Of a stretch of DNA of 64,000 bases, positions 1 through 64,000 are shown piece after piece. The stretch lies in the IMG/VR virus record IMGVR_UViG_3300033977_000098, positions 1-64,000 of that record; one strand, given 5' to 3'. A model generated the notes under the pieces. It was given only the letters and a program-made list of their open reading frames with translations, made no database searches and was not told the DNA's origin. Position numbers and translations under genes: made by a program. The number at the start of each line of letters is the position of its first letter. Positions within the stretch are counted from its first letter, which is position 1. This stretch comes from a virus.

Positions 1-458
1 AACCGCGCCGTGGCGCACCGGCGCTTGAGTTGGGCATCAATTGACGGATTCACGAATTCCACTCCGCGCCCCACGTAGCTGTGGATCATCTCCGTCGGCC
101 ATTTGATGACGATGCCAGCGTGCGAGTAGCACAAGCCGAACTTGAAAAGCGCGATGTCGCCTTTGTGCGGTTCATTCACTTCACGGCAATACTTTTGCAG
201 GCCCCCTAAGTAGAGTTCGTCCTTGCGGTGCAGCATGAATTGCGCGGAATACTTGGGCACCTCGACCGCATCGACCACGCCTACCGCTGTATAAACTCCC
301 ACCAGCAACCCGAGGCAATCGCAGCCAACGCCTTTCAGACAAGCGTTATCGTGGAACTTGGTCCTCAGCCATGACATGGCCTCGGAGATAACTTGCTCGC
401 GCTGCCTGAACTCCAAACAATCACAAATAGTTTCGCCGATCATTGAGATTGCGCTCAT
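1..458 (-). CDS. NlpC/P60 tail-tip peptidase, 3' end outside window
   Basis: The reading frame starts at ATG 458 behind GGAGG (7 nt spacing) and runs off the left edge, so the C-terminus is missing. The visible 152 residues contain the catalytic cysteine block GVGCDCLGLLVG and the histidine block YSHAGIV, the order expected of NlpC/P60 cysteine peptidases. In phages and gene transfer agents with DUF2460 and DUF2163 neighbours this family sits at the tail tip and cuts peptidoglycan during entry. Here it is the third member of that set, directly downstream of the DUF2163 gene. The family call is strong. The local role is inferred from synteny. Confidence 0.9.
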   Translation of the reverse strand, partial: MSAISMIGETICDCLEFRQREQVISEAMSWLRTKFHDNACLKGVGCDCLGLLVGVYTAVGVVDAVEVPKYSAQFMLHRKDELYLGGLQKYCREVNEPHKGDIALFKFGLCYSHAGIVIKWPTEMIHSYVGRGVEFVNPSIDAQLKRRCATAR

Positions 459-480
459 GCTGCGCCTCCGAAAACAAAGG

Positions 481-1419
481 TCAGACAGCGCTTTCTGGGA
501 CGGGCGTGAACGGTGTACCACCAAAGTTAATAAGATTATTGAACTTATTTAAGCAAGTATTCATAGATTTATCACACCCCGGAAATAGCGTGCAGGCATC
601 GCCTGTTGCGGGCGCGTTGACCAGCGGCGTGTAGAGCAGCACCGTATTCGGCGAGCCCGCCGTGAAGGCCCGCACGGGGACTTCCAGGCCGCTGTTAACG
701 CCGGAGGTGAACTTGAGTGTGCCTTGGGCGAAATAGCCAGACGGATTCGTCGGTCCGGAGACCATGAGTTTCTGGGTCCCACTTCCGGTAGCCACCGTGC
801 CGCTCACGCCAAAACTTGATTTCGTCAGCGTGCATCCCGGGCCATATAGTACCCAGCGGCAGCCGGGCATATAGACGTTGAACGGCATGGGAATATTCAG
901 CAGCTCGCGCCGGTCCTTCAGCGAAAAGACGGCGTGTTCGCGGCCGACCTCGGTGATATCCGAGACGTTGCCTTGAAAGAGCGGAATCGTGCCGCGCGAA
1001 GTATCCACGGGGCCCGGGCTGGGCGAATAAATTCGCTCAAGTTGCGCAAGCGCCCCGTCCAAATTGCCATTGACTAAAGCCTCTAAGAGCGTGAGACCCT
1101 GGTCTAGTGTGCCGGGCGAGGCATCCAGCGCCAGGCTGATTTCGTCCGTCTGCACGCCCATGCCCCACTTCAGATTATATGGATGGTCCTTCATGGGCTG
1201 GGGATAGAGGCTTACATTGGACGAGAACGTCACTGTGCCGGTGCGCGAGTCGCCTGGAAACGATGGATAGGTGAGCGTCACGTCCTGATCGCCGCTTGTG
1301 ACGCGGAAAACCGTTCCATCATTTAGGGTGAATGTCCAGAGGTCGGTCACGAGTAGCGCCATGTCGGTGCCCATAGCCGACTCAAGTAACGAAATCATGC
1401 CTGTCGTTGCCGGTTTCAT
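481..1419 (-). CDS. DUF2163-family tail-tip protein
   Basis: A 312-residue protein with the N-terminal beta-rich domain and C-terminal Cys-containing segment (PGCRWVLYGPGCTL near residue 190) typical of the DUF2163/BR0599 family. These proteins form part of the tail hub or tip in GTA-like siphoviral tails. The start at 1419 is supported by GGAG 8 nt upstream and overlaps the end of the preceding small gene by 38 nt, suggesting translational coupling. It lies between a DUF2460 protein and an NlpC/P60 peptidase, the usual order. No sign of disruption. Confidence 0.88.
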   Translation of the reverse strand: MKPATTGMISLLESAMGTDMALLVTDLWTFTLNDGTVFRVTSGDQDVTLTYPSFPGDSRTGTVTFSSNVSLYPQPMKDHPYNLKWGMGVQTDEISLALDASPGTLDQGLTLLEALVNGNLDGALAQLERIYSPSPGPVDTSRGTIPLFQGNVSDITEVGREHAVFSLKDRRELLNIPMPFNVYMPGCRWVLYGPGCTLTKSSFGVSGTVATGSGTQKLMVSGPTNPSGYFAQGTLKFTSGVNSGLEVPVRAFTAGSPNTVLLYTPLVNAPATGDACTLFPGCDKSMNTCLNKFNNLINFGGTPFTPVPESAV

Positions 1420-1549
1420 CCAAGAACTCCATGCCTACCAGAAAGACGCGGACCAGATCCTCGCGCCAGGGCGTTACTTCGTAAGTGAGACGGCAGAGCC
1501 GGAAGCCCAGGCTCACCACCCACACACGCTGCACTTCGATGCATACCAC
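1382..1549 (-). CDS. Small hypothetical protein between receiver and DUF2163
   Basis: A 55-residue frame beginning with GTG 1549. GGAG sits 3 nt upstream, immediately after the stop of the receiver gene, and the frame overlaps the DUF2163 start by 38 nt. The product begins MVCIEVQRVWVVSLGF and contains alternating hydrophobic residues. It matches no family I recognise. Its position and coupled spacing argue for real translation, perhaps as a tail-tip accessory or partner of the receiver protein, but that is inference. The short SD-to-start spacing is a weakness. Confidence 0.5.
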   Translation of the reverse strand: MVCIEVQRVWVVSLGFRLCRLTYEVTPWREDLVRVFLVGMEFLDETGNDRHDFVT

Positions 1550-1556
1550 CGGCTCC

Positions 1557-1943
1557 TCACGCCGCGTGCTTCCCGAGCACGCCGGCGCCGCTCGTAAGCG
1601 CGCGGTAAATCTCTTCGGCGTGCGTGGGCTTGCGAAAGACTTTAAGACCCATGTGCTCGGCTCTGCGCGCAATCTCGTCATCGCCAGTGTGGAGCAGGAA
1701 GCGTGCGTGCTGTTTCATGCACTTCGCAAGCACCGCCAGCCAGTGGTCCTTTGAGTTCTCCCGCGCTGGGAAATTGCCATCGCAAATCACTGCGTCACAG
1801 CCAGACAGTGCGTCCAATGCTTCCTCAAGATTCCCGGCCTCCCGAATCTCGTCAATCGAGCCCGCCGAGCCGTCAAGCATCCAAAGCAACTCCGCTAGGA
1901 TAGCGCGGCACTCGGATTCGTCGTCAATGATGAGCAGCTTCAT
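1557..1943 (-). CDS. Single-domain response-regulator receiver (CheY-like)
   Basis: 128 residues, the length of a stand-alone receiver domain. All signature residues are present: acidic pair D7-D8 in LLIIDDE, phospho-acceptor D55 in AVICDGNFP, T86 in LLHTGDD and K105-P106 in VFRKP. By family knowledge such proteins accept phosphate from a histidine kinase and switch conformation. No output domain is attached and no kinase is nearby. It is embedded between DUF2460 and DUF2163 tail-tip genes, 5 nt after the DUF2460 stop, so it is probably expressed late with the tail. The start has no strong SD, and a GTG lies 3 codons upstream. The function in a phage is unknown. It could be a virion component or a modulator of host signalling. 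Confidence 0.88.
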   Translation of the reverse strand: MKLLIIDDESECRAILAELLWMLDGSAGSIDEIREAGNLEEALDALSGCDAVICDGNFPARENSKDHWLAVLAKCMKQHARFLLHTGDDEIARRAEHMGLKVFRKPTHAEEIYRALTSGAGVLGKHAA

Positions 1944-1948
1944 GTGGC

Positions 1949-2593
1949 TCACAATTTCACCGAGATAATTTCCACTTGCTTCAGGGACCACAGTTGAAAC
2001 ATGAAGTTCTCCAGCTCCAGCATGTCCTTCTCGAACCGGCACGTGAAGTTATACGAGAAATCGGCCGTGATGACCACGCCGCTTCCTGGTGCCGTATTAA
2101 ACGTGATAATGCCCGTGCTGCCGATGGAGTAGCTGGTTGCCGCTTGCAGAGTGCCGTTCAAATAGACGTTGATTGCCGGGTTGCCAAAGGGCGCCTGAAT
2201 GGGCTCGATGAATCCGCCAAAAGTCCTCACCATCTGGAACTGGGTTTGCGTGGCGTTCCCTGTGCCGATGATCTGGCCCTGCACGGTATTGTCCGATGGG
2301 TCGAAAAACAAAAACGGATTCAAGCTGCCTTGCATTTGCAGGAAGAATCCTTCGAGCGTGCGCAAGTCGGTGTCGGTATTCTGCTCGTAAAGGTCATCGG
2401 GATTGTCCTTGAGGTAGTTGTATGAAATCTCGTAATGCCATCGGGGATATGTCCAGTACGCTAGGCGGAACTCCTTGCCCGAAGTCGCCTCGTGAATCTG
2501 CGTGCGCCATTCTGGGTGGCGCTTGATCGGCCAAGTAAGACCGCGCACGCCTAGACCTGCCGGGTCTATCGAAGGATAATAAGGCAAACTCAC
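1949..2593 (-). CDS. DUF2460 distal-tail protein
   Basis: 214 residues starting at GTG 2593, which overlaps the tape-measure stop (GTGA). GAGGTGG lies upstream. The sequence has the family hallmarks, including RTLEGFFLQMQGSLNPFLFFDP in the middle and a C-terminal beta-rich part ending in QVEIISVKL. DUF2460 proteins form the distal tail ring in GTA-like and siphoviral tails, linking the tube to the hub. The order tape measure, DUF2460, (receiver), DUF2163, NlpC/P60 is otherwise canonical. Confidence 0.88.
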   Translation of the reverse strand: MSLPYYPSIDPAGLGVRGLTWPIKRHPEWRTQIHEATSGKEFRLAYWTYPRWHYEISYNYLKDNPDDLYEQNTDTDLRTLEGFFLQMQGSLNPFLFFDPSDNTVQGQIIGTGNATQTQFQMVRTFGGFIEPIQAPFGNPAINVYLNGTLQAATSYSIGSTGIITFNTAPGSGVVITADFSYNFTCRFEKDMLELENFMFQLWSLKQVEIISVKL

Positions 2594-5037
2594 CGTCTAA
2601 TTCCACCTCGACTCGTCGCACCGTAGCCGCGCAGCATCCGCGCTACGGCATTCTGGAATTGCTGGTTGCGCCGCGCGAGGACCCGATCTACTCCCTTGGC
2701 GTCAAGCGCGCTAATGGGCCCCTGATGCAGCGAAACGTTATGTGTCCCTCCGCCGCCCAGCGTGCCTTCGCCGAGCGCTTTGAAGGCTGGCGTCAGCCAA
2801 GAGGGCGAAACGACTTCGGTCTCATGCACTAGCGCGAGCCCCGTCGCTCCTACTTGGCCGCCCTTCTGAAAAGCGGCAAGCGCCATCACCCCCGCAAAGG
2901 TTGCCGCAGCCGCAGCGGCGCCCAGCGCCGGGCCTACCACGGGAATATCAGATAAGGCATCCCAGGCTTTCGCGGCCGCAGATTTCGCAGATTTCAAGAT
3001 GCTCAGGCTCGCGCTGCCAGTTTCGATAGCCTCCCTTTGTGCCGCCGCTAGAGCCAAATTAGCTGTCTGCGCGGTCTCGGCGGTGCGTGCTGCGATCGTC
3101 TCCGCAACTTTCCCAGCAATGAACTTCTCGGTTATCTTCACGATGTTCTCGAAGGCTGTGTTCACCACGTTTGCCCACATACCGACCCAGGCATAGCGCC
3201 AGCGCTCTTGCCCCGAGGTCCATTTGAAGAGCGCCGAATCGAAAGAGTCCGTCATCTTCGTCATGCCTTGCTGCATGTTTAAGACTTCCTGGTTTTGCAG
3301 CTTTTGAACCTCTGCCTCGTACTTCTGGCGCGCGAGTTTCATTTTATTCAGCGTTTCCTGGTATTTCTCGTAGTCATCTTCGTAGGCTTTGAGGTCGATC
3401 TCGAGGGTCTTCTCCTGGGCGTCATATTGCGCCAGTGCCAAGTCTTTGAGCTTCGCTATTTTTTGATTAAAGCTCAATGTCCCCAGGGAGGATGCTTGTT
3501 CTACGGCGGTACGCTGCTGTTCGATCTGTCCGTCAGCAAATTCCTGCTCCTGCGCCGCCGCGCTGCGCTTTCGTTCCGCAAGTATCTCGGCTCCGCGGCG
3601 CGCTTGAGCATCGCTCTCCGCTTGTTGACGCACCTGCCTTTCAAAATTCGCAACAGTCGAATCTTGAATGGTCTTCTGGCCGGCCACGAAATGGTCCGTG
3701 ACTTCCGCGTCTAAGCTCTTGAGCTTGTCATCGTGCTCGACTTGGGCAGCCTCAATCTCGTGATTGATCGCCACAACTTCTGCCAGACGCTTGATGGGGC
3801 TTATCTCTGGCTCGGCTTCCACTCTGGCGCGCTTGGCAAGCAGAGCTTCAGTCTTGATGCGGTAGAGTTCGTCGGCATGCACGCGCTCGGCAGCAATTTC
3901 TTCACCCCAGGCATCCTTGTTGATCTTTGCAGTCTCCTTGGCGCGGTGGAGCGTGGCATCGACCAGGGCCGTGTCGCGCTTCTCGGTGGCTCCTAGGATG
4001 GCGGCGCTTCCTTCCAGCTCCTCCTTGACGGTATCGGTTGCTGCCCGCAACCTAGCGTTGTGCAGTTTTTCATCCTCAGCCCCGATACTTCGCTGCGCGT
4101 CCTGATAGAGCCGTGTTAACGCTGCGATCTGTGGACCGGCACGCGCTGCTCCCGTTGCCGCCAGTCGCGCCTCTTCCTCAGTGATCTCCTTGAGTCCCGC
4201 CCGCATTTTATCAACGGTGTCATGGGCCTCTATCCAGTTATAAATCCACGCCTCCAACTCGCTATTACTTTTTTCAGAAATAGTTGTCCCTGCGGCAACC
4301 GCCGAGCCCATCACTATGCCCATGGTTGCCATGTCTTTCATGTATTCCCAAGCGATACGTATGTTATCGGCGGTCGCCTGCCAGAAACTCGACTGCGTTT
4401 CGAGTACCTTGTTTGTATCCTCTATTGCACCCTTGAGGACGACGTGCATTTTCGGCATATCTTCGATTTCGGCGCGGTACTTGGCAAGCGGGCCTTCCGT
4501 GATTCCGATGTATTCCTCGTGAAGCTTGAGCAGCTCATCGGACTGGCGGTCCTCGGATTCCTTCAGCTCCATCGACGCTTTCGCGGTCTCAAGTTGCTTC
4601 TTCTCATATGCCTCGAAAATGGATATCCCGGCCGCGATAATACCAACAGGCACAAGTGCTGCCAAGACAGGCCCCACTCCTGCCGCTTGCACGCCAAGCA
4701 TTTCGATGAGCCGCCCCATGCGCGACATGCCAGGAACAGCTTCGAAAGCCATGTGGCCGGCCATGCGCGCCATGGTGTGTTCCATGCGCTCGACGTTGCC
4801 GACGCTGGCTGCGTTGGCTTCACCTAGCGCGCGCTGCGCAGTGGCGGCGCGCGCCAATGCTTCGCCCAAGTTTTTGAGATTTTCTTCAGAGCGCGTTTCC
4901 GTGGCGGCCGCTTGCGCGGCGTGGACCTGCTTTAAGGCATCGGAGTAGCGAAGGCTCGCTTCCGCAACCTGGTTCCAGCGGTTGACGGTTTCGTCTACGC
5001 CATCGACGACCAGCGTCGACCGCAACTCATCCGCCAT
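2590..5037 (-). CDS. Tail tape-measure protein
   Basis: 815 residues from ATG 5037 (GGAG 8 nt upstream), overlapping the preceding chaperone frame by 11 nt. The protein is mostly long charged alpha-helix and coiled coil. A hydrophobic stretch around residues 120-145 (GVGPVLAALVPVGIIAAGIS) and another near 705-730 (ALGAAAAAATFAGVMALAAF) are membrane-active segments usual in tape measures. The C-terminus has the common KGGQVGATGLALVHE tail. It sets tail length and is ejected during DNA entry. An in-frame ATG ten codons upstream (5067) is less well supported. Confidence 0.9.
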   Translation of the reverse strand: MADELRSTLVVDGVDETVNRWNQVAEASLRYSDALKQVHAAQAAATETRSEENLKNLGEALARAATAQRALGEANAASVGNVERMEHTMARMAGHMAFEAVPGMSRMGRLIEMLGVQAAGVGPVLAALVPVGIIAAGISIFEAYEKKQLETAKASMELKESEDRQSDELLKLHEEYIGITEGPLAKYRAEIEDMPKMHVVLKGAIEDTNKVLETQSSFWQATADNIRIAWEYMKDMATMGIVMGSAVAAGTTISEKSNSELEAWIYNWIEAHDTVDKMRAGLKEITEEEARLAATGAARAGPQIAALTRLYQDAQRSIGAEDEKLHNARLRAATDTVKEELEGSAAILGATEKRDTALVDATLHRAKETAKINKDAWGEEIAAERVHADELYRIKTEALLAKRARVEAEPEISPIKRLAEVVAINHEIEAAQVEHDDKLKSLDAEVTDHFVAGQKTIQDSTVANFERQVRQQAESDAQARRGAEILAERKRSAAAQEQEFADGQIEQQRTAVEQASSLGTLSFNQKIAKLKDLALAQYDAQEKTLEIDLKAYEDDYEKYQETLNKMKLARQKYEAEVQKLQNQEVLNMQQGMTKMTDSFDSALFKWTSGQERWRYAWVGMWANVVNTAFENIVKITEKFIAGKVAETIAARTAETAQTANLALAAAQREAIETGSASLSILKSAKSAAAKAWDALSDIPVVGPALGAAAAAATFAGVMALAAFQKGGQVGATGLALVHETEVVSPSWLTPAFKALGEGTLGGGGTHNVSLHQGPISALDAKGVDRVLARRNQQFQNAVARMLRGYGATSRGGIRR

Positions 5038-5305
5038 GGGCCTTCTCCTTCTTCCGCTGTTCCGCAAGCGCGCGCACGTCGGGCGGCAGTTGGTCCCAGG
5101 TCGTAATGCCGACTTCGCGCGTCATTCCTGCGCGGCTCGTAACAGTTTGTTCGGTGTTGGTCAAAGGCGGACGCGACTCGGAGTGCTGCCCGATGCGGAT
5201 GCCGAAAGCCGCAGCGAACATTTGGGTGAGCTGGCGGAGTGCCAGGTGGGGAGGCGGGAAGCGGCGGAAGTAGTCACACAAATCCAAGACCTTCGGGAAT
5301 TCCAT
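5027..5305 (-). CDS. Tail assembly chaperone, T part of a frameshifted G-T protein
   Basis: The frame from ATG 5305 gives 92 residues, but the same frame stays open upstream past the stop of the G gene and encodes GCILVATHIGWKELDD and similar coding-like sequence just before this ATG. It lies in the -1 frame relative to the G gene at 5341-5811. This is the arrangement of lambda-type tail chaperones, where a minority of ribosomes slip back one base to make a G-T fusion. The main product is therefore probably the fusion, not a protein starting at 5305. It sits directly upstream of the tape measure, as expected. Confidence 0.72.
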   Translation of the reverse strand: MEFPKVLDLCDYFRRFPPPHLALRQLTQMFAAAFGIRIGQHSESRPPLTNTEQTVTSRAGMTREVGITTWDQLPPDVRALAEQRKKEKAHGG

Positions 5306-5340
5306 GTCATCGAGTTCTTTCCAGCCGATATGGGTCGCGA

Positions 5341-5811
5341 CTAGGATGCAACCCCGGATGTCGCGGAGGAGCTGCCCGGGATTGCTGACTTTTCCGGGGG
5401 CGCCGCCGCCCTTCCTAACCCGCTGAACGCCAGCACCTCGTCAGGAAGGAAGCTCCAGAAAAGCAGCGGATCCAGTTCGTCCTTGAGACGCTGTTCCGTC
5501 CATTGTTCGGACGCGGGCGTTGCGAGCGCCTCGATTTCCTCTCGTAGCGCAGTCCACTCGTCTTCCGCTCCTTCCGCAGGTTGCAACTTCTCAATAAACG
5601 CCAGCAGTTTGACGAGCACGCGGCGGTGCGGATTCATGTCGCCGTTGATCGCATTATTCAGTGCCTTGCAGAGAAGTGCCGCATTGCTGATGATGGCCTC
5701 GGGGCGCCTTGTGGGCGTCGGCTCGCTGAGATACTCCTCGACTTGGGCAAAGGTGAGTGGCGCGATTCTGAAGCTCGCGCCATCGAAAGTGACGAGTTTG
5801 GTTCTCGGCAT
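5341..5811 (-). CDS. Tail assembly chaperone, G part
   Basis: The start at ATG 5811 follows AAGGAG with 6 nt spacing, giving 156 residues (an in-frame ATG at 5850 lacks a good site). The protein is helical with a conserved-looking opening (TFDGASFRIAPLTFAQVEEYL) similar to phage tail chaperones, and ends in a Ser/Gly/Ala-rich tail that is bypassed if the ribosome frameshifts. It follows the tail-tube genes and precedes the tape measure, the standard location. Family assignment rests on position, size and the frameshift arrangement. Confidence 0.75.
   Translation of the reverse strand: MPRTKLVTFDGASFRIAPLTFAQVEEYLSEPTPTRRPEAIISNAALLCKALNNAINGDMNPHRRVLVKLLAFIEKLQPAEGAEDEWTALREEIEALATPASEQWTEQRLKDELDPLLFWSFLPDEVLAFSGLGRAAAPPEKSAIPGSSSATSGVAS
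5389..5400 (-). other. Candidate -1 ribosomal frameshift site
   Basis: On the coding strand this stretch reads CCCCCGGAAAAG. In the G-gene frame the codons are CCC CCG GAA AAG. A slip of one base back enters the T frame as CCC GGA AAA GTC. The T frame is closed by a TGA a short way upstream, which confines the slip to this vicinity. The A-site step AAG to AAA is the same as in the lambda GGGAAAG site, but the P-site re-pairing (GAA to GGA) is not ideal, so the exact site is inferred. Confidence 0.45.
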
Positions 5812-5895
5812 CGCGCGCTCCTTTACGTGTGCGGATTTGCGGCGACGCACCCCGCCGCCCTAGGAGCATTAGGGATCGGATGAGCCTGATGAGGC

Positions 5896-6642
5896 TCAAG
5901 CTGATATCTGGAAGAAATCCACCACCTTGCCTGCCGCGTTCGGGTAGGCTTCAAACTCGAAGTCCGAAATCAGGTAATTGTCCCGCTTCAGCGGGTTCGA
6001 CATCTTCGAGCACCGACACGTATAAAGATGAACCCCATTGGTCCCTTGATAGGGCTCCAGCAAGAACAGTTCGAATGTCGGGCCGTACCCTTGCAAATGG
6101 TTGTTGGCCGTCAGCGTCGTCCCAGAGCTTGAAGTGTAGACATAGCTGATGAGGACAGCGGCTCCAGCGTCGCCAGAATAGAACGTGTATGTCCCCGTGG
6201 ACGTGCTGACCGTGTATTGGCCCGCAGCGGTGAGGCTCGACACGCGCACGAGCGGTTGCCCCGTGCTGGCGTACTGTACCCCTAGGTCCTCGCTGTAAGT
6301 GGCATGGTTAGTGACCTGGATAGTATATGGTCCCGGGCTGGTCGGCACAGGCTGCGATTCTTGCGGTTGCACAATGCTGATGCCCGTAACCGTCGTCTCG
6401 GCGTAGAAGAGTGCATTGTAGATGTTGATTTCGATGTTCGCGAAGGCCGCCTTGCCGCTGATCTTCATGTCCGAGGGAGCCACATCGTCCGGAAACTTGT
6501 TTTGCCCGTAGAGGGACTGGAGCTTCTGCGTGATCTCCAAGTCTACATTCTGAATCGTCCCGAAGCGCTGCGGCCAGGATGGTGAGCCCTGGTTGCCGCC
6601 GTTTGGGTTGCCATACATCCCGCCTACGCCGAATTGAAACAT
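5896..6642 (-). CDS. Major tail tube protein, copy 2
   Basis: 248 residues, starting MFQFGVGGMYGNPNGG at ATG 6642 behind GGAGG. It is a close paralogue of the next gene: both ends (first ~80 and last ~70 residues) are nearly identical, while the middle (residues ~85-170) diverges. Conserved parts include NVDLEITQKL, DMKISGKAAFANIEINIYN and a C-terminal YLISDFEFEAYPNAAGKV, consistent with a tail-tube beta-sandwich. The divergent middle may be a surface loop or added domain. It lies upstream of the chaperones, as tube genes do. Confidence 0.8.
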   Translation of the reverse strand: MFQFGVGGMYGNPNGGNQGSPSWPQRFGTIQNVDLEITQKLQSLYGQNKFPDDVAPSDMKISGKAAFANIEINIYNALFYAETTVTGISIVQPQESQPVPTSPGPYTIQVTNHATYSEDLGVQYASTGQPLVRVSSLTAAGQYTVSTSTGTYTFYSGDAGAAVLISYVYTSSSGTTLTANNHLQGYGPTFELFLLEPYQGTNGVHLYTCRCSKMSNPLKRDNYLISDFEFEAYPNAAGKVVDFFQISA

Positions 6643-6660
6643 TGGATAATACCTCCGTGC

Positions 6661-7401
6661 TTATACAGAAATCTGATAGAAGTCGATCACCTTCCCGGCG
6701 GCATTCGGATATGCTTCAAACTCGAAGTCGGAGATGAGATAGTTGTCACGCTTCAACGGATTGCTCATCTTCGAGCAGCGGCAGGTGTAGAGGTGTACAC
6801 CGTTCGTGCCCTGATACGGCTCCAAGAGAAAAAGCTCGAAGGTGGGGCCATAGCCCTGGAGGTGGTTTAGCGCCGTCAGTGTGTTGCCCGAAGTCAGCGT
6901 ATAGCTGTAGGAGATGAACACTGGAAAGCCGCTGGACACGTCGGCCGAACTGAACGTGTAAGTCGCGCTGCTCACCGTGTACTGGCCTGCGGCGGGCGTA
7001 CCGCTGGGGAGGCGCACGAGCGGTTGGCCGGTCGTGCCGTTACGCACCCCGAGGTCCTCGCCGAAGGCCCCGCTGCCGGGCGGCGTGATCGTCACCGTGG
7101 AAGCGATGGCGTGACTTTCATCCGGGCTTACCGCCGTGATGCCGCTGGCGACCGTGTCCGCGTAGAAGAGTGCATTGTAGATGTTGATTTCGATGTTCGC
7201 GAAGGCCGCCTTGCCGCTGATCTTCATGTCCGAGGGAGCCACATCGTCGGGGAATTTGTTCTGCCCGTACAGCGAGACGAGTTTTTGGGTGATTTCGAGA
7301 TCGACGTTCTGGATGGTGCCGAAACGCTGCGGCCAACTGGGTGACCCGGCATTGCCGCCGTTAGGATTTCCGTACATTCCGCCCACGCCGAATTGAAAAA
7401 T
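6661..7401 (-). CDS. Major tail tube protein, copy 1, probable ATT start
   Basis: Paralogue of the following gene. The proper start appears to be ATT at 7401: the codons ATT TTT CAA TTC GGC GTG GGC align exactly with ATG TTT CAA TTC GGC GTA GGC of copy 2, and GGAGG lies 9 nt before the ATT, as in copy 2. The only ordinary in-frame alternatives, GTG 7386 and ATG 7377, are 24 nt or more from that SD. The product would be 246 residues. A promoter-like sequence at 7467-7495 may drive the tube genes. Tandem tube genes with different central regions could give tubes of mixed composition. Confidence 0.8.
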   Translation of the reverse strand: MFQFGVGGMYGNPNGGNAGSPSWPQRFGTIQNVDLEITQKLVSLYGQNKFPDDVAPSDMKISGKAAFANIEINIYNALFYADTVASGITAVSPDESHAIASTVTITPPGSGAFGEDLGVRNGTTGQPLVRLPSGTPAAGQYTVSSATYTFSSADVSSGFPVFISYSYTLTSGNTLTALNHLQGYGPTFELFLLEPYQGTNGVHLYTCRCSKMSNPLKRDNYLISDFEFEAYPNAAGKVIDFYQISV

Positions 7402-7466
7402 GGTCGTGTACCTCCGGCCTGTTGGCCAGCCGCGTTATTTACCGGACGATGGTGCGTCCAAGGGCA

Positions 7467-7495
7467 ACGCTAGAAAGCAGAATTTGAGCCGTCAA
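7467..7495 (-). promoter_or_regulatory. Leftward promoter for tail-tube genes
   Basis: On the minus strand: TTGACG (7490-7495), 17-nt spacer, TAGCGT (7467-7472), preceded by a run of seven A. The TTGACG-plus-CTCAAAT context is shared with the promoter before the protease gene. The -10 is weak. It lies inside the end of the small gene 7470-7640. Confidence 0.5.
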
Positions 7496-7640
7496 GCGAT
7501 TTTTTTAAGGGTAGGCCGATTTCCTTGGCGAGCTTTTCGCGGAGTTGTTTGGCGAGTTGGATCTCAGTGAAATTCAATGCGCCGTGCGCGAGGGCGCTAT
7601 CGAGGGCAAGGATAATAACTTTCTTCTCGTCATCGGACAT
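7470..7640 (-). CDS. Small hypothetical protein whose ATG overlaps the tRNA-Thr CCA
   Basis: 56 residues (MSDDEKKVIILALDSA...), charged and helical. The A of its ATG at 7640 is the last base of the encoded CCA of the tRNA-Thr gene, so the two genes overlap by one base and any ribosome-binding site would lie inside the tRNA. Translation would have to come from unprocessed transcript or occur without a leader after tRNA 3' processing. No family recognised. Confidence 0.55.
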   Translation of the reverse strand: MSDDEKKVIILALDSALAHGALNFTEIQLAKQLREKLAKEIGLPLKKSLDGSNSAF

Positions 7641-7715
7641 GGAGCCGCCGAGAGGACTCGAACCTCCAATTGCCAGTTTACGAGACTGGTCCTGTCGCCA
7701 CTGAGGCACGGCGGC
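7640..7715 (-). tRNA. tRNA-Thr (anticodon CGT)
   Basis: A 76-nt cloverleaf on the minus strand: 7-bp acceptor stem GCCGCCG/CGGCGGC, discriminator U and encoded CCA, D-stem CCT/AGG, anticodon stem CCAGT/ACTGG with loop CUCGUAA (U33, anticodon CGU), 5-nt variable loop, T-arm GGAGG-TTCGAGT-CCTCT. It reads codon ACG. It is directly abutted by the tRNA-Ser gene with no spacer. Confidence 0.93.
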
Positions 7716-7800
7716 TGGCGGAGGATAGAGGAGTCGAACCCCACGGTGTTACCCGCCCTGGTTTTCAGGACCAGTTGCCGCCCGCGCAGCAGTATCCTCC
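7716..7800 (-). tRNA. tRNA-Ser (anticodon TGA), unusual C33
   Basis: An 85-nt tRNA: acceptor GGAGGAT/ATCCTCC, discriminator G, encoded CCA, anticodon stem CTGGT/ACCAG with loop CCUGAAA giving anticodon UGA (Ser, UCA codons), a long variable region as in class II tRNAs, and a T-loop with TTCGACT. Position 33 is C rather than the almost universal U, and the T-stem is imperfect, so it may be diverged. Its 3' end touches the 5' end of tRNA-Thr. Confidence 0.82.
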
Positions 7801-7867
7801 GGGTGTCGTGCGTTGGCGTCTCAGCCAAGGGTGCGTTTCGCCGCGTTGTATTAAATTGCAAGGTTGG

Positions 7868-7938
7868 TGAAGGGCCGTGGAGGGTTGCCGAGAGCGTCGC
7901 CGCTGAGCCAAGTTCAGCGGCAAGGCCACGGCCCTTCA
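7868..7938. ncRNA. Strong two-stem palindromic RNA element
   Basis: A 13-bp perfect inverted repeat (7868-7880 with 7926-7938) encloses a second perfect hairpin of 7 bp with a 7-nt loop (7900-7906 with 7914-7920). It lies between the small gene 7914-8114, whose 3' end it overlaps, and the tRNA pair. There is no T-run, so it is not a classical terminator. It could be an RNA-processing or transcript-stabilising element ahead of the tRNAs. The strand of action is not determined. Confidence 0.5.
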
Positions 7939-8114
7939 TATCGCGCACTCTCAACCTCTGAATGAATTCTTTCCTCTATAGCCTTTAGCACCAGTGCGTC
8001 GATCCAATCGCGGCTAAAGAAGTGCTTGGCTGAAACCGCACACCATCGCCACAACAATATCGGCAATGGCTCGTCACGATAAATCGCCGTTCGTTCTATT
8101 GCTTCCATACTCAT
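7914..8114 (-). CDS. Small hypothetical protein after tail terminator
   Basis: 66 residues from ATG 8114, overlapping the stop of the upstream gene (ATGA). The sequence includes LLWRWCAVSAKHFFSRDW and a charged helix, and ends YEGPWPCR. No family recognised. The four-base overlap points to coupled translation with the tail-terminator-like gene. The last codons form part of the large hairpin at 7868-7938. Confidence 0.55.
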   Translation of the reverse strand: MSMEAIERTAIYRDEPLPILLWRWCAVSAKHFFSRDWIDALVLKAIEERIHSEVESARYEGPWPCR

Positions 8115-8581
8115 ATCGCGCACATGACGTGGACTTCCGCCTCCAAAGCGCATTGCTGGTCGAGTACGCCCGGCTGCATGTTGACCTCGCCGTCGATCCA
8201 GGCGTTCACCACGCCTGCGACTCCCAACGTTTGCGGTTGGCCAGGAGGCGTGCCCAAGAGCGCCGCCTGAATGGCCTGCCAGCATTGATTGAGTAAAGTC
8301 TGCGGAGCGGTAGGGTTAGTGGGGCTGACATTCGCGTCGGCCCGTGTGTACACCAGAGCCAGAAGCCGCAGCGTGTAGCGCGGCGCACCCCAGGCTTGGT
8401 TTTGCTCAACCCGGCCCCCGAAAGGCAGCAGAAAGAAAGCTGGCTGCTCGGCCGGCGTGATGTTCGCCCAAATCCGCGCGTGGCGGCTGAACAGTTTGAA
8501 CTGTCCGGGCACTGCCGTAGTGATCGCTGACTTCAACAGCGAAAACAGCGTCGATTCCACAAGTTCGGGATTGAAGGCCAT
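8111..8581 (-). CDS. Probable tail terminator / tail completion protein
   Basis: 156 residues. A helical N-terminus (ELVESTLFSLLKSAI) is followed by a beta-rich part, FFLLPFGGRVEQNQAWGAPRY and a C-terminal strand pair, resembling the lambda gpU-type fold seen in minor tail proteins. It follows an HK97-gp10-like protein and precedes the tube genes, the usual site of the tail terminator. The call is mainly from synteny, size and general pattern. Confidence 0.6.
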   Translation of the reverse strand: MAFNPELVESTLFSLLKSAITTAVPGQFKLFSRHARIWANITPAEQPAFFLLPFGGRVEQNQAWGAPRYTLRLLALVYTRADANVSPTNPTAPQTLLNQCWQAIQAALLGTPPGQPQTLGVAGVVNAWIDGEVNMQPGVLDQQCALEAEVHVMCAI

Positions 8582-8620
8582 GGTATAATCCCAGCGTGCT
8601 GGTCTATCTTGCCAAAGGAC

Positions 8621-9115
8621 TTATCCTTTCATCGCCTCACGGAGTTCGAAAACAATACGCTCTTTCATTTCCGCCAAGCTCGCCCGCATGAAACTCCTCT
8701 CGGGCATGTGGACTGTATAATCACGGACAGCAAAAGTCTTGGCGCCGATTAGTTTCCCTGACCTTGTGTAGCGCATTCGGACAGCTTCTCTGGCAGGGAC
8801 AGTCCAAGAACCTCCGTACTCGTGGACACGCGCATAGAGGACAGGTCCTCCTCCGCCCAGCACGGCACCCTCGATGCGGTCACCCTTGATTTCCGCGGGC
8901 TCGACGCGAATCGAGCCGATGAGTTTACCGCTGCGCTGGTGAAGAAGGGTGGGGCTGGGCCCCGGAGGCGCCGAGAGATGCTCACGTTGGATGTGGGCCT
9001 GCAATTCGATGAGCGCCCGGTCCATCCGGACTCGCACGCCTTCGATGATGCGCGCGCCGCGCACGCGCAGGCGCTGCCCGAAATTCTCAATGTTTCCGAC
9101 TACCAGGCGAATCAT
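8621..9115 (-). CDS. HK97 gp10-like neck / tail-completion protein
   Basis: 164 residues. The N-terminal helical segment (RARIIEGVRVRMDRALIELQ-type helix) is followed by a beta region with ARVHEYGGSW and a C-terminal PERSFMRASLAEMKERI, the recurring ending of gp10/virion-morphogenesis family proteins. These sit at the head-tail joint. It overlaps the connector gene by 4 nt and precedes the tail terminator, consistent with that role. Confidence 0.75.
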   Translation of the reverse strand: MIRLVVGNIENFGQRLRVRGARIIEGVRVRMDRALIELQAHIQREHLSAPPGPSPTLLHQRSGKLIGSIRVEPAEIKGDRIEGAVLGGGGPVLYARVHEYGGSWTVPAREAVRMRYTRSGKLIGAKTFAVRDYTVHMPERSFMRASLAEMKERIVFELREAMKG

Positions 9116-9987
9116 GCCAACGCCAGTTGCGTGTAATTGACGATGATCTTCTCGTCTTCAGGCTCAATGTCGAAGTCGCGATAGCTGACTGTGCCTGCGC
9201 CCTGGGCAAGTGCTTGACTCTTCTGCCCGATCCATTGCCGCGTCTTGTAATTCTTTGCCACGACGCGGCGGCACGCGAGCTCGAGGTCATAAGGTGTGGA
9301 TGTGAAGCCTGCCTGATAAACGACTTCGATGTTGAGTACACCTTTCTGGAATGACAGTCCGGCCGACCCGCCCCACAGTCCCCACGCCATCGTGGTGTTG
9401 TAAAAATTGGGTCCGCCGATTCCGGCTCCTGAGCGGAGACGCAAGCTCTTGCCGTCGGGCGCGATGACCCAGCCCGCTTGGTTCAACGAGGCTGACTGTG
9501 TGATCGTGTTGCCGTTGATCGTGAGGGAACTGACGCTTTGAATCGGCGTCTGCCGGAGGAAAAGCTGATTCGAGCCGTTGCCGTCATACCATTCCGTGTA
9601 AGCCTGCGGAGCCACCAGCGGAGAGGCGGCAGGAACATCACCGTTCGAGGGGAGCCGGCCGGTGCGCCACAAAAAGAACAGTGATGCCGCCGTGATGCAA
9701 TCCTGGATCATTTCGTCTTCGCACAGGCCGCCATCCTGCCAAGTGACGTTGCCATCTGTGGTCTGCCCCCCATTCTCATTCCAGGTAGGCGCAGTCCCGC
9801 CCGACTGGCCATTGCCCGTGATGCCGACAACGGTTTGCAGATGGCCCGTACCGCCCGAGCTGGCATCATTGATTTGGGAGGGAGGGCTCAGCGTGTAAAC
9901 CGTATTCTTCGTCCAGGAAGGCAGCACGGCGCTTTGCAGCCATGCTTTGACTCGGGCTAAAGACGTTAAATCTATAGCGTTAGACAT
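9112..9987 (-). CDS. Head-tail connector with inserted beta domain
   Basis: 291 residues. The outer parts (SLARVKAWLQ at the start, CITAASLFFLWRTGR and the C-terminal DLELACRRVVAKNYKTRQWIG) match gp6-like connector proteins, which are usually near 100-200 residues. Between residues ~25 and 85 there is an added module with the G-S-G...PTWNENGG...DGNVTW pattern found in phage carbohydrate-binding and spike domains, which may decorate the neck. It overlaps the HNH gene by 8 nt. Confidence 0.72.
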   Translation of the reverse strand: MSNAIDLTSLARVKAWLQSAVLPSWTKNTVYTLSPPSQINDASSGGTGHLQTVVGITGNGQSGGTAPTWNENGGQTTDGNVTWQDGGLCEDEMIQDCITAASLFFLWRTGRLPSNGDVPAASPLVAPQAYTEWYDGNGSNQLFLRQTPIQSVSSLTINGNTITQSASLNQAGWVIAPDGKSLRLRSGAGIGGPNFYNTTMAWGLWGGSAGLSFQKGVLNIEVVYQAGFTSTPYDLELACRRVVAKNYKTRQWIGQKSQALAQGAGTVSYRDFDIEPEDEKIIVNYTQLALA

Positions 9988-10516
9988 TCATCTCTTCTTT
10001 TACCCGCAGTATTTGGTTCGTCGTCCAGTCAGAAACCGCCTTCAATTCGAAAGCAGTTGCGTTTCTTTTTATCGAATTCGCCCGGAAAGAGATGACGGCA
10101 ACATTGCCAGGAACGTATCCAAGCTCTGGGATGATTTTATCGATGGATGGACGTGAATCGACTATCGATCCATCGAGTTTTATTCCCAGGACTGGACAGA
10201 ACTTAGGGATTAGGGCCGCCAGATATTCTTCCGTGATGGTGAATGCAAAATTTTCTTTTTTTGCCCTGGCCTTTGCATGTTGCCACATGATTCTAGCCGG
10301 TCTGATCCTCGCCAAGTTTTCGTCTCTGTGTTTTCGTGCTTGCTTCACCTCTGGTTTCGCATGATAATCGCGGTTATAGTTAGCCTGACACGAACGGCAG
10401 AGCGTTTGTCGTCCACGTTTCTTCCTTGCGAATTCCGAGAGGGGCTTCGGACCGCATCCGCTGCAAATTCTGCTTTCCTTTCCTGGTATATCATTACTGA
10501 ACGGAGCCGGACACAT
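9980..10516 (-). CDS. Free-standing HNH-type homing endonuclease
   Basis: 178 residues from ATG 10516 (GAGAGG upstream). The N-terminus has a four-Cys zinc motif (CSGCGPKPL...CRSCQ). The C-terminal part has the HNH-like block SIDKIIPELGYVPGNVAVIS followed by RANSIKRNAT, the layout of phage-encoded homing endonucleases of the SPSLDRI..GY..gNv type. It is wedged between a glycosyltransferase-methyltransferase and a connector gene, where it probably spreads by cutting intronless alleles. The local codon composition is less GC-rich, suggesting recent arrival. Confidence 0.78.
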   Translation of the reverse strand: MCPAPFSNDIPGKESRICSGCGPKPLSEFARKKRGRQTLCRSCQANYNRDYHAKPEVKQARKHRDENLARIRPARIMWQHAKARAKKENFAFTITEEYLAALIPKFCPVLGIKLDGSIVDSRPSIDKIIPELGYVPGNVAVISFRANSIKRNATAFELKAVSDWTTNQILRVKEEMNV

Positions 10517-10533
10517 CTTTACCTCTCGTTGTC

Positions 10534-11790
10534 TTAGACATAGGTGTACCAAATCGTCGTCTCGGGAGCGATTTGAGCCCCCGTAACGCACTCATCGACG
10601 GCCTGGCGCACGCTCGGCCAGTTTTCCGCGTAGTCGTGCCCGCAGAGCAATCCACCAGGCGCCAACCGGCCGCGCCAGGTTTCGATGTCGCGTTTCAGCT
10701 CGTCATATTCGTGGCTGCCGTCCAAAAATACCATATCGGGACCGTGCGGAGCGGTTAAGCATTCCGTAGCTTCTGCAGGACAGGCTTCAAGAACAGCGAC
10801 CGCATGGTCTGACCGTTGCGGGCGCACCTTACCATTCAAATTCTCCATATTGACGAGGAAGCGGTCGAAGAGTACGGCGCGATCGGCGGCAGAAAGCGTT
10901 GCATCGCGTGGCCCGTTCCAATCGTCGATCGCATGAACGTGCCCCGGCGTGTTGTCGCCGAGGACGCGCGTGGATCTTCCGAGATAACTGCCGATTTCCA
11001 CGATACATTGATGCGCCCTGGCTTGTTTGCCCAACCATGCCAACTCGGTTTCTTCCATCCAGCCGTCAATCTGAATGGCGCGTTCGAGGTTAACGCCGGG
11101 ATACGTGCGGGCCCGCCACCGCTTCCACGGCAGGCTCTCTTTGGGAAGCTCGTGGACCTTCCCCGTACCGATATCACAGTGCAAACACAACACGGAACTG
11201 TCCACCAAGATCCGGCATCCCGCTTCGTGGAGCTTCTGGCAGAAGTATAGGTCCTCCCAGGTTTCCAGGTTGTATTTCACCCCGCCCCACGTGACTGGCT
11301 TTTTCTCGAAAGTGAAATAGGGCTTGGCGAGCTTGTCAAACACGCTCATGCGGATGAGGGCGCAGCCCAAGCCGATCTCTTCGACTTCGAAAGTATCGCT
11401 CACCGTCCAGTCCCAAAAAGGTCCGTCCCCGGCTTTTTTGAAGACGACCGGCGCCGGCGGGTCCTGCTTCGACACATAGATTCCCGAGACCACGTCAATC
11501 TCCGGGTGATTCTCGAGATCATAAATGAGGCGCACTAGGCCGTGGACGGGAGGCACCGTGTCGTCGTCCACAAAGTAGAGGAGGCGGCAGTTCGCAGATT
11601 GCGCAGCTTCTACCATCTCGTTACGCGCAATGTCCGTGCGCTTGCCGACCGTATGAAACCGCAGGATATAAAAATTGGGTGGGTCAGGAAGGCCAGGAAC
11701 GGAAAGTGCCCACTGGTAGGGAACCGGACGGCCGGACAAAGGGACGCAGAAAGCTAATCCGCGCCGCACTTTGTCCGGGTAAACATGCAT
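10534..11790 (-). CDS. Glycosyltransferase-methyltransferase fusion
   Basis: 418 residues in two domains. Residues ~1-235 form a GT-A fold glycosyltransferase: the metal-binding LLYFVDDDTVPP and a later EDLYFCQKLHEAG block. Residues ~240-418 form a class I SAM methyltransferase of the Methyltransf_24 type: glycine motif IVEIGSYLGRSTR, an acidic AIDDW strand, and MVFLDGSHEYDELKRDI with GGLLCGHDY. A two-step sugar transfer then methylation of a virion protein, DNA or host glycan is plausible. The acceptor is unknown. It lies inside the head gene cluster between two HNH genes. Confidence 0.8.
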   Translation of the reverse strand: MHVYPDKVRRGLAFCVPLSGRPVPYQWALSVPGLPDPPNFYILRFHTVGKRTDIARNEMVEAAQSANCRLLYFVDDDTVPPVHGLVRLIYDLENHPEIDVVSGIYVSKQDPPAPVVFKKAGDGPFWDWTVSDTFEVEEIGLGCALIRMSVFDKLAKPYFTFEKKPVTWGGVKYNLETWEDLYFCQKLHEAGCRILVDSSVLCLHCDIGTGKVHELPKESLPWKRWRARTYPGVNLERAIQIDGWMEETELAWLGKQARAHQCIVEIGSYLGRSTRVLGDNTPGHVHAIDDWNGPRDATLSAADRAVLFDRFLVNMENLNGKVRPQRSDHAVAVLEACPAEATECLTAPHGPDMVFLDGSHEYDELKRDIETWRGRLAPGGLLCGHDYAENWPSVRQAVDECVTGAQIAPETTIWYTYV

Positions 11791-11857
11791 TCATGGCCTC
11801 GCGCGGCCTTTTGGCCGCGTAGTGTATCTCAGCGGCGCTTCCCGGCAAACCATAGCT

Positions 11858-12376
11858 TTAGGAGAACGTGATGCCGGTGGCCGCGTCCACAAGGTACCAC
11901 AGACCGCTGTACGCGCGCAATGTGAAGCTGGCGCCGGCATTGCCGCTGAACGTAGCCGTGCGCCGCACTCCCGTGGCGCCCACGATCAGCTTACCGGCCG
12001 CTGTCGTGACGGTGTGACTGTATCCGCCCACGTCCTGCACGGTGACCGTTTTCATGTCGTCCGTCCCGGGCGTCGGCGTGGCCAGGGTCGTAGCGTCGGC
12101 GGCGGTGGCCGCAATCAAGTTGACGCCGGGGTACGTGATGGCATCGCCCGTGCCGCTCAGGACGACTTTGGGCGGCATCGTTGCGCCCTGAAAGATGGGG
12201 CTCTGCGTGCCGTTGTTGATGCCGTTCTGAAAGCAGGCCGCTTCCAGGTTGGCAACGCGAATAAAGAAGTCCGTCTCGGTGTTCGCGAGGATGTTTACGC
12301 ACACCTCGCGCGGCCCCACATACTCCCACCGGAGATTCAGTACATCTTCGAGTTTCTTCAGGCGCTTTTCGTTCAT
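11858..12376 (-). CDS. Head-associated (decoration-like) protein
   Basis: 172 residues, overlapping the HNH gene stop (ATGA) and preceded by GGAGG. The first ~45 residues form an amphipathic helix (NEKRLKKLEDVLN). The rest is beta-rich, Thr/Gly-rich and ends in ATFSGNAGASFTLRAYSG and a final LVDAATGITFS strand. The location next to the major capsid gene and the composition suggest a capsid decoration or head-fibre protein. No specific family is recognised. Confidence 0.5.
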   Translation of the reverse strand: MNEKRLKKLEDVLNLRWEYVGPREVCVNILANTETDFFIRVANLEAACFQNGINNGTQSPIFQGATMPPKVVLSGTGDAITYPGVNLIAATAADATTLATPTPGTDDMKTVTVQDVGGYSHTVTTAAGKLIVGATGVRRTATFSGNAGASFTLRAYSGLWYLVDAATGITFS

Positions 12377-13005
12377 GTCTGTCCTCCAAATAGGAATTTC
12401 AATTGCTCACTTTCGTCGCTGCCATTCTCAGCGCGCGCCGGAAACCGCCGCGCGACCAAGCGGCACAGCGCGATGAACTGCTCCTGGGAAAGCTCGAACT
12501 TCATTTTGTTGATCGCCGGGTTGCAGGGCACGCAGTTCTCGAGCGTATAGCCTTTCGTGCTGTCCACACGGTCGATGCCGTTGTACACATATAGATCGCC
12601 TGACTTCGTCCTAAATACGTGCGCCGGTGCGAGTCCCGAATAATAGCATGGCGAACCCGTCAGGCGTCGGAAGTCCTCGTCTGTGATCTCCCAGGCAATG
12701 TTCCTTGCGCGTGCGTTCTGCTTGTACTGGCGAATGAGGTCGCGAAATGCTACGTCCTTCCGATGAGTTCCCGCACGAAGCGGGTTAAGTTGAGCGATCC
12801 GCTTTCCTTGCTGGACGTGATAATCGTGGGCGAGACATCCACAGCTCTGGGTCAGCCCAAGCTGAAGGTTCACACCCTTGACGATGCATTTGTTCCGGCA
12901 CTCGCACTCACATTCCCACAGCGTAAAGTGTCGCTTGTTGATCCCGGCGAAGCCTACGACCGTGAGTCTTCCAAATTTCTTGCCTCTTAGCTCCAGCCGA
13001 TGCAT
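12373..13005 (-). CDS. HNH homing endonuclease with N-terminal zinc domain
   Basis: 210 residues. The N-terminus (LRGKKFGRLTVVGF, WECECECRNKC and SCGCL) is the zinc-containing DNA-recognition domain often joined to phage HNH enzymes. The C-terminal half has the HNH core YNGIDRVDSTKGYTLENCVP with CNPAINKMK. It directly precedes the capsid gene's downstream neighbour, so it is probably a free-standing homing endonuclease that interrupts the capsid operon without disrupting a gene. Confidence 0.82.
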   Translation of the reverse strand: MHRLELRGKKFGRLTVVGFAGINKRHFTLWECECECRNKCIVKGVNLQLGLTQSCGCLAHDYHVQQGKRIAQLNPLRAGTHRKDVAFRDLIRQYKQNARARNIAWEITDEDFRRLTGSPCYYSGLAPAHVFRTKSGDLYVYNGIDRVDSTKGYTLENCVPCNPAINKMKFELSQEQFIALCRLVARRFPARAENGSDESEQLKFLFGGQT

Positions 13006-13051
13006 AACCACCCCGTAGGTGATTATACACCATCCCGCGCACTAATTATAT

Positions 13052-14596
13052 CTAACTCGAACCAATCCCCGTAAGTACCCCGAGGCCGAACGGGATGTAG
13101 TGCTGCAACGTTTCAAAGGCGTACACCCCGACCTGGTGCTGCAAACGGACATACGGCCAGCGGATCGAGAAGTGGTCCTCAAGCGTTGCAATGCGCCGCA
13201 CCGCCGGGATGGCGTTGCCAGCCGCCGGATAAGGGTTGTTGATAAGATCGGCAAGGATCACGCCCTGGGGAATCCAGGGGTGGGTCTGCACGTCGAGCTG
13301 CTTCATCTGCCCCGGCCCGTACTTCGAGCGGTAGGCCACGGCAAACGTGCCGCCCACGACGCGGCCGGCCGTATCTTGCTCCAGGAAGACCCGCATCACG
13401 TTGTTGGCGACGCCGGCCCCCAGAACCTTCTTCGAGAAGGCGTCGATCAGCGTGCCCCCGAGCCAGAACTTGTCGGGCGTGATCTTGTAGTTCAACCAGA
13501 AGTAGTCCATCATTGCTTCGATTTCGACGATGGTGCCGTCGCCGTTCGCGGTCATGTTAGCGCCGCCCAAGTCTTTCCAGTAGGACGGCTTGGTGGCGCT
13601 GGCATAAGTCGCTGCCCAAGCGAACAGGCCGGTGAAGTCCAGGCTGTTGGCCGAGCAGTCGTTGGCCAGAAGGCTGGTGTGGTTCGGCGCGTCCGCCGCC
13701 TGATTGGTCGTAGTCGGCGTGGTGGTGACGGTGAGCGTCGGCGCAGAAGTCTGCGCGTAGAAGTAGCACTGGGAGATAGGCAGCGCGCTTGACCCGGAGC
13801 CTGTCCCGATGAACCAGGCGTAACCCAAGGCGCCAGCCACGGGCGTGACGGAGACCGTGCAGGATGGGCTCCCACTGCTGGCGAGCTGGGTGCTAGCCAC
13901 GCCCGTGGAGAGAGCCGACGTCCCGCCGTTGATCGTGTCCGTCGAGCCATCCGCGTTCTGGCGCGTGTACGGCAATGCCACGCCGGTCGCACTGCACATC
14001 ACGACGCCCCAACCCGTCAGTGCCACGCAATACGCGGTAACATACTGGCTTTGCAGGGCGGTGGTGGTGCCGCCGGTGGCGTTCGGGGTCAGCGTGGGGG
14101 TGGGTCCGGACCCCAACTGAAATCCATTGCCCCCACTGCCATCATTGCCGAATAGGATAGCCCGCTCCTCATCGTTCAAGAGCGCGTTGAGCAGCGAGAC
14201 TTGGGCCAGGCCGATGTTGTCCTCGAACCCCAAGCCCATTTGCTGCGCAGCGAAGCTGACTTGAGTGTCCTTGCCGAGGAACTTGTAGTTCGCTGCGTAG
14301 TTCTTCTCGGTGATCTGCATGACCGCGTTGCGGTTCCCTTCTGAGAGCATGGGATAGCCGCCTTGGTCTATGGCCGTCACCGCTTTCCAGTTCACCGCCT
14401 GGCCTCCGATAATCATGCCGTTGAAGGTGGGCTGATAGCGGGGGATGCTCGCCAACAGCGGGTAGATGACGGGGTAAATCGTCTTCGCGGTCGGCTCCAG
14501 GTAGTAGAAGTTCAGGCCGGTAACGCTGGAAATTCCGGTCGTGGTCGCATCCTTGCGCAGCGTTTGGATGGTCTTCAAGACATCTTCGAGTTGCAT
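13052..14596 (-). CDS. Major capsid protein, HK97 fold with inserted domain
   Basis: 514 residues from ATG 14596 (AAGGAG, 6 nt). N-terminal features (VNWKAVTAID, EGNRNAVMQITEKNY) and the C-terminal part (DKFWLGGTLIDAF and PAVRRIATLEDHFSIRWPYVR) fit HK97-type shells. Between ~150 and 310 lies a Thr/Ser/Gly-rich beta insertion (for example TVSVTPVAGALGYAWFIG) resembling an Ig/FnIII-like repeat, probably a surface decoration fused to the capsid subunit. No cleavable N-terminal delta domain is evident. The scaffold seems to be supplied by the preceding gene. Confidence 0.85.
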   Translation of the reverse strand: MQLEDVLKTIQTLRKDATTTGISSVTGLNFYYLEPTAKTIYPVIYPLLASIPRYQPTFNGMIIGGQAVNWKAVTAIDQGGYPMLSEGNRNAVMQITEKNYAANYKFLGKDTQVSFAAQQMGLGFEDNIGLAQVSLLNALLNDEERAILFGNDGSGGNGFQLGSGPTPTLTPNATGGTTTALQSQYVTAYCVALTGWGVVMCSATGVALPYTRQNADGSTDTINGGTSALSTGVASTQLASSGSPSCTVSVTPVAGALGYAWFIGTGSGSSALPISQCYFYAQTSAPTLTVTTTPTTTNQAADAPNHTSLLANDCSANSLDFTGLFAWAATYASATKPSYWKDLGGANMTANGDGTIVEIEAMMDYFWLNYKITPDKFWLGGTLIDAFSKKVLGAGVANNVMRVFLEQDTAGRVVGGTFAVAYRSKYGPGQMKQLDVQTHPWIPQGVILADLINNPYPAAGNAIPAVRRIATLEDHFSIRWPYVRLQHQVGVYAFETLQHYIPFGLGVLTGIGSS

Positions 14597-14647
14597 CGTA
14601 GTCTCCTTACGTGCGCGTGCTCCTCGCGCCCGGAATTATTCAGTTCA

Positions 14648-14663
14648 TGGCCATATATGGCCA
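14648..14663. promoter_or_regulatory. 16-bp perfect palindrome upstream of capsid gene
   Basis: TGGCCATATATGGCCA is a perfect palindrome, and its core GCCATATATG recurs at 14670-14679. It lies in the 90-nt gap between protease/scaffold and capsid genes. It may be an operator, a processing site or a terminator without a T-run. The role is not determined. Confidence 0.35.
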
Positions 14664-14686
14664 CAGAGAGCCATATATGTCGAACA

Positions 14687-17224
14687 TTACCGCCCGAGCA
14701 GAGCCGCCGCCGGACTGTTCGGCGCCATCAGATGTGCGGGAACAGGCCCGGCCTTGATGAGCCGCGCGAGCTTCAGTTTGGCGTCGATATCGCCCTGCGT
14801 GAGTCCTTTCACAACGTCGTCCTTCGTGGGCTGTGCCGCGTTGGCACCTGGCGGCACTGCGCCCGTGTCGTTTTCCTTCGGCCCGGCAGGGTGCGTGACG
14901 GGCGGCGCCGCCTTGACCAGAACTTGTGTGCGATCACCGATCCCGGGCGCCGTACCGCCCGTATTCTCGGGCTCGCCGTACATGGCGATGAAGATTTTGT
15001 TCATGTCTTCCAAGCTCTGCTCGCGCGATTTGGCCAGCTTTTCGTCGAGCAGCTTCACCACGTCTTCCAGAGTGAACGCTTTGTCATTCGGATGCGCCTG
15101 GCCCGGATATGCGCCCTGGGTGCCGCCGCCGACCGAAGTCGGGGCCGGACCTGCGCCCGCGACATCGACGCCGCTGATCGTCTTGCTCGCATCGACGCTG
15201 GCACTCGCGCTCGCGCTCTCCGAAACGCTGGCGCTGCCCACGGCCTTCAAGACGCGATTAATGATGCCAGTGCAGCCGTCCATGTGACCCTTGGCCAACG
15301 CGACCGCCCGGGAATGGTGCGCCTTGTGCATCGTACCCAGCACTCGCAGGAGATCGCCAGCACTGCGCGCCTTAGCCAATTCTTCCTGTGCCACTTTTTC
15401 AAGCTGTTCGAATTCTTCCATGGTTTTGTTCTCCTTTGCGGCCAGTGCGGCCTTTTCTGCCTGAAGTGCTTCCAGTTCGCGCGTTTCCAGTTCGACTAAA
15501 CTCGTCATGCAGCCGATGGACTTATCGAGGAGCGCGGCCACATCTTCCGGATTGTCGCCCTCTTCTGCCGCCGCTGCCTTCAGAAACTCGACGGTGTCGT
15601 GGACCTCAGCAAGCTGCTCGGCTGTCCATTCGGCGGCCTTGCTCATGTCGGGCTCCATGAGGAATTGATACGCCAGGGCGATCTTCTTGGCTTCAGCGGA
15701 AACCTCAATCCCGAACTTCTTGGCGGCCGCCCGAATACGCGCCAGCACCTTCGACTCTTGCTCGGAAGGAATGCCTTTATGCTGTCCCCAGCGCGCCAAG
15801 GCGTTCCGCACGTGCGCGGCATCGTGAATCGGATACTTCCACGTCGCGATGTCGTCGGGGTCCCCGACATAGGCGAAGTCAGAGGCGTGCAGGTCTTTCC
15901 CACCCTTCCGTTTCGTCTTGCCCGCTTTGGTGAGTGCTTCCCAGGCTTTGAGTGCGGCGGTTTCCGGGAGCGGCTTTTCGAGAGCCACGCTGGCTGGGTC
16001 GCGCAAGTCCGTCTTGCAGCATTCCGCCTGCGCCGTGGCAAGTGACGTGTCGCTCAATTCTTTTCCGCACTTCGCGCAGTAAACGGCTTCGCGCTTTCTT
16101 ACCTTAGCGATGAGCGCCTCGACGCGCGCCAAGTCCATGCCGACAGCTTCAGGGGCCATGTGAGCCCCCACGATTGCCGCTAAATCGGCTTTGCCAACTT
16201 CTTCATAGGTCTGCCGGACCTCGATGGGATCTCCGAAGGTGATCTCGCCATCCTTGCCCATCTTGTAAGGGATTTTGTAGGTCTTGCTGTCGCAGTCCAC
16301 ATAGACTTCGGCGTCCGTGAAGTCGCGCATCCAGCAATACTTACCGCTAGGCGCCCCCATGTCCATGCCCGACCGTGGGTTGTACTTGTCGCTCACCGCG
16401 TCGCGCAGCACGCGCTCTTTCTGTTCGTGGGTCAACTCTTCAGCCTTGATGAATTCAGCTTTCAGTGCTGCTTTGATGCCCGCAGCGGCGCATTTGGGGC
16501 ACATGGTTTCGCTGCCCACGGCCTTGAACGTCTTGCCGCATTTGGAGCATTTCGTATCGCCGGTGGGCGCAGGCTGAATTGTGCCGTCAGGTCCGACCGT
16601 AACGCCGCTTCCTGGAGTTTGTCCGTAGGGCGGAGGGACGACAGGCTTCGCTCCTTCCTCGGGCACCGGGGGGAGGCCCCCAACGCTAGCGACTTGCGCC
16701 TTCTTGAATTCGCGCTGTTCGCTCATGCCATTCGCCTTGACCAATTCGAAGCGCGCTTCCTTGAGACAAGGCGAGTCCACAAGAGAGATTTCGCCGGGCT
16801 TTGCCGTGTACCAGGTGTATTCGCGGGTTTGTTTCGTGGCCGGATCGGTGTACGGCGCGCGCCAAGTCTTCACGTAATTGCCGCCCTGAGAGAAGCCAGT
16901 GTAAACACCTTCCATCACCTTCTTCCAGGCGTCGTCGTCCACGACCTTGAAGCCCATGGCGATCTGTCTATTGGCATCGCGGAAGTCAATGGATTTCCCC
17001 ACTCCTGCGGCTTTGAGCTGATGCATTTCCCGCAAGGGCGCGATGGACTTTCCATCCGTGGCCTTACTAAATTCTTCATTCATGTCTTTGTAGTAGGGTA
17101 CGGTGGAGGTGTAGTGGAGAACCTCATCATCGCGGTCGGGCCGTTCGCCAGTCACGACGCCATAGACAGTGCGCGTCGCTTCGTCTACTTTGGCAAGCGG
17201 CCAGAATTTTCGGAAGTTCAACAT
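14687..17224 (-). CDS. XkdF-like prohead protease fused to zinc ribbons and scaffold
   Basis: 845 residues. Residues 1-165 form the XkdF-like protease domain (LREMHQ with the candidate catalytic His, GFSQGGNYVK, and EISLVDSPC). Residues ~220-250 hold a zinc ribbon (CSKCGKTF...CPKC), and ~385-405 a second (CAKCGKEL...CC). A DUF6582-like segment follows (ASDFAYVGDPDDIATW, YPIHDAAHVRNALARWGQ). The last ~300 residues are charged helix, Ser/Ala-rich and scaffold-like. The single chain would place protease and scaffold inside the procapsid. A TTGACG-17-TAACTT promoter precedes it. Confidence 0.8.
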   Translation of the reverse strand: MLNFRKFWPLAKVDEATRTVYGVVTGERPDRDDEVLHYTSTVPYYKDMNEEFSKATDGKSIAPLREMHQLKAAGVGKSIDFRDANRQIAMGFKVVDDDAWKKVMEGVYTGFSQGGNYVKTWRAPYTDPATKQTREYTWYTAKPGEISLVDSPCLKEARFELVKANGMSEQREFKKAQVASVGGLPPVPEEGAKPVVPPPYGQTPGSGVTVGPDGTIQPAPTGDTKCSKCGKTFKAVGSETMCPKCAAAGIKAALKAEFIKAEELTHEQKERVLRDAVSDKYNPRSGMDMGAPSGKYCWMRDFTDAEVYVDCDSKTYKIPYKMGKDGEITFGDPIEVRQTYEEVGKADLAAIVGAHMAPEAVGMDLARVEALIAKVRKREAVYCAKCGKELSDTSLATAQAECCKTDLRDPASVALEKPLPETAALKAWEALTKAGKTKRKGGKDLHASDFAYVGDPDDIATWKYPIHDAAHVRNALARWGQHKGIPSEQESKVLARIRAAAKKFGIEVSAEAKKIALAYQFLMEPDMSKAAEWTAEQLAEVHDTVEFLKAAAAEEGDNPEDVAALLDKSIGCMTSLVELETRELEALQAEKAALAAKENKTMEEFEQLEKVAQEELAKARSAGDLLRVLGTMHKAHHSRAVALAKGHMDGCTGIINRVLKAVGSASVSESASASASVDASKTISGVDVAGAGPAPTSVGGGTQGAYPGQAHPNDKAFTLEDVVKLLDEKLAKSREQSLEDMNKIFIAMYGEPENTGGTAPGIGDRTQVLVKAAPPVTHPAGPKENDTGAVPPGANAAQPTKDDVVKGLTQGDIDAKLKLARLIKAGPVPAHLMAPNSPAAALLGR

Positions 17225-17244
17225 GAGCCTCCGGCACCAGACAA

Positions 17245-17273
17245 AAGTTAGGAAACCGGATTTGAGGCGTCAA
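17245..17273 (-). promoter_or_regulatory. Leftward promoter of protease/capsid operon
   Basis: Minus strand: TTGACG (17268-17273), 17-nt spacer, TAACTT (17245-17250), preceded by seven A. Transcription would start about 20 nt before the protease ATG. It is the same class as other leftward promoters in the window. Confidence 0.65.
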
Positions 17274-17281
17274 GACTTTTT

Positions 17282-17310
17282 TTATTGATTCCGTGGAAAA
17301 GTGCTATACT
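17282..17310 (+). promoter_or_regulatory. Rightward promoter of small zinc-ribbon gene
   Basis: A good -10, TATACT (17305-17310), with only weak -35 candidates (TTATTG at 17 nt, or TTGATT at 14 nt). It is divergent from the protease promoter and fires the only short rightward gene in this part of the late region. Confidence 0.45.
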
Positions 17311-17327
17311 CGGGAGAGAGTGAAGCT

Positions 17328-17507
17328 ATGGAGGCTTTTACCCAAATCGCTCCGCCGATACCGGAAGTCACATTTGCCGCGTGTTTGGGATGCGGTCAAA
17401 TGAAGGCTCTGAGCGATGTTTTCGACGGGACGCTCTGCGAGGCGTGCCGGATCGCCAAGGGCTTGCTGCGGCCTGACGATGCCTTACTGGAGACGGTCGC
17501 TGCATGA
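17328..17507 (+). CDS. Small zinc-ribbon protein on the opposite strand
   Basis: 59 residues from ATG 17328 (GGGAGAG upstream). Contains CLGCGQMK and CEACR, a four-cysteine zinc-binding motif. It is encoded against the flow of the late operon and has its own promoter, so it may be made at a different time, perhaps as a small regulator. It converges on the end of the small gene 17509-17658. Confidence 0.65.
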   Translation: MEAFTQIAPPIPEVTFAACLGCGQMKALSDVFDGTLCEACRIAKGLLRPDDALLETVAA

Positions 17508-17508
17508 T

Positions 17509-17658
17509 TCAAAACGTAGCCGGCACGACCTTGAACGCTCCCCCGTGAAACTGAACTGGCAGGCGCTCGAACCACAGCGCCGGGTCCGTTTGTCGCGTGA
17601 CCACGCGATAATCGCTCGGACCTGCGGCCTCACCCGGCTTCGGGCGCTTTTTGTCCAA
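17509..17658 (-). CDS. Small hypothetical protein after MuF, TTG start
   Basis: A 49-residue frame (MDKKRPKPGEAAGPSDYRV...) from TTG 17658, overlapping the last 29 nt of the MuF gene in a different frame and preceded directly by TGA. The C-terminal part (TDPALWFERLPVQF, HGGAFKVVPATF) has a strongly protein-like composition unlike the other frames. No SD is obvious, so translation may be coupled to MuF. No family recognised. Confidence 0.5.
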   Translation of the reverse strand: MDKKRPKPGEAAGPSDYRVVTRQTDPALWFERLPVQFHGGAFKVVPATF

Positions 17659-20600
17659 TCATGCTGGCAGGGCCCTGCTCGATTACGCCCGCGTCATTGA
17701 TGAACACATGCGCGCCACGAATGGTCACCCAGCCCTTGCCCAAGGCTTTGTTGAAACTGACCGCAATGACGGCGCAATCGCAGTTCTTGACCACAATACC
17801 GCCTATGTTGTATATATGAGAAGTGGTGGATGCGTCAAAAGCCCAGCCATGAAATCGCCCAACTTGAGTCTGAAGAATTCGCGCCGCCTTAAAGAACGGT
17901 GGTCCCGGTTCACAGCAGAGCAGCGCAAGATCATCCTGGCACCCGCTCACGCCGCTGCCAGCGTTGCCAACAGGGCTCGCATGAAAGAATTTTGGCGCAC
18001 TGCTACGCTCAGCCAACGTCGAAAGATGCTTGAACCTGCCCACGCTGCTGCGCGCGGTCGCAAAGAACGCCTGGAATCCAAGTTGGCACGTGCCGCAACT
18101 CGCTACATGCGCGCCGTCGGGATAGGCCCCCGAGAGCGGGCATTTGCAAAGATGCTCAAGTTCGCTGGAATCAAGTTCCGACAGCAAACTCCTTGCGGGC
18201 CTTACAGCTTGGACTTCACCATAGACGAAAGTTTCGTCGCCGTGGAAATACGAACGGGGAGCAGCAACAAACGAGTAGCCAAAGCGGCCGCGCAGAGACT
18301 CAAAAGCGTCCTGGATCAATGGCACCTGTTCGAGGTTCGGTTCCATAGCGGGCATCCTCGCCGATTCCATGCGCATGTCATAAAGCAACTCGTCACCTTT
18401 CTTCAGTTCGTGCGCAAACAAGAAACCACGGCAGGTCAACATTGGGTGGTTAGGCCCGATGGTCAGTTTTATCCGTTCCGAGCCTATGGGCCGCGTAGGC
18501 CAGCCGTGATCACCAGGGAGCAATTGGCGCTCGTCGAGCGCCTCTTTAAGCTTAACGTCTCGTTGCGGAACATCCGTCGTGAAACTGGAGTAGCTCGGCG
18601 ACGACTGCCCGCAGTTCTCAGCCAACTCCAGCTCCAGCGCAATCGCGGGGCCGTGGTATGGCGCACCAAGCATTTGCTGAAGTCTGCCATAGGGCGCAAA
18701 AACTGAGCCTTCAAATACCGCGTTGGGATGTGCCGGGGGGGCCTCTACGTCCACGCCAGGGAAGGTTTCGCCTAGCGAAACGACCTCTCCATTCGCATCC
18801 TTACAGTCATCGCACGTGTTGGGCTCAACCGAAGTCTGCCATTGAAGTTTTTTTACTACCCCGCTGTCTTTCCAGACATCATAGTTCGCGTGGCATTGGG
18901 CGCGTGCGACCTCGGTGCGGGCAATCATCTCGGCGCGGGAATCAGAGAACGCGCCCGCCTCGCGGATTTGCTCGATAAGGTCGGGCATTGGAGTTTCTTT
19001 GCCGAAAGCATCCGTCACGATGCTGCGGAGATCGTCCCGCGTGGTATCACTGATGGCCCACTTCGCGTCGGCATTCTCGACGAACGTCCCATCTTCCAGT
19101 TTGTGCATTCCCACCAGTTCGGCCGCGCGTTCATCCGCCCAATCTTGTGCGCCTTGGTTCAGGGCAGAGATCATGTCGTCGTCCGTCAAGTCCAGTTCAG
19201 CTACACCTTTCCCGATGCCTGCGAACGCGGCGTGTCGCAGCGGGGGCGCTGCCTCCATTGGGATCTCGCCGAAAAGTTCCTGAAGCGCCTCGAAAATCGC
19301 ATCTGCGATGTTGATGGCGTCATCGTCCTGCTTAGCCAAATCGAACTCCTCGATTTTCTTTTTTCCATTCTTAAAGGGGATAGTGCGGATGCGCTCGAAA
19401 TCATCCGGGTCCGCCTGGCGCGCCCGATAACTGGAATCTGTTTCCTGAATCTCCGTTTTGAAGTCATGGTCCTTCAGCCATGCGCGCACATCTTCTTTTG
19501 TCCACGCATCCTTCGGCATGAAGAGGATCGACTGCGCCTCTGTCCGCCCACCTTCCGGACCCTTTTCGGAAGGCTTGCGAACGCCCACCGTTGCCGAAAT
19601 GCGCCGCGCCGCTTTCCCGAAGCCATCCACAATCAGGGCGTGCACCATCTCATCATGGACCTTCAGCAAGCGGTCAGCCTTTTCCTTGGCGCGGTCGCGC
19701 TGCCGGCGAAAAACTTTCTTGATAATTTCTGCCAGCTCGCGCTCCGCTTCCTGGAGGGCGGGCGTGGAATGCGAGGGGTCGATTTTGATGTTGGCCGCCT
19801 TCGCTAGTGGCAGGGAGCGGCTCTTAGTGGAAACGCTTGGTGCTTTGTCAATTAACTCGTCGCACGTCCCGCACTTGAATTGGCGCACTTGCTCATCGGC
19901 TGGCCCGAAATCGTTGCAGCAGCCCAGCTCCTTTGAGACACCACCTTTGACATAGACGGTTTTGCAATCGGCGTCTTTGACGGCACCTGGGAACTCCATG
20001 TACCCGGCGTCTTCTTCAGGCTTGCGAGAATCGCGTTTGAGAATCGTAAGCGTCTGCGCGCCACCAGTGGCTTTCCAATACGGTTGGAAATTCTTGACCG
20101 CCTCGATGAATTCCGGCGTCCACTCGCCCAGGAACTGGGTGGCTTTGTCGTCCACAAACTCGTGCGCCATGACCGGCTTGACGTTCGTGATGTCCAGTAC
20201 GTAGGCGCTCGCCTTGTTTTGTTGCAGCGCCACCCACACGGGTCCGAAGTCTGTCCGCGCTGTGAAGATCAAGATATCAAAATCCTTAGACAACTCCCGC
20301 AGGGCGTCCACGGCGCCGTCGATAAACTCCGTGATCGCCGTCGGGTCGTCGGGGTCGCCGACTTGAATGGTGGAATCGAAGTCGAGGCAGAGAAGGGGCT
20401 TTTGCAGCAAATCGGTTAGCGCCTTGACGAGTTCGCGCTCATAGGCGGCTGTCGGCATTTGCTGCAAGCCTTCATGTTTCACATAAACATTAGCATTGCT
20501 CAACTCCGTTGGCAAATCCTCTTCCACGATAAGGCTGTCCGACGCGATGGCAATGCCATCGGCCCGCACCAATAAGTTGGCGAGGTTGGTAAGTGTGTTC

Positions 20601-20797
20601 CGCACATCAGCGCTCACGTTGCCCTGCGCCGCAAACAGCGCCGCCTTGCGTAACGCTTCAGGGTCCGTGCTGTACCCCTGGTCGCAGAACTTCTGTAGTT
20701 CGCTGGGCCCCTCGCCAACCGCCGCGCAGAGGTCAGACCAGCCTCTACCTGAAGCCAGCGGACCTACGTAGTCAGTGCCGAACAATGATATACTCAT
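17630..20797 (-). CDS. MuF head protein with HAD domain and split by an intein
   Basis: 1055 residues from ATG 20797 (GAGGTGG upstream). Residues ~135-220 carry HAD-type motifs (LLCLDFDSTI with DxD, IFTAR, FVDDKA), a phosphatase-like domain. A cysteine-rich patch follows near residue 300 (CCNDF, CGTCDELI). Residues ~590-690 are the MuF/SPP1 gp7 domain (ARTEVARAQCHANYDVWK, CDDCKDANGE, PPAHPN). The MuF motif HPNCDC is interrupted after N692 by a 313-residue intein and resumes at C1006. The C-terminus repeats GWVTIRGAHVFI seen in the next gene upstream. MuF proteins sit inside the head near the portal and are often injected. Confidence 0.82.
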   Translation of the reverse strand: MSISLFGTDYVGPLASGRGWSDLCAAVGEGPSELQKFCDQGYSTDPEALRKAALFAAQGNVSADVRNTLTNLANLLVRADGIAIASDSLIVEEDLPTELSNANVYVKHEGLQQMPTAAYERELVKALTDLLQKPLLCLDFDSTIQVGDPDDPTAITEFIDGAVDALRELSKDFDILIFTARTDFGPVWVALQQNKASAYVLDITNVKPVMAHEFVDDKATQFLGEWTPEFIEAVKNFQPYWKATGGAQTLTILKRDSRKPEEDAGYMEFPGAVKDADCKTVYVKGGVSKELGCCNDFGPADEQVRQFKCGTCDELIDKAPSVSTKSRSLPLAKAANIKIDPSHSTPALQEAERELAEIIKKVFRRQRDRAKEKADRLLKVHDEMVHALIVDGFGKAARRISATVGVRKPSEKGPEGGRTEAQSILFMPKDAWTKEDVRAWLKDHDFKTEIQETDSSYRARQADPDDFERIRTIPFKNGKKKIEEFDLAKQDDDAINIADAIFEALQELFGEIPMEAAPPLRHAAFAGIGKGVAELDLTDDDMISALNQGAQDWADERAAELVGMHKLEDGTFVENADAKWAISDTTRDDLRSIVTDAFGKETPMPDLIEQIREAGAFSDSRAEMIARTEVARAQCHANYDVWKDSGVVKKLQWQTSVEPNTCDDCKDANGEVVSLGETFPGVDVEAPPAHPNAVFEGSVFAPYGRLQQMLGAPYHGPAIALELELAENCGQSSPSYSSFTTDVPQRDVKLKEALDERQLLPGDHGWPTRPIGSERIKLTIGPNHPMLTCRGFLFAHELKKGDELLYDMRMESARMPAMEPNLEQVPLIQDAFESLRGRFGYSFVAAPRSYFHGDETFVYGEVQAVRPARSLLSELDSSELEHLCKCPLSGAYPDGAHVASCGTCQLGFQAFFATARSSVGRFKHLSTLAERSSAPKFFHASPVGNAGSGVSGCQDDLALLCCEPGPPFFKAARILQTQVGRFHGWAFDASTTSHIYNIGGIVVKNCDCAVIAVSFNKALGKGWVTIRGAHVFINDAGVIEQGPASMIGQKAPEAG
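17783..18721 (-). mobile_element. Ala1 intein in the MuF protein
   Basis: 313 residues inserted between PPAHPN and CDCAV. The intein begins AVFEGSVFAPYG (Ala1 rather than Cys/Ser). It has a block B with TIGPNHPMLT and HELKKGDELL, and ends with block F/G FDASTTSHIYNIGGIVVKN followed by Cys+1. Ala1 with a nucleophilic +1 Cys is the class 2 layout, in which the C-extein cysteine attacks directly. No LAGLIDADG motif occurs in the intein frame. Its centre reads as low-complexity sequence because the opposite strand carries an endonuclease-like frame. Confidence 0.82.
17849..18706 (+). CDS. Vsr/DUF559-like endonuclease antisense inside the MuF intein
   Basis: A 285-residue frame from ATG 17849 (an alternative ATG lies at 17816), entirely inside the intein coding region but on the opposite strand. 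The centre has the restriction-like core of DUF559/Vsr proteins: ERAFAKMLKFAGIKF, RQQTPCGPYSLDF and ESFVAVEI, followed by QRLKSVLDQWHLFEVRF. Upstream is a repeated basic segment (RKIILAPAHAAA and RRKMLEPAHAAA), and downstream a helix-turn-helix-like stretch (VSLRNIRRETGVARRRL). It would be the homing enzyme of the intein, encoded antisense. No strong SD precedes either start. Confidence 0.68.
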   Translation: MKSPNLSLKNSRRLKERWSRFTAEQRKIILAPAHAAASVANRARMKEFWRTATLSQRRKMLEPAHAAARGRKERLESKLARAATRYMRAVGIGPRERAFAKMLKFAGIKFRQQTPCGPYSLDFTIDESFVAVEIRTGSSNKRVAKAAAQRLKSVLDQWHLFEVRFHSGHPRRFHAHVIKQLVTFLQFVRKQETTAGQHWVVRPDGQFYPFRAYGPRRPAVITREQLALVERLFKLNVSLRNIRRETGVARRRLPAVLSQLQLQRNRGAVVWRTKHLLKSAIGRKN

Positions 20798-20918
20798 CGG
20801 TATCCACCTCATCGACCTTACTGGACAGCGGTTTGGTAAGCTCGTCGTTCTGCGACGGAGCCCGAAGCTGGTAGCGTATGGTTCGCTTTGGGAGTGTCTC
20901 TGTGACCATCGTCTCCAT
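20772..20918 (-). CDS. Small acidic protein overlapping MuF start
   Basis: 48 residues (METMVTETLPKRTIRYQL...DTDEYIIVRH) in a different frame from the HTH frame above and the MuF gene below, overlapping the MuF start by 26 nt. The composition is clearly protein-like with an acidic C-terminal half. It shows that the HTH frame is probably not the translated one across 20.8-20.9 kb. A GGAG lies close to the second ATG. No family recognised. Confidence 0.55.
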   Translation of the reverse strand: METMVTETLPKRTIRYQLRAPSQNDELTKPLSSKVDEVDTDEYIIVRH

Positions 20919-21409
20919 CCTCTTGGATGCCTCGGCAGGCCATAAACCTGGAAGATGCGAACCACAGTTATTTCCGTGCGCCTAATACGCTTAGCAACCT
21001 GCTTCAACGTGAGACCCGCCATGTAGAGCTGGTGCATCGGCCGCACGACCTCGATGGGCCACAACGTTGTGCGGCGGCGATTCAGGCGCGGACCGCGCGA
21101 GCCAGTCGGACGTCTCTCTACGCCGAATCGCCGCAATGCATACAAAATCGCAGTATGATGGACGCCATACCGGTCCGCAAGCTGGTGAAGCGTCCAACCT
21201 TTCCGGTAAAGCTGCGCGCATTCCTGTAACGGCACTGTGGCGTGAAACGGGCGTATGGGAAAGCCGTTGCGCGCGAAGAGCTGACGGACCCGTTCGCGGG
21301 ACAGGCCGATGCGCCGCGCCACTTCCGCGACCGTGAGCCCTGCGACGTGAAGCCGATGCAGCTTTCGGATGTGCTCTGTGGTCCATCTTCGAGCATGTTC
21401 ACTTCGCAT
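20798..21409 (-). CDS. Triple helix-turn-helix protein, open in frame into MuF
   Basis: From ATG 21409 (GGAG at 8 nt) the frame encodes three successive helix-turn-helix units: GLTVAEVARRIGLSRERVR, GWTLHQLADRYGVHHTAIL and GLTLKQVAKRIRRTEITVV, each followed by a short basic linker. The start overlaps the stop of the upstream gene by 11 nt. No stop codon occurs before the MuF ATG in the same frame, so a fusion is possible, but the last ~40 codons look non-coding and a different small gene occupies that stretch. The stop codon may have been lost, or the gene was inserted here. Confidence 0.6.
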
Positions 21410-22823
21410 CGGGATTCTCCAAAAAGCTACCATCATCAAGTTTGTGTAGAGCAAACGGCGATGTGATTTTGCTGATAAATGCCCGAAGCTGCTTGAGGTT
21501 TTTGAGCGGGGTCATCTGCCCTATTCGGAACGCCCCCATGCCTTCGTGCACGAATATCTTTTCACCCCCCCCTCGGTTGTCGATGAGTACGCAATAGCCT
21601 TTCGCACGATTCTGCGTCAGGTCTTCTAGCTTTCTCTCTCGGCATTCTGGCCGCATGTTGATGCGCACGTTCGTCAGCTTCTTGCCCAACAGCGTCTTGA
21701 CCTCAAGCCCGACCTTACCGCCCCCGGCGCGCACGTAGATATCGAGGGGGGAATTGTCTGGTGTGCGCTCACCGCCTACCGCCTCCGCAACGCGCTGTTC
21801 GTTCGCATCCGCCTTGCGCTGGTGCGCCTTCAAGGCCGGCTTGAAGTTCTTAAGCGCGGCCGTGCACTTGTCGGCAACCAGCGAGCCATCTGGCTTGAGC
21901 TGGTGGCCTACCATGCTGTGGGGGCCGTGCGTGATGCGCCCAGCCTCGTCGATAAACACGTGGGCACCGCGGATCGTGACCCAGCCTTTACTAACTGGTT
22001 GCGGCGCCGCGCCCTCTGTCCATCGTCCGTGCTCATCACGCGGCTGGTCCGGCGAATACTTGCTCAAGCTTTCCCACGCTGTTAACGCCTTGTTCACGCC
22101 GAAGCGTGCGCCAATAGCGTCGCGCCGGCCGATGAGCGCGTTCGCGTATTTCCCGGACAGCCCAGCTTCGTTCACTAGCTCGCGGATCGTGTCGTCATCA
22201 AGGGTGGCGACGAGGTGTTGCGCCTGGGCTTGCAATTCGTCATCAGTGAACCCCGCAAATATTGGTGCCGCATCAGGCGCCGTTTCCCGGTCCCGCATTG
22301 AATCAATCTCCGGGACTATTATTGCTGAAACGTCCTTATCCTGGCCTTGGGCTCGGAACGCGAACGTGCTTCCATTGTCGATGCGCAGATCGCGGCCATC
22401 AACACGTAGGATATTGCGGCCGCTGCTGCCGATGACATCGTGGTTAGCAAGGAGACAATCTGTAAGAAACCCGTCGCGCACGTCGGGGCTTTCGGCCAGT
22501 TCGTCACTGTCCAACTGTTCGCCTTCGACCATCTTGCCCGCGATGCCCAGGCCGCTCGCCTCGCCCCACCCGGCGTGGCCGGAAACGAGCTGCTTCTCTG
22601 GGACCGGCAATCCTACCGTGCGGTAAACCAGCGTCGCCAATAGTTCGGCGCGAGATTGCTCAGGGTCAAGCTGAGGGAACTTGACGTACCACTGCTGTCC
22701 GCTCTCGTCCTCGTAGACGCCGCCAGGATTTGAGCCTTTGTGCTGGCTGACGTGCCACCAGGAAGCAATGGACTCAGGTGCGCTCGCCTTGGTGAGCGTT
22801 CCGGCAATGAGAGAAGCGTCCAA
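21399..22823 (-). CDS. HipA-like kinase domain fused to PD-(D/E)XK-like domain
   Basis: 474 residues from TTG 22823. Residues ~25-200 resemble phage HipA/PI-kinase-like proteins: NPGGVYEDESGQQWYVKFP, RAELLATLVYRTVGLPVPE, DGFLTDCLLANHDVIG and RDLRIDNGSTFAFR. Then comes SKYSPDQPRDEHGRWTEG and the module GWVTIRGAHVFIDEAGRI. Residues ~355-400 contain LDIYV...VGLEVKTLL, a possible D..ExK nuclease signature. The C-terminus ends HKLDDGSFLENPDAK, matching a MuF segment (HKLEDGTFVENADAK). The arrangement recalls capsid-associated effector proteins. Activity is inferred. Confidence 0.62.
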   Translation of the reverse strand: MDASLIAGTLTKASAPESIASWWHVSQHKGSNPGGVYEDESGQQWYVKFPQLDPEQSRAELLATLVYRTVGLPVPEKQLVSGHAGWGEASGLGIAGKMVEGEQLDSDELAESPDVRDGFLTDCLLANHDVIGSSGRNILRVDGRDLRIDNGSTFAFRAQGQDKDVSAIIVPEIDSMRDRETAPDAAPIFAGFTDDELQAQAQHLVATLDDDTIRELVNEAGLSGKYANALIGRRDAIGARFGVNKALTAWESLSKYSPDQPRDEHGRWTEGAAPQPVSKGWVTIRGAHVFIDEAGRITHGPHSMVGHQLKPDGSLVADKCTAALKNFKPALKAHQRKADANEQRVAEAVGGERTPDNSPLDIYVRAGGGKVGLEVKTLLGKKLTNVRINMRPECRERKLEDLTQNRAKGYCVLIDNRGGGEKIFVHEGMGAFRIGQMTPLKNLKQLRAFISKITSPFALHKLDDGSFLENPDAK

Positions 22824-22825
22824 AT

Positions 22826-23224
22826 CTAGTGCCCCGACTTCCTCACAAGTGCCGCCGTGTCTTCAGATGCCGTGCCGGTTATGCCAACCGTGAGCAACGC
22901 GGCAGGGTTGACAACAAATTCCCAATCCACTAGGCCCGTGCCGGTCATTCCAAGACTCCCCCATACGAACTCGCCCAAGTCAATGCCGGAGGCCGCTAGC
23001 GGCTGGAAGCCGTCAAAAACGTAATTGTCGTCGTTTTGATTGGTTGGGCCAGCATCCAGCACCGAGGCAAGGATGGATTTACTATTTGCCAGGTTCGTGA
23101 CGCGCACAACTTTGTTGAACGCACGGATGGATGGCAACGCCACGAACGGCGTGGTCGTGTCGATGAGCCGTCCCGTGAACGTCTTCCCTCCCACGTTACC
23201 TTTTCTCGTTGCAATCACGTGCAT
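22826..23224 (-). CDS. RlpA-like double-psi beta-barrel protein
   Basis: 132 residues starting at ATG 23224, which shares its A with the stop of the upstream gene (TGATG). The centre matches the double-psi barrel pattern: LPSIRAFNKVVRVTNLAN, SILASVLDAGP and GIDLGEFVWGSLGM with the VLDAGP aspartate typical of the fold. RlpA-type domains bind or cut peptidoglycan glycan strands. In this position it may be a virion lysin or simply a structural barrel. No signal peptide. Confidence 0.6.
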   Translation of the reverse strand: MHVIATRKGNVGGKTFTGRLIDTTTPFVALPSIRAFNKVVRVTNLANSKSILASVLDAGPTNQNDDNYVFDGFQPLAASGIDLGEFVWGSLGMTGTGLVDWEFVVNPAALLTVGITGTASEDTAALVRKSGH

Positions 23225-24672
23225 CAGAGCACCTCCGTTTGACGAATCAGAATAGTTACCCGCTGGACGGGATAGCTGAAGCCTGACGGCCGCATGAATC
23301 CCACTTCCTGCTTTCCGATGTTCTCCACCTTGAACTCACCGTGCGTCACAACCTCGCCCTGGTCTCGGTCTGCCAGCGCGTCCAGTGCAATGCCTTTCAC
23401 TGGCCCCTGCGTCTTCAGGATGTATTCGTAATTGAGCGCCTTGCCCTTCTCGGCAAAGTGCAACGCCATCTTATCCCGGAGCGAGAATGAAACGAGCCGG
23501 TCGAGAGTGAGCGTATCCCCGGCTTTTAGAAGTTCCAAGTCTTTTATCGGCTGGTCGCCGTGGAGCCCGCGGTAGAGCGTGATGTCGCGCTCGGGCGCCT
23601 TGCGGATGTACTCGACGAACCGCTTTGCGGCGCGTGCGGCGATCTCGGCCGACGCCTGAACGGGCTGCCCATCTAGCCGCTTGTGCTCGTCTTTGTAGTC
23701 AAACCGATAGCGGGCATCAGCGGCGCGTGCCAGCAGCCAGCCCGCCAAGCCTTCGTCGCCTCTGTGGATGTATTGCTGGGAAGCATCGCTGACGGCCCGG
23801 CTCCATTGCACGACGGGCGAATAAGCACATGCCGCTTCAATGTCCTTTTGCAATTCTGGGTCTTCTTGGCTCCGCTCAGCCAGCTCGGCACTTACGGCTG
23901 CCCGCTCCTCGCGGGACCAGCTCGGATCCATCTCGTGAATCAGATAGCCGCCCTCCCACTCCGGGCTTTCTTTCGCGTACTTGGAAAGTTCACGATCGTA
24001 ATAATTTTTATGACGTTTGCCAAGCGCCTCTTGGAATGCCAGCACTTTGCCATTCTTTTGGCACAGTTTTGCCATAGTTATTTTTGCGAGATGCTCGCGC
24101 AACACGGCAAGAACCTCATGGTCTGCCGTCTCGGCGCCGCGCACGTCCAACAGTAAGTCGCTTAGGCTCCTGACGGGAGCGAGCACGACGCGCTCGGACT
24201 CCATGTCGCCGTCCCAAGGCGCACCACTGACCCGGTGTCCCACGTAGTAGCGGGTGGAATAAAAATCACCGAGCCATGAATCAACTGCCGCGATGATGCC
24301 GCTCTCCTCCCACGTTTCGCGGATCGCCGCGTGCTGCGGGGATTCGTCGTCTTGGAGATGTCCCTTGGGAAAAGTGTTGACATAGCCGCCGTACTGGTCG
24401 GCTGGGGATACCAGCCAGACCCGGCCATCCGGCTCGAGAACGACAATGCCCGCTGAATCGAATGTAGCGATAGGCTCTTCGATGCCGTCGCTGATAAGTT
24501 GCGCGTAATCGGGTTCGATGACGCTGAGGAAAGGAATGCCGTTCAGCTCGATGGGGGCATGGTCATCCGGCGTCCACGACATGACGGCGCCGGCAATGAT
24601 TGCCTTGAGCTGAGCGTACAGGGCCCGCCGCACGGCGTGGATTTGCTCAACGATGGCAGGACTCTCATTCAC
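23224..24672 (-). CDS. Nudix hydrolase - ADP-ribosyltransferase fusion
   Basis: 482 residues. Residues ~70-190 contain a Nudix box: FPKGHLQDDESPQHAAIRE continuing into TWEESGI, fitting GX5EX7REUXEEXGU. The C-terminal ~170 residues match R-S-E class ADP-ribosyltransferases: ITLYRGLHGD (Arg), RLVSFSLRDKMALHFA (Ser motif) and DQGEVVTHGEF (Q/E-x-E region). The middle is helical. Nudix enzymes hydrolyse NAD-type pyrophosphates and ARTs use NAD to modify proteins or nucleic acids, so one chain could attach and remove or compete for the same nucleotide. It lies next to the portal among capsid genes, so packaging and injection are plausible. Confidence 0.75.
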   Translation of the reverse strand: MNESPAIVEQIHAVRRALYAQLKAIIAGAVMSWTPDDHAPIELNGIPFLSVIEPDYAQLISDGIEEPIATFDSAGIVVLEPDGRVWLVSPADQYGGYVNTFPKGHLQDDESPQHAAIRETWEESGIIAAVDSWLGDFYSTRYYVGHRVSGAPWDGDMESERVVLAPVRSLSDLLLDVRGAETADHEVLAVLREHLAKITMAKLCQKNGKVLAFQEALGKRHKNYYDRELSKYAKESPEWEGGYLIHEMDPSWSREERAAVSAELAERSQEDPELQKDIEAACAYSPVVQWSRAVSDASQQYIHRGDEGLAGWLLARAADARYRFDYKDEHKRLDGQPVQASAEIAARAAKRFVEYIRKAPERDITLYRGLHGDQPIKDLELLKAGDTLTLDRLVSFSLRDKMALHFAEKGKALNYEYILKTQGPVKGIALDALADRDQGEVVTHGEFKVENIGKQEVGFMRPSGFSYPVQRVTILIRQTEVL

Positions 24673-24919
24673 TCCGCCCCCGCTCTGCGGCTTGCAGAAT
24701 GGCGAAACCTTTTGCTAATCGGAAGGGAATTCTTCTGGTCGTGAGCGAAACCACGTCCGGCTCAGAGTAAGTGCCGATTCGTCCCTTTGCCGTCTTGTCA
24801 TTTGGGCCGAGCGTGCAACAGCATTCTGATAAGTGGATGCAGTAGGGGCAGCTAGTGTATCCCGACCCGTAAAAACCGTCGGCCTGGTCGTTAGGATGCG
24901 CAATAATATCGTGAGACAT
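24665..24919 (-). CDS. Small cysteine-rich protein downstream of portal
   Basis: 84 residues from ATG 24919. Contains CPYCIHLSECCC, a probable metal-binding cluster, and ends overlapping the Nudix-ART gene by 8 nt. The SD is weak. No family recognised. Short zinc proteins of this kind recur throughout the operon. Confidence 0.55.
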   Translation of the reverse strand: MSHDIIAHPNDQADGFYGSGYTSCPYCIHLSECCCTLGPNDKTAKGRIGTYSEPDVVSLTTRRIPFRLAKGFAILQAAERGRSE

Positions 24920-24922
24920 AAT

Positions 24923-25147
24923 TCAATCCGGCACGCGAAATTTCCGAGCCGGCTTGCTTCGCGGCTCGGGTGACCGCTGCGTTTCGGCCGGAGGCAGAGG
25001 TCGCGGTGGTACAAAGCCGTTGCGCACCGGCTCAAGCGGTGGCATAACGAACGGCGGAGGCCACAGAGCAAACCCCAGAGTGTTTGCAGTCGTACATATA
25101 AAGTGAATTTCGCTCCCGTCGCCACCATTTCCTGGGTAGTCCCTCAT
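24923..25147 (-). CDS. Small proline-rich protein sharing the portal C-terminal tag
   Basis: 74 residues, starting one base after the portal stop with GGAGG inside the portal's last codons. It is proline-rich (WPPPFVMPPLEP, PPRPLPPAE) and ends ARKFRVPD, very like the portal ending QRKFRVED. The shared ending may be a docking or cleavage tag, or a remnant of duplication. No family recognised. Confidence 0.6.
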   Translation of the reverse strand: MRDYPGNGGDGSEIHFICTTANTLGFALWPPPFVMPPLEPVRNGFVPPRPLPPAETQRSPEPRSKPARKFRVPD

Positions 25148-28100
25148 CTAATCCTCCACCCTAAACTTGCGCTGTCCGGCTTTACTCAGCTCATAAACGT
25201 CTTCGACCTTTTGGAGTCGGGATAAGGCGCAGCGGAAGCAACCATCCTTGTACTCAGGATGCGTGGTGCATTCGATGCGACTGTGCCCGTTGCCCCCTTT
25301 CACTTTCTTTGTCTTAGGTTGGCCTCTGGGCGCTGGCCCACCAGCCTCGGGTGGCGCTTCCTCGCCCGGCAGGCCTTTCCCCTTTGCAGTTTGCAGCTCC
25401 AGGGCCCGGGCATGAGCTTGTTCGCCACGCGCTTGCAACTTTGCTTCTTGCTCGTCGGCGTGGTCCTGCATGTTGCCGACTAGCATTTTGCCTGCCGGTC
25501 CTGCCGCCGAACCCACCGCACCTGGTTGGCCAATCACGCCCGCTGTGAGCGGCACGAAACCGTTCTGAGTGAGCACACCCGGCTCATCCGCTTCTTTGAA
25601 AGGCAGCGGGTCGAGTCCCAGGCCATCGCGCACCTCATTGATCGTCTTGACCCCGCTGCTTACGTAAACCTTGTCCACGTTGGCTTGGATTTCGGGATCA
25701 ACTTCCTTGTTTTGTACCCACGCGAACTCGATATCGCTGAACTGCATCTTGCGCTGGATGATGAGATTGATGAGGTCGGCAATCCAGCGCATCTTGGGCG
25801 CCAGCCCTTCCTCCTCCGCCGTCTGTACGTTCGTCTGAGCCGTGGCGCGGTTCATCATGCGCATCAGCGCTTGTGAGGGTACGCCGAAGCAATAGCACAC
25901 GATCTGCCACAACCACTCGAACAGCGGGTCTTTGAGCAAGCGCTCTTTCGGGAAGATGACGTTTGGGCGCGCGTTCTGGCCCGTGCCGTAACCGGGAAGG
26001 AAGGTCAGGCGCCGGCGCTTTGCCAAGTCGCCTGCCAGAATTGAATCAAACCACTCCTGCACTTCACGGATGCGCTGGATGGGAATGTCCTGCGGCAAGA
26101 AGCACATCGCCTCCGGGATGTTGCCCGAGGTGTTGCCGCACCACGCTGCCTTACCGTTGCGTCGAACGTAAAGGAAAGTGTGGGGCACCTCAAAACAAGA
26201 GACTTCGCCGTGATACTCGATTTCCTGGACCGAAGAGATATGGCTCTTCTTACGCTGGCCCCGATACACCGTCCATCCGCCACGCGACCACCCGCTCGGA
26301 CGACCTGGGAAACGATATATACCTGCGGGACGACAGGAGACCGTCGGTGCATAACCAGCCTTCTGCAAAATCTCCGTAAGTTGATCGGCCAATCTCCGGC
26401 TGGAGGTGAAAGCGCTTTGATTCACCCTGCCATCCCCGCTGGCTTGGCCATCACCGGCGGAGTAAAATCTCCAAAAGATTTCCAACTGGCGCGGCGTTGC
26501 TTCCCGGATGTCCTCGGGGATAAATTTTTCGTGAGCATGGCCGAACCTTCGTAAGAATGGACGCATCGTTGCTGCGCAGACTTCCAACTGCTTTTCGCCC
26601 GCCGCTACTGTTCCAAATATCCGCGTAAGCAATTCCAGGTAAAGAGCGCGCGAACCACGCTGATCTTCTGGCTGTGCGATGCCGATTACCCCGTTGGATT
26701 TACAAGAGCCCTCAGCCAAGTACATCCCCATAAAGGCGCAATAGTCATCGCCAGACATGCGAACGGCCCGAGCTTTTCTGTGTCCATAAACAGACCTGCG
26801 CTGCCATCCCGTGCGCAGAGCGTGGTAGGTTTCGTGTGCTGTCTGCATGGAGATGCCACAGGCTTGCCCAATGGCAGCGAAACTCTTTCCTTGGCGGCGC
26901 AGGGATAAAATCAGTTCATCACGGTGCGCCGCTTGGGCCATCGCCATACGATGTTCTGATTCACCGAAAGTCTTCTCGACAATCTCTGTTCCCTCCCACA
27001 CCGAGGTTTGCGGGATGCAAGTTTGACCCGTATAGTGCGCTGCCAAGTCACGCGCCAGCAACTCAATTTCCCGTTTCGGTTGCGGCTTCCCTAATCGAAG
27101 TGAGCGTGGCATTGAATCCACTAACATACGGTGACCGGGCATGACCAGTAGGTCCAATGACCGGGCCCCAAAATGAAGCATTGTGCCCTCGTACCAATCG
27201 CAATGGCGTGCCGTTGCTTTTTGCCATTCGAAGTTTCCGGTGTTGATCTGACGAGTTGCCAGCTCGTCGGCACCATCAATTTCATGATACCTTAACCAAC
27301 CGCGTCGAGTCAGGTACTCCGTATCCTCTGAATAGCAGTACGCATCCAAGGTGAACTTCTGCGCGTTCAGCCCCGTAGCAATCGTAATCATGATTTGCTC
27401 GACCGGGGGAAAGCCGTACCGCTTGTGGTTTCGGCGATTGCGCATCGAGTAAATCAAATCGTCCACCGTCATGTCGAAGGCCGGCAAGCCATAGAGAATT
27501 TCCTGATAGGCCACTTGCGGCGCGGGGGGTGTGGTCCCTTGATCGGTCAACATGCGGGCGATGAGTGCCCCGTCGATGGTACGCAAGCTGGCGATCCGCT
27601 TTTGTTGGTCCTTCTCAAGATAGATTGCGGAGGCATCCAGGACGAGCATGTCCTCGATTAAAGGCCGCAGCCAATCGGACCACGGATGTTCGCCGTCGGG
27701 ATAGGCGAAGAATTTATTGAGCTGGTCAATTCGCGTGTCACTGTCGCTGCGCTTCTGATAATCCCCTTGCTTCTCACTCTTCTTGCGCACCAGGCGGAAT
27801 TCGTACTCTGCCGTGCAGAGCCGGTCTTTGACCGTCTCAATCACGCAGCGCAGCAAGTCCCAGGAGTCCGCAAAGGCGCGCAGAACCGGATAGCCGACGC
27901 CGGCGCCCTCAGCCTCAGTCTTGGGCGTCCAGATGATGTTGGCACCGGGCGGGATCTCGTACTGCCGAATTGCCTGCCCGGCAGGGGCCATGGGCTTGAT
28001 CGGCTGGAGAGCTGACTGGCCGCACCAGGCCGGCTTGCCGTTCCTCCGCGTATAGACAACACCCGCAGGCACGTTCGGGCACCAGACTTTACCCCTATAA

Positions 28101-29392
28101 GGTACAATCTCCTTCGCAGTAATTTCGGCACGTTTTAAACTCTTGTAGGCGCTCACAATAAATATCGAGCTTGCCTTGATGAGACGGAGTGAGCCATTCG
28201 GCTCTCGTATGAAACGGTCCGGGCGTTGCTCTGTGTGAATGACCGCGGTACTGCCCATCTTCTGTGCAACTTCTTGTAGTTGGTCCGCCATGCGATGGGA
28301 CGTTGTAAAGAGCCGTCCAGTCTTGTTGAGTCCGTCCCCTAGCTGGAAAAATTTCCAGAAGATCCGCAACTGATTCGGTGGGGCATTTAAAATTTCGTCT
28401 GGAATCCATTTGTCTCGGGCGTGCCCAAACTGACGGCAGTACTCAGCCAGCACCGAATCATGAATGCGAAACCCATGCTTATCGCTGCTATGGCGGCCAG
28501 GCGCGATGCGCTCGACGAGATGACCAAATTCCTTGCGACCGCGGCCCTTGAACGTCTGCGTGATCGCGACGCATGAGGCATGTCCGTCGCGTTGCCGAAT
28601 AAAGCATGAACCTTCGCTTAGATAAGCCCCCATGAACGCAGCGTAGTCATCGCCGGTCATTCGCACGGGTGCCTTTTCCGCAAAAGGCTTTTTGACTTCC
28701 CCCTTGAGCCAATGTCGGACAGTCGTGCGAGGCAGACAGAGGGCCTGGGAAATGAATCGGCTGCGATGCCCCGCGTCCCGAAAGCGTTTGAATCTTTCAT
28801 ATTCCTGTCTGCGATCCTGCCCGAAAGCGCGCGGAGGAATGGGGATGCAATTCCAGAGCGACGTGAGCGGGATTCTAGCCCGATGCCGACCTGTGGCTGC
28901 CGTATTTGCCGTGAACAGGTCTTTGGCAGGGACAATCTCACCGCAGCGATAATGAATTGGCGTCCCCCGGTCGCAAATCCACCAATCTACGAGCATACGG
29001 TGATCGGCAGTAACCATTAGGTCGAGAGCGCGTGAGGTGAAATGGTACAGTTCACCTTCAAAATCATTGACACTCAACGCACGAACGGTTTGCCATTGGA
29101 AACATTCCTGTGTGTCACGAGTTGCAACCTCGTCTTGACCAGCAATAACTTCGTTCCAACGAAGCCACCCGCGCCGCGACAAGACTTCCGTCTGCTCGTC
29201 ATAACAGAACCAGAACCCCGCCACGACATCCGTGATGCCGTGCGACCCTCCCGGCGGCATGATTTGTGGGATGTTTAATGGCTTAGGAATGGGGAGAATT
29301 TGCGCGCCTTGGGGAAGTTGGTCTTGTTTGATCTTGGCAAGCGCTGTCGAGTCCGACTTTGGTTTACCCAGCAACCAGTTACGGATGGCCAT
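25148..29392 (-). CDS. Portal protein interrupted by two inteins
   Basis: 1414-residue precursor from ATG 29392 (AAGGAG, 5 nt), TAATG-overlapping the preceding gene. Removing the inteins (residues 63-459 and 686-1087) leaves a 615-residue portal of normal size. The portal parts include GVGYPVLRAFADSWDLLRC, DLIYSMRNRRNHKRYGFPP, QKFTLDAY, and the C-terminal FGVPSQALMRMMNRATAQT and YVSSGVKTINEVRDGLGL. The C-terminus adds a zinc-like ECTTHPEYKDGCFRC and ends QRKFRVED. The portal forms the DNA channel at one vertex. Both insertion sites lie in conserved stretches, typical for inteins. Confidence 0.9.
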   Translation of the reverse strand: MAIRNWLLGKPKSDSTALAKIKQDQLPQGAQILPIPKPLNIPQIMPPGGSHGITDVVAGFWFCYDEQTEVLSRRGWLRWNEVIAGQDEVATRDTQECFQWQTVRALSVNDFEGELYHFTSRALDLMVTADHRMLVDWWICDRGTPIHYRCGEIVPAKDLFTANTAATGRHRARIPLTSLWNCIPIPPRAFGQDRRQEYERFKRFRDAGHRSRFISQALCLPRTTVRHWLKGEVKKPFAEKAPVRMTGDDYAAFMGAYLSEGSCFIRQRDGHASCVAITQTFKGRGRKEFGHLVERIAPGRHSSDKHGFRIHDSVLAEYCRQFGHARDKWIPDEILNAPPNQLRIFWKFFQLGDGLNKTGRLFTTSHRMADQLQEVAQKMGSTAVIHTEQRPDRFIREPNGSLRLIKASSIFIVSAYKSLKRAEITAKEIVPYRGKVWCPNVPAGVVYTRRNGKPAWCGQSALQPIKPMAPAGQAIRQYEIPPGANIIWTPKTEAEGAGVGYPVLRAFADSWDLLRCVIETVKDRLCTAEYEFRLVRKKSEKQGDYQKRSDSDTRIDQLNKFFAYPDGEHPWSDWLRPLIEDMLVLDASAIYLEKDQQKRIASLRTIDGALIARMLTDQGTTPPAPQVAYQEILYGLPAFDMTVDDLIYSMRNRRNHKRYGFPPVEQIMITIATGLNAQKFTLDAYCYSEDTEYLTRRGWLRYHEIDGADELATRQINTGNFEWQKATARHCDWYEGTMLHFGARSLDLLVMPGHRMLVDSMPRSLRLGKPQPKREIELLARDLAAHYTGQTCIPQTSVWEGTEIVEKTFGESEHRMAMAQAAHRDELILSLRRQGKSFAAIGQACGISMQTAHETYHALRTGWQRRSVYGHRKARAVRMSGDDYCAFMGMYLAEGSCKSNGVIGIAQPEDQRGSRALYLELLTRIFGTVAAGEKQLEVCAATMRPFLRRFGHAHEKFIPEDIREATPRQLEIFWRFYSAGDGQASGDGRVNQSAFTSSRRLADQLTEILQKAGYAPTVSCRPAGIYRFPGRPSGWSRGGWTVYRGQRKKSHISSVQEIEYHGEVSCFEVPHTFLYVRRNGKAAWCGNTSGNIPEAMCFLPQDIPIQRIREVQEWFDSILAGDLAKRRRLTFLPGYGTGQNARPNVIFPKERLLKDPLFEWLWQIVCYCFGVPSQALMRMMNRATAQTNVQTAEEEGLAPKMRWIADLINLIIQRKMQFSDIEFAWVQNKEVDPEIQANVDKVYVSSGVKTINEVRDGLGLDPLPFKEADEPGVLTQNGFVPLTAGVIGQPGAVGSAAGPAGKMLVGNMQDHADEQEAKLQARGEQAHARALELQTAKGKGLPGEEAPPEAGGPAPRGQPKTKKVKGGNGHSRIECTTHPEYKDGCFRCALSRLQKVEDVYELSKAGQRKFRVED
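26132..27337 (-). mobile_element. Portal intein 2 (LAGLIDADG)
   Basis: 402 residues from Cys1 (CYSEDTEYLTRRGW) to WCGN followed by Thr+1, inserted after QKFTLDAY. It has block B (LVMPGHRMLVDS), a helix-turn-helix (FAAIGQACGISMQTAHE) and LAGLIDADG motifs (FMGMYLAEGS, FWRFYSAGDG). It shares the ending YVRRNGKAAWCG with intein 1 and the terminase intein, indicating a common lineage. Confidence 0.9.
28016..29206 (-). mobile_element. Portal intein 1 (LAGLIDADG, C-terminal Gln)
   Basis: 397 residues from Cys1 (CYDEQTEVLSRRGW) to WCGQ followed by Ser+1. It has block B (MVTADHRMLVDW), two LAGLIDADG-type motifs (FMGAYLSEGS and FWKFFQLGDG) and an internal helix-turn-helix. The terminal residue is Gln rather than Asn, and the penultimate residue is Gly rather than His. 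Gln-ending inteins can splice, but the cyclisation step is altered, so efficiency is uncertain. Confidence 0.88.
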
Positions 29393-29718
29393 TAGCGCTC
29401 CTTCTCCGCGTGCTCTTTGACAACCTCGGCAGGGGGCGCGGGAAGCGGTACCGACCACAGTTCACTTGGAACCAGCGGCGGCTTAAACCAGTATGCCTGA
29501 CATGCCTTGCACCAACAAACGATTGCTCCTGGTTTGCGCTGAGTCTCGGCAGGCCATTCGAGCTGGGGCTCCCACTGAATGCGATTGCCGTCGCGGTTGC
29601 CGCAGGCCGGGCATTTCTGATTCGGCTCGATGCGCGCCACTTTGTCGTGCGCGCCGCCTGGACGCGCCAGCCAAGTCACGTACCAGCGCGCGAGAGCGGC
29701 CTTGAGGCGGGCGAGCAT
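29392..29718 (-). CDS. Zinc-ribbon protein upstream of portal
   Basis: 108 residues. The N-terminal helix (MLARLKAALARWYVTWLA) is followed by CPACGNRDGNRI and CWCKACQAYW, a zinc ribbon, then a proline-rich linker. The stop overlaps the portal ATG (TAATG). A TATAGC sequence lies just before its start but no clear -35 is seen. The 176 nt upstream hold no gene. Role unknown. Confidence 0.6.
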   Translation of the reverse strand: MLARLKAALARWYVTWLARPGGAHDKVARIEPNQKCPACGNRDGNRIQWEPQLEWPAETQRKPGAIVCWCKACQAYWFKPPLVPSELWSVPLPAPPAEVVKEHAEKER

Positions 29719-29894
29719 GGTTAGGCTATAGCATGAAGAGTTAGAAAATGAAAGCCTTTAATCGTACAACACGTGGCAAACGCCGCAGATTCTCATGCTG
29801 GGATTTGCTCGCTTATGGTCACAGAGAGGCCAGTGGCGTCGGCTGAATCGTCGGAACTCAAGCGTTCTCTTCTTGGACACTCTGAGACACATGA

Positions 29895-30233
29895 TTACGG
29901 CTCCGGTTCTGACTTTCCAGAAGTTGACGGTGGCGTGACTTTAGGATTCTTAATTTCCAGCATAAAAGAGAATCCGGCTGGGAAGTTTTTCAGTGTGCCG
30001 CGCAACTGGTTAAGAGCATCAACGAACTTCGCAATCGTAATCTCACAGCTTGACTCGTTGACCGTTGCCCAATTCCTCCCGCATACCGGGCAGTCATTCA
30101 GCTTTCCGCGTTCCTCGGGTCTGAGCATGTCGCGGGATGACGGTATGGATAACTCGCTCACGCAATGCTTGCACGTCAGCTTGAGCGAAAGCACATCCGA
30201 AAGCTCTATGAATTTCTTTATTTCTTCCGTCAT
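29895..30233 (-). CDS. Hypothetical zinc-binding protein
   Basis: 112 residues from ATG 30233. Contains CKHCVSEL and CPVCGRNW (a four-cysteine zinc site) flanked by helices, with an acidic, Pro/Ser-rich C-terminus. It starts 2 nt after the stop of the membrane-protein gene upstream. The SD is weak. No family recognised. Confidence 0.55.
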   Translation of the reverse strand: MTEEIKKFIELSDVLSLKLTCKHCVSELSIPSSRDMLRPEERGKLNDCPVCGRNWATVNESSCEITIAKFVDALNQLRGTLKNFPAGFSFMLEIKNPKVTPPSTSGKSEPEP

Positions 30234-30235
30234 TC

Positions 30236-30643
30236 TTATTTCACCGGATGTGCTTTGTCGTAGGCCGCATCCGCCCTTCGCTTTGCTGCTTCCTGCTGAG
30301 CCTGGGCCTTGTGCATAGCAGCGATAATAGCCTGACATTCCGCCCACTCGCGGCGAGACATACTGCTATTAGCAGGTCGGGTGCCCCCTCCCGTGGGAAA
30401 GCCCTGCATATAGCATAGTTCCAGATGGTGAGCAGAGACAGGCCCAACAGTTGTCTCAGCGTACTGGACCTGAAGCCGCTGCATTTCTTGTTCGTGCTCC
30501 TGGTGGATTTGCTCAAGCTCAAGTTGACCTCTCGCCCGGCGGAGTTCATTCTCCTCGCTCTGGTCATAGATGTAGATGGCCCCGGCGATCACAACGATCA
30601 AGCCAAGAATAATCCCAAGCCCCACCTTCGCTGCTTTTGTCAT
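30236..30643 (-). CDS. Single-span membrane protein with coiled coil (spanin-like?)
   Basis: 135 residues from ATG 30643 (GGAGG, 5 nt). One N-terminal transmembrane helix (VGLGIILGLIVVIAGAIYIY) is followed by a long charged coiled coil (ELEQIHQEHEQEMQRLQVQY). The shape, N-in with a periplasmic helix, resembles Rz-type inner-membrane spanins that complete lysis of Gram-negative hosts. No outer-membrane partner or endolysin is adjacent, so this is a suggestion from topology only. Confidence 0.5.
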   Translation of the reverse strand: MTKAAKVGLGIILGLIVVIAGAIYIYDQSEENELRRARGQLELEQIHQEHEQEMQRLQVQYAETTVGPVSAHHLELCYMQGFPTGGGTRPANSSMSRREWAECQAIIAAMHKAQAQQEAAKRRADAAYDKAHPVK

Positions 30644-30703
30644 GGCTGCCTCCGCGGGCGACGATTTGCTGCGCATAATACCGCCATGTTGATGCAGAAG
30701 CAA

Positions 30704-31840
30704 CTACGCCGATGGTTCGGCAAGATTTATCCATCCCGGCTTTTCCACCCTTTGGATTTTAGAGACCTTGCCGACCACCTGATTTTCAGCGCCGCAATCC
30801 ACACATTTTAGTGTCGCTGGTTCTGTATCCTTGCCGGGATTGGCCAGCATGTACTCGTAGAGGCCGGTACAGTTGCGGCATCTAAATATAATCGGCTTCC
30901 CCAAGGCCCACATTCTTGCGTCCTCAAATCGAGCTTTAACTCCTCTTTCACGCTCGGGGTCATGCAGGTACCTTCCGGTTCCATCGGCGAAAATCGTAGT
31001 TATCCCAGGTGGGCGACGCGGATAGGGGTCATCCGTGCTTATGATTTCCTCCCACGTTAGTCTTTCCATTGTTCTGTCGATGTGCTGCATGTGCAAGGCT
31101 TGCGCGGCTTCAGAGAAGCCGCCTAGCAACTCTTTCAATTTGGATGAATGAATACTTGTGTCAGCGCAGGCCAAAAATAATCTTCCTAACAGCGCATCGT
31201 ATTCCTTGAGTCGGTCCTGCATTAGGCCGATGTATTTCTGGGGCTCCATCCAGATTCCGTTGCCGCGAATTATTGCGATGTCAAATGGACTACGAACGTA
31301 GTTTGAGGTTTTCTCTGCCAAGGTCAGCAAATAGATTCCGGCAAGTACGGCTTGCGGAATTTTCATGTCGGAAGAAATAAACCGCTTTATGGTCTCCCGA
31401 TAGAGCTGTTCTCCGTGGCCGGTCAATTCGTGGTCGCCGAAAGGGCACAGCGTAGCGTTCTGCGTGATCCAACCATTGTATTCCCCTGTTCGTAAGCAAC
31501 ACACACCAACGATAAACTGTACCCCTTCAGAACTTGGGCTCTGTAGTGAGGGATCGCTGTCATAATGTGCGCTCAATTCATGCTCGAAAATTCGCACAAA
31601 GTCAGTCAGTGATTCAGCAGCGTTAGCATTCAGTGCCCGGCGCAATTTCTCTATGAAGGAAAGAATGGACGGTGTAACACCAGAGCCCGCTATAATGACT
31701 TTGTAGTTGCCCATCTGCTCCGGCTCGATTTTCTGGACCGTTTTCCGGTACTCGACCGCGTCATCACCTACGATGGTCTCCTGAGAATCAGCGTGGATTA
31801 CAATGCAGTCGGAAAGACGCCAAGCAGCTATGAGGGTCAC
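30704..31840 (-). CDS. Proteasome beta-like Ntn hydrolase with C-terminal zinc ribbon
   Basis: 378 residues from GTG 31840 (GGAGG, 7 nt). The product begins (M)TLIAAWRLSD...HADSQ: once Met is removed, Thr becomes the N-terminal nucleophile, with Asp at the proteasome position 17 and lysines at 32 and 36 near the expected Lys33. This matches 20S beta/HslV-type Ntn hydrolases (HslV also begins Met-Thr). The middle and end are larger than HslV and finish with a zinc ribbon (CRNCTGLY...CVDCG). No ATPase partner lies nearby. The frame remains open upstream to ~32.06 kb, but that would bury the Thr. Function in a phage is unknown. Confidence 0.72.
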   Translation of the reverse strand: MTLIAAWRLSDCIVIHADSQETIVGDDAVEYRKTVQKIEPEQMGNYKVIIAGSGVTPSILSFIEKLRRALNANAAESLTDFVRIFEHELSAHYDSDPSLQSPSSEGVQFIVGVCCLRTGEYNGWITQNATLCPFGDHELTGHGEQLYRETIKRFISSDMKIPQAVLAGIYLLTLAEKTSNYVRSPFDIAIIRGNGIWMEPQKYIGLMQDRLKEYDALLGRLFLACADTSIHSSKLKELLGGFSEAAQALHMQHIDRTMERLTWEEIISTDDPYPRRPPGITTIFADGTGRYLHDPERERGVKARFEDARMWALGKPIIFRCRNCTGLYEYMLANPGKDTEPATLKCVDCGAENQVVGKVSKIQRVEKPGWINLAEPSA

Positions 31841-32100
31841 GGTTCGCCTCCTGCTCCGCTTCCGTGGACCATTTGAAAGCGGCCTTGGAGCCGATGTATA
31901 TAGACTTCTTGAGCTTTTGTGAAGTGAATAATCGCGCATCTGAGCAACACGGTCTCGCCAACGCACTAAACGATTCTGACGCACCCGTTCACGAATTTCC
32001 TCGGCTGTATAACGGCGACAGCCGAGCGGCGCGTAAAGGACCTGCATTGATGGACTCATCCAGCGCCTCGTCAGCCTAGAACTTGAAGGCTGTGTCGGCA

Positions 32101-32274
32101 TCACAGCCGAGGGCTTCTCGCTACCAGAGTCGTGTGGCCTTGCGGCCGAGAGTGTCTCGTTTCATGCCGGTCTTGCGGCTTAGGCTGGAATCCAGGCAAG
32201 GGTGCCTGGCAAGTTCCTAAGTCCCAAACAATCCCCGAGAACCACGACACCCGCTCTTCGCGGCGCACAGCCAT
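32101..32274 (-). CDS. Possible small protein in an otherwise gene-poor gap
   Basis: A 57-residue frame (MAVRREERVSWFSGIVWDLG...) with a weak ribosome site, inside the 460-nt stretch 31841-32300. The same stretch has an in-frame extension of the proteasome-like gene from ATG 32059 (TAEEIRERVRQNRLVRW) with GAGG upstream, and a 7-bp hairpin at 32196-32213. Coding here is uncertain. Confidence 0.25.
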   Translation of the reverse strand: MAVRREERVSWFSGIVWDLGTCQAPLPGFQPKPQDRHETRHSRPQGHTTLVARSPRL

Positions 32275-32300
32275 AAACTCATTATTCTACAGCATATGGC

Positions 32301-32465
32301 TCATCTGTCCATCATCTCCGCAAGCAATCGAATCCGATTGGCAAGAACCAAGATTGCCGCTTGGTTGTTGAGTTCGGGAGTCGCGGTAAGCAGCCCCCAC
32401 GACTCCTTAAGCATCGTCTGGACATGGAGAAAGTCCTCGACTTCCTGCTCGACTTCCTGCTTCAT
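32301..32465 (-). CDS. Small helical protein coupled to terminase
   Basis: 54 residues from ATG 32465, overlapping the terminase stop (ATGA) with AAGGGA upstream. A single amphipathic helix (KQEVEQEVEDFLHVQTML) and a second helix rich in Leu/Ile/Arg. It may bind another packaging protein. No family recognised. Confidence 0.6.
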   Translation of the reverse strand: MKQEVEQEVEDFLHVQTMLKESWGLLTATPELNNQAAILVLANRIRLLAEMMDR

Positions 32466-35242
32466 CGTGTTCCCTTCCAATTGCATCTGTTGCAGATGAC
32501 TACTTCACCGTACACGCCCACTTGAGCATTCCCGCAGTTCGCGCATACCGGCTTGCTGCGCACCTGCGGCCGGCGAAGAGCTAATGCCTCTTGCGCCATT
32601 TGTACAATCGTGGCTTCCTTGACCGGCCATTTCTCGGCGCCGAACAATCCCCGACGCGATAGCTCTTCTTTCTGCGCCTCACCGAGAACGGGAGGTACTG
32701 TAACACTTTCCAATGCCTTTGTCTCGCTAATTGTTAAGCCTTGCTGGGCGGGTCGGTCTAATACCCTGGGCTGCGCAGCCTCAGCCGCCTGCCGCCCCGC
32801 CACTTGCTGTTGCCAATAAAGCATGAGTGGATGCAGCGCACTCCCGCTTTCAGCGGCATGCGCGAGACACATGGCCCACCAGTGGTCCGAATTTCCTGAC
32901 CAGCAGGGTTTCCCGTTGCGGCGCACATACAGCAGGCCCGATGGGACTGTGCAGCAATGTACGGGGCCAGAGTATGGCACCACGAAATGTTCTAGCTTAC
33001 GCTTGTTGGTTTGCGGCGTGAGGCGAGTCCTGTTGATATTCACGCGCCACAGGGTTTCAATGTTCTTCGCCTTTGGATTCGGCTTCGATGGTACGACCGT
33101 ACCCGCCATCCCGATGCGCAGAAGCAACGCTTGAAAGTCGTCTGCCAAGCGGCGACTCGAACTGTAGTAGCACCAATTTTCCTCTCCTCGGTGTCCGTCT
33201 CCGTGCATCATGCCATCAAATAGTTCCCTCAAGAGATCACTGCTTAAACTCAGGACCTCCGGCGGGACGTATTTCTCCGGCGCTTTACCGAGCGGACGGA
33301 GTGACTGCCAAAGCCCTTTGCTTTTCGTGCGGACGGAATCGGCCTGCTGGCCGCCCCGTTCGACATGAAAACGCCATGGCAATTGCCGCACACAGTCCAT
33401 GATGAAGCTGTCGCCCTCGATCTCTTTCTGCGTGATACCGACGCGATTTGCAGTGGACGTAAATCCTTCGGACAAAAATAACCCAAGGAAGCGCATCCAT
33501 GCTTTCGCTGGTATGTGGTGTCCGTCCACCGATACGGACTCGATCCCTGCTCCTCTCCAGACAGCGCCTTTCTTGTACTCTATGCGGGCCTTGCTTCCAA
33601 TCAGCGTTCCTGCCGGGAGCTTTCTGAAGCCTCCAGAAAGGCCAGGGACGCGAGCATACATCGCGTGATTTGGCGTCACAAGGAGATCAACCTGCTGATT
33701 AAGGACGCCCACCATCTCGCCGTTGTACTCATAATGCTGCACAGCCGAGCAGGGCTCAAAAACCAGTTCCTCTCCCCGCAATGAGGCCACCATGTCGCCA
33801 ACGCTCAGGTGGTCGAACCTTCTCCAGCCAGATAGCGTGAGCAGCTCTGTCTGGTCGTCGTAGCAGTGCCCCCATTTTTCGTCGTGTTCCGAGTCGAAGC
33901 GTGCTTGCCCCGTCGCGGTGGTCACTTTCTTGACCATGCGGAAGGAATTGCGGACAGCCGGCAGATCCGGAATGCGCACCTTGCGCTCCTCCATGCGCCG
34001 CTTCGATTCCACGGCCATGGCCTCTTTGTGTTGGAGCGTGAACGTAACCCCTTCGATTTGGCCGCTGCCGAATTCCTTGAGCAACGTCTCGTACATCGTC
34101 AAGCCCATGGAGCCCGTGTCGATGCACATCCGTTGCACGACCGGGGGTTCAAGCTTGCCGTCATCGCCCGGCTGCTGTCGCAGGAATTGCCGCGCTTCCT
34201 CAATCTGGTCAGGTGTGGGGCGCTTGGACATCTCAAAGATGCCGCGGCATACCGCGATGTCGCCCACCAGCTCATTGAACCAAACGACGGACAAATCCTT
34301 GTGGCGCGCGACGTCCCAGCCTGCATAAAGGTTCCGCAAGTGCATCGGCGGGTTGTTGCCTAATCGGCCGATGTCTTGAGTCACTAAAGTGTCGATGTTG
34401 GGCGCATCCATGAGCTCCGGAGGGATCCACTGCTGCGCTGTAGACTGGAAGTGGCAATTGTACTCCTGAAGCCAGGTATCGTCATCGCAGCCCGCGCGCA
34501 GTTCCTTGGGGTCCACCGGGAAGCCGTCTTGCACCGCGTGGAAGATGTCGATGTAATGCAGGGACCAGCCGTCTTTGACATAATAATCGCCACGTGCTCG
34601 GGCCTCCTTCAGTGCTTTGGGCTCGACGCCATCCGCCACGCCCAACTTCTGCGCCATCTCGTAGAACTTACCTTGCTGGCCGTTGGGCGTCGAGATGATG
34701 CGCATTCGAAAGCCCAGCGTGATCTGGCGGTACGCGGCCTTGAAGATGTCCGCACTCTGGGGGTGGAACGCGAACTCGTCCAGCACTACATCGCCAGTGT
34801 ACCCACGGGCTGTTTCCGGATTGGAGGACAACGCGATAATGCGCGAGCCGTTCGGGAACTTGATGGTGTGTTCGAGGATGAGGGTGTTCTGGAAAAAGCC
34901 TTCACTTAAATGGGCTTCTACGCCCTTGAGCTTGTCCACGAGGAGTTTGGCTTTGCGCGCGAGTTCCTTCGCCTGCGGTTCCGAGCGTGAAAGGATGATG
35001 ACGAGATGATTCTCCCGTGCAATGCACTCGCCCACCGCCCACGCGGCGCTGGCGGTCGATACGCCGATTTGCGCGCCTTTGACGCAGAAAATCAATCGGT
35101 TGGGGTCACGAATGTAGCTAGTCTGGAAGGGACGCCAAGGTGTGACAGGCTCAATCCGCGCCTGCTTGTCTTGCATGATGCTTACCTGTTTTTGTTTCGG
35201 GTAGGGCCTGCCGCGAGGTTTCGCTGGAGCTTCGGTGGGCAT
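32462..35242 (-). CDS. Large terminase subunit with an intein
   Basis: 926-residue precursor from ATG 35242 (GAGG, 5 nt). Without the intein (residues 460-784) it is 601 residues. The ATPase has a Walker A-like FCVKGAQIGVSTASA, Walker B GDVVLDEFAF and the coupling motif IISTPNG. The nuclease has AGWDVARHKDLSVVW, MCIDTGSMG and, after the intein, DHWWAMCLAHAA. The C-terminus adds a zinc ribbon (CANCGNAQ...CNRCNW). It packages DNA with the small subunit immediately upstream. A promoter lies inside the small-subunit gene. Confidence 0.92.
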   Translation of the reverse strand: MPTEAPAKPRGRPYPKQKQVSIMQDKQARIEPVTPWRPFQTSYIRDPNRLIFCVKGAQIGVSTASAAWAVGECIARENHLVIILSRSEPQAKELARKAKLLVDKLKGVEAHLSEGFFQNTLILEHTIKFPNGSRIIALSSNPETARGYTGDVVLDEFAFHPQSADIFKAAYRQITLGFRMRIISTPNGQQGKFYEMAQKLGVADGVEPKALKEARARGDYYVKDGWSLHYIDIFHAVQDGFPVDPKELRAGCDDDTWLQEYNCHFQSTAQQWIPPELMDAPNIDTLVTQDIGRLGNNPPMHLRNLYAGWDVARHKDLSVVWFNELVGDIAVCRGIFEMSKRPTPDQIEEARQFLRQQPGDDGKLEPPVVQRMCIDTGSMGLTMYETLLKEFGSGQIEGVTFTLQHKEAMAVESKRRMEERKVRIPDLPAVRNSFRMVKKVTTATGQARFDSEHDEKWGHCYDDQTELLTLSGWRRFDHLSVGDMVASLRGEELVFEPCSAVQHYEYNGEMVGVLNQQVDLLVTPNHAMYARVPGLSGGFRKLPAGTLIGSKARIEYKKGAVWRGAGIESVSVDGHHIPAKAWMRFLGLFLSEGFTSTANRVGITQKEIEGDSFIMDCVRQLPWRFHVERGGQQADSVRTKSKGLWQSLRPLGKAPEKYVPPEVLSLSSDLLRELFDGMMHGDGHRGEENWCYYSSSRRLADDFQALLLRIGMAGTVVPSKPNPKAKNIETLWRVNINRTRLTPQTNKRKLEHFVVPYSGPVHCCTVPSGLLYVRRNGKPCWSGNSDHWWAMCLAHAAESGSALHPLMLYWQQQVAGRQAAEAAQPRVLDRPAQQGLTISETKALESVTVPPVLGEAQKEELSRRGLFGAEKWPVKEATIVQMAQEALALRRPQVRSKPVCANCGNAQVGVYGEVVICNRCNWKGTR
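32891..33865 (-). mobile_element. Terminase intein (LAGLIDADG)
   Basis: 325 residues from Cys1 (CYDDQTELLTLSGW) to CWSGN with Ser+1, inserted between KWGH and SDHWW in the nuclease domain. Block B reads LLVTPNHAMYA. LAGLIDADG motifs are FLGLFLSEGF and LFDGMMHGDG. The C-terminus (YVRRNGKPCWSGN) resembles both portal inteins. Splicing is needed to rebuild the third nuclease aspartate region. Confidence 0.92.
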
Positions 35243-35253
35243 CACAGCCTCGC

Positions 35254-35282
35254 ATCCTAGCCCGCAGGTGCTCCGCCGTCAA
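35254..35282 (-). promoter_or_regulatory. Leftward promoter for large terminase
   Basis: Minus strand TTGACG (35277-35282), 17-nt spacer, TAGGAT (35254-35259), ending 11 nt before the terminase ATG and overlapping the 3' end of the small-subunit gene. Confidence 0.55.
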
Positions 35283-35811
35283 GCACTTGCGCAATAGAGT
35301 TGGGCGGCGCGGGTGGCGCTCCGTTCTCGCCATTACCCCCGTTGTTCACAATCTCGGCGTCAATCGCGTTGCCATTGTCGAGTTGAGGAGTGAATGCGGC
35401 CGGCGGCTTCCTGTCCGCAAACCCCAACGCCTCGCGCACCGCAAACACCCATTCGACCCGTTCCGGCGGCAATGGCTTGCCTCCGGGGCCCCCAATCTCG
35501 TGCCGCTCCGTCTTTGCAAACAATTGCGGCCAACGGCGCTCCAACAGCCACGCCGCCGCTGTCCATTGGCCATTCTTGGCCGCAAGCAGGATGATCGACG
35601 TGAGACCCTGGATCAATTCTCCTTCTGCGCCTTTTATCGCGGCGACAAGCTCCAACTTTTTACGTTTCGCCTTGTTAAGTGTCGAATCATCAATGTGAGC
35701 GAGACGGCAGGCATATTCCAGGGGGACGCCGATCCTCAAGGCGTCGCAGATCACCTTGACCCTTTTAGGCGTGAGAGTGTGACGTTTCCTGCTGTGGGAT
35801 GTCGTTGCCAT
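35257..35811 (-). CDS. Small terminase subunit-like DNA-binding protein
   Basis: 184 residues. The N-terminal helix-turn-helix (TPKRVKVICDALRIGVPLEYA, ACRLAHIDDSTLNKAK) is followed by the helical AAKNGQWTAAAWLLERRWP and KTERHEIGGPGGKPLP, a pattern common in phage small terminase proteins. The Gly/Pro/Asn-rich C-terminus is probably the terminase-contact tail. It lies directly before the large subunit. Confidence 0.78.
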   Translation of the reverse strand: MATTSHSRKRHTLTPKRVKVICDALRIGVPLEYACRLAHIDDSTLNKAKRKKLELVAAIKGAEGELIQGLTSIILLAAKNGQWTAAAWLLERRWPQLFAKTERHEIGGPGGKPLPPERVEWVFAVREALGFADRKPPAAFTPQLDNGNAIDAEIVNNGGNGENGAPPAPPNSIAQVLDGGAPAG

Positions 35812-35883
35812 GCAAATTCAAGGCGCGAAGGGCTCCAAAGGTATCTTCACAGCCCCTGTGCTCCTCGCCTCATTGTCCTGCCA

Positions 35884-36066
35884 CTATCGCCGACGTCGAG
35901 GACGAGCTTTAGGCGGCTTCGGCACCCGTCTGACCCTTGCTGGCCGAGGTGTTGCGCTAGTTACCCCCCTGCCCGTAGCCCTCGTCGTGAGCCGTTCCGG
36001 CTCGTAGTTCACAATTACTGGCCCCTCGTACTGCCAACGAAAATGCAACGCATCGCTGAGTTGCAT
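35884..36066 (-). CDS. Small basic protein
   Basis: 60 residues from ATG 36066 (GGAGG, 9 nt). The N-terminus is beta-like (LHFRWQYEGPVIVNYEP). The last 25 residues are strongly basic (VRRVPKPPKARPRRRR), suggesting nucleic-acid binding. It has its own promoter (36106-36134). No family recognised. Confidence 0.6.
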   Translation of the reverse strand: MQLSDALHFRWQYEGPVIVNYEPERLTTRATGRGVTSATPRPARVRRVPKPPKARPRRRR

Positions 36067-36105
36067 GTTCCTAAACCTCCAGCCTAATTACGCAAAACCA
36101 AAGTC

Positions 36106-36134
36106 ACGGTACATAGGAGAGTGTGAGAGGTCAA
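36106..36134 (-). promoter_or_regulatory. Leftward promoter before small basic protein
   Basis: Minus strand TTGACC (36129-36134), 17 nt, TACCGT (36106-36111), preceded by eight A. Same class as the other late promoters; the -10 is weak. Confidence 0.5.
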
Positions 36135-36183
36135 GGTTTATTTTTTTTGAAGCTTCATCCCCCGCGCTGCGCGCGGGGCGGAA

Positions 36184-36813
36184 CTACATCCGAATTCTCC
36201 GAAACGAGATGACCCACACCCAAGGATTGCTTGACCAAGGACATCTCTTGTCGTTGATAGAGTCCCAAATGTCCGCAAAAGCCAAGATTGGCCCAGCAAG
36301 GCGGCGGAGCCAATCGCCTCCCAAGTACCGTGAGTCGTGGCGCGGCACCCCTTCGGCTATAGCATCCTGTTCTGTGATATCCTGTAATCGCTCGACCCGC
36401 ACAGCGGTAATGCCCAGCGTCAGCCGCGAGGCCCAGCGAGGCATGAAAATGGCAGGCTTCCAGCGCAGGACATTACCGTGTTCTCCGTCAGCCCTATAAG
36501 CCCACGCACAACGTAATTCCTCGGCCTTCGCTTCGCCCACTTCACGAAAGGTCTCTCGCACCCAAAGCCGGTCACCTGGCCTCCCGTAGGCGCATTTGAT
36601 GAGTTCAGAACAACCATCAGCCATAAACCATCTTACGCCGTCTTGCAATGGCCATTGAGGAACTACCGCAACCGCGCCTCTTGCCAGAAATTCTGGACAA
36701 GGTTGGGGGTGGCAAACCCGCCTCGTCATGGTCTTGCGGCCCTCAAGAACAGCTTGAACCATCGGGCCAGAAAAGATTATCGGACGTTCCTTCACCGTGA
36801 GCTCTGTACTCAT
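36184..36813 (-). CDS. ASCH-like phage morphogenesis protein
   Basis: 209 residues from ATG 36813 (GGAGG, 4 nt). The opening PIIFSGPMVQAVLEGRKTMT with RRV and the later RPGDRLWVRETF, plus an ITAVRVERLQDITEQDAIAEG block, are the signature of the phage ASCH-like family. ASCH domains resemble PUA folds and are thought to bind RNA or modified bases. It is downstream of the PAPS-reductase pair and upstream of terminase. Confidence 0.78.
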   Translation of the reverse strand: MSTELTVKERPIIFSGPMVQAVLEGRKTMTRRVCHPQPCPEFLARGAVAVVPQWPLQDGVRWFMADGCSELIKCAYGRPGDRLWVRETFREVGEAKAEELRCAWAYRADGEHGNVLRWKPAIFMPRWASRLTLGITAVRVERLQDITEQDAIAEGVPRHDSRYLGGDWLRRLAGPILAFADIWDSINDKRCPWSSNPWVWVISFRRIRM

Positions 36814-36910
36814 GTCACCTCCACTGCGTGCGTCAAATGGTATGTTCCATAAGCCTTCGGGTAATCCTTTAGAATGTGGGGCACTAGGATCGTTTCCCAG
36901 TCTTGCAGGC

Positions 36911-37813
36911 TCACCCAGCCTGAATCGTTGTGCGGGTACGCCTAGCTCTCGCACTTTTCCGTTCAATCTCCTGCCGTGCCCGGCGCCGCGCTGCCAATTC
37001 CGCAGCCTCTTCGAGCGTCATCGCCAACTCCGCGAGTTGCGCTCGCAGCCTTACCGTGCTGGGAGGAAACGGTAGTAAGGGTAAGGCGATCCCCATGCGC
37101 GCTGCCAGCTTCATCCCGTCCAAGTAACTTCCGCGATAGAGTTTCTCCCCTGCCCACAGAGTTTCGATGAAGAAATCTCGCTGTTCGAAGCTTCCGAAAC
37201 ACACGCAGAACCAGTACTCTTTTTCATTCACCATATCAAGATAAGCGCGCCGTTTCTGTGCGGCTTTAAATATGCTGTCACGCTTTGTCGCCGCGATCTG
37301 TGCTTTGCGGTCGGCCTCCGCCTTTTCCAGTTCCGCGGGCAGTATCAACTTATCGCTCACAGCCAGAATTTCCTCGTCTTGACCGCTGGGGTTTATGACC
37401 TTGGCCGTACACGCGGGTAGAATAATCCCTAAATCCCGCGCCAACCCGATGCCATCAATGTACTTGTCCATGCCTTCCGCATGGACCGTCGGCCACGCCT
37501 TTTCAATGAAGACCTCCTTCTGCTCCTGGCGCTCGAAGACCGCGCAAAACCAGTACGGGGTTGCGCCTGCCCAAAACTCCTTTCTGGGTTTATGTTCATC
37601 AAGCGCCTTTTCCAGCCGCGCCAGCGCTTCCAGCCCTTGCCGCAGCCAAGCGTCAGCCTTAAATTTCTTGTCAAGCCGCACGCTCTCGTTTAAGCTCTCG
37701 GGCAGCAAGTCTGTAATGAATTCCAATCCGGCGCCGTCAGCGTGATCCTTCCCTAACAGCTTGTCCAGATAGTCCAACTGCCCTGTGCTGAACTGCGAAT
37801 TCGTGCCGCGCAA
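36911..37813 (-). CDS. Two-repeat protein coupled to PAPS-reductase-like gene
   Basis: About 300 residues. The best start is TTG 37813, preceded by GGAGG at 6 nt, overlapping the PAPS-reductase gene by 77 nt. Two copies of a ~50-residue unit are visible: YWFCAVFERQEQKEVFIEKAW...GIGLARDLGIILP and YWFCVCFGSFEQRDFFIETLW...GMKLAARMGIALP. The C-terminus is a basic helix. The repeat family is unknown to me. The overlap with the PP-loop gene suggests a common complex. An open frame extending to 38233 is a shadow of the neighbour. Confidence 0.62.
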   Translation of the reverse strand: MRGTNSQFSTGQLDYLDKLLGKDHADGAGLEFITDLLPESLNESVRLDKKFKADAWLRQGLEALARLEKALDEHKPRKEFWAGATPYWFCAVFERQEQKEVFIEKAWPTVHAEGMDKYIDGIGLARDLGIILPACTAKVINPSGQDEEILAVSDKLILPAELEKAEADRKAQIAATKRDSIFKAAQKRRAYLDMVNEKEYWFCVCFGSFEQRDFFIETLWAGEKLYRGSYLDGMKLAARMGIALPLLPFPPSTVRLRAQLAELAMTLEEAAELAARRRARQEIERKSARARRTRTTIQAG

Positions 37814-38501
37814 ATTCCGCCTCCACCATCGGAAAGATTTTCTTGATGCGTGCAAAATCCTCGGGAAAGAATCGCTCAATATTAACCAAATACTTATAAT
37901 CGAAATTTTCCCACGACCGGTCCATAAACTTGTAGTCAACAGCCAACTTGATGCCTGCGTCCCGAATCGTGCTGAGCACTCGTGCCAACGGCCAGTCCCA
38001 AATCGGCTTGAATTCGTGCCTCTCGAAGTTGAGCGGCCCATATTTGTTGAGAACAAACCCGCGAAGCATCGAATCCTCTGTGCGAATCCCAAATCCGCCC
38101 CAGGCGTGCTCCGGGAGATCCAATTGTTGTTTGAGTGCGACCCGCGCCTTGTCGAACCAGTAGAAACGCGGCCAATGTGAGTCAAGCGCATCGAGAAGCG
38201 GCCAGCGTTCGGGCGGCTGATAGATGAATTCACGCAAGGCCGTGATCGTGTTGTTGTGCATCATCCGCACAATTTTGCTGCCTAACTTATCCTCCAAATA
38301 ATCGAGATAATCTTCCACGAAGTGCAGGCCCGGCAGATAGGACATATGAATCGGCACGATGCGCTTAAAATACGGCCGACAAGCAACCCACATCGCGACA
38401 GAATCCTTCCCACGACTGAGACTCAATAAGATCGTGTCCGTCAGCTTCGCCACTTGCGCGACTGTCTCATCGCCCGTAGGCCAGTTGATTTCCTGAATCA
38501 C
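37737..38501 (-). CDS. PAPS-reductase-family PP-loop protein
   Basis: 254 residues. The PP-loop LLSLSRGKDSVAM near residue 30 binds ATP. Later motifs include HMSYLPGLHFVEDYLDYLED and GIRTEDSMLRG. The family adenylates or reduces sulfur compounds (PAPS reductase, DndC, tRNA thiolation). Phage members are common and may support DNA or tRNA sulfur modification, or sulfur assimilation. No DndDE-like partners are adjacent. It is coupled to the two-repeat protein. Confidence 0.78.
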   Translation of the reverse strand: MIQEINWPTGDETVAQVAKLTDTILLSLSRGKDSVAMWVACRPYFKRIVPIHMSYLPGLHFVEDYLDYLEDKLGSKIVRMMHNNTITALREFIYQPPERWPLLDALDSHWPRFYWFDKARVALKQQLDLPEHAWGGFGIRTEDSMLRGFVLNKYGPLNFERHEFKPIWDWPLARVLSTIRDAGIKLAVDYKFMDRSWENFDYKYLVNIERFFPEDFARIKKIFPMVEAEFARHEFAVQHRAVGLSGQAVREGSR

Positions 38502-38505
38502 GGCT

Positions 38506-38721
38506 TCACCACCCTCCGCGTTCCTGACAGCATCGTACCCTCAGCCTTCCAGCGAATCCAGTTGAATCGTAGCCGTTGTAGGAATGCCCATAGTGCAAGT
38601 CCTGGATCTCCGTCCGCGTCACGGTGAACTGCTCCAACTCGTAAATGACCGCGTGCCCGCTTGCGCCGGGCCCCAACATTCTCGTTATTTCCTCGATCCT
38701 AAATTTGCGCTGCCCGATCAT
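38506..38721 (-). CDS. Small protein with GQRKFR motif
   Basis: 71 residues from ATG 38721 (AAGGA region upstream). It begins MIGQRKFRIEEITR, resembling the QRKFRVED tail of the portal, and contains HYGHSYNGYDSTGF. It may share a binding partner with the portal tail, but that is speculative. No family recognised. Confidence 0.5.
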   Translation of the reverse strand: MIGQRKFRIEEITRMLGPGASGHAVIYELEQFTVTRTEIQDLHYGHSYNGYDSTGFAGRLRVRCCQERGGW

Positions 38722-38845
38722 TTCCTTTTTCCTTCAATAGCGCTAGCCGGTAGAGCCAGGCATCCAGCGCCGCATTCAGCTCGACCCCGTCGCGGGCCGC
38801 CGCCACCTCGGTCTCCAGCAGCAACTCAATCTCCGTTTCGTTCAT
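38699..38845 (-). CDS. Small acidic helical protein, first gene of leftward operon
   Basis: 48 residues (MNETEIELLLETEVAAARDG...) from ATG 38845 behind AGAGGG, overlapping the next gene by 23 nt. It is helical and acidic. It is the first gene of the long leftward block. A TATAAT (38891-38896 complement) and a TTGACA lie 45-70 nt upstream, but their mutual spacing is not that of one promoter. Confidence 0.6.
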   Translation of the reverse strand: MNETEIELLLETEVAAARDGVELNAALDAWLYRLALLKEKGNDRAAQI

Positions 38846-38945
38846 CGGCCCTCTGCGATTGACGTACCTACCAACAAATCACCACCATTATACCGCGCCT
38901 GTCAAGCCCTTTCACGGCATATAAGCGCACAGCTAGAAAATTCCC

Positions 38946-39003
38946 TTGCTTTCCTCCTGTGTGCTGCTACAATATAGCCGTAAGATAGCTGCCAAGCTAT
39001 ATT
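38946..39003 (+). promoter_or_regulatory. Rightward promoter with inverted-repeat operator
   Basis: TTGCTT (38946-38951), 16-nt spacer, TACAAT (38968-38973). An 8-bp inverted repeat AATATAGC (38971-38978) / GCTATATT (38996-39003), separated by 17 nt, starts on the -10 and covers the start site, as expected for a repressor operator. It drives the rightward block that begins at 39022. Confidence 0.55.
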
Positions 39004-39021
39004 GAAGGAGGACTGCAACAT

Positions 39022-39219
39022 TTGCAAACCGAACTGACTTTCCCGTTGCGGCTCGCGGAGAAATACCGGGGCCGAACCTTGAGCGACTTTATTGGACTCG
39101 AACGACCAAAAGCCGTGTTAGCGACCTTCCTCGCCAAGCCTTACCTGGAAGCTTTTTTCTTCCTTGGGCAGAAACTCGATTACCGATACGAGTACGTCAT
39201 CATGCCGATGCAGGCTTGA
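39022..39219 (+). CDS. N-terminal stub of an AAA+ ATPase, first gene of rightward block
   Basis: 65 residues from TTG 39022 (AAGGAGG, 10 nt). The first ~48 residues (EKYRGRTLSDFIGLERPKAVL, LATFLAKPYLEAFFFLG) look exactly like the start of a clamp-loader-type AAA+ protein up to the point where the Walker A loop would begin. The next residues (QKLDYRYEYVIMPMQA) are unrelated and a stop follows. So the ATPase core is missing. It may be a deletion remnant or a retained small protein. Confidence 0.55.
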   Translation: MQTELTFPLRLAEKYRGRTLSDFIGLERPKAVLATFLAKPYLEAFFFLGQKLDYRYEYVIMPMQA

Positions 39220-39305
39220 CGGCAGGATGCAACCAAGCTACATTATGGCGTGAGCCGGGCCACAGTCCGGCTCACGCCGGAAAGGACAATCAGAGGAGCA
39301 ACGGA

Positions 39306-39527
39306 ATGAAAAGACCCAAAAGGATGCCGGACCACGCAGGCTTTGAAGTTATGCATCTGCGCTTCCGCTCGGACGAAATCGCCAAGGTGCGTGCCGTGGT
39401 GAACAAGCGCCTCGAAGCCTACCGCAAGTCGCCCCGCACCACCGCGAAACCAACGCTGACGGATTTTGTGGTCTTGGCCGCCGTGGAACGCGCCAATGCC
39501 GAGCTCGCCCAGGGAGCGGTGGAATAA
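39306..39527 (+). CDS. Small RHH-like protein
   Basis: 73 residues from ATG 39306 (GAGGAG upstream). A short basic N-terminus and a C-terminal helical part (KPTLTDFVVLAAVERANAEL) suggest a ribbon-helix-helix or helical regulator. Its stop overlaps the next start (TAATG). No firm family. Confidence 0.5.
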   Translation: MKRPKRMPDHAGFEVMHLRFRSDEIAKVRAVVNKRLEAYRKSPRTTAKPTLTDFVVLAAVERANAELAQGAVE

Positions 39528-40375
39528 TGGGCGAGAACTCCAAGATAAGTTGGACGCACCATACATTCAACCCTTGGTGGGTTTGCACGCAAGTATCCCC
39601 GGGCTGCGACCATTGCTACGCCATGGAGCTGGCGCACCGGCTTGGTTACGACTGGAACCAAAATGCGCCGCGCCTGTTCTTTGGCGAGAAGCATTGGAGA
39701 GAACCCTTGCGCTGGAATCAGCGCGCCCAAAGTCAGGGTGAACGTGAGCGCGTCTTCTGCGGCTCCATGTGCGACATCCTCGACACTTGGCAAGGCGAAA
39801 TCATTTACTCCGGTGCACCGCCCGCGCAAGAACGCGCCAGGAAGTGGTGGGGAACCGGTTGGCCGCAGGCTTGGGGCGCCCGTCCTGTCAATCTCAATCT
39901 CGCCCGCGAGCTACTCTGGGAACTAATCGACGCCACATATTGGCTCGACTGGCTTCTGCTTACGAAACGGCCCCAGGATTACCGCAAGATGTTGCCTCGG
40001 CGTTGGCTGAAGAATCCCCGTCCAAACGTTTGGATAATGACCACAGTGGAAAGCCGCGAATACCTGTGGCGACTAGATGCCATCGCCGCGATCCCCGCCG
40101 TGGTTCACGGCGTGTCGTGGGAGCCGGCGCTTGGGTACATCAACTTTATACCCTACGCTCAGCGTATGCCGTCGCTATGGGTGATTGGAGGTGGTGAATC
40201 CTGCGCTGGCTGCCGTCCTTTTGACCCCAACTGGGCCAGGCTGGTCCGCGAGGATCTGGCGCCGACCCACACGCCGTTTTTCCTGAAGCAGCTTGGGGGG
40301 CACCCAGACAAGCAAGATAAACCCGCGCGCTGGCCGCCCGACCTCCGCGTACAGCAATTTCCGGTAGTGTCCTAA
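39527..40375 (+). CDS. Phage Gp37/Gp68-family (DUF5131-like) protein
   Basis: 282 residues. The opening KISWTHHTFNPWWVCTQVSPG with CDHCYAMELA and the downstream RVFCGSMCDILD, LLLTKRPQDY and WVIGGGESC are the family hallmarks. The CxxC-containing opening and barrel-like layout resemble radical-SAM-type folds, though the biochemical role is not established. It is intact, and the 23-bp repeat of the TnpB element begins 11 nt before its stop codon, so the insertion lies at its very 3' end. Confidence 0.8.
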   Translation: MGENSKISWTHHTFNPWWVCTQVSPGCDHCYAMELAHRLGYDWNQNAPRLFFGEKHWREPLRWNQRAQSQGERERVFCGSMCDILDTWQGEIIYSGAPPAQERARKWWGTGWPQAWGARPVNLNLARELLWELIDATYWLDWLLLTKRPQDYRKMLPRRWLKNPRPNVWIMTTVESREYLWRLDAIAAIPAVVHGVSWEPALGYINFIPYAQRMPSLWVIGGGESCAGCRPFDPNWARLVREDLAPTHTPFFLKQLGGHPDKQDKPARWPPDLRVQQFPVVS

Positions 40376-40382
40376 AATTGCG

Positions 40383-40410
40383 TTGACAACATACTTGAAA
40401 CTGCTAAACT
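40383..40410 (+). promoter_or_regulatory. Promoter of tnpB overlapping the left inverted repeat
   Basis: TTGACA (40383-40388), 16-nt spacer, TAAACT (40405-40410). The -35 is made from the inner edge of the inverted repeat. The right repeat therefore presents the same half-site in the other direction. Confidence 0.55.
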
Positions 40411-40471
40411 AAGAAGTGGCTGGAGGGCCGTAACCCTGCCAGCCACAAGCCAAAGGATGTCGAGGCATCCG

Positions 40472-41623
40472 ATGACCAACCAAAGTATAATCCGCCGCAC
40501 CTATCAGTTTCAACTCCGCCCTACAAAAAGACAGATTCGTTTGCTTGAATCGGCTTTGGCTGTGTCCTGTGAGGTTTACAACGCGGCTCTTCAGGAAAGG
40601 CGTGAGGCTTGGAAGCGCTGTCGCAAGAGTGTAACCGCTTTTGACCAAACTAAGGAACTCACCGAAATTAGAGCGATTCGGATGGATGTCGCAGAGTTGC
40701 CCGTCGATATGGTGCGTGAGCCGATTCGCCGGGTGGACAGAGCGTTTCAGGCGTTTTTCCGAAGGTGCAAGGCAGGCCAGAAGCCAGGGTTCCCACGTTT
40801 CCGCTTGCGGGACCGCTATGACTCTCTGGCGATGTCTTCTCCAACCTTCAAGGTTGAAGGGGGAACCATCATTGTGAGCAAGATGGGCGGCTTCAGGATG
40901 CGGATGCACCGCGAAATGCGAGGCACGCCGAAGCACTGTACCATAAAGCGCAGCGGGAAACGCTGGAGGGTTTCGATCACTTGTGAATGCGGCCCTGTTC
41001 CCGAGAGGAAGCCTGTATCTTCGGCTATTGGGATTGATTTGGGCTTGACGCACTTTCTCACGTTCTCGGATGGCCAGATAATTGACGCGCCGAAATGGGT
41101 GAAGGAAAGTGAAGCGGAAATCGCACGCAGGAACCGCGAATTGGCAACCAAAAAGCGGGGATCGCGGAATCGGCGCAAAGCAAAAGAGCAACTGAGGCGG
41201 GCGCACGAGCGCGTGGCGAATCGCCGATTGAACTTTTGCCACCACCTCTCGAAGCGGCTGATGGAGAATTTCGACCTTGTCGCTTTCGAGAAGCTGAACA
41301 TCTCCAGTATGATCAATGGAAAGTTCGATAAGAACATCTTGTCGGTGGCGTGGGGAATTCTGCTCTGGCAACTCACCTACAAAGCTGCGAACGCTGGCAA
41401 GTGGGCAGTGCCGGTCAATCCCCGAGGGACGACGAAGCGATGTTCGGGATGCGAAACGGAAGTTCCGAAAGCCTTGTGGGACCGCGTTCATCGTTGCCCC
41501 CGGTGTGGTTTGGTGATCGACAGAGACCATAATGCCGCTATCAACATACTTTCCGAAGGTTTGCGGCTCGGTAGGAGCCGTGCGGAGCCCTTGCTCCAAA
41601 GAGTCCCGTCAACGCAATTTTAG
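40472..41623 (+). CDS. tnpB: TnpB RNA-guided nuclease (IS605 OrfB family)
   Basis: 383 residues from ATG 40472 (GAGG, 6 nt); ATG 40457 is an alternative. The RuvC-like active site is complete: IGIDLGLTHFLTFSDG (Asp), DLVAFEKLNISSM (Glu) and DRDHNAAINIL (Asp). The zinc finger CSGCETEVPK...CPRCG is intact. N-terminal YQFQLRPTKRQIRLLE is the family opening. TnpB uses an omega RNA from the element's right end to cut DNA. Here the stop lies within the terminal repeat, so the RNA scaffold would have to overlap the gene's 3' end. Typical length, no damage. Confidence 0.92.
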   Translation: MTNQSIIRRTYQFQLRPTKRQIRLLESALAVSCEVYNAALQERREAWKRCRKSVTAFDQTKELTEIRAIRMDVAELPVDMVREPIRRVDRAFQAFFRRCKAGQKPGFPRFRLRDRYDSLAMSSPTFKVEGGTIIVSKMGGFRMRMHREMRGTPKHCTIKRSGKRWRVSITCECGPVPERKPVSSAIGIDLGLTHFLTFSDGQIIDAPKWVKESEAEIARRNRELATKKRGSRNRRKAKEQLRRAHERVANRRLNFCHHLSKRLMENFDLVAFEKLNISSMINGKFDKNILSVAWGILLWQLTYKAANAGKWAVPVNPRGTTKRCSGCETEVPKALWDRVHRCPRCGLVIDRDHNAAINILSEGLRLGRSRAEPLLQRVPSTQF

Positions 41624-41752
41624 GACACTACCCAATCCACAAGCGAATAAGCCCACTGGCAACCGTCATCAGCGCGACAGGCTGAGGGCACACTTGATAG
41701 CGCCTCTGAACATCATCTTCCCGTAGCAGAGCAAAGCGAAAGGACAAACCTC

Positions 41753-41902
41753 GTGACCACCCAAGAATCCCTTCTCGTCCAACAAAGCCGCGACCCTAAC
41801 GTGGTCATGGCCATCTTGGTCGATATTATGCTGAGAACCGTTTCTGGTCTCAGCGCCCTGCAACTTTCGTTTCTTCACCAACAACCCCGTTATATCAATT
41901 AA
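41753..41902 (+). CDS. Small hypothetical protein
   Basis: 49 residues from GTG 41753 (AAGGA, 8 nt): MTTQESLLVQQSRD... with a hydrophobic middle (VVMAILVDIML). It is the first gene after the TnpB element, and the 120 nt between hold nothing recognisable. No family recognised. Confidence 0.5.
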   Translation: MTTQESLLVQQSRDPNVVMAILVDIMLRTVSGLSALQLSFLHQQPRYIN

Positions 41903-41925
41903 AATCTCTCGAAAGGAGAATCACC

Positions 41926-42240
41926 GTGGACTTCCTCAGTCAGTTCAAAGCTGCGCGCAATGCCAGCACGCCGCTCATTGCAGTCAGCCGTGCGCAAATT
42001 CCGAGTCTGAGAAAGGAGCAAAACCGTGTTAGCCCAAATCCAAGCTCTCCGCGTGTTCTGGTATCGCGCCAGCGGCCAGTACGACCGCACCGTGAACCGC
42101 CGACTCGCGGAAATCCGAAAGGAGAAATCCGTGAACCCCTACACCTGCGTTGCCTGTGGCGGCGCAATCGACAACAAAGGCTTCTGCCTGAACTGCGGCG
42201 CCCAGGCCGGCACCGTCTGCCCGGTAGTGGTACAGTTTGA
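41926..42240 (+). pseudogene. Remnant of an ATPase N-terminus
   Basis: From GTG 41926 (AAGGAG, 8 nt) the first ~22 codons read MDFLSQFKAARNASTPLIAV, the opening of a common phage/plasmid AAA-type ATPase. After that the frame loses any protein-like pattern and runs antiregister through the next gene. The rest of the ATPase is absent, so only a stub or leader could be made. Confidence 0.45.
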
Positions 42241-42268
42241 ATTTTTTAGGGCTGTGGAGCGCACTTGA
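42026..42268 (+). CDS. Small zinc-ribbon protein
   Basis: 80 residues from GTG 42026 (AAGGAG, 7 nt). The C-terminal half has CVACGGAID...CLNCGAQ, a zinc ribbon. A second GTG with its own AAGGAG precedes the zinc part (about 42132), so a shorter zinc-only form may be made. Convergent with the next gene. No family recognised. Confidence 0.55.
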   Translation: MLAQIQALRVFWYRASGQYDRTVNRRLAEIRKEKSVNPYTCVACGGAIDNKGFCLNCGAQAGTVCPVVVQFEFFRAVERT

Positions 42269-42291
42269 GCTTGCGGGCTCCGCTGGCACTG

Positions 42292-42669
42292 CTAATGTTG
42301 GTGCGCAGCCGAGAGTACTGACTGCGCCCAGGTCGCCATTTCTTTAGCCTCGTTCGAAACGAGCTTGAATCCCGTGCCCCGCGCTATTATTGCCTTGAGT
42401 TCCTGCTCAGCGCGGCTTCGAGCAGAATCGCCATGCTCGCCCCGTACAGCATGGACCAAATACTCCTGGAACGGAAGCCACACGGCACCGCAGGAAAGGC
42501 AAAAAGCCTGCACTGTGAGTTTCCCATTCTGCGCTACTAGAACACTGGCGGCCATATCCTCAGTCAGAAATGCTGTCAGCAAGCCAGCAGCAACATTTTT
42601 CATCGGGACCAACTGACCCTGCACCGTGTTGGCCCCGCACTTTGGGCAGGATACTTGAGACGTGTTCAT
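42292..42669 (-). CDS. Zinc-ribbon protein, leftward
   Basis: 125 residues from ATG 42669 (GGAGG, 6 nt). CPKCGANTVQ and CLSCGAVWLPF form a zinc ribbon split by a hydrophobic helix (VAAGLLTAFLTEDMAASVLV). It is encoded against the surrounding genes with its own promoter (42716-42744). Function unknown. Confidence 0.6.
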   Translation of the reverse strand: MNTSQVSCPKCGANTVQGQLVPMKNVAAGLLTAFLTEDMAASVLVAQNGKLTVQAFCLSCGAVWLPFQEYLVHAVRGEHGDSARSRAEQELKAIIARGTGFKLVSNEAKEMATWAQSVLSAAHQH

Positions 42670-42715
42670 GGAGCACCTCCACGGTGCGGCGTATGCGCCT
42701 AGCGTTACGACGCGC

Positions 42716-42744
42716 ATCATACTGCTGCCCTAGGGCAAAGACAA
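42716..42744 (-). promoter_or_regulatory. Leftward promoter for zinc-ribbon gene
   Basis: Minus strand TTGTCT (42739-42744), 17-nt spacer, TATGAT (42716-42721). Well placed for the gene starting at 42669. Confidence 0.6.
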
Positions 42745-42828
42745 GCACGCCATGAAAAAAGGGTGTATTTTCAATTTAGGCCAGGAAAGTTCTTGCTTCT
42801 GTCAAAAAAATTCTGTTAGGGTTAACCC

Positions 42829-43197
42829 ATGACCGACAGAGAATGGAAGGCTATTGATTCGCTAGCAGAGGATGAATGGGAAATCTTCAAGCAGAAGGTC
42901 AAGGCTGAGTGCGAACAGATGGCCAGCGTCACATCCATGGACTTTAGGTACACAGAGACAAGCGCAACCTTGGAAGTTCAGAGATTTGAAAATGGCGTAG
43001 CTATGAAGGTTTTGCGCCTCCGATTTGACGCCGCAGTGCCACGAATCGTCTGGCAGTGCCTCAATCCATCCGAGAGGAAAGGGTGGATTACCTTCCAGCT
43101 CCATGGTCCGAATCTCTTTTATCTCTTTGGCAACGTGAATACGCCGATACCGGAAATCATCGCGCGCCTGACCATGTGCTTGACGGGTCAGCTCTAA
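42829..43197 (+). CDS. Hypothetical protein
   Basis: 122 residues from ATG 42829, preceded by TTAGGG. The N-terminus is acidic and helical (DREWKAIDSLAEDEWEIFK) and the rest alternates strands (FRYTETSATLEVQRF, LRLRFDAAVPRIVWQCL). No motif recognised. A TTGCTT box lies ~50 nt upstream with a poor -10. The strong terminator at 43373-43422 lies downstream. Confidence 0.55.
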   Translation: MTDREWKAIDSLAEDEWEIFKQKVKAECEQMASVTSMDFRYTETSATLEVQRFENGVAMKVLRLRFDAAVPRIVWQCLNPSERKGWITFQLHGPNLFYLFGNVNTPIPEIIARLTMCLTGQL

Positions 43198-43301
43198 ACT
43201 CTCAGATTTCAGTTCTTTTTCTCAGCGAAAGCGCAAGGAAGGCCGTCCTAGCACGGTGGGCCAAGTACAACGCTAAGACGGCCTGAGCCTTGCGTTTGCT
43301 C

Positions 43302-43330
43302 TTGACTGGTGGGGACCGACAGTGTAGATT
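43302..43330 (+). promoter_or_regulatory. Rightward promoter ahead of a short terminated transcript
   Basis: TTGACT (43302-43307), 17-nt spacer, TAGATT (43325-43330). A strong intrinsic terminator follows ~45 nt downstream, so the transcript would be under 100 nt. Confidence 0.55.
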
Positions 43331-43336
43331 ACACAC

Positions 43337-43422
43337 GTGGGACGTTGTACTCGTCATAACGTCTCGATTCGACCGCCAGCGAATCCGCCTGATAAACGAC
43401 ATTCGCTGGCGGTTGTGTTTTT
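43337..43422 (+). ncRNA. Candidate small RNA of about 85 nt
   Basis: The interval from the predicted start of the 43302 promoter to the T-run of the terminator at 43373-43422. No open frame with a ribosome site fits. It ends at the stop of the excisionase-like gene on the other strand. It could be a regulatory RNA, or the terminator may simply end the transcript of 42829-43197. Confidence 0.4.
43373..43422 (+). terminator. Rho-independent terminator
   Basis: A perfect 12-bp stem CCGCCAGCGAAT (43373-43384) / ATTCGCTGGCGG (43401-43412) with a 16-nt loop and a TTGTGTTTTT tail (43413-43422). The T-run is on the plus strand, so it stops rightward transcription. Confidence 0.85.
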
Positions 43423-43621
43423 AGTTCCTTCTCCTTTTGTGGTCGTGCCCGGCCTCGCAGAGTCTTATCAATTCGTTTCTGGAAATCCGAAAATACTTAC
43501 CGCCAATGCGAGAGGCTTTCAGATCTCCAGTGTCGATCAACCTATAGATCATTACACGACTCGATTGAAGTAACTCTGCGGCCTGCTCCACTGTCAAAAT
43601 TTCCCGATTGTGCTGACGCAT
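43421..43621 (-). CDS. Excisionase-family HTH regulator
   Basis: 66 residues from ATG 43621 (AAGGA at 10 nt; ATG 43642 is an alternative). The sequence EILTVEQAAELLQSSRVMIY, RLIDTGDLKASRIGGKYF and RISRNELIRLCE is the MerR-like winged helix of the excisionase/helix_turn_helix_17 family. It binds DNA and could act in excision or as a repressor. No integrase is visible in the window. Confidence 0.82.
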   Translation of the reverse strand: MRQHNREILTVEQAAELLQSSRVMIYRLIDTGDLKASRIGGKYFRISRNELIRLCEAGHDHKRRRN

Positions 43622-43682
43622 CACGGTAACATCCTTACGCATTCGACCATAGAAATGAATAAATACATCACAAGGAAAACCC

Positions 43683-44153
43683 ATGCGCGTCATTTTTCTC
43701 GACATCGACGGCTGTTTGACCAACTCATGGTCGTTTCGCCCTGGATGCCCGTCGGGCCTCCAAGCCGTAGCTGACCCGCTCTGCATCACGGCCCTGAATC
43801 GCATCATCCACACCACCGGCGCCGCTATCGTGATTTCCAGTGATTGGCGCAAAAGTCTCACCAATCGCGGGCTCGCCCGCATCCTACTCCGCTGGGGCGT
43901 ACTCGGCCAATTTATCGGCAGTACGCCCGTCCTGCCAGGCATGATTCGTGGTGAGGAAATCCTCGCATGGCTGCGCCGACATCCGCGCATCAAGCAGTTC
44001 GTCATTCTCGACGATGACCGCGATATGGGACCGCTCGAACCTCACCTCGTCCGCACAGGCTTCCGTAAAGGGCTCACCGAAGCGTTGGCCGACGAGGCTA
44101 TCGCGATTCTCAAGAACCAATCGCTCGCCGTCCAAACCGAATTTTTCGCTTGA
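43683..44153 (+). CDS. HAD-family phosphatase
   Basis: 156 residues. HAD motifs: FLDIDGCLTNSW (nucleophile Asp and +2 Asp), IVISSDWRK (motif II) and FVILDDDRDMG (motif IV acidic pair). This is the HAD type found in nucleic-acid-repair proteins, often 3'-phosphatases of polynucleotide ends. It is a stand-alone enzyme here. It lies divergent from the excisionase-like gene. Confidence 0.8.
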   Translation: MRVIFLDIDGCLTNSWSFRPGCPSGLQAVADPLCITALNRIIHTTGAAIVISSDWRKSLTNRGLARILLRWGVLGQFIGSTPVLPGMIRGEEILAWLRRHPRIKQFVILDDDRDMGPLEPHLVRTGFRKGLTEALADEAIAILKNQSLAVQTEFFA

Positions 44154-44220
44154 CAGACCTACCAAAGCAATTCAATACTGTATTCCGTAAATTCCATCCG
44201 AAGGAGGATCGGAGATAATC

Positions 44221-44466
44221 ATGGGCAAACATGCTAACTTTGCTATCGTGGAAGACACGGCCAGACATCTACTTATCCGCGACATCGGGCCGTGGAATGT
44301 TTATCCTACGGTTACGAATGACGCCGAAGAAGTCGTGAAAAAACTCGCCCCGATACTCGGCGACCGTCGCCTTTTCTATTTCGATTCGGAAGGCGAATTA
44401 GACGAGTTGTTGGTCAACAACGGGCATTTCGCTGGATTCGCCGTCGTGGACGGAGTAATACCGTGA
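44221..44466 (+). CDS. Conserved-looking small phage protein
   Basis: 81 residues from ATG 44221 with GGAGG upstream: alternating strands and helices (FAIVEDTARHLLIRDIGPWN, EEVVKKLAPILGDRRLFYFD). The stop overlaps the next GTG. No family recognised. A TTGACA lies ~70 nt upstream. Confidence 0.6.
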   Translation: MGKHANFAIVEDTARHLLIRDIGPWNVYPTVTNDAEEVVKKLAPILGDRRLFYFDSEGELDELLVNNGHFAGFAVVDGVIP

Positions 44467-44660
44467 ACCAATACTCAAGCGTTACCGCCTCGTGTCCAGA
44501 GTGCAATTGGATTCATCGCGTTGATTACAACCCTCGCAAGCATTGGGACACCAAGACCCGCGCCCGATTCGGGCTGCGCCTCCACCTCGAAAAAATCCAC
44601 AAGCAGACTCCTGCCCAAGCGTGGGAAAATGCCCTGCTTCAGTTCCCGGAGGCTAAATGA
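44463..44660 (+). CDS. Small C2H2-like zinc-finger protein
   Basis: 65 residues from GTG 44463, overlapping the previous stop by 4 nt. SCPECNWIHRV and RLHLEKIHKQ give a Cys2His2-type metal site with an unusually long middle. Probably nucleic-acid binding. The stop overlaps the following ATG (ATGA). Confidence 0.62.
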   Translation: MNQYSSVTASCPECNWIHRVDYNPRKHWDTKTRARFGLRLHLEKIHKQTPAQAWENALLQFPEAK

Positions 44661-44869
44661 ACAGATCAAGTCTCAAAAAATTAGAGACCAGTGCCTATAA
44701 TAACGGGCGTATGCAGGAAGTGAGTCGCTTCCTGCACTTTTTCAACACGCTTCGCTGCCCGGAAGAAATCTCTTCACGTGCCCTAGCCCGCATCGCCGAT
44801 TTTGCAGACGACGAAATTAACGACATATCCCTCCAAGGCGCATCCGCGCCAGAAAGGAAGGAACCTTGA
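44657..44869 (+). CDS. Small helical protein before ParB-like gene
   Basis: 70 residues from ATG 44657 (overlap ATGA). Helical (MQEVSRFLHFFNTL, EISSRALARIADFADDEIN). The AGGAAGG near its end serves the ParB-like gene. No family recognised. Confidence 0.6.
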   Translation: MNRSSLKKLETSAYNNGRMQEVSRFLHFFNTLRCPEEISSRALARIADFADDEINDISLQGASAPERKEP

Positions 44870-46551
44870 GTGTTTTCGAAATCCCATTGTCCGCAATCGC
44901 ACCGTCTACCCTTAACCCCCGGAAGCAGACCAATACCAGCGAGCTTGAATCGCTGGCCGCGTCCGTAATCCAAAAGGGCGTGCTGGAGCCCGTACTGCTC
45001 CGGCCGATCCCCAAGAAAAACGGCTACGAATATGAAATGGTCTGTGGCTCCCGCCGGTTCGCGGCCGCTGCTCTCGCCAAAAAAGACACCATCCCCGCCG
45101 TCGTGCGCGAAATGACCGACCAGGAGGCAATGGAAGCGCAAATTGTTGAGAACCTCCACCGTGCTGATCTCCATTACCTCGATGAAGCCCAAGGATTCCA
45201 GGCGCTTCTGGACCGCGGGCAGAGCCAAGAAGATATTGCCGCGAAAGTCGGCAAGCCCCTTGGCTACGTCGCCAGCCGGCTGTCCCTGCACCGCCTCGTC
45301 AAGTCCTACCACAAATATGCCCTCGCTGGCGACCTGCCTGTATCCGTTGCCCTGCGCCTGTCCCGCCTCACAGCGACGATTCAAAAAGCGTACTTCGAGG
45401 AGCACTGCAAGGAAAGCGACCAGGAAGATTATGACATTGCCGACGCTTTTCACATGGGCAACCTCGACCACTGGCTCCATGGCTACGTTTATCTCAATCT
45501 CGCCAAGGCTGCGTTTGACCCCGCGTCCGCCCAACTTGTGCCGAAAGCCGGAAGCTGCCTGCTCTGCCCCAAGCGCACCGGCACCAATCTCCTGCTCTTT
45601 CCTGAATTCACCGCACAGGGCGCGGACAACATCTGCACCGACCCCTCCTGCTATGAATCGAAGGCCAAGGCTCTCATCCAAATCCGCGAGAAAGAGCATC
45701 CCGAAGCGATCAAAATCGTGGTGAGTGACGACCTAACCGAAGCCCAGCAGAAACAAGCGGAAAAACAGAACTACCTGGCGCCCTACAGCTATTGGAATAC
45801 TGAAAAGGGCTATCGCTCGAGCACTAAAGATGCCTGCCAAGACACCAAATTGGCCATCGTTGTCATGGGCGCCCCCAACCAGGTCGGTTCAACCATGCAC
45901 GTGTGCACTGCCAAGGAATGCAAGACCCACACCGGCTCACGCCGCATCACGTCGCCCCGCGAACCCGGCGTGATGGACCCGGAGCGCGTCAAGCAACAAG
46001 ATGAACTCTGGAAACGCCGCACGGCCAGGGCCTGCCGGCTCGGGCTGCATGAAGCCTTACGCCAGCGGCAGGACGAATATCTCAAAGCCATCCCTCCTGC
46101 CGCCGCCCTTGCGCATGTCATGCCGCCTGATGCCCTGCGCTTCGCCGTCACCAAAGCCTGTGAAGCTCTGCGTCCGCAGAAAGACGGCAGTGAATATCTC
46201 GAATCCGTGTGGTTGCCCAAGCGCAAAAAGGAAGGCATCGGCTGGGGTGGGAGAAACCTATTCCCCCTGTTCAAGGAAGCCGACCACGCCACACTCCTCC
46301 GGCTCCTGCTCGATTTCGCAATCGCCGACAACATTGCGAATAAGCACAACACCGAAAAGAAACTTGTCGGCGAGGTTGCCGAAGCCTACGGCCTCAAGGT
46401 TGACAAGGTGCTCGCCCCCGTCTTGGCCGAGTGGGACGCAAAGCGCCTGGCCAGCATCGAAAAGCGCAAGACGCGGTTGGCGAACGAACGCAAAAAGGCG
46501 CCACGGACGAAGGCCCGTGCGCCTGGATCGTTAAGGGATTTATATACTTAA
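44866..46551 (+). CDS. ParB/Spo0J-like nuclease-domain protein
   Basis: 561 residues from TTG 44866, overlapping the previous stop (TTGA). Residues 1-95 are a ParB N-terminal domain (LSAIAPSTLNPRKQTN, IQKGVLEPVLLRPI, YEMVCGSRRFAAAAL, VENLHRADLHYLDEA), followed by the helix-turn-helix QEDIAAKVGKPLGYVASRLSL. A cysteine-rich section (CLLCPKRTG, CTDPSCYESK) and a long C-terminal helical region follow. Such proteins act in plasmid/phage partition or as regulators. No ParA is present. The basic C-terminus fits DNA binding. Confidence 0.85.
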   Translation: MSVFEIPLSAIAPSTLNPRKQTNTSELESLAASVIQKGVLEPVLLRPIPKKNGYEYEMVCGSRRFAAAALAKKDTIPAVVREMTDQEAMEAQIVENLHRADLHYLDEAQGFQALLDRGQSQEDIAAKVGKPLGYVASRLSLHRLVKSYHKYALAGDLPVSVALRLSRLTATIQKAYFEEHCKESDQEDYDIADAFHMGNLDHWLHGYVYLNLAKAAFDPASAQLVPKAGSCLLCPKRTGTNLLLFPEFTAQGADNICTDPSCYESKAKALIQIREKEHPEAIKIVVSDDLTEAQQKQAEKQNYLAPYSYWNTEKGYRSSTKDACQDTKLAIVVMGAPNQVGSTMHVCTAKECKTHTGSRRITSPREPGVMDPERVKQQDELWKRRTARACRLGLHEALRQRQDEYLKAIPPAAALAHVMPPDALRFAVTKACEALRPQKDGSEYLESVWLPKRKKEGIGWGGRNLFPLFKEADHATLLRLLLDFAIADNIANKHNTEKKLVGEVAEAYGLKVDKVLAPVLAEWDAKRLASIEKRKTRLANERKKAPRTKARAPGSLRDLYT

Positions 46552-46641
46552 CTACCATGCCTCACAAAACAAAGGAAATAGAGTTTCGGCATCTTACGGA
46601 AAGCGCCTTGCAACTGACTCAAAACAATACGAATAAAGTAC

Positions 46642-46670
46642 TTGACTCCCGCAGGGGAGTAGTCTACTAT
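46642..46670 (+). promoter_or_regulatory. Rightward promoter after ParB-like gene
   Basis: TTGACT (46642-46647), 17-nt spacer, TACTAT (46665-46670). The spacer holds a short hairpin (CTCCCGCAGGGGAG), a possible operator. Confidence 0.6.
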
Positions 46671-46736
46671 AAGCACATGAAGGCGAGAGAAACAAAACGA
46701 GATAAAGCAAGCGGCTACCAGCCGCAGGAGAATAAC

Positions 46737-47108
46737 ATGAACGAATTGCATCTTGAAAAAGACTACAACGACTTGACGCTTTCGCAACGCTGCAATGCTG
46801 TGCGGGCAGCACGCGAGGCTGGCTATGAGTGCGGACATCACGATGAGGATGGACCGTTCGGGGAAAATCCATTGGGACCGAAACAGCCTGCTACCACGCT
46901 GCCCCTGGCCGCCATCAGCGGCGAAGAGTTCTTTTTGACTCTTGTCGAGCCCGCTTGGCAGGCGGATGAAATCAGCGACGAGCAAATGGAGACACTTAAA
47001 GACATACATCTTGATGACCCCCGCAAAGATGCCTTTGAGGCTGGCCTGCGGCAGGGCAGGCAGGCACTCGCAGATGAAATCATTCAAGAAGAGTTGGAAC
47101 AAGAGTAA
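46737..47108 (+). CDS. Hypothetical acidic protein
   Basis: 123 residues from ATG 46737 (AGGAG, 6 nt). N-terminal YNDLTLSQRCNAVRAAREAG followed by ECGHHDEDGPFGENP and an acidic helical C-terminus ending EIIQEELEQE. No family recognised. The structured RNA copy 1 begins 2 nt after its stop. Confidence 0.6.
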   Translation: MNELHLEKDYNDLTLSQRCNAVRAAREAGYECGHHDEDGPFGENPLGPKQPATTLPLAAISGEEFFLTLVEPAWQADEISDEQMETLKDIHLDDPRKDAFEAGLRQGRQALADEIIQEELEQE

Positions 47109-47109
47109 T

Positions 47110-47174
47110 CTCCGCGCAAGCGGGGCGTCTGGCGTGGTAGCCAGGGCCGCTACGTAACGCGGCAAGAGGCTTAC
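47110..47174 (+). ncRNA. Three-hairpin structured RNA, copy 1
   Basis: Three consecutive hairpins: CTCCGC-GCAA-GCGGG, CTGGC-GTGGTA-GCCAG and GCCGC-TACGTAAC-GCGGC, ending 0 nt before ATGA of the transposase stub. Copy 2 at 47550 has the same fold with compensating changes and the same loops GTGGTA and TACGTAAC. The architecture and ATGA junction recall HEARO / omega RNAs of IscB-type elements, but I cannot confirm this by sequence alone. Confidence 0.62.
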
Positions 47175-47579
47175 ATGAATGACCACCTGACCATCAGCAC
47201 CTACCAAGTCTTTTCGATGTTCCCCAACGAAGAGTCTGCCCGCGTTTACCTCGAAGGTCGGCTCTGGCGGGATGGAGTCAAGTGCGCGGACTGCCACTCC
47301 GGCGAGCGGATCACGACGCGCAAGGGCGGCTTCTATCGTTGCAACGCTTGTAAACTGGACTTCACCATCCGCACGGGGACTATCTTTGAGCGCAGCCACA
47401 TACCGCTGAATAAATGGATTTACGCGATGTACTTGCTCGTGACCGCCCGCAAGGGCATCTCTTCGATGCAACTCTCGAAGGAGATCGGGGTCACACAGAA
47501 GTCGGCATGGTTCATGCTCTGCCGTTTGCGCGAAGCGTGCCGAGCGCGTCTCCGCGTAACCGGAGCGCTCGCGTGGTAG
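47175..47579 (+). pseudogene. Truncated IS1595-type transposase
   Basis: 134 codons. The N-terminus (STYQVFSMFPNEESARVYLE) and zinc ribbon (CADCHSGERI...CNACKLDF) with SHIPLNKWIYAMYLLVTARK and ISSMQLSKEIGVTQKSAWFM are those of IS1595/ISXO2 transposases. The catalytic DDE domain is missing: after CRLREACR the frame enters the second structured RNA copy and stops. So the gene was cut by insertion of the RNA-containing sequence. Confidence 0.8.
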
Positions 47580-47622
47580 CGAGGGGCGGTACGTAACTCG
47601 CCACTTTCCAGCGAGGAATCAC
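47550..47622 (+). ncRNA. Three-hairpin structured RNA, copy 2
   Basis: CTCCG-CGTAAC-CGGAG, CTCGC-GTGGTA-GCGAG and GGCG-GTACGTAACT-CGCC. Compared with copy 1 the stems differ by paired changes while the loops GTGGTA and TACGTAAC are kept. It interrupts the IS1595-type transposase frame and is again followed by ATGA (47623). Confidence 0.62.
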
Positions 47623-47811
47623 ATGAGCCGTTCCACGATCAGCACGTTTCAACTGACAAGTTTCTCGCCTGCCACAGCCGACACCACGGCTACGGGCGGT
47701 CCTCGTCAATCGTCGCAGCGGACTCCTGACAACGGGAGAAGCACCAATGCCGTAGCAGCACGACGTGAAATGAGGGGCAGGCGAGAAGATCGAGAGGAGG
47801 TAATCGGATGA
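47623..47811 (+). CDS. Short frame beginning like an IS1595 N-terminus
   Basis: 62 codons from ATG 47623, beginning MSRSTISTFQLTSF, similar to the HLTISTYQVFSMF opening of the truncated transposase just upstream. The rest is Arg/Thr-rich and not transposase-like. Probably a stub produced by the same insertion history rather than a functional protein, though it ends overlapping the next start (ATGA). Confidence 0.4.
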   Translation: MSRSTISTFQLTSFSPATADTTATGGPRQSSQRTPDNGRSTNAVAARREMRGRREDREEVIG

Positions 47812-48002
47812 GCAAACATCAATCTGAGATAGCAACGATTTTTCGCACGACCAGCACGGCTGTCTACGCCGTGTCGGAATCGGTGCGAGGAGGCGTGATC
47901 TATCGCCGCGTCGTGCGGCTGTGCTCGGCAGGTATGGGGCATGTGCTAGGCGACAAACATTCCTGCGACGAGCGCGAACTGACTGCGCGTCGAATTTACT
48001 GA
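47808..48002 (+). CDS. Small hypothetical protein
   Basis: 64 residues from ATG 47808 (GAGG, 7 nt): SEIATIFRTTSTAVYAVSES, RGGVIYRRVVRLCSAGMG. Strand-rich. Overlaps the previous stop. No family recognised. Confidence 0.5.
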   Translation: MSKHQSEIATIFRTTSTAVYAVSESVRGGVIYRRVVRLCSAGMGHVLGDKHSCDERELTARRIY

Positions 48003-48017
48003 GACAGAGAGGGAACA

Positions 48018-48191
48018 ATGCGTGACCCGGAAGAGGACTATCAATTTGACCCTTGCGAAGAGAAAGACCGCGAGGCACTGAATCGGATAACCGACGCGGT
48101 TTTGGCCTACAAGCCGAAGCCGAAAACGAAGGCAGAGAAGCGCCGAATCCGGCGCAAGAAACGCGAGGCGAGGAAACTAGCGCCCGCCTGA
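48018..48191 (+). CDS. Small protein with basic C-terminus
   Basis: 57 residues from ATG 48018 (GAGAGGG upstream): an acidic N-terminal half (RDPEEDYQFDPCEEKDREAL) and a Lys/Arg-rich end (KAEKRRIRRKKREARKL). Possibly nucleic-acid binding. No family recognised. Confidence 0.55.
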   Translation: MRDPEEDYQFDPCEEKDREALNRITDAVLAYKPKPKTKAEKRRIRRKKREARKLAPA

Positions 48192-48222
48192 TTTCCACGG
48201 AATTTTCAACAGGCTGATGCCT

Positions 48223-48382
48223 ATGACGAAATATAAGAAAGGTAGTCAAATATATAATTCCCATCGTTAAGCCCAAAAAGCTACGCGGACACGGTCGCGG
48301 CTGGAAGCCCGGAGTGTGTTCCAACCCGAAATGCGTATTAGCCTTCGACAAAGAAAAGAAGGCCACGAAGAAAGCGGGCTGA
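48223..48382 (+). pseudogene. Small Cys-containing frame without a normal start
   Basis: The frame ending at 48382 encodes IIPIVKPKKLRGHGRGWK and a Cys pair (VCSNPKCVLAF) that look like a real small protein, but it contains no ATG, GTG or TTG start. An ATG at 48223 begins MTKYKKGSQIYN in another frame and stops 15 codons later. A one-base frameshift or a rare start codon would reconcile the two. Confidence 0.35.
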
Positions 48383-48383
48383 C

Positions 48384-48527
48384 ATGAAGTGGCTGGTCTT
48401 TGGTTTTGTACTTTGGCTTCTCGTGGCGCTGCTCGTGATTTTCGTGCACGGCAGCCGTGGGCCTTTCGAGATTGAAGATGAAGAGCCCTTGCCGCGCAAG
48501 AAACCCAAAGTGAAAGGAGATCTGTGA
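48384..48527 (+). CDS. Small single-span membrane protein
   Basis: 47 residues from ATG 48384: one transmembrane helix (WLVFGFVLWLLVALLVIFVH) and a short charged tail (EIEDEEPLPRKKPKVKGDL). The stop overlaps the next GTG. It could be holin-like by size, but nothing more supports that. Confidence 0.6.
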   Translation: MKWLVFGFVLWLLVALLVIFVHGSRGPFEIEDEEPLPRKKPKVKGDL

Positions 48528-48694
48528 GCAGCCGACGGGCTATCCGCCGCCGCAAGTGCGGTCGCAAGCAAAAGCACGACACGCTGGAAACCGCGCTTCA
48601 GGCGGCGGTGCGGCTGCACCGTGCCAAAGGCGGCGAATGGCTTCAAGCCTATCGCTGCCGATTCTGCAAGAAATGGCACATTGGACACCGATGA
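48524..48694 (+). CDS. Small zinc-finger-like phage protein
   Basis: 56 residues from GTG 48524 (GTGA overlap; AAAGGAG upstream). Basic N-terminus (RRAIRRRKCGRKQKHD) and a C-terminal YRCRFCKKWHIGHR, a CxxC...H..H motif seen in many phage and plasmid small proteins. Probably DNA or RNA binding. Confidence 0.65.
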   Translation: MSSRRAIRRRKCGRKQKHDTLETALQAAVRLHRAKGGEWLQAYRCRFCKKWHIGHR

Positions 48695-48720
48695 TTCTAG
48701 CGCTGGAAAAGGAGACTAAA

Positions 48721-48960
48721 GTGCAAAAAGCAACAATGCGCGTCGAGGCTGGAGCAATTATAAGAGAATGTGCAAACAGCTTGCAGGAGCAAGGATGGGC
48801 CTGCTATGGGTTAATTATCGGACTGGATATGATTCGAGCTTCTCTTTGTCGAATCGCTCAACGAGCGTTGCAAACTGGTGACGAATTCTTGCTCAACGAG
48901 TGTTATATTCTGTGTTTGCTTAAGAAACCAGAAGAGCAAAAAGACCAACCTGTTGTTTAA
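48721..48960 (+). CDS. Hypothetical helical protein
   Basis: 79 residues from GTG 48721 (AAGGAG, 6 nt); an ATG at 48691 overlapping the previous stop is an alternative giving 89. Two Cys-containing helices (AIIRECANSLQEQGWACYGL, LLNECYILCLLKKPEEQ). No family recognised. Confidence 0.55.
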   Translation: MQKATMRVEAGAIIRECANSLQEQGWACYGLIIGLDMIRASLCRIAQRALQTGDEFLLNECYILCLLKKPEEQKDQPVV

Positions 48961-49026
48961 TGAAGACTAACGAAAGAGGGGACCCGTGCTGCGAGCCTTC
49001 AATATTTCACGTTCGGCAGAAACCAC

Positions 49027-49674
49027 ATGAATAACACTGCGCGACTGAAACCTAGCGACTACATCGAAGCCTCACGAGTCCCACAGCGCTTGAAGCCGCA
49101 AATTTTCGGCCTTTGGTCAATCACCCGTCAGAGCTTCAACCGTTCTTGGCCTCTATTTCAAATCCTCGAATGGCAGCGCAATGCCGCCTTCGACAGCGTA
49201 ACATTTCTCAAACACTTCACCATGGCCACGCTCCACCAGGACGGCGAGACGGTCATGGAGGACGGCATCACGGAACTTCGCCGCCATCTGCCGATCCGGC
49301 TCGCTGCTCACGGCCGCGTGCTAATTACCGGCCTGGGCCTCGGGTGCGTCGTCCGGGGACTGCTCGCAAATTCCGATGTTGACGTTATCGACGTGGTGGA
49401 GATCGATCGGCAAATCCTTCGCATCATCGGCCATGAATTCCAGTCGAACCGGCGCGTTAGGCTCCATTGCTGCGACGCGCTAACTTGGGAATCCCCTAAA
49501 GGGGCGTGCTACGATTTTGCGTATCACGACATTTGGCGAGACGAACAGCGCCACATATCCCTGGCGCACCTAGAGCTAATCACGCGCTATCACGGGATAG
49601 CGAACACGCAGGATGCCTGGGGAATGCCGCGATTCGCTCGCCGTATCCTGTCCCACACCATCAACCTTTTGTGA
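49027..49674 (+). CDS. SAM-dependent methyltransferase (spermidine-synthase-like fold)
   Basis: 215 residues. Glycine-rich motif I VLITGLGLGCVVRGLL, acidic motif II VIDVVEIDRQILRIIG, and ACYDFAYHDIWRDE correspond to class I methyltransferases of the spermidine synthase type. The substrate is not evident. It lies in the rightward block of small genes with no modification partner nearby. Confidence 0.72.
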   Translation: MNNTARLKPSDYIEASRVPQRLKPQIFGLWSITRQSFNRSWPLFQILEWQRNAAFDSVTFLKHFTMATLHQDGETVMEDGITELRRHLPIRLAAHGRVLITGLGLGCVVRGLLANSDVDVIDVVEIDRQILRIIGHEFQSNRRVRLHCCDALTWESPKGACYDFAYHDIWRDEQRHISLAHLELITRYHGIANTQDAWGMPRFARRILSHTINLL

Positions 49675-49691
49675 TTACAAGGAGAGAGACT

Positions 49692-50129
49692 ATGGATCAC
49701 GAATCCCGAATCTACATCTTTCACGAAGCACACCGCGACCCGCTCGGCCAGCCCATCCGCGATAGGCGCACGTTTGCCGTGATGGTGGACCCAGTGTTTC
49801 CCACCGAAAGCGTAGGTGGCCCGCTGCAATTCAGGGTGTCCTTGCGCATCGGCATCGCTCGCTGTTCGCCCCTCGACCAATTCTCCCGAAGGACGGGCCG
49901 GCGCATTGCCACCGATCGTGCTATCAGCGATATTCGTCAAGAGCACCACGGTCCGGCCTGGCCGGACGCCTCTAAATACATGCTCCGCTTCGAACTAACT
50001 TCACCCAAAAACTTGGCGGATGGCAAGACGTTGTTCAGTGAGATCGTCACCTATCTCATTTGGAAGCACAATTTCCGCCCAAGATTCACGCTATACGCCG
50101 GTTCAACAAGGAGGGAAAATGAAAAATAA
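49692..50129 (+). CDS. Hypothetical protein
   Basis: 145 residues from ATG 49692 (AAGGAGAG upstream): SRIYIFHEAHRDPLGQP, TFAVMVDPVFPTESVGGP and a C-terminal FSEIVTYLIWKHNFRPRFTL. No known motif. Overlaps the next secreted-protein gene by 11 nt. Confidence 0.5.
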   Translation: MDHESRIYIFHEAHRDPLGQPIRDRRTFAVMVDPVFPTESVGGPLQFRVSLRIGIARCSPLDQFSRRTGRRIATDRAISDIRQEHHGPAWPDASKYMLRFELTSPKNLADGKTLFSEIVTYLIWKHNFRPRFTLYAGSTRRENEK

Positions 50130-50529
50130 ATGCAAAATCTTGACGATTCTGGCCGTCACCTTCACCGTCATCTTCGCGCTGGTTTGCCTGGCGGCCAAAG
50201 TCTGCGGGCAAACCAATACCCAACCGACTATTACGCTACAGCCCTACGGCACCGGCCCCTCAGTCCTATATGGGTTGGAAGTGCAAAACAGCAATGCCGA
50301 CCAAGCCATTGTCACGGCTTTTTATCACACCGCTCTGCCTGGACTGCCTGGACACGTAATCCTGCTTTCCGAAGTTGATGTTCAACCTATAATGGACGGT
50401 GCTCCCACAGCCATCGGTGGTTTCAAATGGCGAGGGGAGTTCAAAGATATTGCGTGGGTGGAAGTCCGTCTGGTCAAGACTGTTCACACGAAGAAATTCT
50501 ATTTTTCTGACAACAAGGAGCTGCCATGA
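50119..50529 (+). CDS. Secreted beta-rich protein
   Basis: 136 residues from ATG 50119 (AAGGAGGG, 3 nt). A signal peptide or anchor (KILTILAVTFTVIFALVCLA) is followed by a beta-rich domain (PTITLQPYGTGPSVLYGLEV, AWVEVRLVKTVHTKKFYF). It precedes another secreted protein. Exported phage proteins can alter the host envelope. No family recognised. Confidence 0.62.
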   Translation: MKNKCKILTILAVTFTVIFALVCLAAKVCGQTNTQPTITLQPYGTGPSVLYGLEVQNSNADQAIVTAFYHTALPGLPGHVILLSEVDVQPIMDGAPTAIGGFKWRGEFKDIAWVEVRLVKTVHTKKFYFSDNKELP

Positions 50530-50882
50530 CACGCTTTGAGAAGTTCATTGCGGTGGGGGTGTTGATGGTCGTCGCGCTGCTCTTGGCGACCGTATGGGAT
50601 GACTTGGCCCAAGGCCAACAGCCTGCCTCACAGCCAATAGAAACCAGGCCGCTAAGTCGGCCGGGCTGGGACCGCCTTCAAGACCTTGCCAAAGAAGTCG
50701 CTGCCTTCCAAAAGGATTTCGCGGCGCTGCAAGCGAGTGAACTTGCGGCCGCTGGGCTCAAAGCTGAGGATGGCTGGTCCCTCCAGTGGGACCTCGGCGC
50801 CAATAAGCCGCCCACGGGCTGGCTCATGCGAGTTAAGCCGAATGCGCCTGCGCCAAGTCCCCCGGCGGCACCCGCTCACTGA
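50526..50882 (+). CDS. Exported helical protein
   Basis: 118 residues from ATG 50526 (ATGA overlap). A membrane/signal segment (FIAVGVLMVVALLLATVW) is followed by a helical part (RLQDLAKEVAAFQKDFAALQ) and a proline-rich end. Size and topology are compatible with a spanin-type or periplasmic accessory protein. Convergent with the HTH gene by 7 nt. Confidence 0.55.
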   Translation: MTRFEKFIAVGVLMVVALLLATVWDDLAQGQQPASQPIETRPLSRPGWDRLQDLAKEVAAFQKDFAALQASELAAAGLKAEDGWSLQWDLGANKPPTGWLMRVKPNAPAPSPPAAPAH

Positions 50883-51091
50883 GCCGTAATCGCAACGGTT
50901 CGCCAATCGAGGCCCTTCTTGGGGTCTTTGGGCAGGTTTCCCCCATTGGCTTCTGCCAGCAACTCGTTGCGGATCGTCCAATAGGACAAGCCGAAGCGCA
51001 GACTTATTTCATGGATCGTCATGCCCTCACGATACAGCTTGACAATCCTATTGTGCCGCTCGCGGCCCGGCGGCATCGCCTGACTGTGCAT
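50876..51091 (-). CDS. HTH regulator with strong promoter
   Basis: 71 residues from ATG 51091 (AGGAG, 4 nt). The core RIVKLYREGMTIHEISLRFG with LSYWTIRNELL is a helix-turn-helix of the resolvase/sigma4-like kind. It resembles the HTH units of the tri-HTH frame at 20.8-21.4 kb. It has the best promoter in the window, suggesting constitutive or early expression and a regulatory role. Confidence 0.72.
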   Translation of the reverse strand: MHSQAMPPGRERHNRIVKLYREGMTIHEISLRFGLSYWTIRNELLAEANGGNLPKDPKKGLDWRTVAITAQ

Positions 51092-51128
51092 GTCGCTCCT
51101 GAGCTACGGTGATAGGCAACCCGAAAGC

Positions 51129-51157
51129 TGTATAGACGGGTTTTTTTGATTCGTCAA
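51129..51157 (-). promoter_or_regulatory. Leftward promoter of HTH regulator
   Basis: Minus strand TTGACG (51152-51157), 17-nt spacer containing seven A, TATACA (51129-51134). A near-consensus sigma70-type promoter 38 nt before the ATG. Confidence 0.75.
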
Positions 51158-51248
51158 GCGGCAAGTCGAGGCGGTAGTGTCTTAAAAGTGCGTTGAAGCC
51201 GTCCAAATAATTCTTGATTCTCTTCCTGCCCAGTTTTAACTTGGAAGC

Positions 51249-51563
51249 ATGAAAAACAATTCGAACGGCGATAGCATTGAAGCCTTGAAAAACATGCTCT
51301 CCGAGGTGGACTTGCTTCTTTCCACTACGGAGCCCTTGCCACAGAACCGGACGCCACGATGCCGCGAATTGCTCTCCGCTGCCTTAGCTTTGGCCGATGA
51401 CCTCAGCAAACAAGAGGGAGTCTCTTCCGCCGCTGCCCTTGGCCACAAAGGGGGCAGTACCACGGCCAAACGCCATGGGCCTGAACATTATCGCCAGATG
51501 GCCGCCGCCCGCAAGACCCACCGGGGCGGCAGGCCGCGCAAGAAATCCGAACAACCGACCTGA
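51249..51563 (+). CDS. KGG-motif protein
   Basis: 104 residues from ATG 51249. The C-terminal part AAALGHKGGSTTAKRHGPEH, YRQMAAARKTHRGGRPRKK resembles the GxKGG repeats of general-stress proteins, with a helical N-terminus (EALKNMLSEVDLLLSTTEP). Probably nucleic-acid binding. It lies at the left end of the TIR-bounded segment. Confidence 0.6.
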   Translation: MKNNSNGDSIEALKNMLSEVDLLLSTTEPLPQNRTPRCRELLSAALALADDLSKQEGVSSAAALGHKGGSTTAKRHGPEHYRQMAAARKTHRGGRPRKKSEQPT

Positions 51564-51665
51564 ATTCCTGCTAAAGTTTTGGTGGCCGCCTAGCCCGGCC
51601 AGGCGACAAACGGGAACCCTACCCGCTGGCGGCTACTCCCCTTTAAGGGCATCGCTGAGGGAGCG

Positions 51666-51806
51666 ATGGCCTCTTCTGATTTCTGGCGAGACCTTGCCAA
51701 AGAATTTCGAGCCATACTAGGCTCCGAAACGCTTCAGGCTCATTGGGAATGTGACGCTGAAACCAATGAATACAAATCCAAACCACGTCCTCCAAAGTGG
51801 CAGTAG
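51666..51806 (+). CDS. Small hypothetical protein
   Basis: 46 residues from ATG 51666 (GAGGGAG, 2-5 nt): MASSDFWRDLAKEFRAILGS and a charged tail (AHWECDAETNEYKSKPRPP). The composition is protein-like. No family recognised. Confidence 0.45.
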   Translation: MASSDFWRDLAKEFRAILGSETLQAHWECDAETNEYKSKPRPPKWQ

Positions 51807-51820
51807 TCGCCTTCAGTTTT

Positions 51821-51856
51821 CCCCTGTTTCCCCCATTCCTCCCCCATTTTCCCCCC
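51821..51856 (-). other. G-quadruplex-like tract
   Basis: On the minus strand four G-runs of 6, 5, 5 and 4 are separated by 5, 6 and 5 nt loops. This fits a four-tract quadruplex pattern. It lies in a gene-poor stretch (51807-52105) inside the possible mobile element. No other gene is apparent there except GC-rich hairpins near 51990-52070. Confidence 0.5.
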
Positions 51857-52105
51857 AATAAACCCCGATAGACACGCCCTATTTTAAGGCAGTATTTTGA
51901 ATGCGTTGCGGTGGAAGCCTACCCGCAGAAAGCAGAAAGGCCAGCGAAACGATTCTTGAGGCGCGTTTCGCTGGCCCTCTGAGAACTTGGGCCTAGCAGG
52001 TTCGCCGGGAACGCCCGCAAAGCAACTCCCGGAGAGTTCGAGTCGCTCGCCTGGCAGCGAGCGTCACACTCTTTGTGCTGACAAACACTAGAGTAGCACG
52101 GGGGT

Positions 52106-52303
52106 GTGTCAAATGCAACTCTGGATTTGGCATCTGCATGTCGCCCCACGAACAATTCGACCTATGGTGAATTAGGCCATCGAAAAGAGAGGCAATTTGA
52201 ACTTGGTACTGAAAAGAAAATCTTTACAGAATCAGAATTTGAAAAACTGCCATCAACAAAAGATCAGACCCAGATAAGCTCTCATACGGAGCCCGTCGAA
52301 TGA
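52106..52303 (+). CDS. Hypothetical protein preceding SinR-like gene
   Basis: 65 residues from GTG 52106; the second half (RQFELGTEKKIFTESEFEKL) looks coding, the first less so. The stop overlaps the next start (ATGA). No family recognised. Confidence 0.4.
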   Translation: MSNATLDLASACRPTNNSTYGELGHRKERQFELGTEKKIFTESEFEKLPSTKDQTQISSHTEPVE

Positions 52304-52572
52304 GGATTCTTCTCATCACTTACGAGTTGAAGAATAAGTTGAAGGACTATTCCTCTTTTTTCGAGGCAGTAAAAAACAACGCGCATCAGTGGTGGCACTT
52401 TCTTCCTTATGTTTACATTGTGGCGACTTCTTACTCAGCGAACGAATATGCAAATTTCTTACTCCCTCACATCCAGAGGGCTGATAACTTGTTGGTGGTG
52501 AGGATTACTGCGGAACATCAGGGATGGCTGCCGAAGGATGCATGGGACTGGCTCAACGATAAGCAGTATTAG
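52300..52572 (+). CDS. SinR/Cas2-fold-like small protein
   Basis: 90 residues: ILLITYELKNKLKDYSSFFE, WWHFLPYVYIVATSYSANEY, LLVVRITAEHQGWLPKDAWD. This matches a widespread bacterial family annotated SinR-like, with a ferredoxin-like fold related in shape to Cas2. Function is not established. It is the last gene before the right end of the TIR-bounded segment. Confidence 0.68.
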   Translation: MRILLITYELKNKLKDYSSFFEAVKNNAHQWWHFLPYVYIVATSYSANEYANFLLPHIQRADNLLVVRITAEHQGWLPKDAWDWLNDKQY

Positions 52573-52624
52573 TTTTCATCAACGCACATTCAAGACATTA
52601 CCGTCGAGGCGGTACTGGCTGAAT

Positions 52625-53188
52625 TTATGTTGCTGATTTTTTGGTCTCGGGAAAAGTTACCTCGCCGTCCGTTAAGGTCATCAACAAGGTACCGTTGTCT
52701 TTGACCCACTGAAAGGGAACGTTCTTTCGGTACCGTTGTGGGTACGGGTCAGGATATTGGGCGAGCCACTTGCTGAAGAACGCTTTCATTGAACTGCCGT
52801 GGGCGTAGCGCAGGTCCACACGGCGAAGGTTATCCCGATGGTCGAAAAACAGATGGCCAACTTCCGAGTCTCGCTTTAGTTTGGCTTTGCCGGTGTTCTT
52901 GTGATACTGATACTCGTAGTTGCCGCCGTCTTGGGACGATTTAACTTCATACTCTGATAAGTCGATACCAGCCGCCAGTTTCTTACCGACATCCTTCACC
53001 AGGATGGAAGCGAACACCTCCCAATCAGAGGACATTGCCACGCCCGGAGGCCGGACTTGGCGCGCAGCATACAATCTTAGTTTCCCGTGAAGCGGACCGT
53101 ACATATAGGCGTGGAAAAACATCAACGCCTTCTCGAAGTCCAGCTCCGATGGTGGACCACCGATGATGTGGGGTGCTCTGTAGCGCAA
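52625..53188 (-). CDS. Probable type II restriction endonuclease
   Basis: 187 residues, 16 nt downstream of a C5 methyltransferase gene. LSEYEVKSSQDGGNYEYQYH contains an ExK pair in a PD-(D/E)XK-like setting (AAGIDLSEYEVKSS), with GHLFFDHRDNLRRVDLRYA following. No family could be named, but the order nuclease-methyltransferase-Vsr on one strand is that of a complete restriction-modification-repair cassette. The start at 53188 is taken as the first Met. A later Met is possible. Confidence 0.68.
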   Translation of the reverse strand: MRYRAPHIIGGPPSELDFEKALMFFHAYMYGPLHGKLRLYAARQVRPPGVAMSSDWEVFASILVKDVGKKLAAGIDLSEYEVKSSQDGGNYEYQYHKNTGKAKLKRDSEVGHLFFDHRDNLRRVDLRYAHGSSMKAFFSKWLAQYPDPYPQRYRKNVPFQWVKDNGTLLMTLTDGEVTFPETKKSAT

Positions 53189-53204
53189 GGTTTGACGGCC
53201 AGCT

Positions 53205-54359
53205 TTAAGCGACAGACTGCAACTCGCCGGAGGTCGCCAAAGGCCGCAGGAGATATTTCTCTAGCCAGCCAACGACTGGAACCACAACGCCGTCGCCGAA
53301 GACATGATAGGCTTCGTTATAGTTATTCGCAAGCGGGTAATCGTCAGGGACGCCCATTAGCCGCGCGGCCTCCCGAGGGGACAGGAGCCTTGTACGAATA
53401 TAGCCGTTCTCGACGATGATAACTGTTTGACGGCTTGACCCGCCCACGGGAGTTCTCAGGCATCCCGAAATACCGTCAAATCGTACTTCGGCGCACTGCT
53501 TCATAATCCCTTCACGGTTTGGACGGGTGCGCTTGTAGATGGTTCCGACATGCCGACCCGTGAGCTTGCTTACTTTCGCCACCTTAGCCCGATGCAAAGG
53601 GCGCATCAGATCAAGGACTTTTTTTGTCTCCGCGTCGCTATGCCAAGCGGTCAGGACAGGAAGCGCCTGAATTACTGAATCCAGCCGGGAAGTCGGTGCC
53701 TGGGGAATCGGCAAGTTCCACCATACCCAATGAGATCTAACAGAGGCTGCAAGGCCGTCAACGGCCCTAAGCAGTGAGTGCGGGTGCCAAGCTCCTGACG
53801 CAGATTGTTCGTAGAGACCGTTTTTCAAGTGAAGGCTGGCTTTAACGCCCACCAAAAACAATCGTGGCCGAGACTGCGGTAGGAAGCGAACCGCGTCGAT
53901 GACTAACGCCCCGACTTTATAATCTATCCCTGCGAACCCCGCGACTATGGCGGCGAAGTCGCTCCCTCCGTGAGAGGTCAGTGTTCCAACTACGTTCTCC
54001 AGAGCGATAACGGTAGGGCCACGTCCATCGCTCACCAACCGTTTAACGAGTCGCCAAAACGGTCTGAACGTGCCGCTCCGTTCTCCATTAAGACCAGCCC
54101 CTGATCCGGCTAAGGAAAGGTCCTGGCAAGGGAACGAAGCCCATACAAGATCGCATCTGCCTGGCAAGTCATCCGCTGAAAGTTTCGCCACATCCTCAAC
54201 CTTCAATTCGGGAGATGGCCCGAAAAATGAGCGATACGCCAGCGCCTTTTTCGGGCACCACTCGTTTGCGAAGGTGCATTGCCATTTGCGCCCAAGGCCG
54301 AGTCGGGCCATCCCGCCGCCTGCGAAAAACTCGTACCATGTAAATCGCCGTTCAGCCAT
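53205..54359 (-). CDS. DNA (cytosine-5) methyltransferase
   Basis: 384 residues from ATG 54359 (GGAAGG, 6 nt). Motif I YEFFAGGGMARLGLG, motif IV FPCQDLSLAG with the catalytic Cys, motif VI ALENVVG, motif VIII QSRPRLFLVG and motifs IX-X in the last 80 residues (SPREAARLMGVPDDY). It protects DNA from the neighbouring nuclease. Target sequence unknown. Overlaps the Vsr gene by 8 nt. Confidence 0.92.
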   Translation of the reverse strand: MAERRFTWYEFFAGGGMARLGLGRKWQCTFANEWCPKKALAYRSFFGPSPELKVEDVAKLSADDLPGRCDLVWASFPCQDLSLAGSGAGLNGERSGTFRPFWRLVKRLVSDGRGPTVIALENVVGTLTSHGGSDFAAIVAGFAGIDYKVGALVIDAVRFLPQSRPRLFLVGVKASLHLKNGLYEQSASGAWHPHSLLRAVDGLAASVRSHWVWWNLPIPQAPTSRLDSVIQALPVLTAWHSDAETKKVLDLMRPLHRAKVAKVSKLTGRHVGTIYKRTRPNREGIMKQCAEVRFDGISGCLRTPVGGSSRQTVIIVENGYIRTRLLSPREAARLMGVPDDYPLANNYNEAYHVFGDGVVVPVVGWLEKYLLRPLATSGELQSVA

Positions 54360-54762
54360 TTCCGCCTTCCAAAAACCTTCGGATTCGATTGCGGGTGCCA
54401 TTTGCATTGACTTCGCATTCCCAGACGACAAGAGATTTCCAGCCGAGTTGCCTTAGTTCTTTTCTTACCCTCGTATCCCTCTTTTCGTTTCTCGTCCTTT
54501 TGGCCCTCCAATAATCCCGATTCGATGCTGGAAGGTCGGCGGCTCGGCATGAATGCCCGTGCCAAAAACAGCCATGCACAAAGATTACTTTATGTAATCG
54601 GCTGAAAACCAGATCGGGATGACCTGAAAGTTTCTCGGAGTGGAGTCGGTACCGAAACCCCATGTCTGACACCAAAGCGCGAACTGCGATTTCAGGCTTT
54701 GTGTCCTTCGAGCGAACCCGACGCATTATTTCGCTCCGCTTTCCTGGCGTAAATATGTCCAT
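54352..54762 (-). CDS. vsr: Very short patch repair endonuclease
   Basis: 136 residues from ATG 54762 (normal Vsr size). Family motifs: DIFTPGKRSEIMRRVRSKDT, KPEIAVRALV, GHPDLVFSRLHKVIFVHGCF and WHGHSCR. Vsr nicks T:G mismatches left by deamination of 5-methylcytosine and typically accompanies C5 methyltransferases such as the next gene. Confidence 0.95.
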   Translation of the reverse strand: MDIFTPGKRSEIMRRVRSKDTKPEIAVRALVSDMGFRYRLHSEKLSGHPDLVFSRLHKVIFVHGCFWHGHSCRAADLPASNRDYWRAKRTRNEKRDTRVRKELRQLGWKSLVVWECEVNANGTRNRIRRFLEGGNG

Positions 54763-54767
54763 ATGAT

Positions 54768-55712
54768 CTACGCTCGCAGCAATTCGCTTATACTCCAAAC
54801 GTGGTCAGCAATTCCAGCCTCCATTCCAGGTGTCACTCTCAATGTCATGTGCGGACGGCACAGGTTGTACCACGCGACATACAGAGCAACGGCTGCTTTC
54901 AGGTTGTCGAGCTTTTTGCTGAAAGCATTAACCAGTCGCGTGAATCGGCGAAGGTGCATCCGGAAATTCAGGTTGGAACGTTCCACGTGGCTGGTACAGA
55001 CGTGATCGAGATCGGGGTTGCCAGTGATGGGATTTGATACCGTGTCGATGACCTTGGCCGGACCGTACCAGTCCGGGCCAGCATTGTCCGGCTTTCCGTA
55101 CAGTTTGATGAGTTGGGCAAAGTCCACATCGGCGCCGAAACATTCCTCAATGGCTCCAATGTAGGGCTTGAAAGCATCGGAAGTTATCTGCGTTCGAGTA
55201 GCCAGCCGTCGGCTGAGGTCGGTCACGAAATTTAGGGCGCTCGGGCCGTCGCGCTTCGCCACCAAGTGAGAAATTATCAGCTTCGTGTCTGCATCCAAAG
55301 CAACCCAAGTGTAGGCGTCGCCCCATTCGTTAGAATCACTAGACTTAAGGTGTTTCTCTTTTTTGAAAACGAAGGTCCAAAGCTCATCGAGTTGAATATA
55401 TTTCGGTCGAAGGCCACGGATGCGGGTGTCAAGAAGGCTCTGACACTTCCCTCCCGTCGTCACAAGGATAGAAAGAAGCGTGTTGCGGTCTACTCCAGTA
55501 ACGCGGGATATGCCACGGATACTCATTCCCTCTACCATCAAGGATATGACCTCCGCAGTCCGATCAACGCTCAAGTAATGGCTGCCAAACCTATTGAATC
55601 GCGTGTCACTGAAAGTTGTCTTGCAATTCTGGCAACGGTAACGCTGAATCTTGTGTCTGCCGTATCTCCCAAAGCGTTTCACGTTTTCGTGCTTGCACCT
55701 AATGCAGGTCAT
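54768..55712 (-). CDS. IS1-like transposase
   Basis: 314 residues from ATG 55712 (AAGGAG, 5 nt). N-terminal zinc finger (CIRCKHENVKRFGR, CQNCKTTFSD), helix-turn-helix (GMSIRGISRVTGVDRNTLL) and DDE domain (YIQLDELWTFV, VALDADTKLI, ITSDAFKPY, CTSHVERSNLNFRM). Both InsA- and InsB-like parts are in one frame, as in some IS1 relatives. No clear terminal repeats were found. The gene ends 5 nt before vsr. Confidence 0.85.
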   Translation of the reverse strand: MTCIRCKHENVKRFGRYGRHKIQRYRCQNCKTTFSDTRFNRFGSHYLSVDRTAEVISLMVEGMSIRGISRVTGVDRNTLLSILVTTGGKCQSLLDTRIRGLRPKYIQLDELWTFVFKKEKHLKSSDSNEWGDAYTWVALDADTKLIISHLVAKRDGPSALNFVTDLSRRLATRTQITSDAFKPYIGAIEECFGADVDFAQLIKLYGKPDNAGPDWYGPAKVIDTVSNPITGNPDLDHVCTSHVERSNLNFRMHLRRFTRLVNAFSKKLDNLKAAVALYVAWYNLCRPHMTLRVTPGMEAGIADHVWSISELLRA

Positions 55713-55796
55713 TGGACTCTCCTTGACAATCCCAGCGGAGAGTCCGACAATTGCATCGGGTCTTTCCATGCGGGCTGAATCCGCGTGGGAGATTTG

Positions 55797-55838
55797 CCCC
55801 GCAGACAGTTAGCCGCTGCCTGCGGGGTTTATTGTTTT
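55797..55838. terminator. Hairpin terminator between RHH gene and transposase
   Basis: An 8-bp perfect stem CCCCGCAG (55797-55804) / CTGCGGGG (55820-55827). The T-rich tail TTTATTGTTTT (55828-55838) is on the plus strand, but the hairpin also lies directly after the stop of the leftward RHH gene, so it may act on both strands or insulate the two genes. Confidence 0.65.
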
Positions 55839-56010
55839 AGGCCGACTTCTTTTCCATTCCCTCCGAGACGGCGCGACGGAGCACCGTCACAATATAGTCT
55901 TTGAGGCTCATCCGGCTCTGAGCAGCACGTGTCTTGCACAGCCAGTACAGATCGTCAGGAAAATTCCGCACGTTTAATGGCCTCACGTCAATCTGCTTTG
56001 ACCGTCTCAT
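55837..56010 (-). CDS. Ribbon-helix-helix protein (antitoxin-like)
   Basis: 57 residues from ATG 56010 (GGAGG, 5 nt). The strand QIDVRPLNVRNFPDDLYWLC followed by two helices (SRMSLKDYIVTVLRRAVSEG) is the Arc/FitA-like RHH fold. It has its own promoter, almost leaderless. It lies divergent from a PIN-domain operon and could repress it. Confidence 0.72.
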   Translation of the reverse strand: MRRSKQIDVRPLNVRNFPDDLYWLCKTRAAQSRMSLKDYIVTVLRRAVSEGMEKKSA

Positions 56011-56029
56011 CGCGTCCTCCATCGTCACG

Positions 56030-56058
56030 ATAGTAACATTGGTAACTAAGAATGTCAA
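56030..56058 (-). promoter_or_regulatory. Leftward promoter of RHH gene
   Basis: Minus strand TTGACA (56053-56058), 17-nt spacer, TACTAT (56030-56035). The transcript would start within a few bases of the ATG region. The spacer contains GTTACCAATGTTAC, an inverted repeat that an RHH dimer could bind for autoregulation. Confidence 0.7.
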
Positions 56059-56130
56059 GACATTTTTTGTGACCACCTGGCTACCAACACCTTTCACCGC
56101 GCATCAGACTTGTGGTATCGTCTGACCGCC

Positions 56131-56982
56131 ATGCGCTCCTTAATTTTCGTCATCAGATTCGATCAAGGACTCGCCAAACGGCACCGGCTGCCGCTTGACC
56201 ACGCCCTTAGTGCACTCCGCGAGGTGCGCTTGATGATTCAGGAGGTCGGGCGGCAAATTCAGCGTGAAAAGGGAATCGAGAGGGCGACCGGCGATTTCGG
56301 CCTTGAATTGGTGGGCGGCATCAAAAAAGGCAGCGTGCAGGTTGACATTGCGCTTACACAAGACACGCAGAACGCCCGGGAGACAGCAGAGCAGATCATT
56401 TGCACGGTGAATTGGCTTGCGAAGATGGGCGGACGTGCCGACGAGGTAAAGCAACCGGACGAAATCAGCAGGCATGTTGTGCGGCATCTCAACCGGATTG
56501 CGGAGATTCAGAGGACCGACAAAACCGAAATGCGGCTTGAACTTAAGAATGGCAAGAAAAAGCGCGAAGCCACGTTTGGAGAAGCCGCAATTGCATCCAC
56601 CGAAGTGCTACGCTCTCCGCAGTTCCAAATGGGCGGCACCACGCTTTATGGCAAACTCTATGAACTGCGCGACAGTTCTCCCGAGGAGGAGGAAGGAAAA
56701 TATTTTTGGGGAGAACTAGTGCGCGATAACGACGAGCATTGGCGAATTCAGTTTGAAAGCAACCGCGCTAACGAAGCGGTTCCCCTTTTCAGAAAGCAAG
56801 TCGCAGTGACAGGAACAGCATTCTATTACCCCGTTCAAACCCCGAAGCTCGTTGCTGAGAGCTTCGGGCCGGATACGGACCGTGATTATGAGGCCGCATT
56901 TGACGAACTATACGGGTCCAAACAGGCACTTTACAAGGCTCCCCTTGATGATCTTTTGAAGGAGATTCGTGGAGAGGGTTAG
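56131..56982 (+). CDS. Unknown protein coupled to PIN gene
   Basis: 283 residues from ATG 56131. The first half is helical with ALSALREVRLMIQEVGRQIQ and a strand section with GGIKKGSVQVDIAL. The second half is beta-like (TTLYGKLYELRDS, GTAFYYPVQTPKLVAESF). Its stop overlaps the PIN start (TAGTG). No family recognised. The tight coupling suggests a partner or inhibitor of the PIN protein. Confidence 0.6.
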   Translation: MRSLIFVIRFDQGLAKRHRLPLDHALSALREVRLMIQEVGRQIQREKGIERATGDFGLELVGGIKKGSVQVDIALTQDTQNARETAEQIICTVNWLAKMGGRADEVKQPDEISRHVVRHLNRIAEIQRTDKTEMRLELKNGKKKREATFGEAAIASTEVLRSPQFQMGGTTLYGKLYELRDSSPEEEEGKYFWGELVRDNDEHWRIQFESNRANEAVPLFRKQVAVTGTAFYYPVQTPKLVAESFGPDTDRDYEAAFDELYGSKQALYKAPLDDLLKEIRGEG

Positions 56983-57551
56983 TGCTTTCTGCCTATTTCG
57001 ATACCAGTGTTTTCCTGGCCATCTTTAATGCAGAGCCCAGCGGTCCGCAAATCAAGACGCTGCTGCGCGAATTAAAGCGCGACCGCGTGCGCATTTATAC
57101 GTCGATCATCACAATTCAAGAAGTATCGGTTTTGTCATTCCGCAAGGGCGGAGCGGGGGATGATAATTACGTCCAGGTCGGAAAGCTGGCGAGAATTGAG
57201 ACGATCACGCGGGAGATTGCGCTATTAGCGGCGAAGATCGAAGCCCAGCTAATCGACATGCTTCCAAAGGACCAAGAGGACAATAAGCGCCGAAAGTGGG
57301 ACTGCTTTCACATCGCAACGGTTGTTCAATTGGGATGTGGAAAACTCTACGCGGAAGATAACAAGCTATTGAAGCGAAAGGCGCAATTGGGATTGTCAAT
57401 CGATTTTCTCCAGCCGCGTCCCCAAAGCCCGGACTTATTTCCTCCCTCTGTCCCGGCATCCGTTGTGCCTGTTCCCCTGCAGCCTCAGCCATCGCCAGCC
57501 GAAGAGGAAGCTGACGCATCCGAACCGCCAAAGCACAAGACAACGGAATAG
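56982..57551 (+). CDS. PIN-domain ribonuclease (VapC-like)
   Basis: 189 residues from GTG 56982. PIN motifs: SAYFDTSVFLAIF (first Asp), TIQEVSVLSFRK (Glu), WDCFHIATVVQLG (Asp and His) and KLYAEDNKLLKR (last acidic). The last ~55 residues are a proline/acidic tail not found in VapC toxins. PIN toxins cleave RNA. The neutralising partner is probably the preceding gene. Confidence 0.8.
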   Translation: MLSAYFDTSVFLAIFNAEPSGPQIKTLLRELKRDRVRIYTSIITIQEVSVLSFRKGGAGDDNYVQVGKLARIETITREIALLAAKIEAQLIDMLPKDQEDNKRRKWDCFHIATVVQLGCGKLYAEDNKLLKRKAQLGLSIDFLQPRPQSPDLFPPSVPASVVPVPLQPQPSPAEEEADASEPPKHKTTE

Positions 57552-57822
57552 CAAGCAACAACAATTCAGCCACTACCGACTGGCGCTCGCCCTTGGAAAG
57601 GATGACGTACTGCGTGCGCTTCTCCACGCACTTGATGACGGCGCGCAGCGCCGCGGCAAAGCTCTTGCCGCTCTGGCGGCTCCAGACCGCAATCTTCAGT
57701 TGCGAGTCGTCCCGGATCCAGCGATCCTGGTAGGGAAGGACGGGGATCGCTTTCGCACTCGCTTCCCGAAGTGCCTTGGCCGTGGGCGGCTGCTCTTTTG
57801 CGATTTGGGCTTTTCTTTTCAT
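57552..57822 (-). pseudogene. N-terminal fragment of a Mu gp28-like large terminase
   Basis: From ATG 57822: helical start (KRKAQIAKEQPPTAKALREA), then VLPYQDRWIRDDSQLKIAVW and a Walker A-like SRQSGKSFAAALRAVI, VILSKGERQSV. After ~90 residues it loses similarity at the end of the PIN gene. It is a different terminase from the one at 32.5-35.2 kb and belongs to the decayed Mu-like cassette to the right. Confidence 0.72.
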
Positions 57823-57825
57823 CTG

Positions 57826-57864
57826 TCTGCCCATCGGGCCATCGAGCCATCGGGCCATTGACGA
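57826..57864. repeat. Degenerate CATCGGGC 9-mer repeats
   Basis: Four tandem units of GCCATCGGG/GCCATCGAG. The same units occur at 62098-62265. They lie directly before the terminase fragment. A TTGCCTTTTG-type repeat follows near 57870 and again near 60235. Confidence 0.6.
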
Positions 57865-58149
57865 ATTCGGACTCTTGCCTTTTGCCTTCGTTACTGCGGA
57901 TCTAGCCCTCACCGCGCCTTGGAATTACTGGTATCATTGCGCGGTGCCACATCAGACCAGCGAACTTGCGGTGCCTTAGAAGGGCGTCAATATATTTGAG
58001 TAAGCACGGGCGAAATGAAAAAGCATACGCAATCTTGAGTGGCTTGATTTGCTTTATTCCCAATTATTTACAAGGCCCAGAAAAGAACCTAACAACCAAT
58101 ACGCGCACAGGAGGAGAATAAAGCCAATCAAGCCGGAAAGGAGCCACCC

Positions 58150-58998
58150 ATGCCAAGTGCTGCAAGCCACGGAAAGCCTACGGATGAGAAACCACCCTGC
58201 GATAGCACAACCGAGGCCCCCAAGAAAGAGAATCCCCTCCTTAAAGCTCTTAATAATTTCTGGCATTGCGATGAAGTACGAAAATTCAGGAGGGACCCCA
58301 GGACTTTGGTTGAGATAATTGCGCTCGTAACTGTGATCTGCTATACGCATTACGCTAGCAGGAGCCTGGATCAACTTAGAAAGCAAACTCCCAAAATCAC
58401 GGAAAGCGCTAACGCCGCTAAAAGTGCTGCAGATACCGTCGCCCGTCAATTGGAGTTGTCCGAGCGTCCTTGGGTTTCCATCGTCCCGTCCATTGCTAGC
58501 CCTTTCTGGATGGATCGAAACGGGGCGAATCTCATCCTTGAATTTGAAGTGAGCAATACTGGAGTCACTCCCGCAGTTGGAACGTCTGTCTATGCCAAAT
58601 TCTTCCCGCCTTATCACACGGCGGAAGAATATGAATCCCAAATGAAAGAAGCCTGCGAGAGCGCAATCCGCCTCGGAAGAGGGTCCAGAGACATTCTTGT
58701 TCGTGACGCGCCTACACGGAAAAAAGTGCATTTTATTTTCTCTTCCAGCAAGATTGAACGCGATTCCCGTGGGGGGTTCTTCATGGTTAACATCGTCGCC
58801 TGTCCCGCTTACCAGTCCACCTTCAACGAGGTGACTTATTCGCATGGGCAGATGTACCATTTCTACCGTATCGATCCTAACGGGGGAGCCCTTGCCTTCA
58901 AGGTGGGTCAGACTGTTCCCGCCAAAGAATTGCACATTGGAGTTGAAACCGAGAGCGTGACCCTGGTAGAGGAAAACTATGTGGTTGGAGGAAAATAA
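58150..58998 (+). CDS. Membrane-anchored hypothetical protein
   Basis: 282 residues from ATG 58150 (AAAGGAG, 6 nt). One transmembrane helix (LVEIIALVTVICYTHYASRS), then a helical part (ITESANAAKSAADTVARQLE) joined to LSERPWVSIVPS and a beta domain. The pattern 'helix-SANAAKSAA-LSERPW' is common in soil bacteria with no known function. It lies in rightward insertion DNA between the gp27- and gp28-like genes. The open frame on the other strand is a shadow. Confidence 0.65.
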   Translation: MPSAASHGKPTDEKPPCDSTTEAPKKENPLLKALNNFWHCDEVRKFRRDPRTLVEIIALVTVICYTHYASRSLDQLRKQTPKITESANAAKSAADTVARQLELSERPWVSIVPSIASPFWMDRNGANLILEFEVSNTGVTPAVGTSVYAKFFPPYHTAEEYESQMKEACESAIRLGRGSRDILVRDAPTRKKVHFIFSSSKIERDSRGGFFMVNIVACPAYQSTFNEVTYSHGQMYHFYRIDPNGGALAFKVGQTVPAKELHIGVETESVTLVEENYVVGGK

Positions 58999-59113
58999 CA
59001 AAGCAATTAGAAGCACTAGCGCTATGAACATACACCAAGCCCTCCATCAAAACAAAACTCTGGTTAGTCAAGTACGTTAACGCCCTTAGAAGGCATCGCG
59101 TCTAATTGGCGAA

Positions 59114-60139
59114 ATGTTCTCCACTAGGGTCAAGCCCAAGCAACGAAAACCAATGATTCCCGTCCCAACTGACATAAACGCGGTAGTTGATTACCGTCAG
59201 GGTCCTTCGATCGTCGGAAAAGGAAACGGACGACATGCCGGTATCAGCAAGCTCGACTTCGAACAACTCAGGGGTTTTGCCCTCGTACTCGTTTGTGCTG
59301 TCACATCTCTGCCTGCATGGTCCCAGGTGAATATTGGTACGACGTTGGTTGTTGGCTATTCCAAGGATAAGGTGATCATGGCGGCTGACAGCCGAGTTAC
59401 CCACCTGGACGGCAGGGTGGAGGATGACCAATGTAAGATCGTTGCATTGGGCAAAAAACTGCTGTTCGGAGGTGTTGGCATTGAGGGATTTCGTTCCAGG
59501 ACTCCCGTGCTTCATTCCTGGGAGGGCGTAGCTGAGGCCCGCCAGGCTTTCGCAAACGAAAAAGTCCGGAAGTCGGGAAGCGTGGAACTTATGTCGGCGT
59601 ACTGGGCGCGTAGCATAAATAGCTATTTGGAAGAACAGATTGCGCACAACCCGGAAGTCATCGTCCACTCGATAGAAGCTTACGGCTCTGTGCTTGTCTA
59701 CGGGATTTTTGCTGGAAAGGATTCTAATGGCAGGCTTGTTTGCCTCCTTGTAATGGCAAGTTGTGATAACAAGCTTCCCCAGTTTCCTTGCACGGCAGAC
59801 CTCATCAGGACAAATCGAGCGCGTCTCGCCGTGCAGAAAATTGACTTTCCGGTCCCCCAGACCAAAGTGAAGTTCGAGGCTTTTGGAGTTTCCTCCACGT
59901 TCCTGAAATTTGAAGACGCGCCGCAGAACCTCTCCGCCGATGACCTCAGAATTTGGAATAGTATTCCCCTGAGAAAGGCGATCAAAGATCCGGATGCACA
60001 GCGGGCGGTTAAATTCGTTGACCTGACGATTGCCTATGATCCCCTCAAGCAAGGGGTCGGAGGGGATGTTGACGTGGTTGAACTGACAACTTGCGGCGTC
60101 AAATGGCTCAACCGCAAGCAAAACTGCCCAGCAGACTAG
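59114..60139 (+). CDS. Exported proteasome beta-like Ntn hydrolase
   Basis: 341 residues from ATG 59114 (start uncertain). A hydrophobic export signal (FALVLVCAVTSLPAWSQ) near residues 55-75 precedes VNIGTTLVVGYSKDKVIMAADSR. Numbering from the first Thr of TTLVV places Asp at 17 and Lys at 33 (DDQCKIV), the exact proteasome T1/D17/K33 triad. The rest follows the beta-subunit pattern (GGVGIEG, LVYGIFAG). It would be activated by removing the signal/propeptide outside the cytoplasm. No partner ATPase is nearby. Confidence 0.7.
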   Translation: MFSTRVKPKQRKPMIPVPTDINAVVDYRQGPSIVGKGNGRHAGISKLDFEQLRGFALVLVCAVTSLPAWSQVNIGTTLVVGYSKDKVIMAADSRVTHLDGRVEDDQCKIVALGKKLLFGGVGIEGFRSRTPVLHSWEGVAEARQAFANEKVRKSGSVELMSAYWARSINSYLEEQIAHNPEVIVHSIEAYGSVLVYGIFAGKDSNGRLVCLLVMASCDNKLPQFPCTADLIRTNRARLAVQKIDFPVPQTKVKFEAFGVSSTFLKFEDAPQNLSADDLRIWNSIPLRKAIKDPDAQRAVKFVDLTIAYDPLKQGVGGDVDVVELTTCGVKWLNRKQNCPAD

Positions 60140-60281
60140 GAGCTCAAGTTTCCTTCGCGGAGGCGAGTGTGGTTCCCTGAACGCCTGGCATTGGACCCCA
60201 AGGGTCCGAGCAGCCTTGACGCACCTAATTTGACTCTTGCCTTTTGTCATTTGCCCTTTGCCTTGCTCTTGACGAATCGAT

Positions 60282-60968
60282 TCATCGGTTCTCGGCGCTT
60301 TCTTTGTCTGCGCTGGCGGGAGCATCCGATGAGGGCATCTGCTCCGGCCCCACTGGCGCTGGATTATCAGCGGCCACAGGCGGCGCCTCGCCTTCTCCCG
60401 CGCCCAGCAGCCTCTGAGGTGGCGGCACGATTTCCGACATCCCGATGCCGAAAATTTCCTTCACCTGTGCCACTACTCTCTGTGCCCTGGCGTAATCGTC
60501 GGCGGCATCTACCACCGTAACCTCGCCTGCTTTCTCGGCGCTGCGGCGTTCCTTCATCTTCTGGCGGTGCTCTTCCGCGAAGAGGGCGAACCGCTTCTTC
60601 ATCAGTGCCACCTTTTCGGTGTCGTTCGCGACTCTCTTGAAGGCAAGCAATTGCGTTGGGGTCATAGTCTGGAGAGCTTGCCAGAGCAAGGCGTTCACGC
60701 CGGCGCTCAAGCCGTCTTCGCCAATGAGGTCCGCGAAGAGCTTCATGGTCCTTTTCCGCTCTTCGAGCTTTTCCTTTTGCACCTTCCAGTGATGGTTCTT
60801 GTAGGTTTTGACGGCGTACCAGGAGATCTTTTCGCCGTAGTCGCGCACGATCATCTCCTGGACCTGCTTGAGAGTGGCAAACTCGTCAAACATCCTGTCC
60901 ACAGCCTGTAAGAGGCCTTTGTGCTTGACGCTGAGAATCTGTACCTTCGATGCGAAGTTTCGGGGCAC
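60282..60968 (-). CDS. Mu gp27-like protein (DUF3486), copy 1
   Basis: 228 residues, intact. The opening VDRMFDEFATLKQVQEMIVR with YGEKISWYAVKTYKNHHW is a helix-turn-helix-like DNA-binding start, followed by a long helical core (LAFKRVANDTEKVALMKKRF). DUF3486/gp27 proteins precede the gp28 terminase in Mu-like phages and are thought to be the small terminase. Two degenerate relatives lie directly to the right. Confidence 0.7.
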   Translation of the reverse strand: MPRNFASKVQILSVKHKGLLQAVDRMFDEFATLKQVQEMIVRDYGEKISWYAVKTYKNHHWKVQKEKLEERKRTMKLFADLIGEDGLSAGVNALLWQALQTMTPTQLLAFKRVANDTEKVALMKKRFALFAEEHRQKMKERRSAEKAGEVTVVDAADDYARAQRVVAQVKEIFGIGMSEIVPPPQRLLGAGEGEAPPVAADNPAPVGPEQMPSSDAPASADKESAENR

Positions 60969-60988
60969 TTAATTGCTCTCCGCGATTG

Positions 60989-61037
60989 TAGCGGCGCTCG
61001 ATGAGCGCCGACGGCGGTCGTAGACCGCCGCTACAGA
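60989..61037. repeat. REP-like double palindrome
   Basis: Two palindromes in a row: GCGGCGCTC-GAT-GAGCGCCG and CGGCGGTC-GTA-GACCGCCG. A related copy starts at 61511 and is interrupted by the MITE-like insertion, continuing at 61803. Such GC-rich dyads are typical chromosomal REP sequences. Confidence 0.7.
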
Positions 61038-61499
61038 GGTCGCTCTTCGCTCGCCAATTCGCCGATGGCGATCAGAGCCGCCGACCTCTCCCGAATCGGC
61101 GCCGCTTTCACCTCGAGGGCGAGGCCGGGGAACTGTCCGTCCAGTTTTTCGACGTCGGTCCGCTTCAGGACTTTGCGCTTTTTAGCCAAGGCACGCCTCT
61201 CCTCTGCCTGTGGTCCGTCGCGTTCCGCTTTGAGCCTTGCGAGCTCTCTTGCGCTCCACCTCTTCCGCGGCGAGGGCCTCTAACCTCCGCCGCAAGCGGG
61301 CCTCCCGCTGGCGCACCCAACGCCGGCAGCGATAACTCGATACCAAACTTTCCGCCACCGGAACGTTGTAGCGGCCCTCGAGGCGGCTGGCGATCGCCAG
61401 CGCCGTAACGCCCTGCTCGAACCACGCATTCACCTGGGCCGCGAGACCCGGAAAGCGCTGGTCGAGTTTTTCAATCAACGTCAACGGTTCTCTGCCCAT
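61031..61499 (-). pseudogene. Mu gp27-like protein, copy 2, frameshifted
   Basis: The frame from ATG 61499 (LTLIEKLDQRFPGLAAQVNA, ALAIASRLEGRYNVPVAESL) follows the gp27-like pattern until about 61250, where the coding continues in another frame (LARLKAERDGPQAEERRALA, KRTDVEKLDGQFPGLALEV) to a stop at 61031. A one-base indel separates the two. Without it the protein would be about 155 residues. Confidence 0.7.
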
Positions 61500-61544
61500 T
61501 CAGCCCTCTAAGCGGCGCTCTCGGAGCGCCGACGGCGGTCATAG

Positions 61545-61802
61545 CCCAACGCTGTCCAAATTAGAGATCGATCATCACGATGATCTGGGCTTCGCCCTCT
61601 GCTGTGCGGAAGGGCTCTGCCCTTCCGGCCTAACTCCCCCACTTGTTCCTGAATCTGCGTCGCGGGAAGGCATGGCCTTCCGGCGACGCAGATCGGGTTG
61701 GTGGGCGGGGTCGCCTGACGGAAAGGCGCAGCCTTTCCGCACAGCGGGGCGGCGAAGCCGCAGGTCATGGCCGACCGAGCGGAGCGGAATTTGGACAAGC
61801 CT
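61545..61802. mobile_element. MITE-like insertion of 258 bp
   Basis: It is flanked by the direct repeat GGTCATAG (61537-61544 and 61803-61810) and has near-terminal inverted repeats TGTCCAAATT (61553-61562) / AATTTGGACA (61788-61797). Inside are strong hairpins, notably 61655-61691 (CTGCGTCGC...GCGACGCAG). It splits a REP-like copy whose halves match the intact unit at 60989. No coding capacity. Confidence 0.72.
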
Positions 61803-61804
61803 GG

Positions 61805-62083
61805 TCATAGACCGCCGCCACAGAGGTCGTTCCTCGCTTGCCAATTCCTGGGAGGTGTGCGGGCCGCCTTCCTCGCCGGAATCTGCTCCCGCCGCGCCGC
61901 CCAATCCCGGGTCTTGTATCTCCAAATGGCGACGATCGAGATACCCTCGCCGTAGTGGGAGAGGATCCTTTCCTGGACGGCTTGGAGCGTCGCCCCGGCG
62001 TCGAACCTCGCATCTACCTCTTGACGCAGGCCGGGGTGCCGGACGTCGAGCTCGAGAATTTTCTTGAGGCTATCACGTGGCAT
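61805..62083 (-). pseudogene. Mu gp27-like protein, copy 3, degenerate
   Basis: 92 codons from ATG 62083: KKILELDVRHPGLRQEVDAR, FDAGATLQAVQERILSHYGE, ISIVAIWRYKTRDW. The N-terminal half matches copies 1 and 2. The C-terminal half is replaced by frame-shifted sequence and the MITE insertion point; a second frame shows SQELASEERPL like the end of copy 2. Confidence 0.65.
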
Positions 62084-62097
62084 TTCTTTCCCCCTCC

Positions 62098-62265
62098 TGG
62101 GGGGATCGGGTCATCGGGTCATCGGGCCTACGCCCACCGAAGGGCTTCGGCCCGCAGGCGGGTCATCGGGTCATCGAGCCATCGAGCCATTTAAGAGCCA
62201 TGCGATCTACCGATCGCCAGATGGCCCGATGGCCAGATCACCCGATGGCGCGATCGCCAGATTAT
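62098..62265. repeat. Array of degenerate 9-mers (CATCGGGT/CATCGAGC)
   Basis: Many units of GGTCATCGG, ATCGAGCC and ATGGCCCGATGGC in direct and inverted order between copy 3 of the gp27-like gene and the gp26-like gene, with an internal hairpin (GGGCTTCGGCCC). Same family as 57826-57864. Confidence 0.65.
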
Positions 62266-62567
62266 CTGGGCCCGCTGAGCTGCTTGACCCGGCGGTCGTA
62301 TTCATCGACGCCATCGGCGGTGATGCGCACCCAGAGGATGGCTTCGGGCTGGCCAACCTGCTTCTCCACGCCCAGCTCGACCCATTTCCGGTCGTGCATG
62401 TAGCGCAGGTGGAACTCGATGGCTTCCAAGGTCACGGGGCGGAGGCAGTCGTCCAGATAGACCATGATGCTCCGCGGGGTGACGGGCTGAAGCCCGCATT
62501 CGTTCAGGTAACGGAGAATTTCCGTCCGGTCGAGCTCGTGTTCAACCTTGCTTTTCGTCTTCGGCAT
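62262..62567 (-). CDS. Mu gp26-like winged-helix protein
   Basis: 101 residues from ATG 62567. ILRYLNECGLQPVTPRSIMVY, LEAIEFHLRYMHDRKWVELG and ILWVRITADGVDEYDR give a winged-helix pattern as in phage gp26-type regulators. It overlaps the gp25-like gene by 26 nt and keeps Mu order. Confidence 0.62.
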   Translation of the reverse strand: MPKTKSKVEHELDRTEILRYLNECGLQPVTPRSIMVYLDDCLRPVTLEAIEFHLRYMHDRKWVELGVEKQVGQPEAILWVRITADGVDEYDRRVKQLSGPR

Positions 62568-62895
62568 GGCAGCAGAAGCCCTCAATCTTTCGTGACATGA
62601 TTCGCAGCTCACGGCCGATCTCCTGGCGTTCCACCGTGATTTTTTGAATGTCCTCGCGGGTGGCGGTCAGCATGGCTTTGAGCTCGACCACCATGGCGCC
62701 CACCGCGTTGTGCATCTCCGAGGCTTGGGCCGAGCGTTCCAGCGCGTCCGCGCCGCGCTCCAGGCTGACGGGAATCTGCGCCACATGGCGCGCGGCTCCG
62801 GAGAAGAGCCGGTAGGCGCCCACCCCCGCCATGCTGGTGCCCAAGAAACCGCCGGCGCCGAGCATCCAGGCTTGAATTTCGCTGGCAGAAATCAT
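62542..62895 (-). CDS. Mu gp25-like membrane protein (DUF2730-like)
   Basis: 117 residues. N-terminal hydrophobic segment (IQAWMLGAGGFLGTSMAGVG), then a helical coiled-coil tail (MVVELKAMLTATREDIQKIT). DUF2730/gp25 proteins have this shape and precede gp26 and gp27. The start at 62895 is the first Met. Confidence 0.6.
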   Translation of the reverse strand: MISASEIQAWMLGAGGFLGTSMAGVGAYRLFSGAARHVAQIPVSLERGADALERSAQASEMHNAVGAMVVELKAMLTATREDIQKITVERQEIGRELRIMSRKIEGFCCHAEDEKQG

Positions 62896-62950
62896 GTGAA
62901 TTTCCGGAAGCTAGAAGCTAGGAGCGAGAAGCGAGAAGACGCTTCCATTC

Positions 62951-63304
62951 TCACTTCTTGCTCCTCACTTCTAACTCCTTGCTCGGCACCAGGTGCCGCC
63001 AGAAGCCTTCGTAAAAAACATGCTGGCCGCCAAACTGCATGGCCGCGGACACGAGCAAGGTCACCAGCCCGCGCGCCAACGTCGCGCCCTCCGGCCAGGT
63101 GATCGTCAAGCTGTGCGGCGCATGCACGACCGCAATTCCCGTTGAGGTCGCGAGAGCCACGGCGGCGCTGGTGACGACTGAAATCAGCGGCTTGCGTTGG
63201 TCGATCCAAGTGAGCGCCTGCGCTTGGCTCCGCTTGGCGAGCTGGATCAGGAACGGGGTGAGGAACGTGATCAGCGCCTGCACTTGCAGCGATTGCGTGT
63301 CCAT
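62951..63304 (-). CDS. Holin-like membrane protein
   Basis: 117 residues from ATG 63304. Two hydrophobic segments (ALITFLTPFLIQLAKRSQ and ISVVTSAAVALATSTGIAVV) and a third (LARGLVTLLVSAAMQFGGQH) give two to three membrane spans. Small size and phage context suggest a holin-like role, unproven. The C-terminus overlaps repetitive intergenic DNA (LEVRSKK). Confidence 0.52.
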   Translation of the reverse strand: MDTQSLQVQALITFLTPFLIQLAKRSQAQALTWIDQRKPLISVVTSAAVALATSTGIAVVHAPHSLTITWPEGATLARGLVTLLVSAAMQFGGQHVFYEGFWRHLVPSKELEVRSKK

Positions 63305-63392
63305 GGTTTCTCCAGTTTTCAGCAGCGCGCTCTTCAACCGTCGCGGCGGAAGAACCGCAGACCTTGCGGAACAGGTCTGCGCTACAACACCC

Positions 63393-63692
63393 TCACTGCA
63401 ACGCGTACTTTTCATAGCCGGACCGGGCAAGCACTCCATTGAAGTCCTGCTTGAACTGCTTCACCGAGCGGCGCTGGGCAGGCGTGGCAATACGCTTAGC
63501 CCGTTGCGCTCTCGCTGGCGGAGCCGCCGGAGCGGGCAAGGCGGCGGCAAACCCGCTGAGGGTCGAGATAATGACGCCCAACAATCCCTCGATCAGCGCG
63601 GCCAGCTTCGCATCGGGAATCTTGAGGGCGTTCCAGAACTGCTGCACGGAGTCCTCGGCGGCGGTGAGCGCGGTCGCGATCTTGCCGGCCAA
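63393..63692 (-). CDS. Phage hypothetical protein with hydrophobic helix
   Basis: 99 residues from TTG 63692, but the same frame is coding-like upstream (GVASAISAYDAAPAANKT), so the true start is probably a rarer codon or further right. Contains AALIEGLLGVIISTLSGFAA, a membrane or amphipathic helix, and a basic C-terminus. No firm family. Confidence 0.5.
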   Translation of the reverse strand: MAGKIATALTAAEDSVQQFWNALKIPDAKLAALIEGLLGVIISTLSGFAAALPAPAAPPARAQRAKRIATPAQRRSVKQFKQDFNGVLARSGYEKYALQ

Positions 63693-63996
63693 GGTGGTTT
63701 TGTTGGCGGCGGGCGCTGCGTCGTAGGCCGAAATGGCGCTGGCAACGCCGGCAAATCCCGGAGCGGTTATATTTGGCGAGAAGGTTCTTGCGGCAGAGTT
63801 TGCAGCGCCTGCGCGTCATCACTGGGCCCCCCAGGAGGCCATTCCGCCGCGCCGCATCCGCTTGCTTTTTCGTCGTGCGCTTGCCGAAGCACGCGGGGCA
63901 CGCCAGTGCGCCCGGCCCTGGCAACGCCGAGGGGGGTTTCAAGTGCATCTCGACTTGGCACCAAATGCACAGCCCTGATAGGTTCCGTTTCGCCAA
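63496..63996 (-). CDS. Zinc-finger protein at right window edge
   Basis: The frame from ATG 63996 begins SGLCIWCQVEMHLKPPSAL, LACPACFGKRTTKKQAD and later MTRRRCKLCRKNLLAKYN and GICRRCQRHFG: four Cys pairs, two zinc fingers. After about codon 90 the frame is no longer protein-like and the neighbouring gene takes over in another frame, so the real end is unclear and there may be two short genes. Confidence 0.5.
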   Translation of the reverse strand: MAKRNLSGLCIWCQVEMHLKPPSALPGPGALACPACFGKRTTKKQADAARRNGLLGGPVMTRRRCKLCRKNLLAKYNRSGICRRCQRHFGLRRSARRQQNHLGRQDRDRAHRRRGLRAAVLERPQDSRCEAGRADRGIVGRHYLDPQRVCRRLARSGGSASESATG

Positions 63997-64000
63997 GCGG

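Follow-up and report, generated by a model that had tools for sequence, protein, structure and literature searches.

Stand-alone receivers near phage tail genes are already known in four marine Alteromonas phages, and have been published for two of them. In phages A5 (gp11) and V22 (gp30) a CheY-like gene lies in the host-recognition module and has been called an auxiliary gene of host signalling (PMC10579305, PMC7289586). Phages PB15 and XX1924 came up in a tblastn with A5 gp11, each with a receiver downstream of late surface/tail fibre genes; many other records matched in this search are unannotated, apparently bacterial contigs labelled as phage, and were left out of the count. In all four phage receivers the acidic pair is conserved along with the Asp and the Lys, and in PB15 the gene that follows the stand-alone receiver is annotated as a carboxypeptidase. 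The cREC domain of jumbo phages (PMC7824862) was set aside, as it is of a different, NAD-linked kind. Osp, a single-domain response regulator, inhibits CckA directly (PMC9430884); since it is a cellular gene it serves here as a works-like model only, that is, as a one-domain receiver acting on a kinase. Other single-domain receivers have been proposed in the literature as phosphate sinks, and EpsW is a stand-alone receiver which activates an effector, a polysaccharide-initiating glycosyltransferase (PMC12802240). Among phage proteins, PIT4 is known to bind host kinase domains (PMC10714779); similarly to the role proposed below, this is a phage product acting on several host histidine kinases, but PIT4 is an early gene.

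The window analysed here, a stretch of 64,000 nucleotides from the 74,636-base virus record IMGVR_UViG_3300033977_000098, contains a gene for a protein of this kind (Table 1). As with A5 gp11 and V22 gp30, the receiver is stand-alone and encoded in a late operon beside tail genes, and it has the DD, D and K columns in common with them. However, identity to these two proteins is about 17–25%, their PF00072 scores are strong, and their genes are placed after the tail fibre chaperone, while the receiver of the window is found between DUF2460 and DUF2163. The PB15 and XX1924 receivers (125–137 aa) are also stand-alone and sit a few genes downstream of late surface/tail fibre genes, but they are about 20% identical to that of the window, carry KS instead of KP and occupy a different place in the gene order.

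Table 1. Receiver gene and surrounding tail genes, in window coordinates.
Feature	Position	Strand	Details
DUF2163 / phage BR0599 gene (baseplate hub attachment, GTA g13-like), downstream of receiver	481..1419	-	PF09931, PF09356, phrog_778
Possible 55-aa ORF, GTG start	1382..1549	-	between receiver and DUF2163; overlaps DUF2163 start
Stand-alone CheY-like receiver gene	1557..1943	-	ATG (from 1943) to stop, 128 aa; D55 phospho-site with D7/D8, T86, K105
DUF2460 gene (distal-tail-like; GTA g12-like), upstream of receiver	1949..2593	-	PF09343, E=2.6e-48
Tape-measure protein gene	2590..5067	-	phrog_2854, E=7.7e-8

The receiver ORF is a real coding gene, on the minus strand, which the preliminary description had not stated. 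Scored against the phage's own codon usage, its frame gives 0.327 bits/codon, within the range of nearly all structural genes (0.17–0.40), while the other five frames at this place reach at most 0.14, and at 0.73 its GC3 is in keeping with the phage. Codon usage together with the aligned catalytic residues rules out that the ORF is an artefact or non-coding.

The assignment as a receiver needs some care, as the protein is divergent. The Pfam receiver profile PF00072 matches only residues 4–61 (E=0.005, 17.4 bits), below the gathering score of 30.2 bits. Near-full-domain matches were obtained with the LytR family: the NCBIfam profile NF010684, the top family profile, covers residues 1–110 (E=6.6e-5), and the S. 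aureus LytR receiver 6m8o, the top solved sequence, aligns to residues 1–114 (E=4.9e-4); a repetitive 'tendon repeat' protein at the head of the PDB matches owes its rank to the summing of repeats and was dismissed as an artefact. In the 6m8o alignment D7/D8, D55, T86 and K105 are all in register, so that the acidic pair, acceptor Asp, Thr/Ser and Lys are found at the conserved CheY-like positions (MKLLIIDDESE...VICDGNFPARE...FLLHTGDDE...VFRKP) and the complete phospho-relay set named in the preliminary description stands; P106 is intact as well. The phage families phrog_5982 and phrog_731 match the receiver weakly, while the clear Alteromonas phage receivers match both strongly. Structure prediction added little: AlphaFold run on the single sequence gave a model of low confidence (pLDDT 55), although strands and helices follow in the order expected of the five-fold alternating beta/alpha fold, and a second run with two Alteromonas receivers added was worse (pLDDT 47). 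A Foldseek search with the pLDDT-55 model returned almost exclusively receivers among the top PDB matches, none of them below an E of 0.001. VIA-align of the same model gave Z of at most 5.9 (3.6 Å over 94 residues), which is in the range of common arrangements and, with so poor a model, uninformative on the fold. A PADLOC match to mads_2 at 12.6 bits was taken as chance. It is above all the sequence alignments, together with the five residues, that lead us to identify the protein as a divergent receiver, and the structural work is consistent with this. LytR itself has its own DNA-binding output domain. The window protein has none, as the ORF stops at residue 128 and the next ORF is in a different frame, and by its sequence it is a single-domain response regulator. 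The description as a stand-alone receiver of 128 residues is thus borne out.

The earlier placement between DUF2460 and DUF2163 is likewise confirmed by profile matches of both flanking genes (Table 1). The TGA stop of DUF2460 ends 5 nt ahead of the receiver ATG. The possible 55-aa ORF on the other side has a coding-like codon score, and no homologue of it was found in phages, PHROGs or Pfam. Since the tape-measure gene lies next beyond DUF2460, the receiver is located at the tail-tip end of the structural operon; the gene downstream of DUF2163, cut by the window edge, is NlpC/P60-like in comparison with related tails, by position and sequence. Consensus scans revealed neither a sigma-70-like promoter in 1300–2200 nor terminator-like sites flanking the receiver gene, and no repeats were found at the edges of the insertion. 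HATPase_c and Hpt domains have no match within the 74.6-kb record.

Several other features stand out elsewhere in the window; the portal, terminase, tRNA, tube-like, fusion and 1274-aa loci named here are all on the minus strand. Intein-like arrangements are found in the portal gene (25148–29458, 1436 aa), where the portal matches are split by a LAGLIDADG-bearing segment, and in the large terminase (32462–35245), with a LAGLIDADG_3 match at residues 672–730. Genes for tRNA-Thr (cgt) and tRNA-Ser (tga) stand back to back at 7640–7800, inside the structural operon between tube-like genes and connector genes. The tube-like gene itself is present in two tandem copies (5896–6642 and 6661–7386), as it is in the relatives L058 and L059. 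A glycosyltransferase-2/Methyltransf_24 fusion (10534–11790) adjoins an endonuclease VII-like gene (9980–10591), the two forming an apparent accessory pair amid head-tail connector genes. Finally, a 1274-aa ORF (17630–21454) begins with helix-turn-helix/GcrA-like matches, and a Phage_Mu_F head-morphogenesis domain follows further on.

Is the receiver then a regular part of such tails? We compared 66 other loci, comprising 55 viral loci with DUF2460, nine recovered via capsid-like or tube-like genes, one genome locus and Brevundimonas phage Strzyga; several are near-identical, so that the independent lineages number fewer than 66. DUF2460 and DUF2163 are directly adjacent in 65 of them, with 45–155 nt (median 48) between the DUF2460 stop and the DUF2163 domain start, as against 593 nt in the window and 1025 nt in L066. 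The insertion in L066, a distant contig, is a 272-aa NTP_transferase nucleotidyltransferase (3386–4204 of that locus), from which it follows that the junction accepts accessory genes. A receiver at the junction was found in none of the 66, and PF00072 had no match in the 64 other viral records, at a limited sensitivity under which the window's own gene scores 16.5 bits. In the nearest relatives, G001 and G002, whose capsid-like protein is 76% identical and whose gene order is conserved through the tube genes, DUF2163 directly follows DUF2460 without a receiver. The receiver is not a conserved component of GTA-like tail tips. As loss in all other loci would be much less economical, most likely it was gained in the lineage of the window phage, judging from these comparisons, at a junction also used by at least one other phage.

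These results change several points of the preliminary description. A special component of this tail type is not supported by the survey of GTA-like tail operons, a check suggested there: absence from all 66 loci together with the intact single copy indicates an acquired accessory gene. A chance insertion was to be recognised there by related phages lacking the gene and by loss of the phospho-site; the relatives do lack it, but the phospho-site of the single copy is intact. Receivers had been called rare in phage structural operons; with the four Alteromonas precedents beside tail genes, the setting is less exceptional than that suggests. Absence from relatives is also what a moron would display, but its own promoter and terminator, also part of the strict definition, were not found in the consensus scan, and so we use the term accessory insertion.

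No homologue of the receiver was found in IMG/VR viral contigs, GTDB genomes or the phage collection as searched, nor in 289 genomes from the same class as the L084 genome; contig scans used short exact peptides or plain tblastn, by which distant relatives are missed. Plasmids gave only weak matches of ~30% identity (E 0.02–0.04), to a PAS-domain protein and a response regulator. The DNA pattern for ICDGNFP occurs in 13 viral stretches, each time by chance, either in a short ORF or in an unrelated protein, and scans with the tape measure and DUF2163 did not reveal a closer tail relative. In the collections searched no close bacterial donor was found.

What would such a protein do for the phage? 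It is probably an acquired accessory which acts on host signalling proteins. Our tentative main reading, to which we give a probability of about 0.4, is that of a single-domain response regulator, acquired horizontally and expressed late along with the tail genes, which would serve as a sink for or inhibitor of host histidine kinases. In this scenario the phage lineage would have acquired the gene at the DUF2460–DUF2163 junction; it would be transcribed with the late tail genes, with translation coupled to that of DUF2460, and the protein would remain in the host cytosol. There it would take phosphate from, or dock on, at least one histidine kinase of the host, so that a host pathway, for example envelope, surface polysaccharide or motility control, may be drained or blocked late in infection. 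As no kinase or HPt was found in the phage, the phosphate for a working receiver would come from the host. Consistent with this reading, the five catalytic residues are kept despite divergence beyond the Pfam cut-off, and the protein has no output domain. The phage-typical codons, the start 5 nt past the DUF2460 stop and the lack of an own sigma-70-like promoter in the consensus scan would fit late co-expression with the tail. The gene is absent from the 66 other loci and from G001/G002, with the slot in L066 holding a nucleotidyltransferase, and by analogy Osp, the proposed phosphate sinks, EpsW and PIT4 may serve as precedents. Against it are the failure to find a homologue and the Pfam score under the curated cut-off, and the close coupling to DUF2460 would suit a structural role just as well.

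In such a role the protein would have been recruited to the tail tip or to its assembly, as a virion component or chaperone, and the receiver fold would serve for binding. This would agree with the place of the gene between two tail-tip genes, tightly spaced from DUF2460, and with the Alteromonas phages, where the receiver likewise has tail fibre and chaperone genes nearby. However, nothing is found at the junction in 65 of the 66 other tails of this type, and a structural role would not need all five catalytic residues, which makes it quite unlikely. The more elaborate proposal, that the receiver sits on or in the tail tip, delivered or positioned by the virion, and lets the host phosphorelay modulate tail assembly or early infection, we consider highly improbable; if true, it would mean a phospho-switchable phage particle. 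The intact phospho-site would also suit a sensor, by which the phage reads the host phosphorelay state in timing late functions such as lysis, and the gene annotated as carboxypeptidase after the PB15 receiver could point the same way. Yet there is no output domain, no phage partner was identified, and a gene inside the late operon is made into product after the main decisions, so that we regard sensing as very unlikely.

Two further explanations rank next after the main reading, though each is rather doubtful. The receiver may bind some non-kinase effector in the cytosol, such as a polysaccharide-initiating glycosyltransferase, and so alter the host surface during infection. EpsW (PMC12802240) is the precedent here, L066 holds a nucleotidyltransferase of NDP-sugar type in the same slot, and the window phage carries the glycosyltransferase-methyltransferase gene, but the evidence for this polysaccharide link is circumstantial and in part that of another phage. 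Alternatively, the gene could be a passenger, captured without phage function, whose decay has not yet begun to show. It is indeed a single copy in a single contig and no relative has a receiver, although the gene is like those of the phage in codon use and GC3, its frame is intact with no catalytic residue lost, and the search of GTDB, the 289 genomes of the class and plasmids gave no close bacterial donor.

What remains of interest at this locus is the unusual slot, taken up by a receiver that is divergent and apparently intact. That phages may be steering host two-component signalling with a host-type protein has been little studied, and the reports which we found are descriptive. Such a receiver in a tail-tip slot, together with four phages which have receivers near their tail genes, suggests a recurrent strategy.

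Follow-up and report, generated by a model that had tools for sequence, protein, structure and literature searches.

Inteins of phage MuF genes with a predicted nuclease gene on the antisense strand

How could an intein be mobile when its own reading frame holds no endonuclease? This question is raised by the MuF-like minor head protein gene in a 64,000-nucleotide stretch of viral DNA (positions 1–64,000 of IMG/VR record IMGVR_UViG_3300033977_000098; hereafter, the window), where an intein is overlapped on the opposite strand by a long open frame. In prokaryotes, antisense genes that are long and fully embedded, with a recognisable fold in each of the two products, are very rare and disputed. 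The present locus belongs to a large family found in nature, whose two products, a Hint domain and a nuclease, can both be identified; selection can moreover be measured on each strand. As described below, the MuF intein is very probably a mobile element with ambisense coding, in which Hint splicing is encoded in the sense and a homing endonuclease in the antisense direction.

The intein and the nuclease frame

The features of the locus are collected in Table 1. The insertion in the window is in frame and contiguous at the conserved HPN/C motif of MuF, with junctions reading ...APPAHPN/AVFEGS...GGIVVKN/CDCAVI (slash, splice point); the empty alleles described below are those of relatives. A sequence-only reading of this DNA had proposed that the MuF motif HPN/CDC is split by a 313-residue Ala1 intein without an endonuclease motif in its own frame, and both proposals hold. 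The window intein frame alone gave no match in a Pfam search; Intein_splicing is matched by 21 of the 35 members of the intein family alignment, and the best match of the family profile in the PDB is the Ala1-type KlbA/MJ0781 intein (2jmz, 4.5e-10), RadA and RecA inteins being matched as well. Splicing blocks A, B, F and G, the terminal Asn and the +1 Cys are present (alignment A3 and boundaries), and Ala at position 1 and a nucleophilic +1 Cys (AVFEG...VVKN followed by C) place the intein in class 2 (KlbA-like). Pfam detects no nuclease family in the reading frame of the window intein or of the family members. In the AF2 model, the Hint parts have pLDDT >90 and residues 195–208 and 215–272, within the stretch opposite the nuclease, have pLDDT <50; Foldseek retrieves GyrA and RadA inteins with this model (prob 0.92–0.93). 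Between the splicing blocks, the intein motif that is best conserved, FHGD...GEV, corresponds to the catalytic core of the nuclease (VAVE...LDF) on the opposite strand. Furthermore, a disordered insertion of ~50 residues between blocks A and B is found only in the window clade (alignment A3, AF2) and sits exactly where the nuclease has an extra C-terminal HTH.

Table 1. Coordinates of the features discussed (window positions, except for the last row)
Feature	Position	Strand	Basis or remark
MuF-like minor head protein ORF, intein host	17630-21454	minus	Phage_Mu_F 1e-11, residues 814-911; TIGR01641 7.5e-11
Exteins of the MuF ORF	N-extein end, 18722; C-extein, 17633-17782	minus	
Intein, 313 residues, Ala1...Asn313, Cys+1, class 2-like	17783-18721	minus	Boundaries by sequence
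Intein block B, TIGPNHPMLT	18434-18463	minus	Alignment A3; opposite strand, nuclease segment around HWVVRPDG
Intein blocks F and G, FHGWAFDAST...GGIVVKN	17783-17854	minus	Alignment A3; opposite strand, nuclease 5' region
Antisense gene of predicted nuclease, 285 aa	17849-18706	plus	DUF559, tblastn relatives, AF2, Foldseek
Predicted catalytic core	18134-18247	plus	E96 18134-18136; D122 18212-18214; E133 18245-18247
C-terminal HTH of nuclease, residues 223-259	18515-18625	plus	AF2, alignment A3
TTG, likely ancestral start	17864-17866	plus	Aligns with ATG start of closest relatives (LSLKNSRRLKERW vs MSRNQSIAMKKRW)
Degenerate promoter-like TTGACC-N18-TATATA, 9/12	17787-17816	plus	Relatives L018, L019, L021: TTGACA-N18-TATAAT
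MuF intein with antisense LAGLIDADG-like ORF, Gordonia phages Lennon (L113) and Nordenberg (L111)	10512-11099 of record NC_042045	minus	

The insert might no longer splice, and MuF might simply tolerate a long insertion that hides a nuclease gene, as has been proposed for the insertion in phage ShiLan (see below). Such a loss would fit the block B of the window clade, which is without the usual Thr (IGPNH), and the replacement of the penultimate His by Lys or Ser in many members. However, most members match Intein_splicing, the family matches the class 2 KlbA type, block B His92, the terminal Asn and the +1 Cys are invariant, and the Hint halves are modelled with pLDDT >90. Loss of splicing is thus very unlikely, and the insert is treated here as a putatively splicing intein.

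The product of the plus strand is composed of two linker repeats, a DUF559/Vsr-type PD-(D/E)XK core and a C-terminal HTH. The 285-residue DUF559/Vsr protein proposed by the sequence-only reading was subjected to a profile search that had been set beforehand as a possible refutation, and a match was obtained: 21.2 bits against Pfam DUF559 (gathering score 20.6, E=2.8e-4), and 4.7e-5 against NCBIfam PRK09767 DUF559. A PHROGs search with the same protein gave nothing significant. The best Foldseek matches of its AF2 model (pLDDT 84.5) are the catalytic domain of I-Bth0305I (3r3p) and Vsr (1vsr), with prob 1.00 and moderate E-values of 2.6e-3 to 8e-3. By tblastn, relatives are found in 49 phage records, every one antisense in a MuF/minor-head gene or equivalent; for example, Rhodococcus phage REQ3 matches the window nuclease at 41.5% (6e-27), its nuclease frame scoring 115 bits versus 96 bits for the intein frame. 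In the relatives, HTH repeats are followed by a linker of the form SEAMFIRMSKTSPEERARLTDAAHDAVRG, the core GPYNLDF...VAVEV and a tail. Residues D122, E133 and R150 do not vary among 48 diverse members (A2), and E96 is invariant in the first 11 members (A1) along with D122 and E133. Within Pfam, REase_MTES_1575 is matched by 28 of the 48 relatives, DUF559 by 12 of the 48 and HTH families by many, and the nuclease profile matches 3hrl in the PDB (1.2e-4). As for the EDxHD motif of the I-Bth0305I family, many relatives read VAVEIFGGGWH and the window reads VAVEIRTGSS, without that His. The plus-strand product is a predicted nuclease of the Vsr/DUF559 fold with an acidic core.

Some other features of the neighbourhood deserve mention. 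The MuF ORF begins with ~190 codons (20884–21454, minus) for HTH repeats in frame with MuF (phrog_664, 8e-14), which resemble phage DNA-binding/HNH-associated proteins; this stretch is perhaps a separate gene or the remnant of another homing endonuclease. MuF residues 346–443 (~20126–20419, minus), upstream of the MuF domain, are HAD-like/phosphoheptose-isomerase-like (phrog_1238, 1.4e-5).

Coding on both strands

Both frames are open across all 858 bp in the window, in line with the ~860 bp claimed at first, and the plus and minus codons coincide exactly: plus position 1 lies opposite minus position 3, and the second positions lie opposite each other. Since GC-rich genomes often leave the coincident frame open, a chance antisense ORF has to be considered, whose tblastn matches would merely mirror the conservation of the intein. 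Indeed, the window phage has 57% GC and the antisense ORFs of its other structural genes reach 343–347 codons, so that the length of the ORF is no proof of coding, and the invariable location of the tblastn matches, antisense in MuF or an equivalent gene, is also what chance would give. Third-position GC was tried as a strand test and rejected as uninformative, because the two frames mirror each other (0.61 vs 0.62). In contrast to a chance ORF, the plus-strand protein matches nuclease families unrelated to inteins, while 8 other antisense ORFs of the window have no match in Pfam. Codons that would stop the other strand are avoided as well. In the window nuclease frame, 5.4 TTA, CTA or TCA codons are expected and 0 are found (P=0.003); over 59 loci, with kin treated as partly independent, 252 codons whose reverse complement is a stop are expected and 0 are observed. 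The arrangement also occurs in genomes of 39–53% GC, where stops should abound, and a single locus of 39% GC alone gives stop-codon avoidance at 10^-8.8.

Selection was examined in 14 independent pairs, kin loci being treated as partly independent. Within the overlap, differences peak at nuclease position 3 (= intein position 1) in 14 of 14 pairs, and outside it at MuF position 3 in 13 of 14, i.e., the position pattern flips exactly at the overlap. Pooled omega, which compares nonsynonymous with synonymous changes in a frame where the change is nonsynonymous in the opposite frame, takes values of 0.39 (nuclease) and 0.65 (intein) inside the overlap; outside, it is 0.50 for MuF and 1.06 for the plus frame, which there looks non-coding. 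Two frames are therefore constrained at once in the overlap, as had been suspected, and the nuclease is under stronger purifying selection than the intein. Taken with the profile, the fold and the codon tests, and with the Shine-Dalgarno sequence, start codon and promoter embedded in relatives (see below), this leads us to reject the chance ORF, the probability of which is close to nil, and to retain a real antisense nuclease gene.

The arrangement is recurrent. A single-protein scan of viral sequences gave one locus. With an alignment as the query, IMG/VR yielded 249 relatives, and 80 of these were retained; because this viral scan includes a pattern that corresponds to block B on the reverse strand, it is biased toward intein-linked copies. 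In the first 93 loci, which form 61 clusters, the minus frame runs uninterrupted opposite the entire nuclease without exception. Both frames are likewise open in Vibrio phage H2, in Jersey and four more phages, in four others including Aaphi23 and Snoke, and in 11 bacterial genomes from Acidimicrobiaceae to Rhizobium. In total, all 114 DUF559-type loci, drawn from IMG/VR contigs, named phages and these 11 bacterial genomes, and many of them near-identical, are antisense and codon-coincident with both frames open. The nested arrangement sought in related inteins is thus present in 114 of 114 loci, and an intein frame conserved beside a broken plus frame, named at the outset as a refuting observation, is absent from all the related inteins examined. 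A nuclease search of plasmids gave one Streptomyces record. The host gene is MuF in 33 of 47 cases and dCMP deaminase once.

The nuclease gene is therefore carried, unannotated, by common phages such as jerseyviruses, Kagunavirus, Klebsiella jedunaviruses and Gordonia phages. Jerseyviruses commonly have this intein in MuF (our loci L109, L114 and L115; about 60–70 Salmonella phage records), and some of their records name the MuF gene NAD+--asparagine ADP-ribosyltransferase. A few records (PK1, vB_StyS-sam) list hypothetical proteins that are fragments of the antisense ORF. Among the less usual hosts, L012 (Virus Rctr197k, KX853510.1; 616–1968) is annotated as a head morphogenesis protein, its host gene being the dCMP deaminase, where the intein with the antisense nuclease adjoins the zinc-binding PCxxC motif. 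In L082 (1836–3839), such an intein lies in an apparent glycosyltransferase gene, judged by eye, and not in MuF; in L035 (1661–6268), part of a MuF fusion protein resembles, again by eye, an ADP-ribosyltransferase domain.

Start signals and a likely second nuclease family

Signals for expression of the nuclease gene are found inside the C-terminal splicing motifs of many relatives. Block F was read on the reverse strand for 46 distinct inteins that have HVYDL/HVYNL-like motifs there, and gives approximately GAGRTYRTAnACATG. The block F Leu is encoded by CTC, which gives the GAG of a Shine-Dalgarno sequence, in 32 of 44 cases (11.4 expected, P~1e-10), and the His is encoded by CAT, which gives ATG, in 39 of 46 (22 expected, P~3e-7). 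The closest relatives of the window (L018–L022) have GGAGG before the nuclease ATG. A sigma-70 promoter matching at 12/12 lies inside the C-terminal splice motif in L018, L019 and L021 and in the more distant L073 and L081, and an 11/12 match is found in L022 and in L008 (coliphage fEg-Eco06); in most relatives, a strong sigma-70 match upstream of the nuclease is absent.

The window copy differs in these signals. The start position used by the relatives corresponds to TTG 17864 and not to ATG 17849, and the Shine-Dalgarno sequence has been lost at the homologous start. A sigma-70 scan of the window gave no site by the scan criteria; the promoter-like sequence of Table 1 emerged only by comparison with the relatives. 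Because the promoter is degenerate and the Shine-Dalgarno sequence is gone, this copy may be weakly expressed or decaying. A further, small ORF on the plus strand (17301–17507), with two CxxC pairs and with TTGATT and TATACT ahead of it, occupies the gap between MuF and the next gene; its direction is that of the nuclease, with which it might share a transcript.

There is also a likely case of a different nuclease. The MuF inteins of Gordonia phages Lennon and Nordenberg, which were reached by a query with the Hint domain only, have no DUF559 ORF. They have another codon-coincident antisense ORF, which contains MKLDPVAAAYVAAFIDGEGTVTV. This ORF matches I-MsoI at 1.3e-3 (phmmer), and Pfam LAGLIDADG_3 only at 0.26; tblastn retrieves annotated phage endonucleases of cyanophage PP and Caulobacter phages (2e-6 to 8e-6). 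Because of the matches to I-MsoI and to annotated phage endonucleases, the antisense slot of this intein is likely to hold a LAGLIDADG-type nuclease. Among the inteins examined by the Hint-only query, none is without an antisense ORF of nuclease type, each having a DUF559 or a LAGLIDADG-like one. Probably, then, ambisense inteins are a general class in tailed phages, in which the slot between blocks B and F would be filled, antisense and codon for codon, by nucleases of two or more unrelated families (Vsr/DUF559 and LAGLIDADG), and in which splicing motifs would double as promoter, ribosome-binding site and start codon.

Probable mobility and comparison with known systems

Intein-free alleles are common. 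For Salmonella phage PK1, the exteins joined together are matched by at least 330 records, over at least 80% of their length in one place and contiguously among the matches listed. Those of Klebsiella phage RCIP0054 match 71 records, most with an intact empty site; for example, JustaPhage matches in a single piece at 92.6%. Judged by their sequence, these contiguous matches are intein-free alleles. Furthermore, the element is far more alike than its host gene in many pairs of loci: the nuclease overlap is 91% identical and the exteins 64% in L026/L032, the corresponding values are 81% and 55% in L073/L081, and in L009/L011 the element is 98% and the host gene 84% identical. Conversely, the MuF genes of L014 and L015 are 94% identical, yet the inteins at their shared site differ. 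Comparative support for the view that the arrangement confers mobility thus comes from empty sites and horizontal transfer, and the nuclease probably enables copying of the intein into other phages.

Phage homing endonucleases can acquire other roles, such as the exclusion of co-infecting phages. The nuclease could accordingly be real without driving homing, serving exclusion, or its antisense transcript could regulate MuF, since an antisense promoter over a late gene could influence MuF expression. However, intein and nuclease are transferred together between divergent MuF genes, and empty alleles are frequent, as expected under homing, so that a role apart from homing is unlikely.

For homing, the steps that we infer would be as follows. 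The sense strand, translated within MuF, would give a Hint domain (blocks A/B and F/G) by which the capsid protein is freed of the insert. Between blocks B and F, a distinct gene would lie in reverse complement, encoding a Vsr/DUF559-fold endonuclease with HTH modules; it would be expressed from the opposite strand and, in many relatives, by signals apparently located within the C-terminal splicing blocks. The nuclease presumably cuts intein-free MuF alleles in co-infection, and repair would then copy the entire element in. As the nuclease lies in the slot of the canonical in-frame endonuclease domains, the likely origin is invasion of the B–F slot by a nuclease gene in reverse orientation, after which selection would have kept both strands open. 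Since neither strand can use codons that are stops on its opposite, the intein would keep an open, mostly disordered linker mirroring the nuclease. An antisense nuclease would explain why these MuF inteins appear to be without an endonuclease, and, if it is separately expressed, the intein could be mobile whether or not the host capsid gene is being translated.

In the papers that were searched, antisense nucleases inside inteins are not reported; a preprint by Gosselin, Arsenault and Gogarten on actinobacteriophage inteins of 'non-canonical architecture' (10.1101/2025.01.02.630785), which PMC11855218 cites for overlapping frames in actinophages, may overlap with the present work, and its data set would include Gordonia MuF inteins. 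In ShiLan, a hidden HNH gene lies out of frame on the same strand of an insertion in a phage methylase gene, without a recognisable splicing domain or ribosome-binding site (PMC11855218). Both cases are phage elements in which a hidden endonuclease gene overlaps a host-gene frame that is open, whereas the element of the window is on the opposite strand, is of the DUF559/Vsr type and has a Hint domain.

Canonical LAGLIDADG or HNH inteins share with it the Hint domain, a conserved host-gene motif as the site and the position of the nuclease between blocks B and F. In those inteins, however, the nuclease is an in-frame domain, while here it has a gene of its own, which lies on the opposite strand and overlaps the intein codon for codon. 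In fractured genes, the endonuclease is reportedly a free-standing gene between the halves of a split intein; here the intein is contiguous and the nuclease gene lies antisense inside it. I-Bth0305I and the fractured-gene split inteins, as cited in PMC10448857, have the same fold class and the association with inteins in common with the present case (Dassa 2009; Taylor 2011). Finally, group I introns carry antisense homing endonuclease genes, e.g., I-DsqI (PMC9548176). Such introns likewise have the homing endonuclease on the strand opposite the self-splicing element, but the other strand there is a non-coding intron RNA, whereas in the MuF inteins both strands are protein-coding.

What the first reader, a model, noticed from the sequence alone, without database searches (positions are those of the whole stretch)
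23224..24672. Nudix and ADP-ribosyltransferase domains in one capsid-operon protein
A clear Nudix box is joined to a C-terminal R-S-E type ART with LYRGL, SFSLR and QGE elements. Phage ARTs can modify host proteins, or attach RNA through NAD caps (T4 ModB), and Nudix enzymes remove such caps or hydrolyse ADP-ribose. Having both in one chain, beside portal and MuF, suggests an injected enzyme that controls its own NAD chemistry.
Basis: partly seen in the sequence, partly recalled or inferred. Interest (0 to 1): 0.82.

Follow-up and report, generated by a model that had tools for sequence, protein, structure and literature searches.

The report
Phage-head Nudix–ADP-ribosyltransferase fusion enzyme
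A phage capsid-operon gene joins a Nudix hydrolase (cuts nucleotide diphosphate links) to an ADP-ribosyltransferase (tags targets using NAD), and relatives of this Nudix in dozens of other phages almost always sit beside or inside such a transferase, so the two probably travel in the virus particle and work on the infected cell together.

Summary
On the MINUS strand, window 24672→23224 encodes 482 aa: an intact Nudix box (residues 104-126; PF00293 4e-13) followed by an R-S-E ADP-ribosyltransferase (R368, S395-F-S397, Q438-x-E440). Pfam misses the ART, but three tests support it: all three known family members hit the phage RNA-polymerase ADP-ribosylase PHROG; E440 aligns with glutamate in 45/45 phage ARTs; the AlphaFold2 ART model (pLDDT 85) matches NAD-bound ART structures (E~1e-8).

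The main new result is a pairing. In 73 distinct loci holding this Nudix family, an ART is fused to it in 22 and neighbouring on the same strand in 34; 10 of the 17 without one are cut contigs. In portal-selected control loci without the Nudix, 10 of 63 have an ART (Fisher p~5e-13). Yersinia phage fHe-Yen8-01 annotates both its ART and its Nudix as particle-associated.

So the 'injected NAD-chemistry enzyme' reading is supported for anatomy and likely co-packaging. The chemistry is untested; the Nudix resembles Ap4A hydrolases more than ADP-ribose pyrophosphatases. Virion-packaged ARTs and Nudix domains are known; this repeatedly fused pair seems undescribed. New variant of a known kind.

The parts
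23224..24672 (-). Nudix-ART fusion gene, 482 aa, GTG start preceded by GGGGGCGGA; overlaps the upstream ORF by 8 nt; its TGA overlaps the ATG of the next gene (TGATG)
   Evidence: ORF and sequence
24073..24465 (-). Nudix domain, residues about 70-200
   Evidence: PF00293 4.4e-13; AlphaFold2 pLDDT about 90; Foldseek best match Ap4A hydrolase 3i7u 1.6e-7
24295..24363 (-). Nudix box, residues 104-126 (E119, E122, E123 are the family-wide conserved acidic residues)
23950..24072 (-). linker, residues 201-241, absent in L009; in L010 this place holds a second ART-like copy and a KTHEGALRAWE repeat
   Evidence: alignment
23227..23949 (-). R-S-E ADP-ribosyltransferase domain, residues 242-482
   Evidence: AlphaFold2 pLDDT 85, pTM 0.81; Foldseek to NAD-bound ART 4xzj 1.3e-8 and VIP2 1.4e-7; PHROG_832
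23569..23571 (-). R368 (strand-1 arginine, LYRGL)
   Evidence: invariant in the trio, R in 40/45 ARTs
23482..23490 (-). S395-F-S397 (S-x-S motif)
   Evidence: S397 in 39/45 ARTs
23353..23361 (-). Q438-G-E440 (Q-x-E, catalytic Glu)
   Evidence: E440 in 45/45; position 438 is E in 42/45, Q only in window, L009 and L010
25148..29458 (-). portal protein gene, upstream (two intein-like inserts)
   Evidence: PHROG_2662 1.6e-44; matches L009/L010 portals in three blocks
21399..22823 (-). HipA-like kinase plus PD-(D/E)XK-like protein, co-operonic cargo candidate; a similar kinase is fused to the Nudix in L016
   Evidence: HipA_2 only 0.26; syntenic in L009 and L010; L016 by eye
17630..21454 (-). MuF minor head protein with HAD-like domain
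   Evidence: PF04233 1e-11
14687..17224 (-). prohead-protease-like polyprotein
   Evidence: PHROG_9427 head maturation protease 1.2e-5
13052..14596 (-). probable major capsid protein (inferred from position)
   Evidence: PHROG_13692 3e-68, unknown function; 76% identical in L097
32462..35245 (-). terminase large subunit with intein
   Evidence: PF03237 1e-15, LAGLIDADG_3

Best explanation
This is a bifunctional, probably virion-packaged effector made with the capsid proteins and delivered with the DNA. Its C-terminal R-S-E ART uses NAD+ to ADP-ribosylate a host macromolecule. Its N-terminal Nudix hydrolase cuts an NDP-X substrate generated by, or related to, that reaction: the pyrophosphate of attached or free ADP-ribose, or a related dinucleotide, alarmone or RNA-cap type molecule. 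Both work in the first minutes of infection. Shown: the two domains, intact catalytic motifs, capsid-operon position, and a strong, repeatedly fused genomic pairing of this Nudix family with ARTs. Annotated but not verified here: particle association in one relative. Inferred: packaging of this protein, ejection, enzymatic activity, targets and chemical coupling.
For: Both domains with intact motifs and predicted folds. Nudix-selected loci: ART fused in 22 and neighbouring in 34 of 73, always same strand; portal-selected control: ART in 10 of 63 loci without this Nudix (Fisher p~5e-13). The profile-independent Pfam search gives ART in 27 of 50 of these records but Acb1 in 5 of 50, and 8 of 10 profile-found ARTs tested pass Pfam. 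Fused and adjacent states interchange at least 7 times on the Nudix tree, and the window's fusion uses another ART subfamily, so fusion arose more than once. Phage fHe-Yen8-01 annotates ART, the small gene between and the Nudix as particle-associated. Order terminase-portal-Nudix-ART-kinase/nuclease-MuF-protease-capsid is kept in L009's contig, and portal-Nudix-ART-kinase/nuclease-MuF-protease in L010. Literature independently argues that phage ARTs and Nudix domains are head-packaged (PMC9503650).
Against: No proteomics for this phage. Pfam does not recognise the ART, and a profile of the trio alone finds no solved ART. The same Nudix family is also fused to a kinase, an SNF2 helicase, topoisomerase IB and Acb1, so linkage may reflect packaging, not chemistry. 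Rows are related, so counts are not independent events.
Confidence: 0.6

Rival explanations
1. Cargo bundle without chemical coupling: Nudix and ART are two unrelated early weapons (for example ART for host takeover, Nudix against a defence nucleotide signal or dinucleoside alarmone), joined only because both are delivered through the head.
For: The Nudix family also shares chains or operons with Acb1 (anti-CBASS), a HipA-like kinase, SNF2 and topoisomerase IB. Neighbouring capsid-operon proteins carry HAD, 2H, HipA-like and nuclease-like modules. The Nudix is Ap4A-hydrolase-like.
Against: Among these partners ART is far more frequent (56 of 73 loci; Pfam 27 of 50 records versus Acb1 5 of 50) than in portal-matched loci (10 of 63).
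Confidence: 0.3
2. Counter-defence against NAD-derived immune signals: the Nudix destroys ADP-ribose-type messengers and the ART modifies the defence protein or consumes NAD.
For: PMC9503650 argues that phage Nudix domains mainly counter soluble ADPr derivatives. Acb1 is fused in the same chains in L037 and L042. One Nudix homologue lies beside what look like Zorya-type genes in a faecal contig (L005, by eye).
Against: No defence target tested. Conserved Tyr and top matches point to Ap4A-type Nudix enzymes rather than ADP-ribose pyrophosphatases.
Confidence: 0.25
3. Structural protein with decayed enzymes: a minor head or portal-associated protein whose domains have lost activity.
For: Capsid-operon position; the wider Nudix family departs from the canonical box (GX5L, K for R in many members).
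Against: In the window trio all Nudix-box and R-S-E residues are conserved while overall identity is only 44-51%, so the sites are under purifying selection.
Confidence: 0.07
4. The C-terminal domain is not an ART; the motifs are chance.
For: No Pfam hit; trio profile finds no solved ART; direct profile comparison gives E=0.0012 but only 19% probability.
Against: Same PHROG hit in all three members; co-linear R, S, E; all 50 listed best fold matches are ARTs.
Confidence: 0.05

Closest known systems
Virion-associated Nudix + ART gene pair of phages fHe-Yen8-01, Dolphis, ST4, Mecenats66 and Touem01 (public records)
   Same: Orthologous Nudix (35-40% identity over residues 29-174) two genes downstream of a giant protein with a C-terminal R-S-E ART; particle-associated in fHe-Yen8-01
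   Different: Separate genes; ART at the end of a 1200-2150-aa protein with E-x-E; here one 482-aa chain with a Q-x-E ART
T4 Alt (head-packaged R-S-E ART, Alt/VIP2 clade)
   Same: R-S-E ART; all three members' best PHROG hit is RNA polymerase ADP-ribosylase
   Different: Q-x-E; no sequence match to Alt at usual thresholds; Alt has no Nudix domain (own knowledge)
Phage NudE-type Nudix domains fused to MuF, portal or protease (PMC9503650)
   Same: Nudix in head-gene context, proposed to be packaged
   Different: The readable text reports no fusion to an R-S-E ART in phages; the only ART-Nudix fusion it mentions is KptA-Nudix in Bodo saltans virus
Polyvalent proteins (PMC5512222)
   Same: Multidomain phage effectors thought to be injected, with ARTs as commonest modifying domain
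   Different: Their ARTs are of the H-Y-D type; this one is R-S-E and the protein is small with two enzymatic domains
Legionella SidE/SdeA (mART + phosphodiesterase in one chain, PMC5518988)
   Same: Works-like analogy only: an ART and an enzyme that cuts the ADP-ribose pyrophosphate in one polypeptide
   Different: Phosphodiesterase rather than Nudix; ubiquitin targets; no homology tested or claimed

Membership tests
Nudix hydrolase superfamily (PF00293) | Nudix box GX5EX7REUXEEXGU | tested here: met
   Residues 104-126, one hydrophobic position is Thr
Nudix hydrolase superfamily (PF00293) | Family profile and fold | tested here: met
   4.4e-13; Foldseek 1.6e-7 to 3i7u
Nudix hydrolase superfamily (PF00293) | NDP-X hydrolysis | not testable with these tools
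   needs an assay
ADP-ribose pyrophosphatase subgroup of Nudix | Closest characterised relatives are ADPR-ases | tested here: not met
   Best solved relatives are Ap4A/Ap6A hydrolases; ADP-sugar pyrophosphatases score far lower. Substrate remains unproven
ART superfamily, R-S-E clade (Alt/VIP2) | Catalytic R, S-x-S/T and E in order on the core strands | tested here: met
   R368, S395-S397, E440
ART superfamily, R-S-E clade (Alt/VIP2) | ART fold | tested here: met
   Predicted model matches Vis-NAD 1.3e-8 and VIP2 1.4e-7; caveat: distant ARTs were in the alignment
ART superfamily, R-S-E clade (Alt/VIP2) | Curated profile PF03496 | tested here: not met
   No match
ART superfamily, R-S-E clade (Alt/VIP2) | E-x-E as in arginine-specific members | tested here: not met
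   Q438-x-E440, also Q-x-E in L009 and L010
T4 ModB-type RNAylating ART | Transfers NAD-capped RNA to protein | not testable with these tools
   no ModB comparison made; PHROG hit is to RNA polymerase ADP-ribosylases
Head-packaged phage effector | Present in virions | not testable with these tools
   Only annotation in relative fHe-Yen8-01
Head-packaged phage effector | Encoded among portal/MuF/capsid genes | tested here: met
Polyvalent proteins (PMC5512222) | H-Y-D (HYD2) type ART | tested here: not met
   R-S-E type

The most novel reading that the evidence does not exclude
A two-step modifier: the ART attaches ADP-ribose to a host target and the Nudix in the same chain cuts the pyrophosphate, releasing AMP and leaving phosphoribose (+212 Da) on the target. 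Host ADP-ribose erasers that recognise ADP-ribose could not remove such a mark. This would be a phage Nudix counterpart of the ART+phosphodiesterase logic of SidE. RppH-type single-domain Nudix enzymes can do this cut on ADP-ribosylated proteins whereas ADPR-ases cannot (PMC4680915), and this Nudix resembles the former group more. No direct evidence.
Probability: 0.12. Interest if true: 0.87.

Novelty: new variant of a known kind. Interest (0 to 1): 0.6.

Why it matters
Packaged ARTs and packaged Nudix domains were each known, with unclear purpose for the Nudix. Finding that one phage Nudix family is almost always tied to an ART, and has been fused to it more than once with different ART types, says the two activities are selected together. 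That turns a vague annotation into a sharp experiment: what does the Nudix do to the ART's product? Cultured phages of Pseudomonas putida carry the same pair, so it can be tested in laboratory strains.

Tried and rejected
Plain searches for full-length homologues in viral and bacterial genome collections found none; only alignment-based searches reached them. No bacterial relative of the ART half was found. Pfam on the ART half alone gave nothing credible. Profile comparison of the trio ART with other phage ARTs was weak (E 0.0012, probability 19%), so fold and residue evidence were needed. The first AlphaFold2 job gave a poor ART half. Considered a merely structural or decayed protein: rejected because catalytic residues are the conserved ones at 44-51% overall identity. 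Considered that linkage is generic to capsid operons: tested with portal-selected controls, not supported. A Fisher test inside the control set was uninformative (only 4 Nudix loci, p=0.14). Capsid-protein-selected controls were too few (2 loci). No paper on fHe-Yen8-01 proteomics was held, so its 'particle associated' labels rest on the GenBank record alone.

Full report
WHAT IS THERE. The finding lies on the minus strand. The ORF from GTG 24672 to the TGA ending at 23224 encodes 482 aa; the + strand in that frame is full of stops. The start has a GGGGGCGGA upstream and overlaps the end of an 84-aa ORF; the stop overlaps the ATG of the next gene, as in a translationally coupled operon. The record is a 74.6-kb virus contig. 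Gene order on the minus strand: terminase (with an intein), portal (two intein-like inserts), 84-aa ORF, Nudix-ART, 132-aa ORF, HipA-like kinase with a PD-(D/E)XK-like part, MuF, prohead-protease-like polyprotein, probable major capsid protein.

NUDIX HALF. PF00293 matches residues 72-141 at 4.4e-13. The box at 104-126 is canonical except Thr at one hydrophobic position. AlphaFold2 gives pLDDT about 90 for this half. Foldseek and profile searches put Ap4A/Ap6A hydrolases at or near the top (3i7u: 1.6e-7 by fold, 4.5e-13 by profile); ADP-sugar pyrophosphatases and RppH score much lower by profile (about 2e-4). Y143 is invariant in the 15-member alignment. From general knowledge, a tyrosine about 16-18 residues after the box marks dinucleoside-polyphosphate hydrolases; this is only a hint about substrate.

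ART HALF. Pfam's PF03496 does not match. Evidence that it is nevertheless an ART: (a) the three known members (window, L009, L010; 44-51% identical) keep R368, S395, S397, Q438 and E440; (b) each has PHROG_832 'RNA polymerase ADP-ribosylase' as best hit at the same profile position (3e-4, 1e-2, 3e-3); (c) in an alignment with 41 phage ARTs and a second ART-like copy of L010, R aligns in 40/45, S397 in 39/45 and E440 in 45/45, and the profile of that set matches VIP2 at 1e-23, although mostly through the other members; (d) AlphaFold2 on that alignment gives pLDDT 85, pTM 0.81 and the 50 best solved-structure matches are all ARTs, led by Vis bound to NAD (1.3e-8). R lies in a core strand, S-x-S at the end of the next, E at the start of a later one, as expected. 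Caveats: a profile of the trio alone finds no solved ART, direct profile comparison gives E=0.0012 with probability 19%, and the earlier full-length model, with only three ART rows, was poor in this half. The trio has Q-x-E where 42 of 45 aligned ARTs have E-x-E, so its acceptor may differ.

THE PAIRING. A tblastn of 50,697 phage records found the N-terminal half in seven phages. In the six whose regions were read, the Nudix gene lies two genes after a 1200-2150-aa protein; in five of those PF03496 is found at the C-terminus (in ST4 only below cut-off), and the sixth, whose giant is cut in the fetched region, ends in an aligned ART. In Yersinia phage fHe-Yen8-01 the ART protein, the small gene between and the Nudix are all annotated particle-associated. 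The Dolphis ART domain itself finds six phage records, all of which also carry the Nudix. An alignment-based scan of IMG/VR gave 80 loci. Using a Nudix profile and an ART profile iterated from those phages, 73 non-identical Nudix domains were classified: ART in the same chain 22, ART in a neighbouring gene on the same strand 34 (mostly within about 600 bp), none 17. Of the 17, 10 lie on contigs cut at or near the Nudix gene, and one is a faecal contig that looks bacterial. Independent checks: curated PF03496 finds an ART in 27 of 50 of these records against 5 of 50 for Acb1, and 8 of 10 profile-found ARTs tested pass Pfam.

CONTROL. Loci chosen only by a portal protein (80 returned, 67 non-redundant among the newly fetched ones) contain such an ART in 12, and in 10 of the 63 without this Nudix. 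Against 56 of 73 this gives Fisher p about 5e-13. Loci are related, so the number is not a true probability, but the contrast is large. The literature baseline also fits: ARTs anywhere in the genome in 30% of myoviruses and 3% of other tailed phages (PMC9503650).

EVOLUTION. On a tree of the 73 Nudix domains, fused and adjacent states need at least 7 changes. The window, L009 and L010 form a group beside L011/L012, whose Nudix is fused to a kinase-like domain instead. Because the window's ART is a different subfamily from the other fused ARTs, the combination arose at least twice. In the window's lineage the fusion and surrounding gene order are kept in L009 and L010 while the capsid protein is 76% and the Nudix-ART only 44% identical (window versus L009).

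HOW IT MOST LIKELY WORKS. Inferred: the protein is made with the head proteins, packaged, and delivered with DNA. The ART spends NAD+ to modify a host macromolecule; the Nudix cuts a pyrophosphate in a related molecule. Candidates are the attached ADP-ribose (leaving phosphoribose), free ADP-ribose, a NAD-derived or dinucleotide alarm signal, or an RNA cap. Single-domain Nudix enzymes of the RppH/NudT16 kind trim protein-bound ADP-ribose whereas Nudix ADPR-ases do not (PMC4680915). An ART and a pyrophosphate-cutting enzyme in one chain is a known logic in SidE (PMC5518988). The main rival is plain co-packaging of independent weapons, which the other partners of this Nudix (Acb1, kinase, SNF2, topoisomerase IB) make plausible.

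WHAT IS KNOWN. Iyer et al. 2022 argue that phage ARTs and Nudix domains are often head-packaged, with Nudix fused to MuF, portal or protease and ARTs fused to MuF or portal (PMC9503650). In its readable text I found no R-S-E ART-Nudix fusion in phages, only KptA-Nudix in Bodo saltans virus; its figures and supplements could not be read. The theme is therefore known; the specific, recurrent pair and the Q-x-E fusion appear to be a new variant.

Noticed in passing
window 25148-29458 (-), 32462-35245 (-), 17630-21454 (-): Inteins crowd the packaging genes: two intein-like inserts in the portal, one with a LAGLIDADG match in the terminase, and a fourth intein-like insert in MuF (PPAHPN|AVFEGS...IGGIVVKN|CDCAVIAV versus uninterrupted PPAHPNCNCAVLAV in L009), the last starting with Ala instead of Cys/Ser.
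   Followed up: partly
window 21399-22823 and 17630-21454; L009 9607-10953; L016 6783-11594: A repeated peptide K-G-W-V-T-I-x-G-A-H-V-F-I recurs in different head-operon proteins of the same phage (4 hits in 3 phages against 0 in shuffles); possibly a packaging or processing tag.
   Followed up: partly
L094 11877-19384, L095 11808-19353: Polyproteins behind a related portal are strings of enzyme-like modules (HipA-like kinase, zeta-like kinase, 2H, NadM-like HIGH nucleotidyltransferase, InPase-like, GNAT-like; by eye) separated by a repeated linker KYSEDQARDDHGRFASE, 5-6 copies by regex.
   Followed up: partly
L010 6381-8732, 9158-10822, 14145-16403: A different repeated linker, KTHEGAxxAWExR, occurs 5 times in three capsid-operon proteins (a sixth, KTHDGAVHAWE, variant by eye), including between the Nudix and a second ART-like copy.
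   Followed up: partly
L002 8701-9540, L004, L006-L008, L014, L019, L084, L086 and others: Nudix orthologues begin with a tag like KAxxKGYxRxDGTYVKPH (18 hits in 16 loci, 0 in shuffles); in L004 the same tag also starts an unrelated small protein upstream of the ART gene.
   Followed up: partly
L042 4927-10113, L037 7704-12020, L023 4926-9821: Single ORFs combining portal + Acb1 (anti-CBASS) + Nudix + ART (1728 aa), Nudix + Acb1 + ART (1438 aa) and portal + Nudix + ART (1631 aa).
   Followed up: partly
L005 2-9438 (faecal contig MT835507): A close homologue of this Nudix family (46% identity) lies beside genes that look like a Zorya-type defence system (helicase, AAA, MotA/MotB-like; by eye).
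   Followed up: no
L010 11114-13696; window 17630-21454: The MuF protein of L010 carries a 2H phosphoesterase (PF13563 9e-10) and, like the window's, a HAD-like segment (LCLDFDSTI in the window, by eye) before MuF.
   Followed up: no
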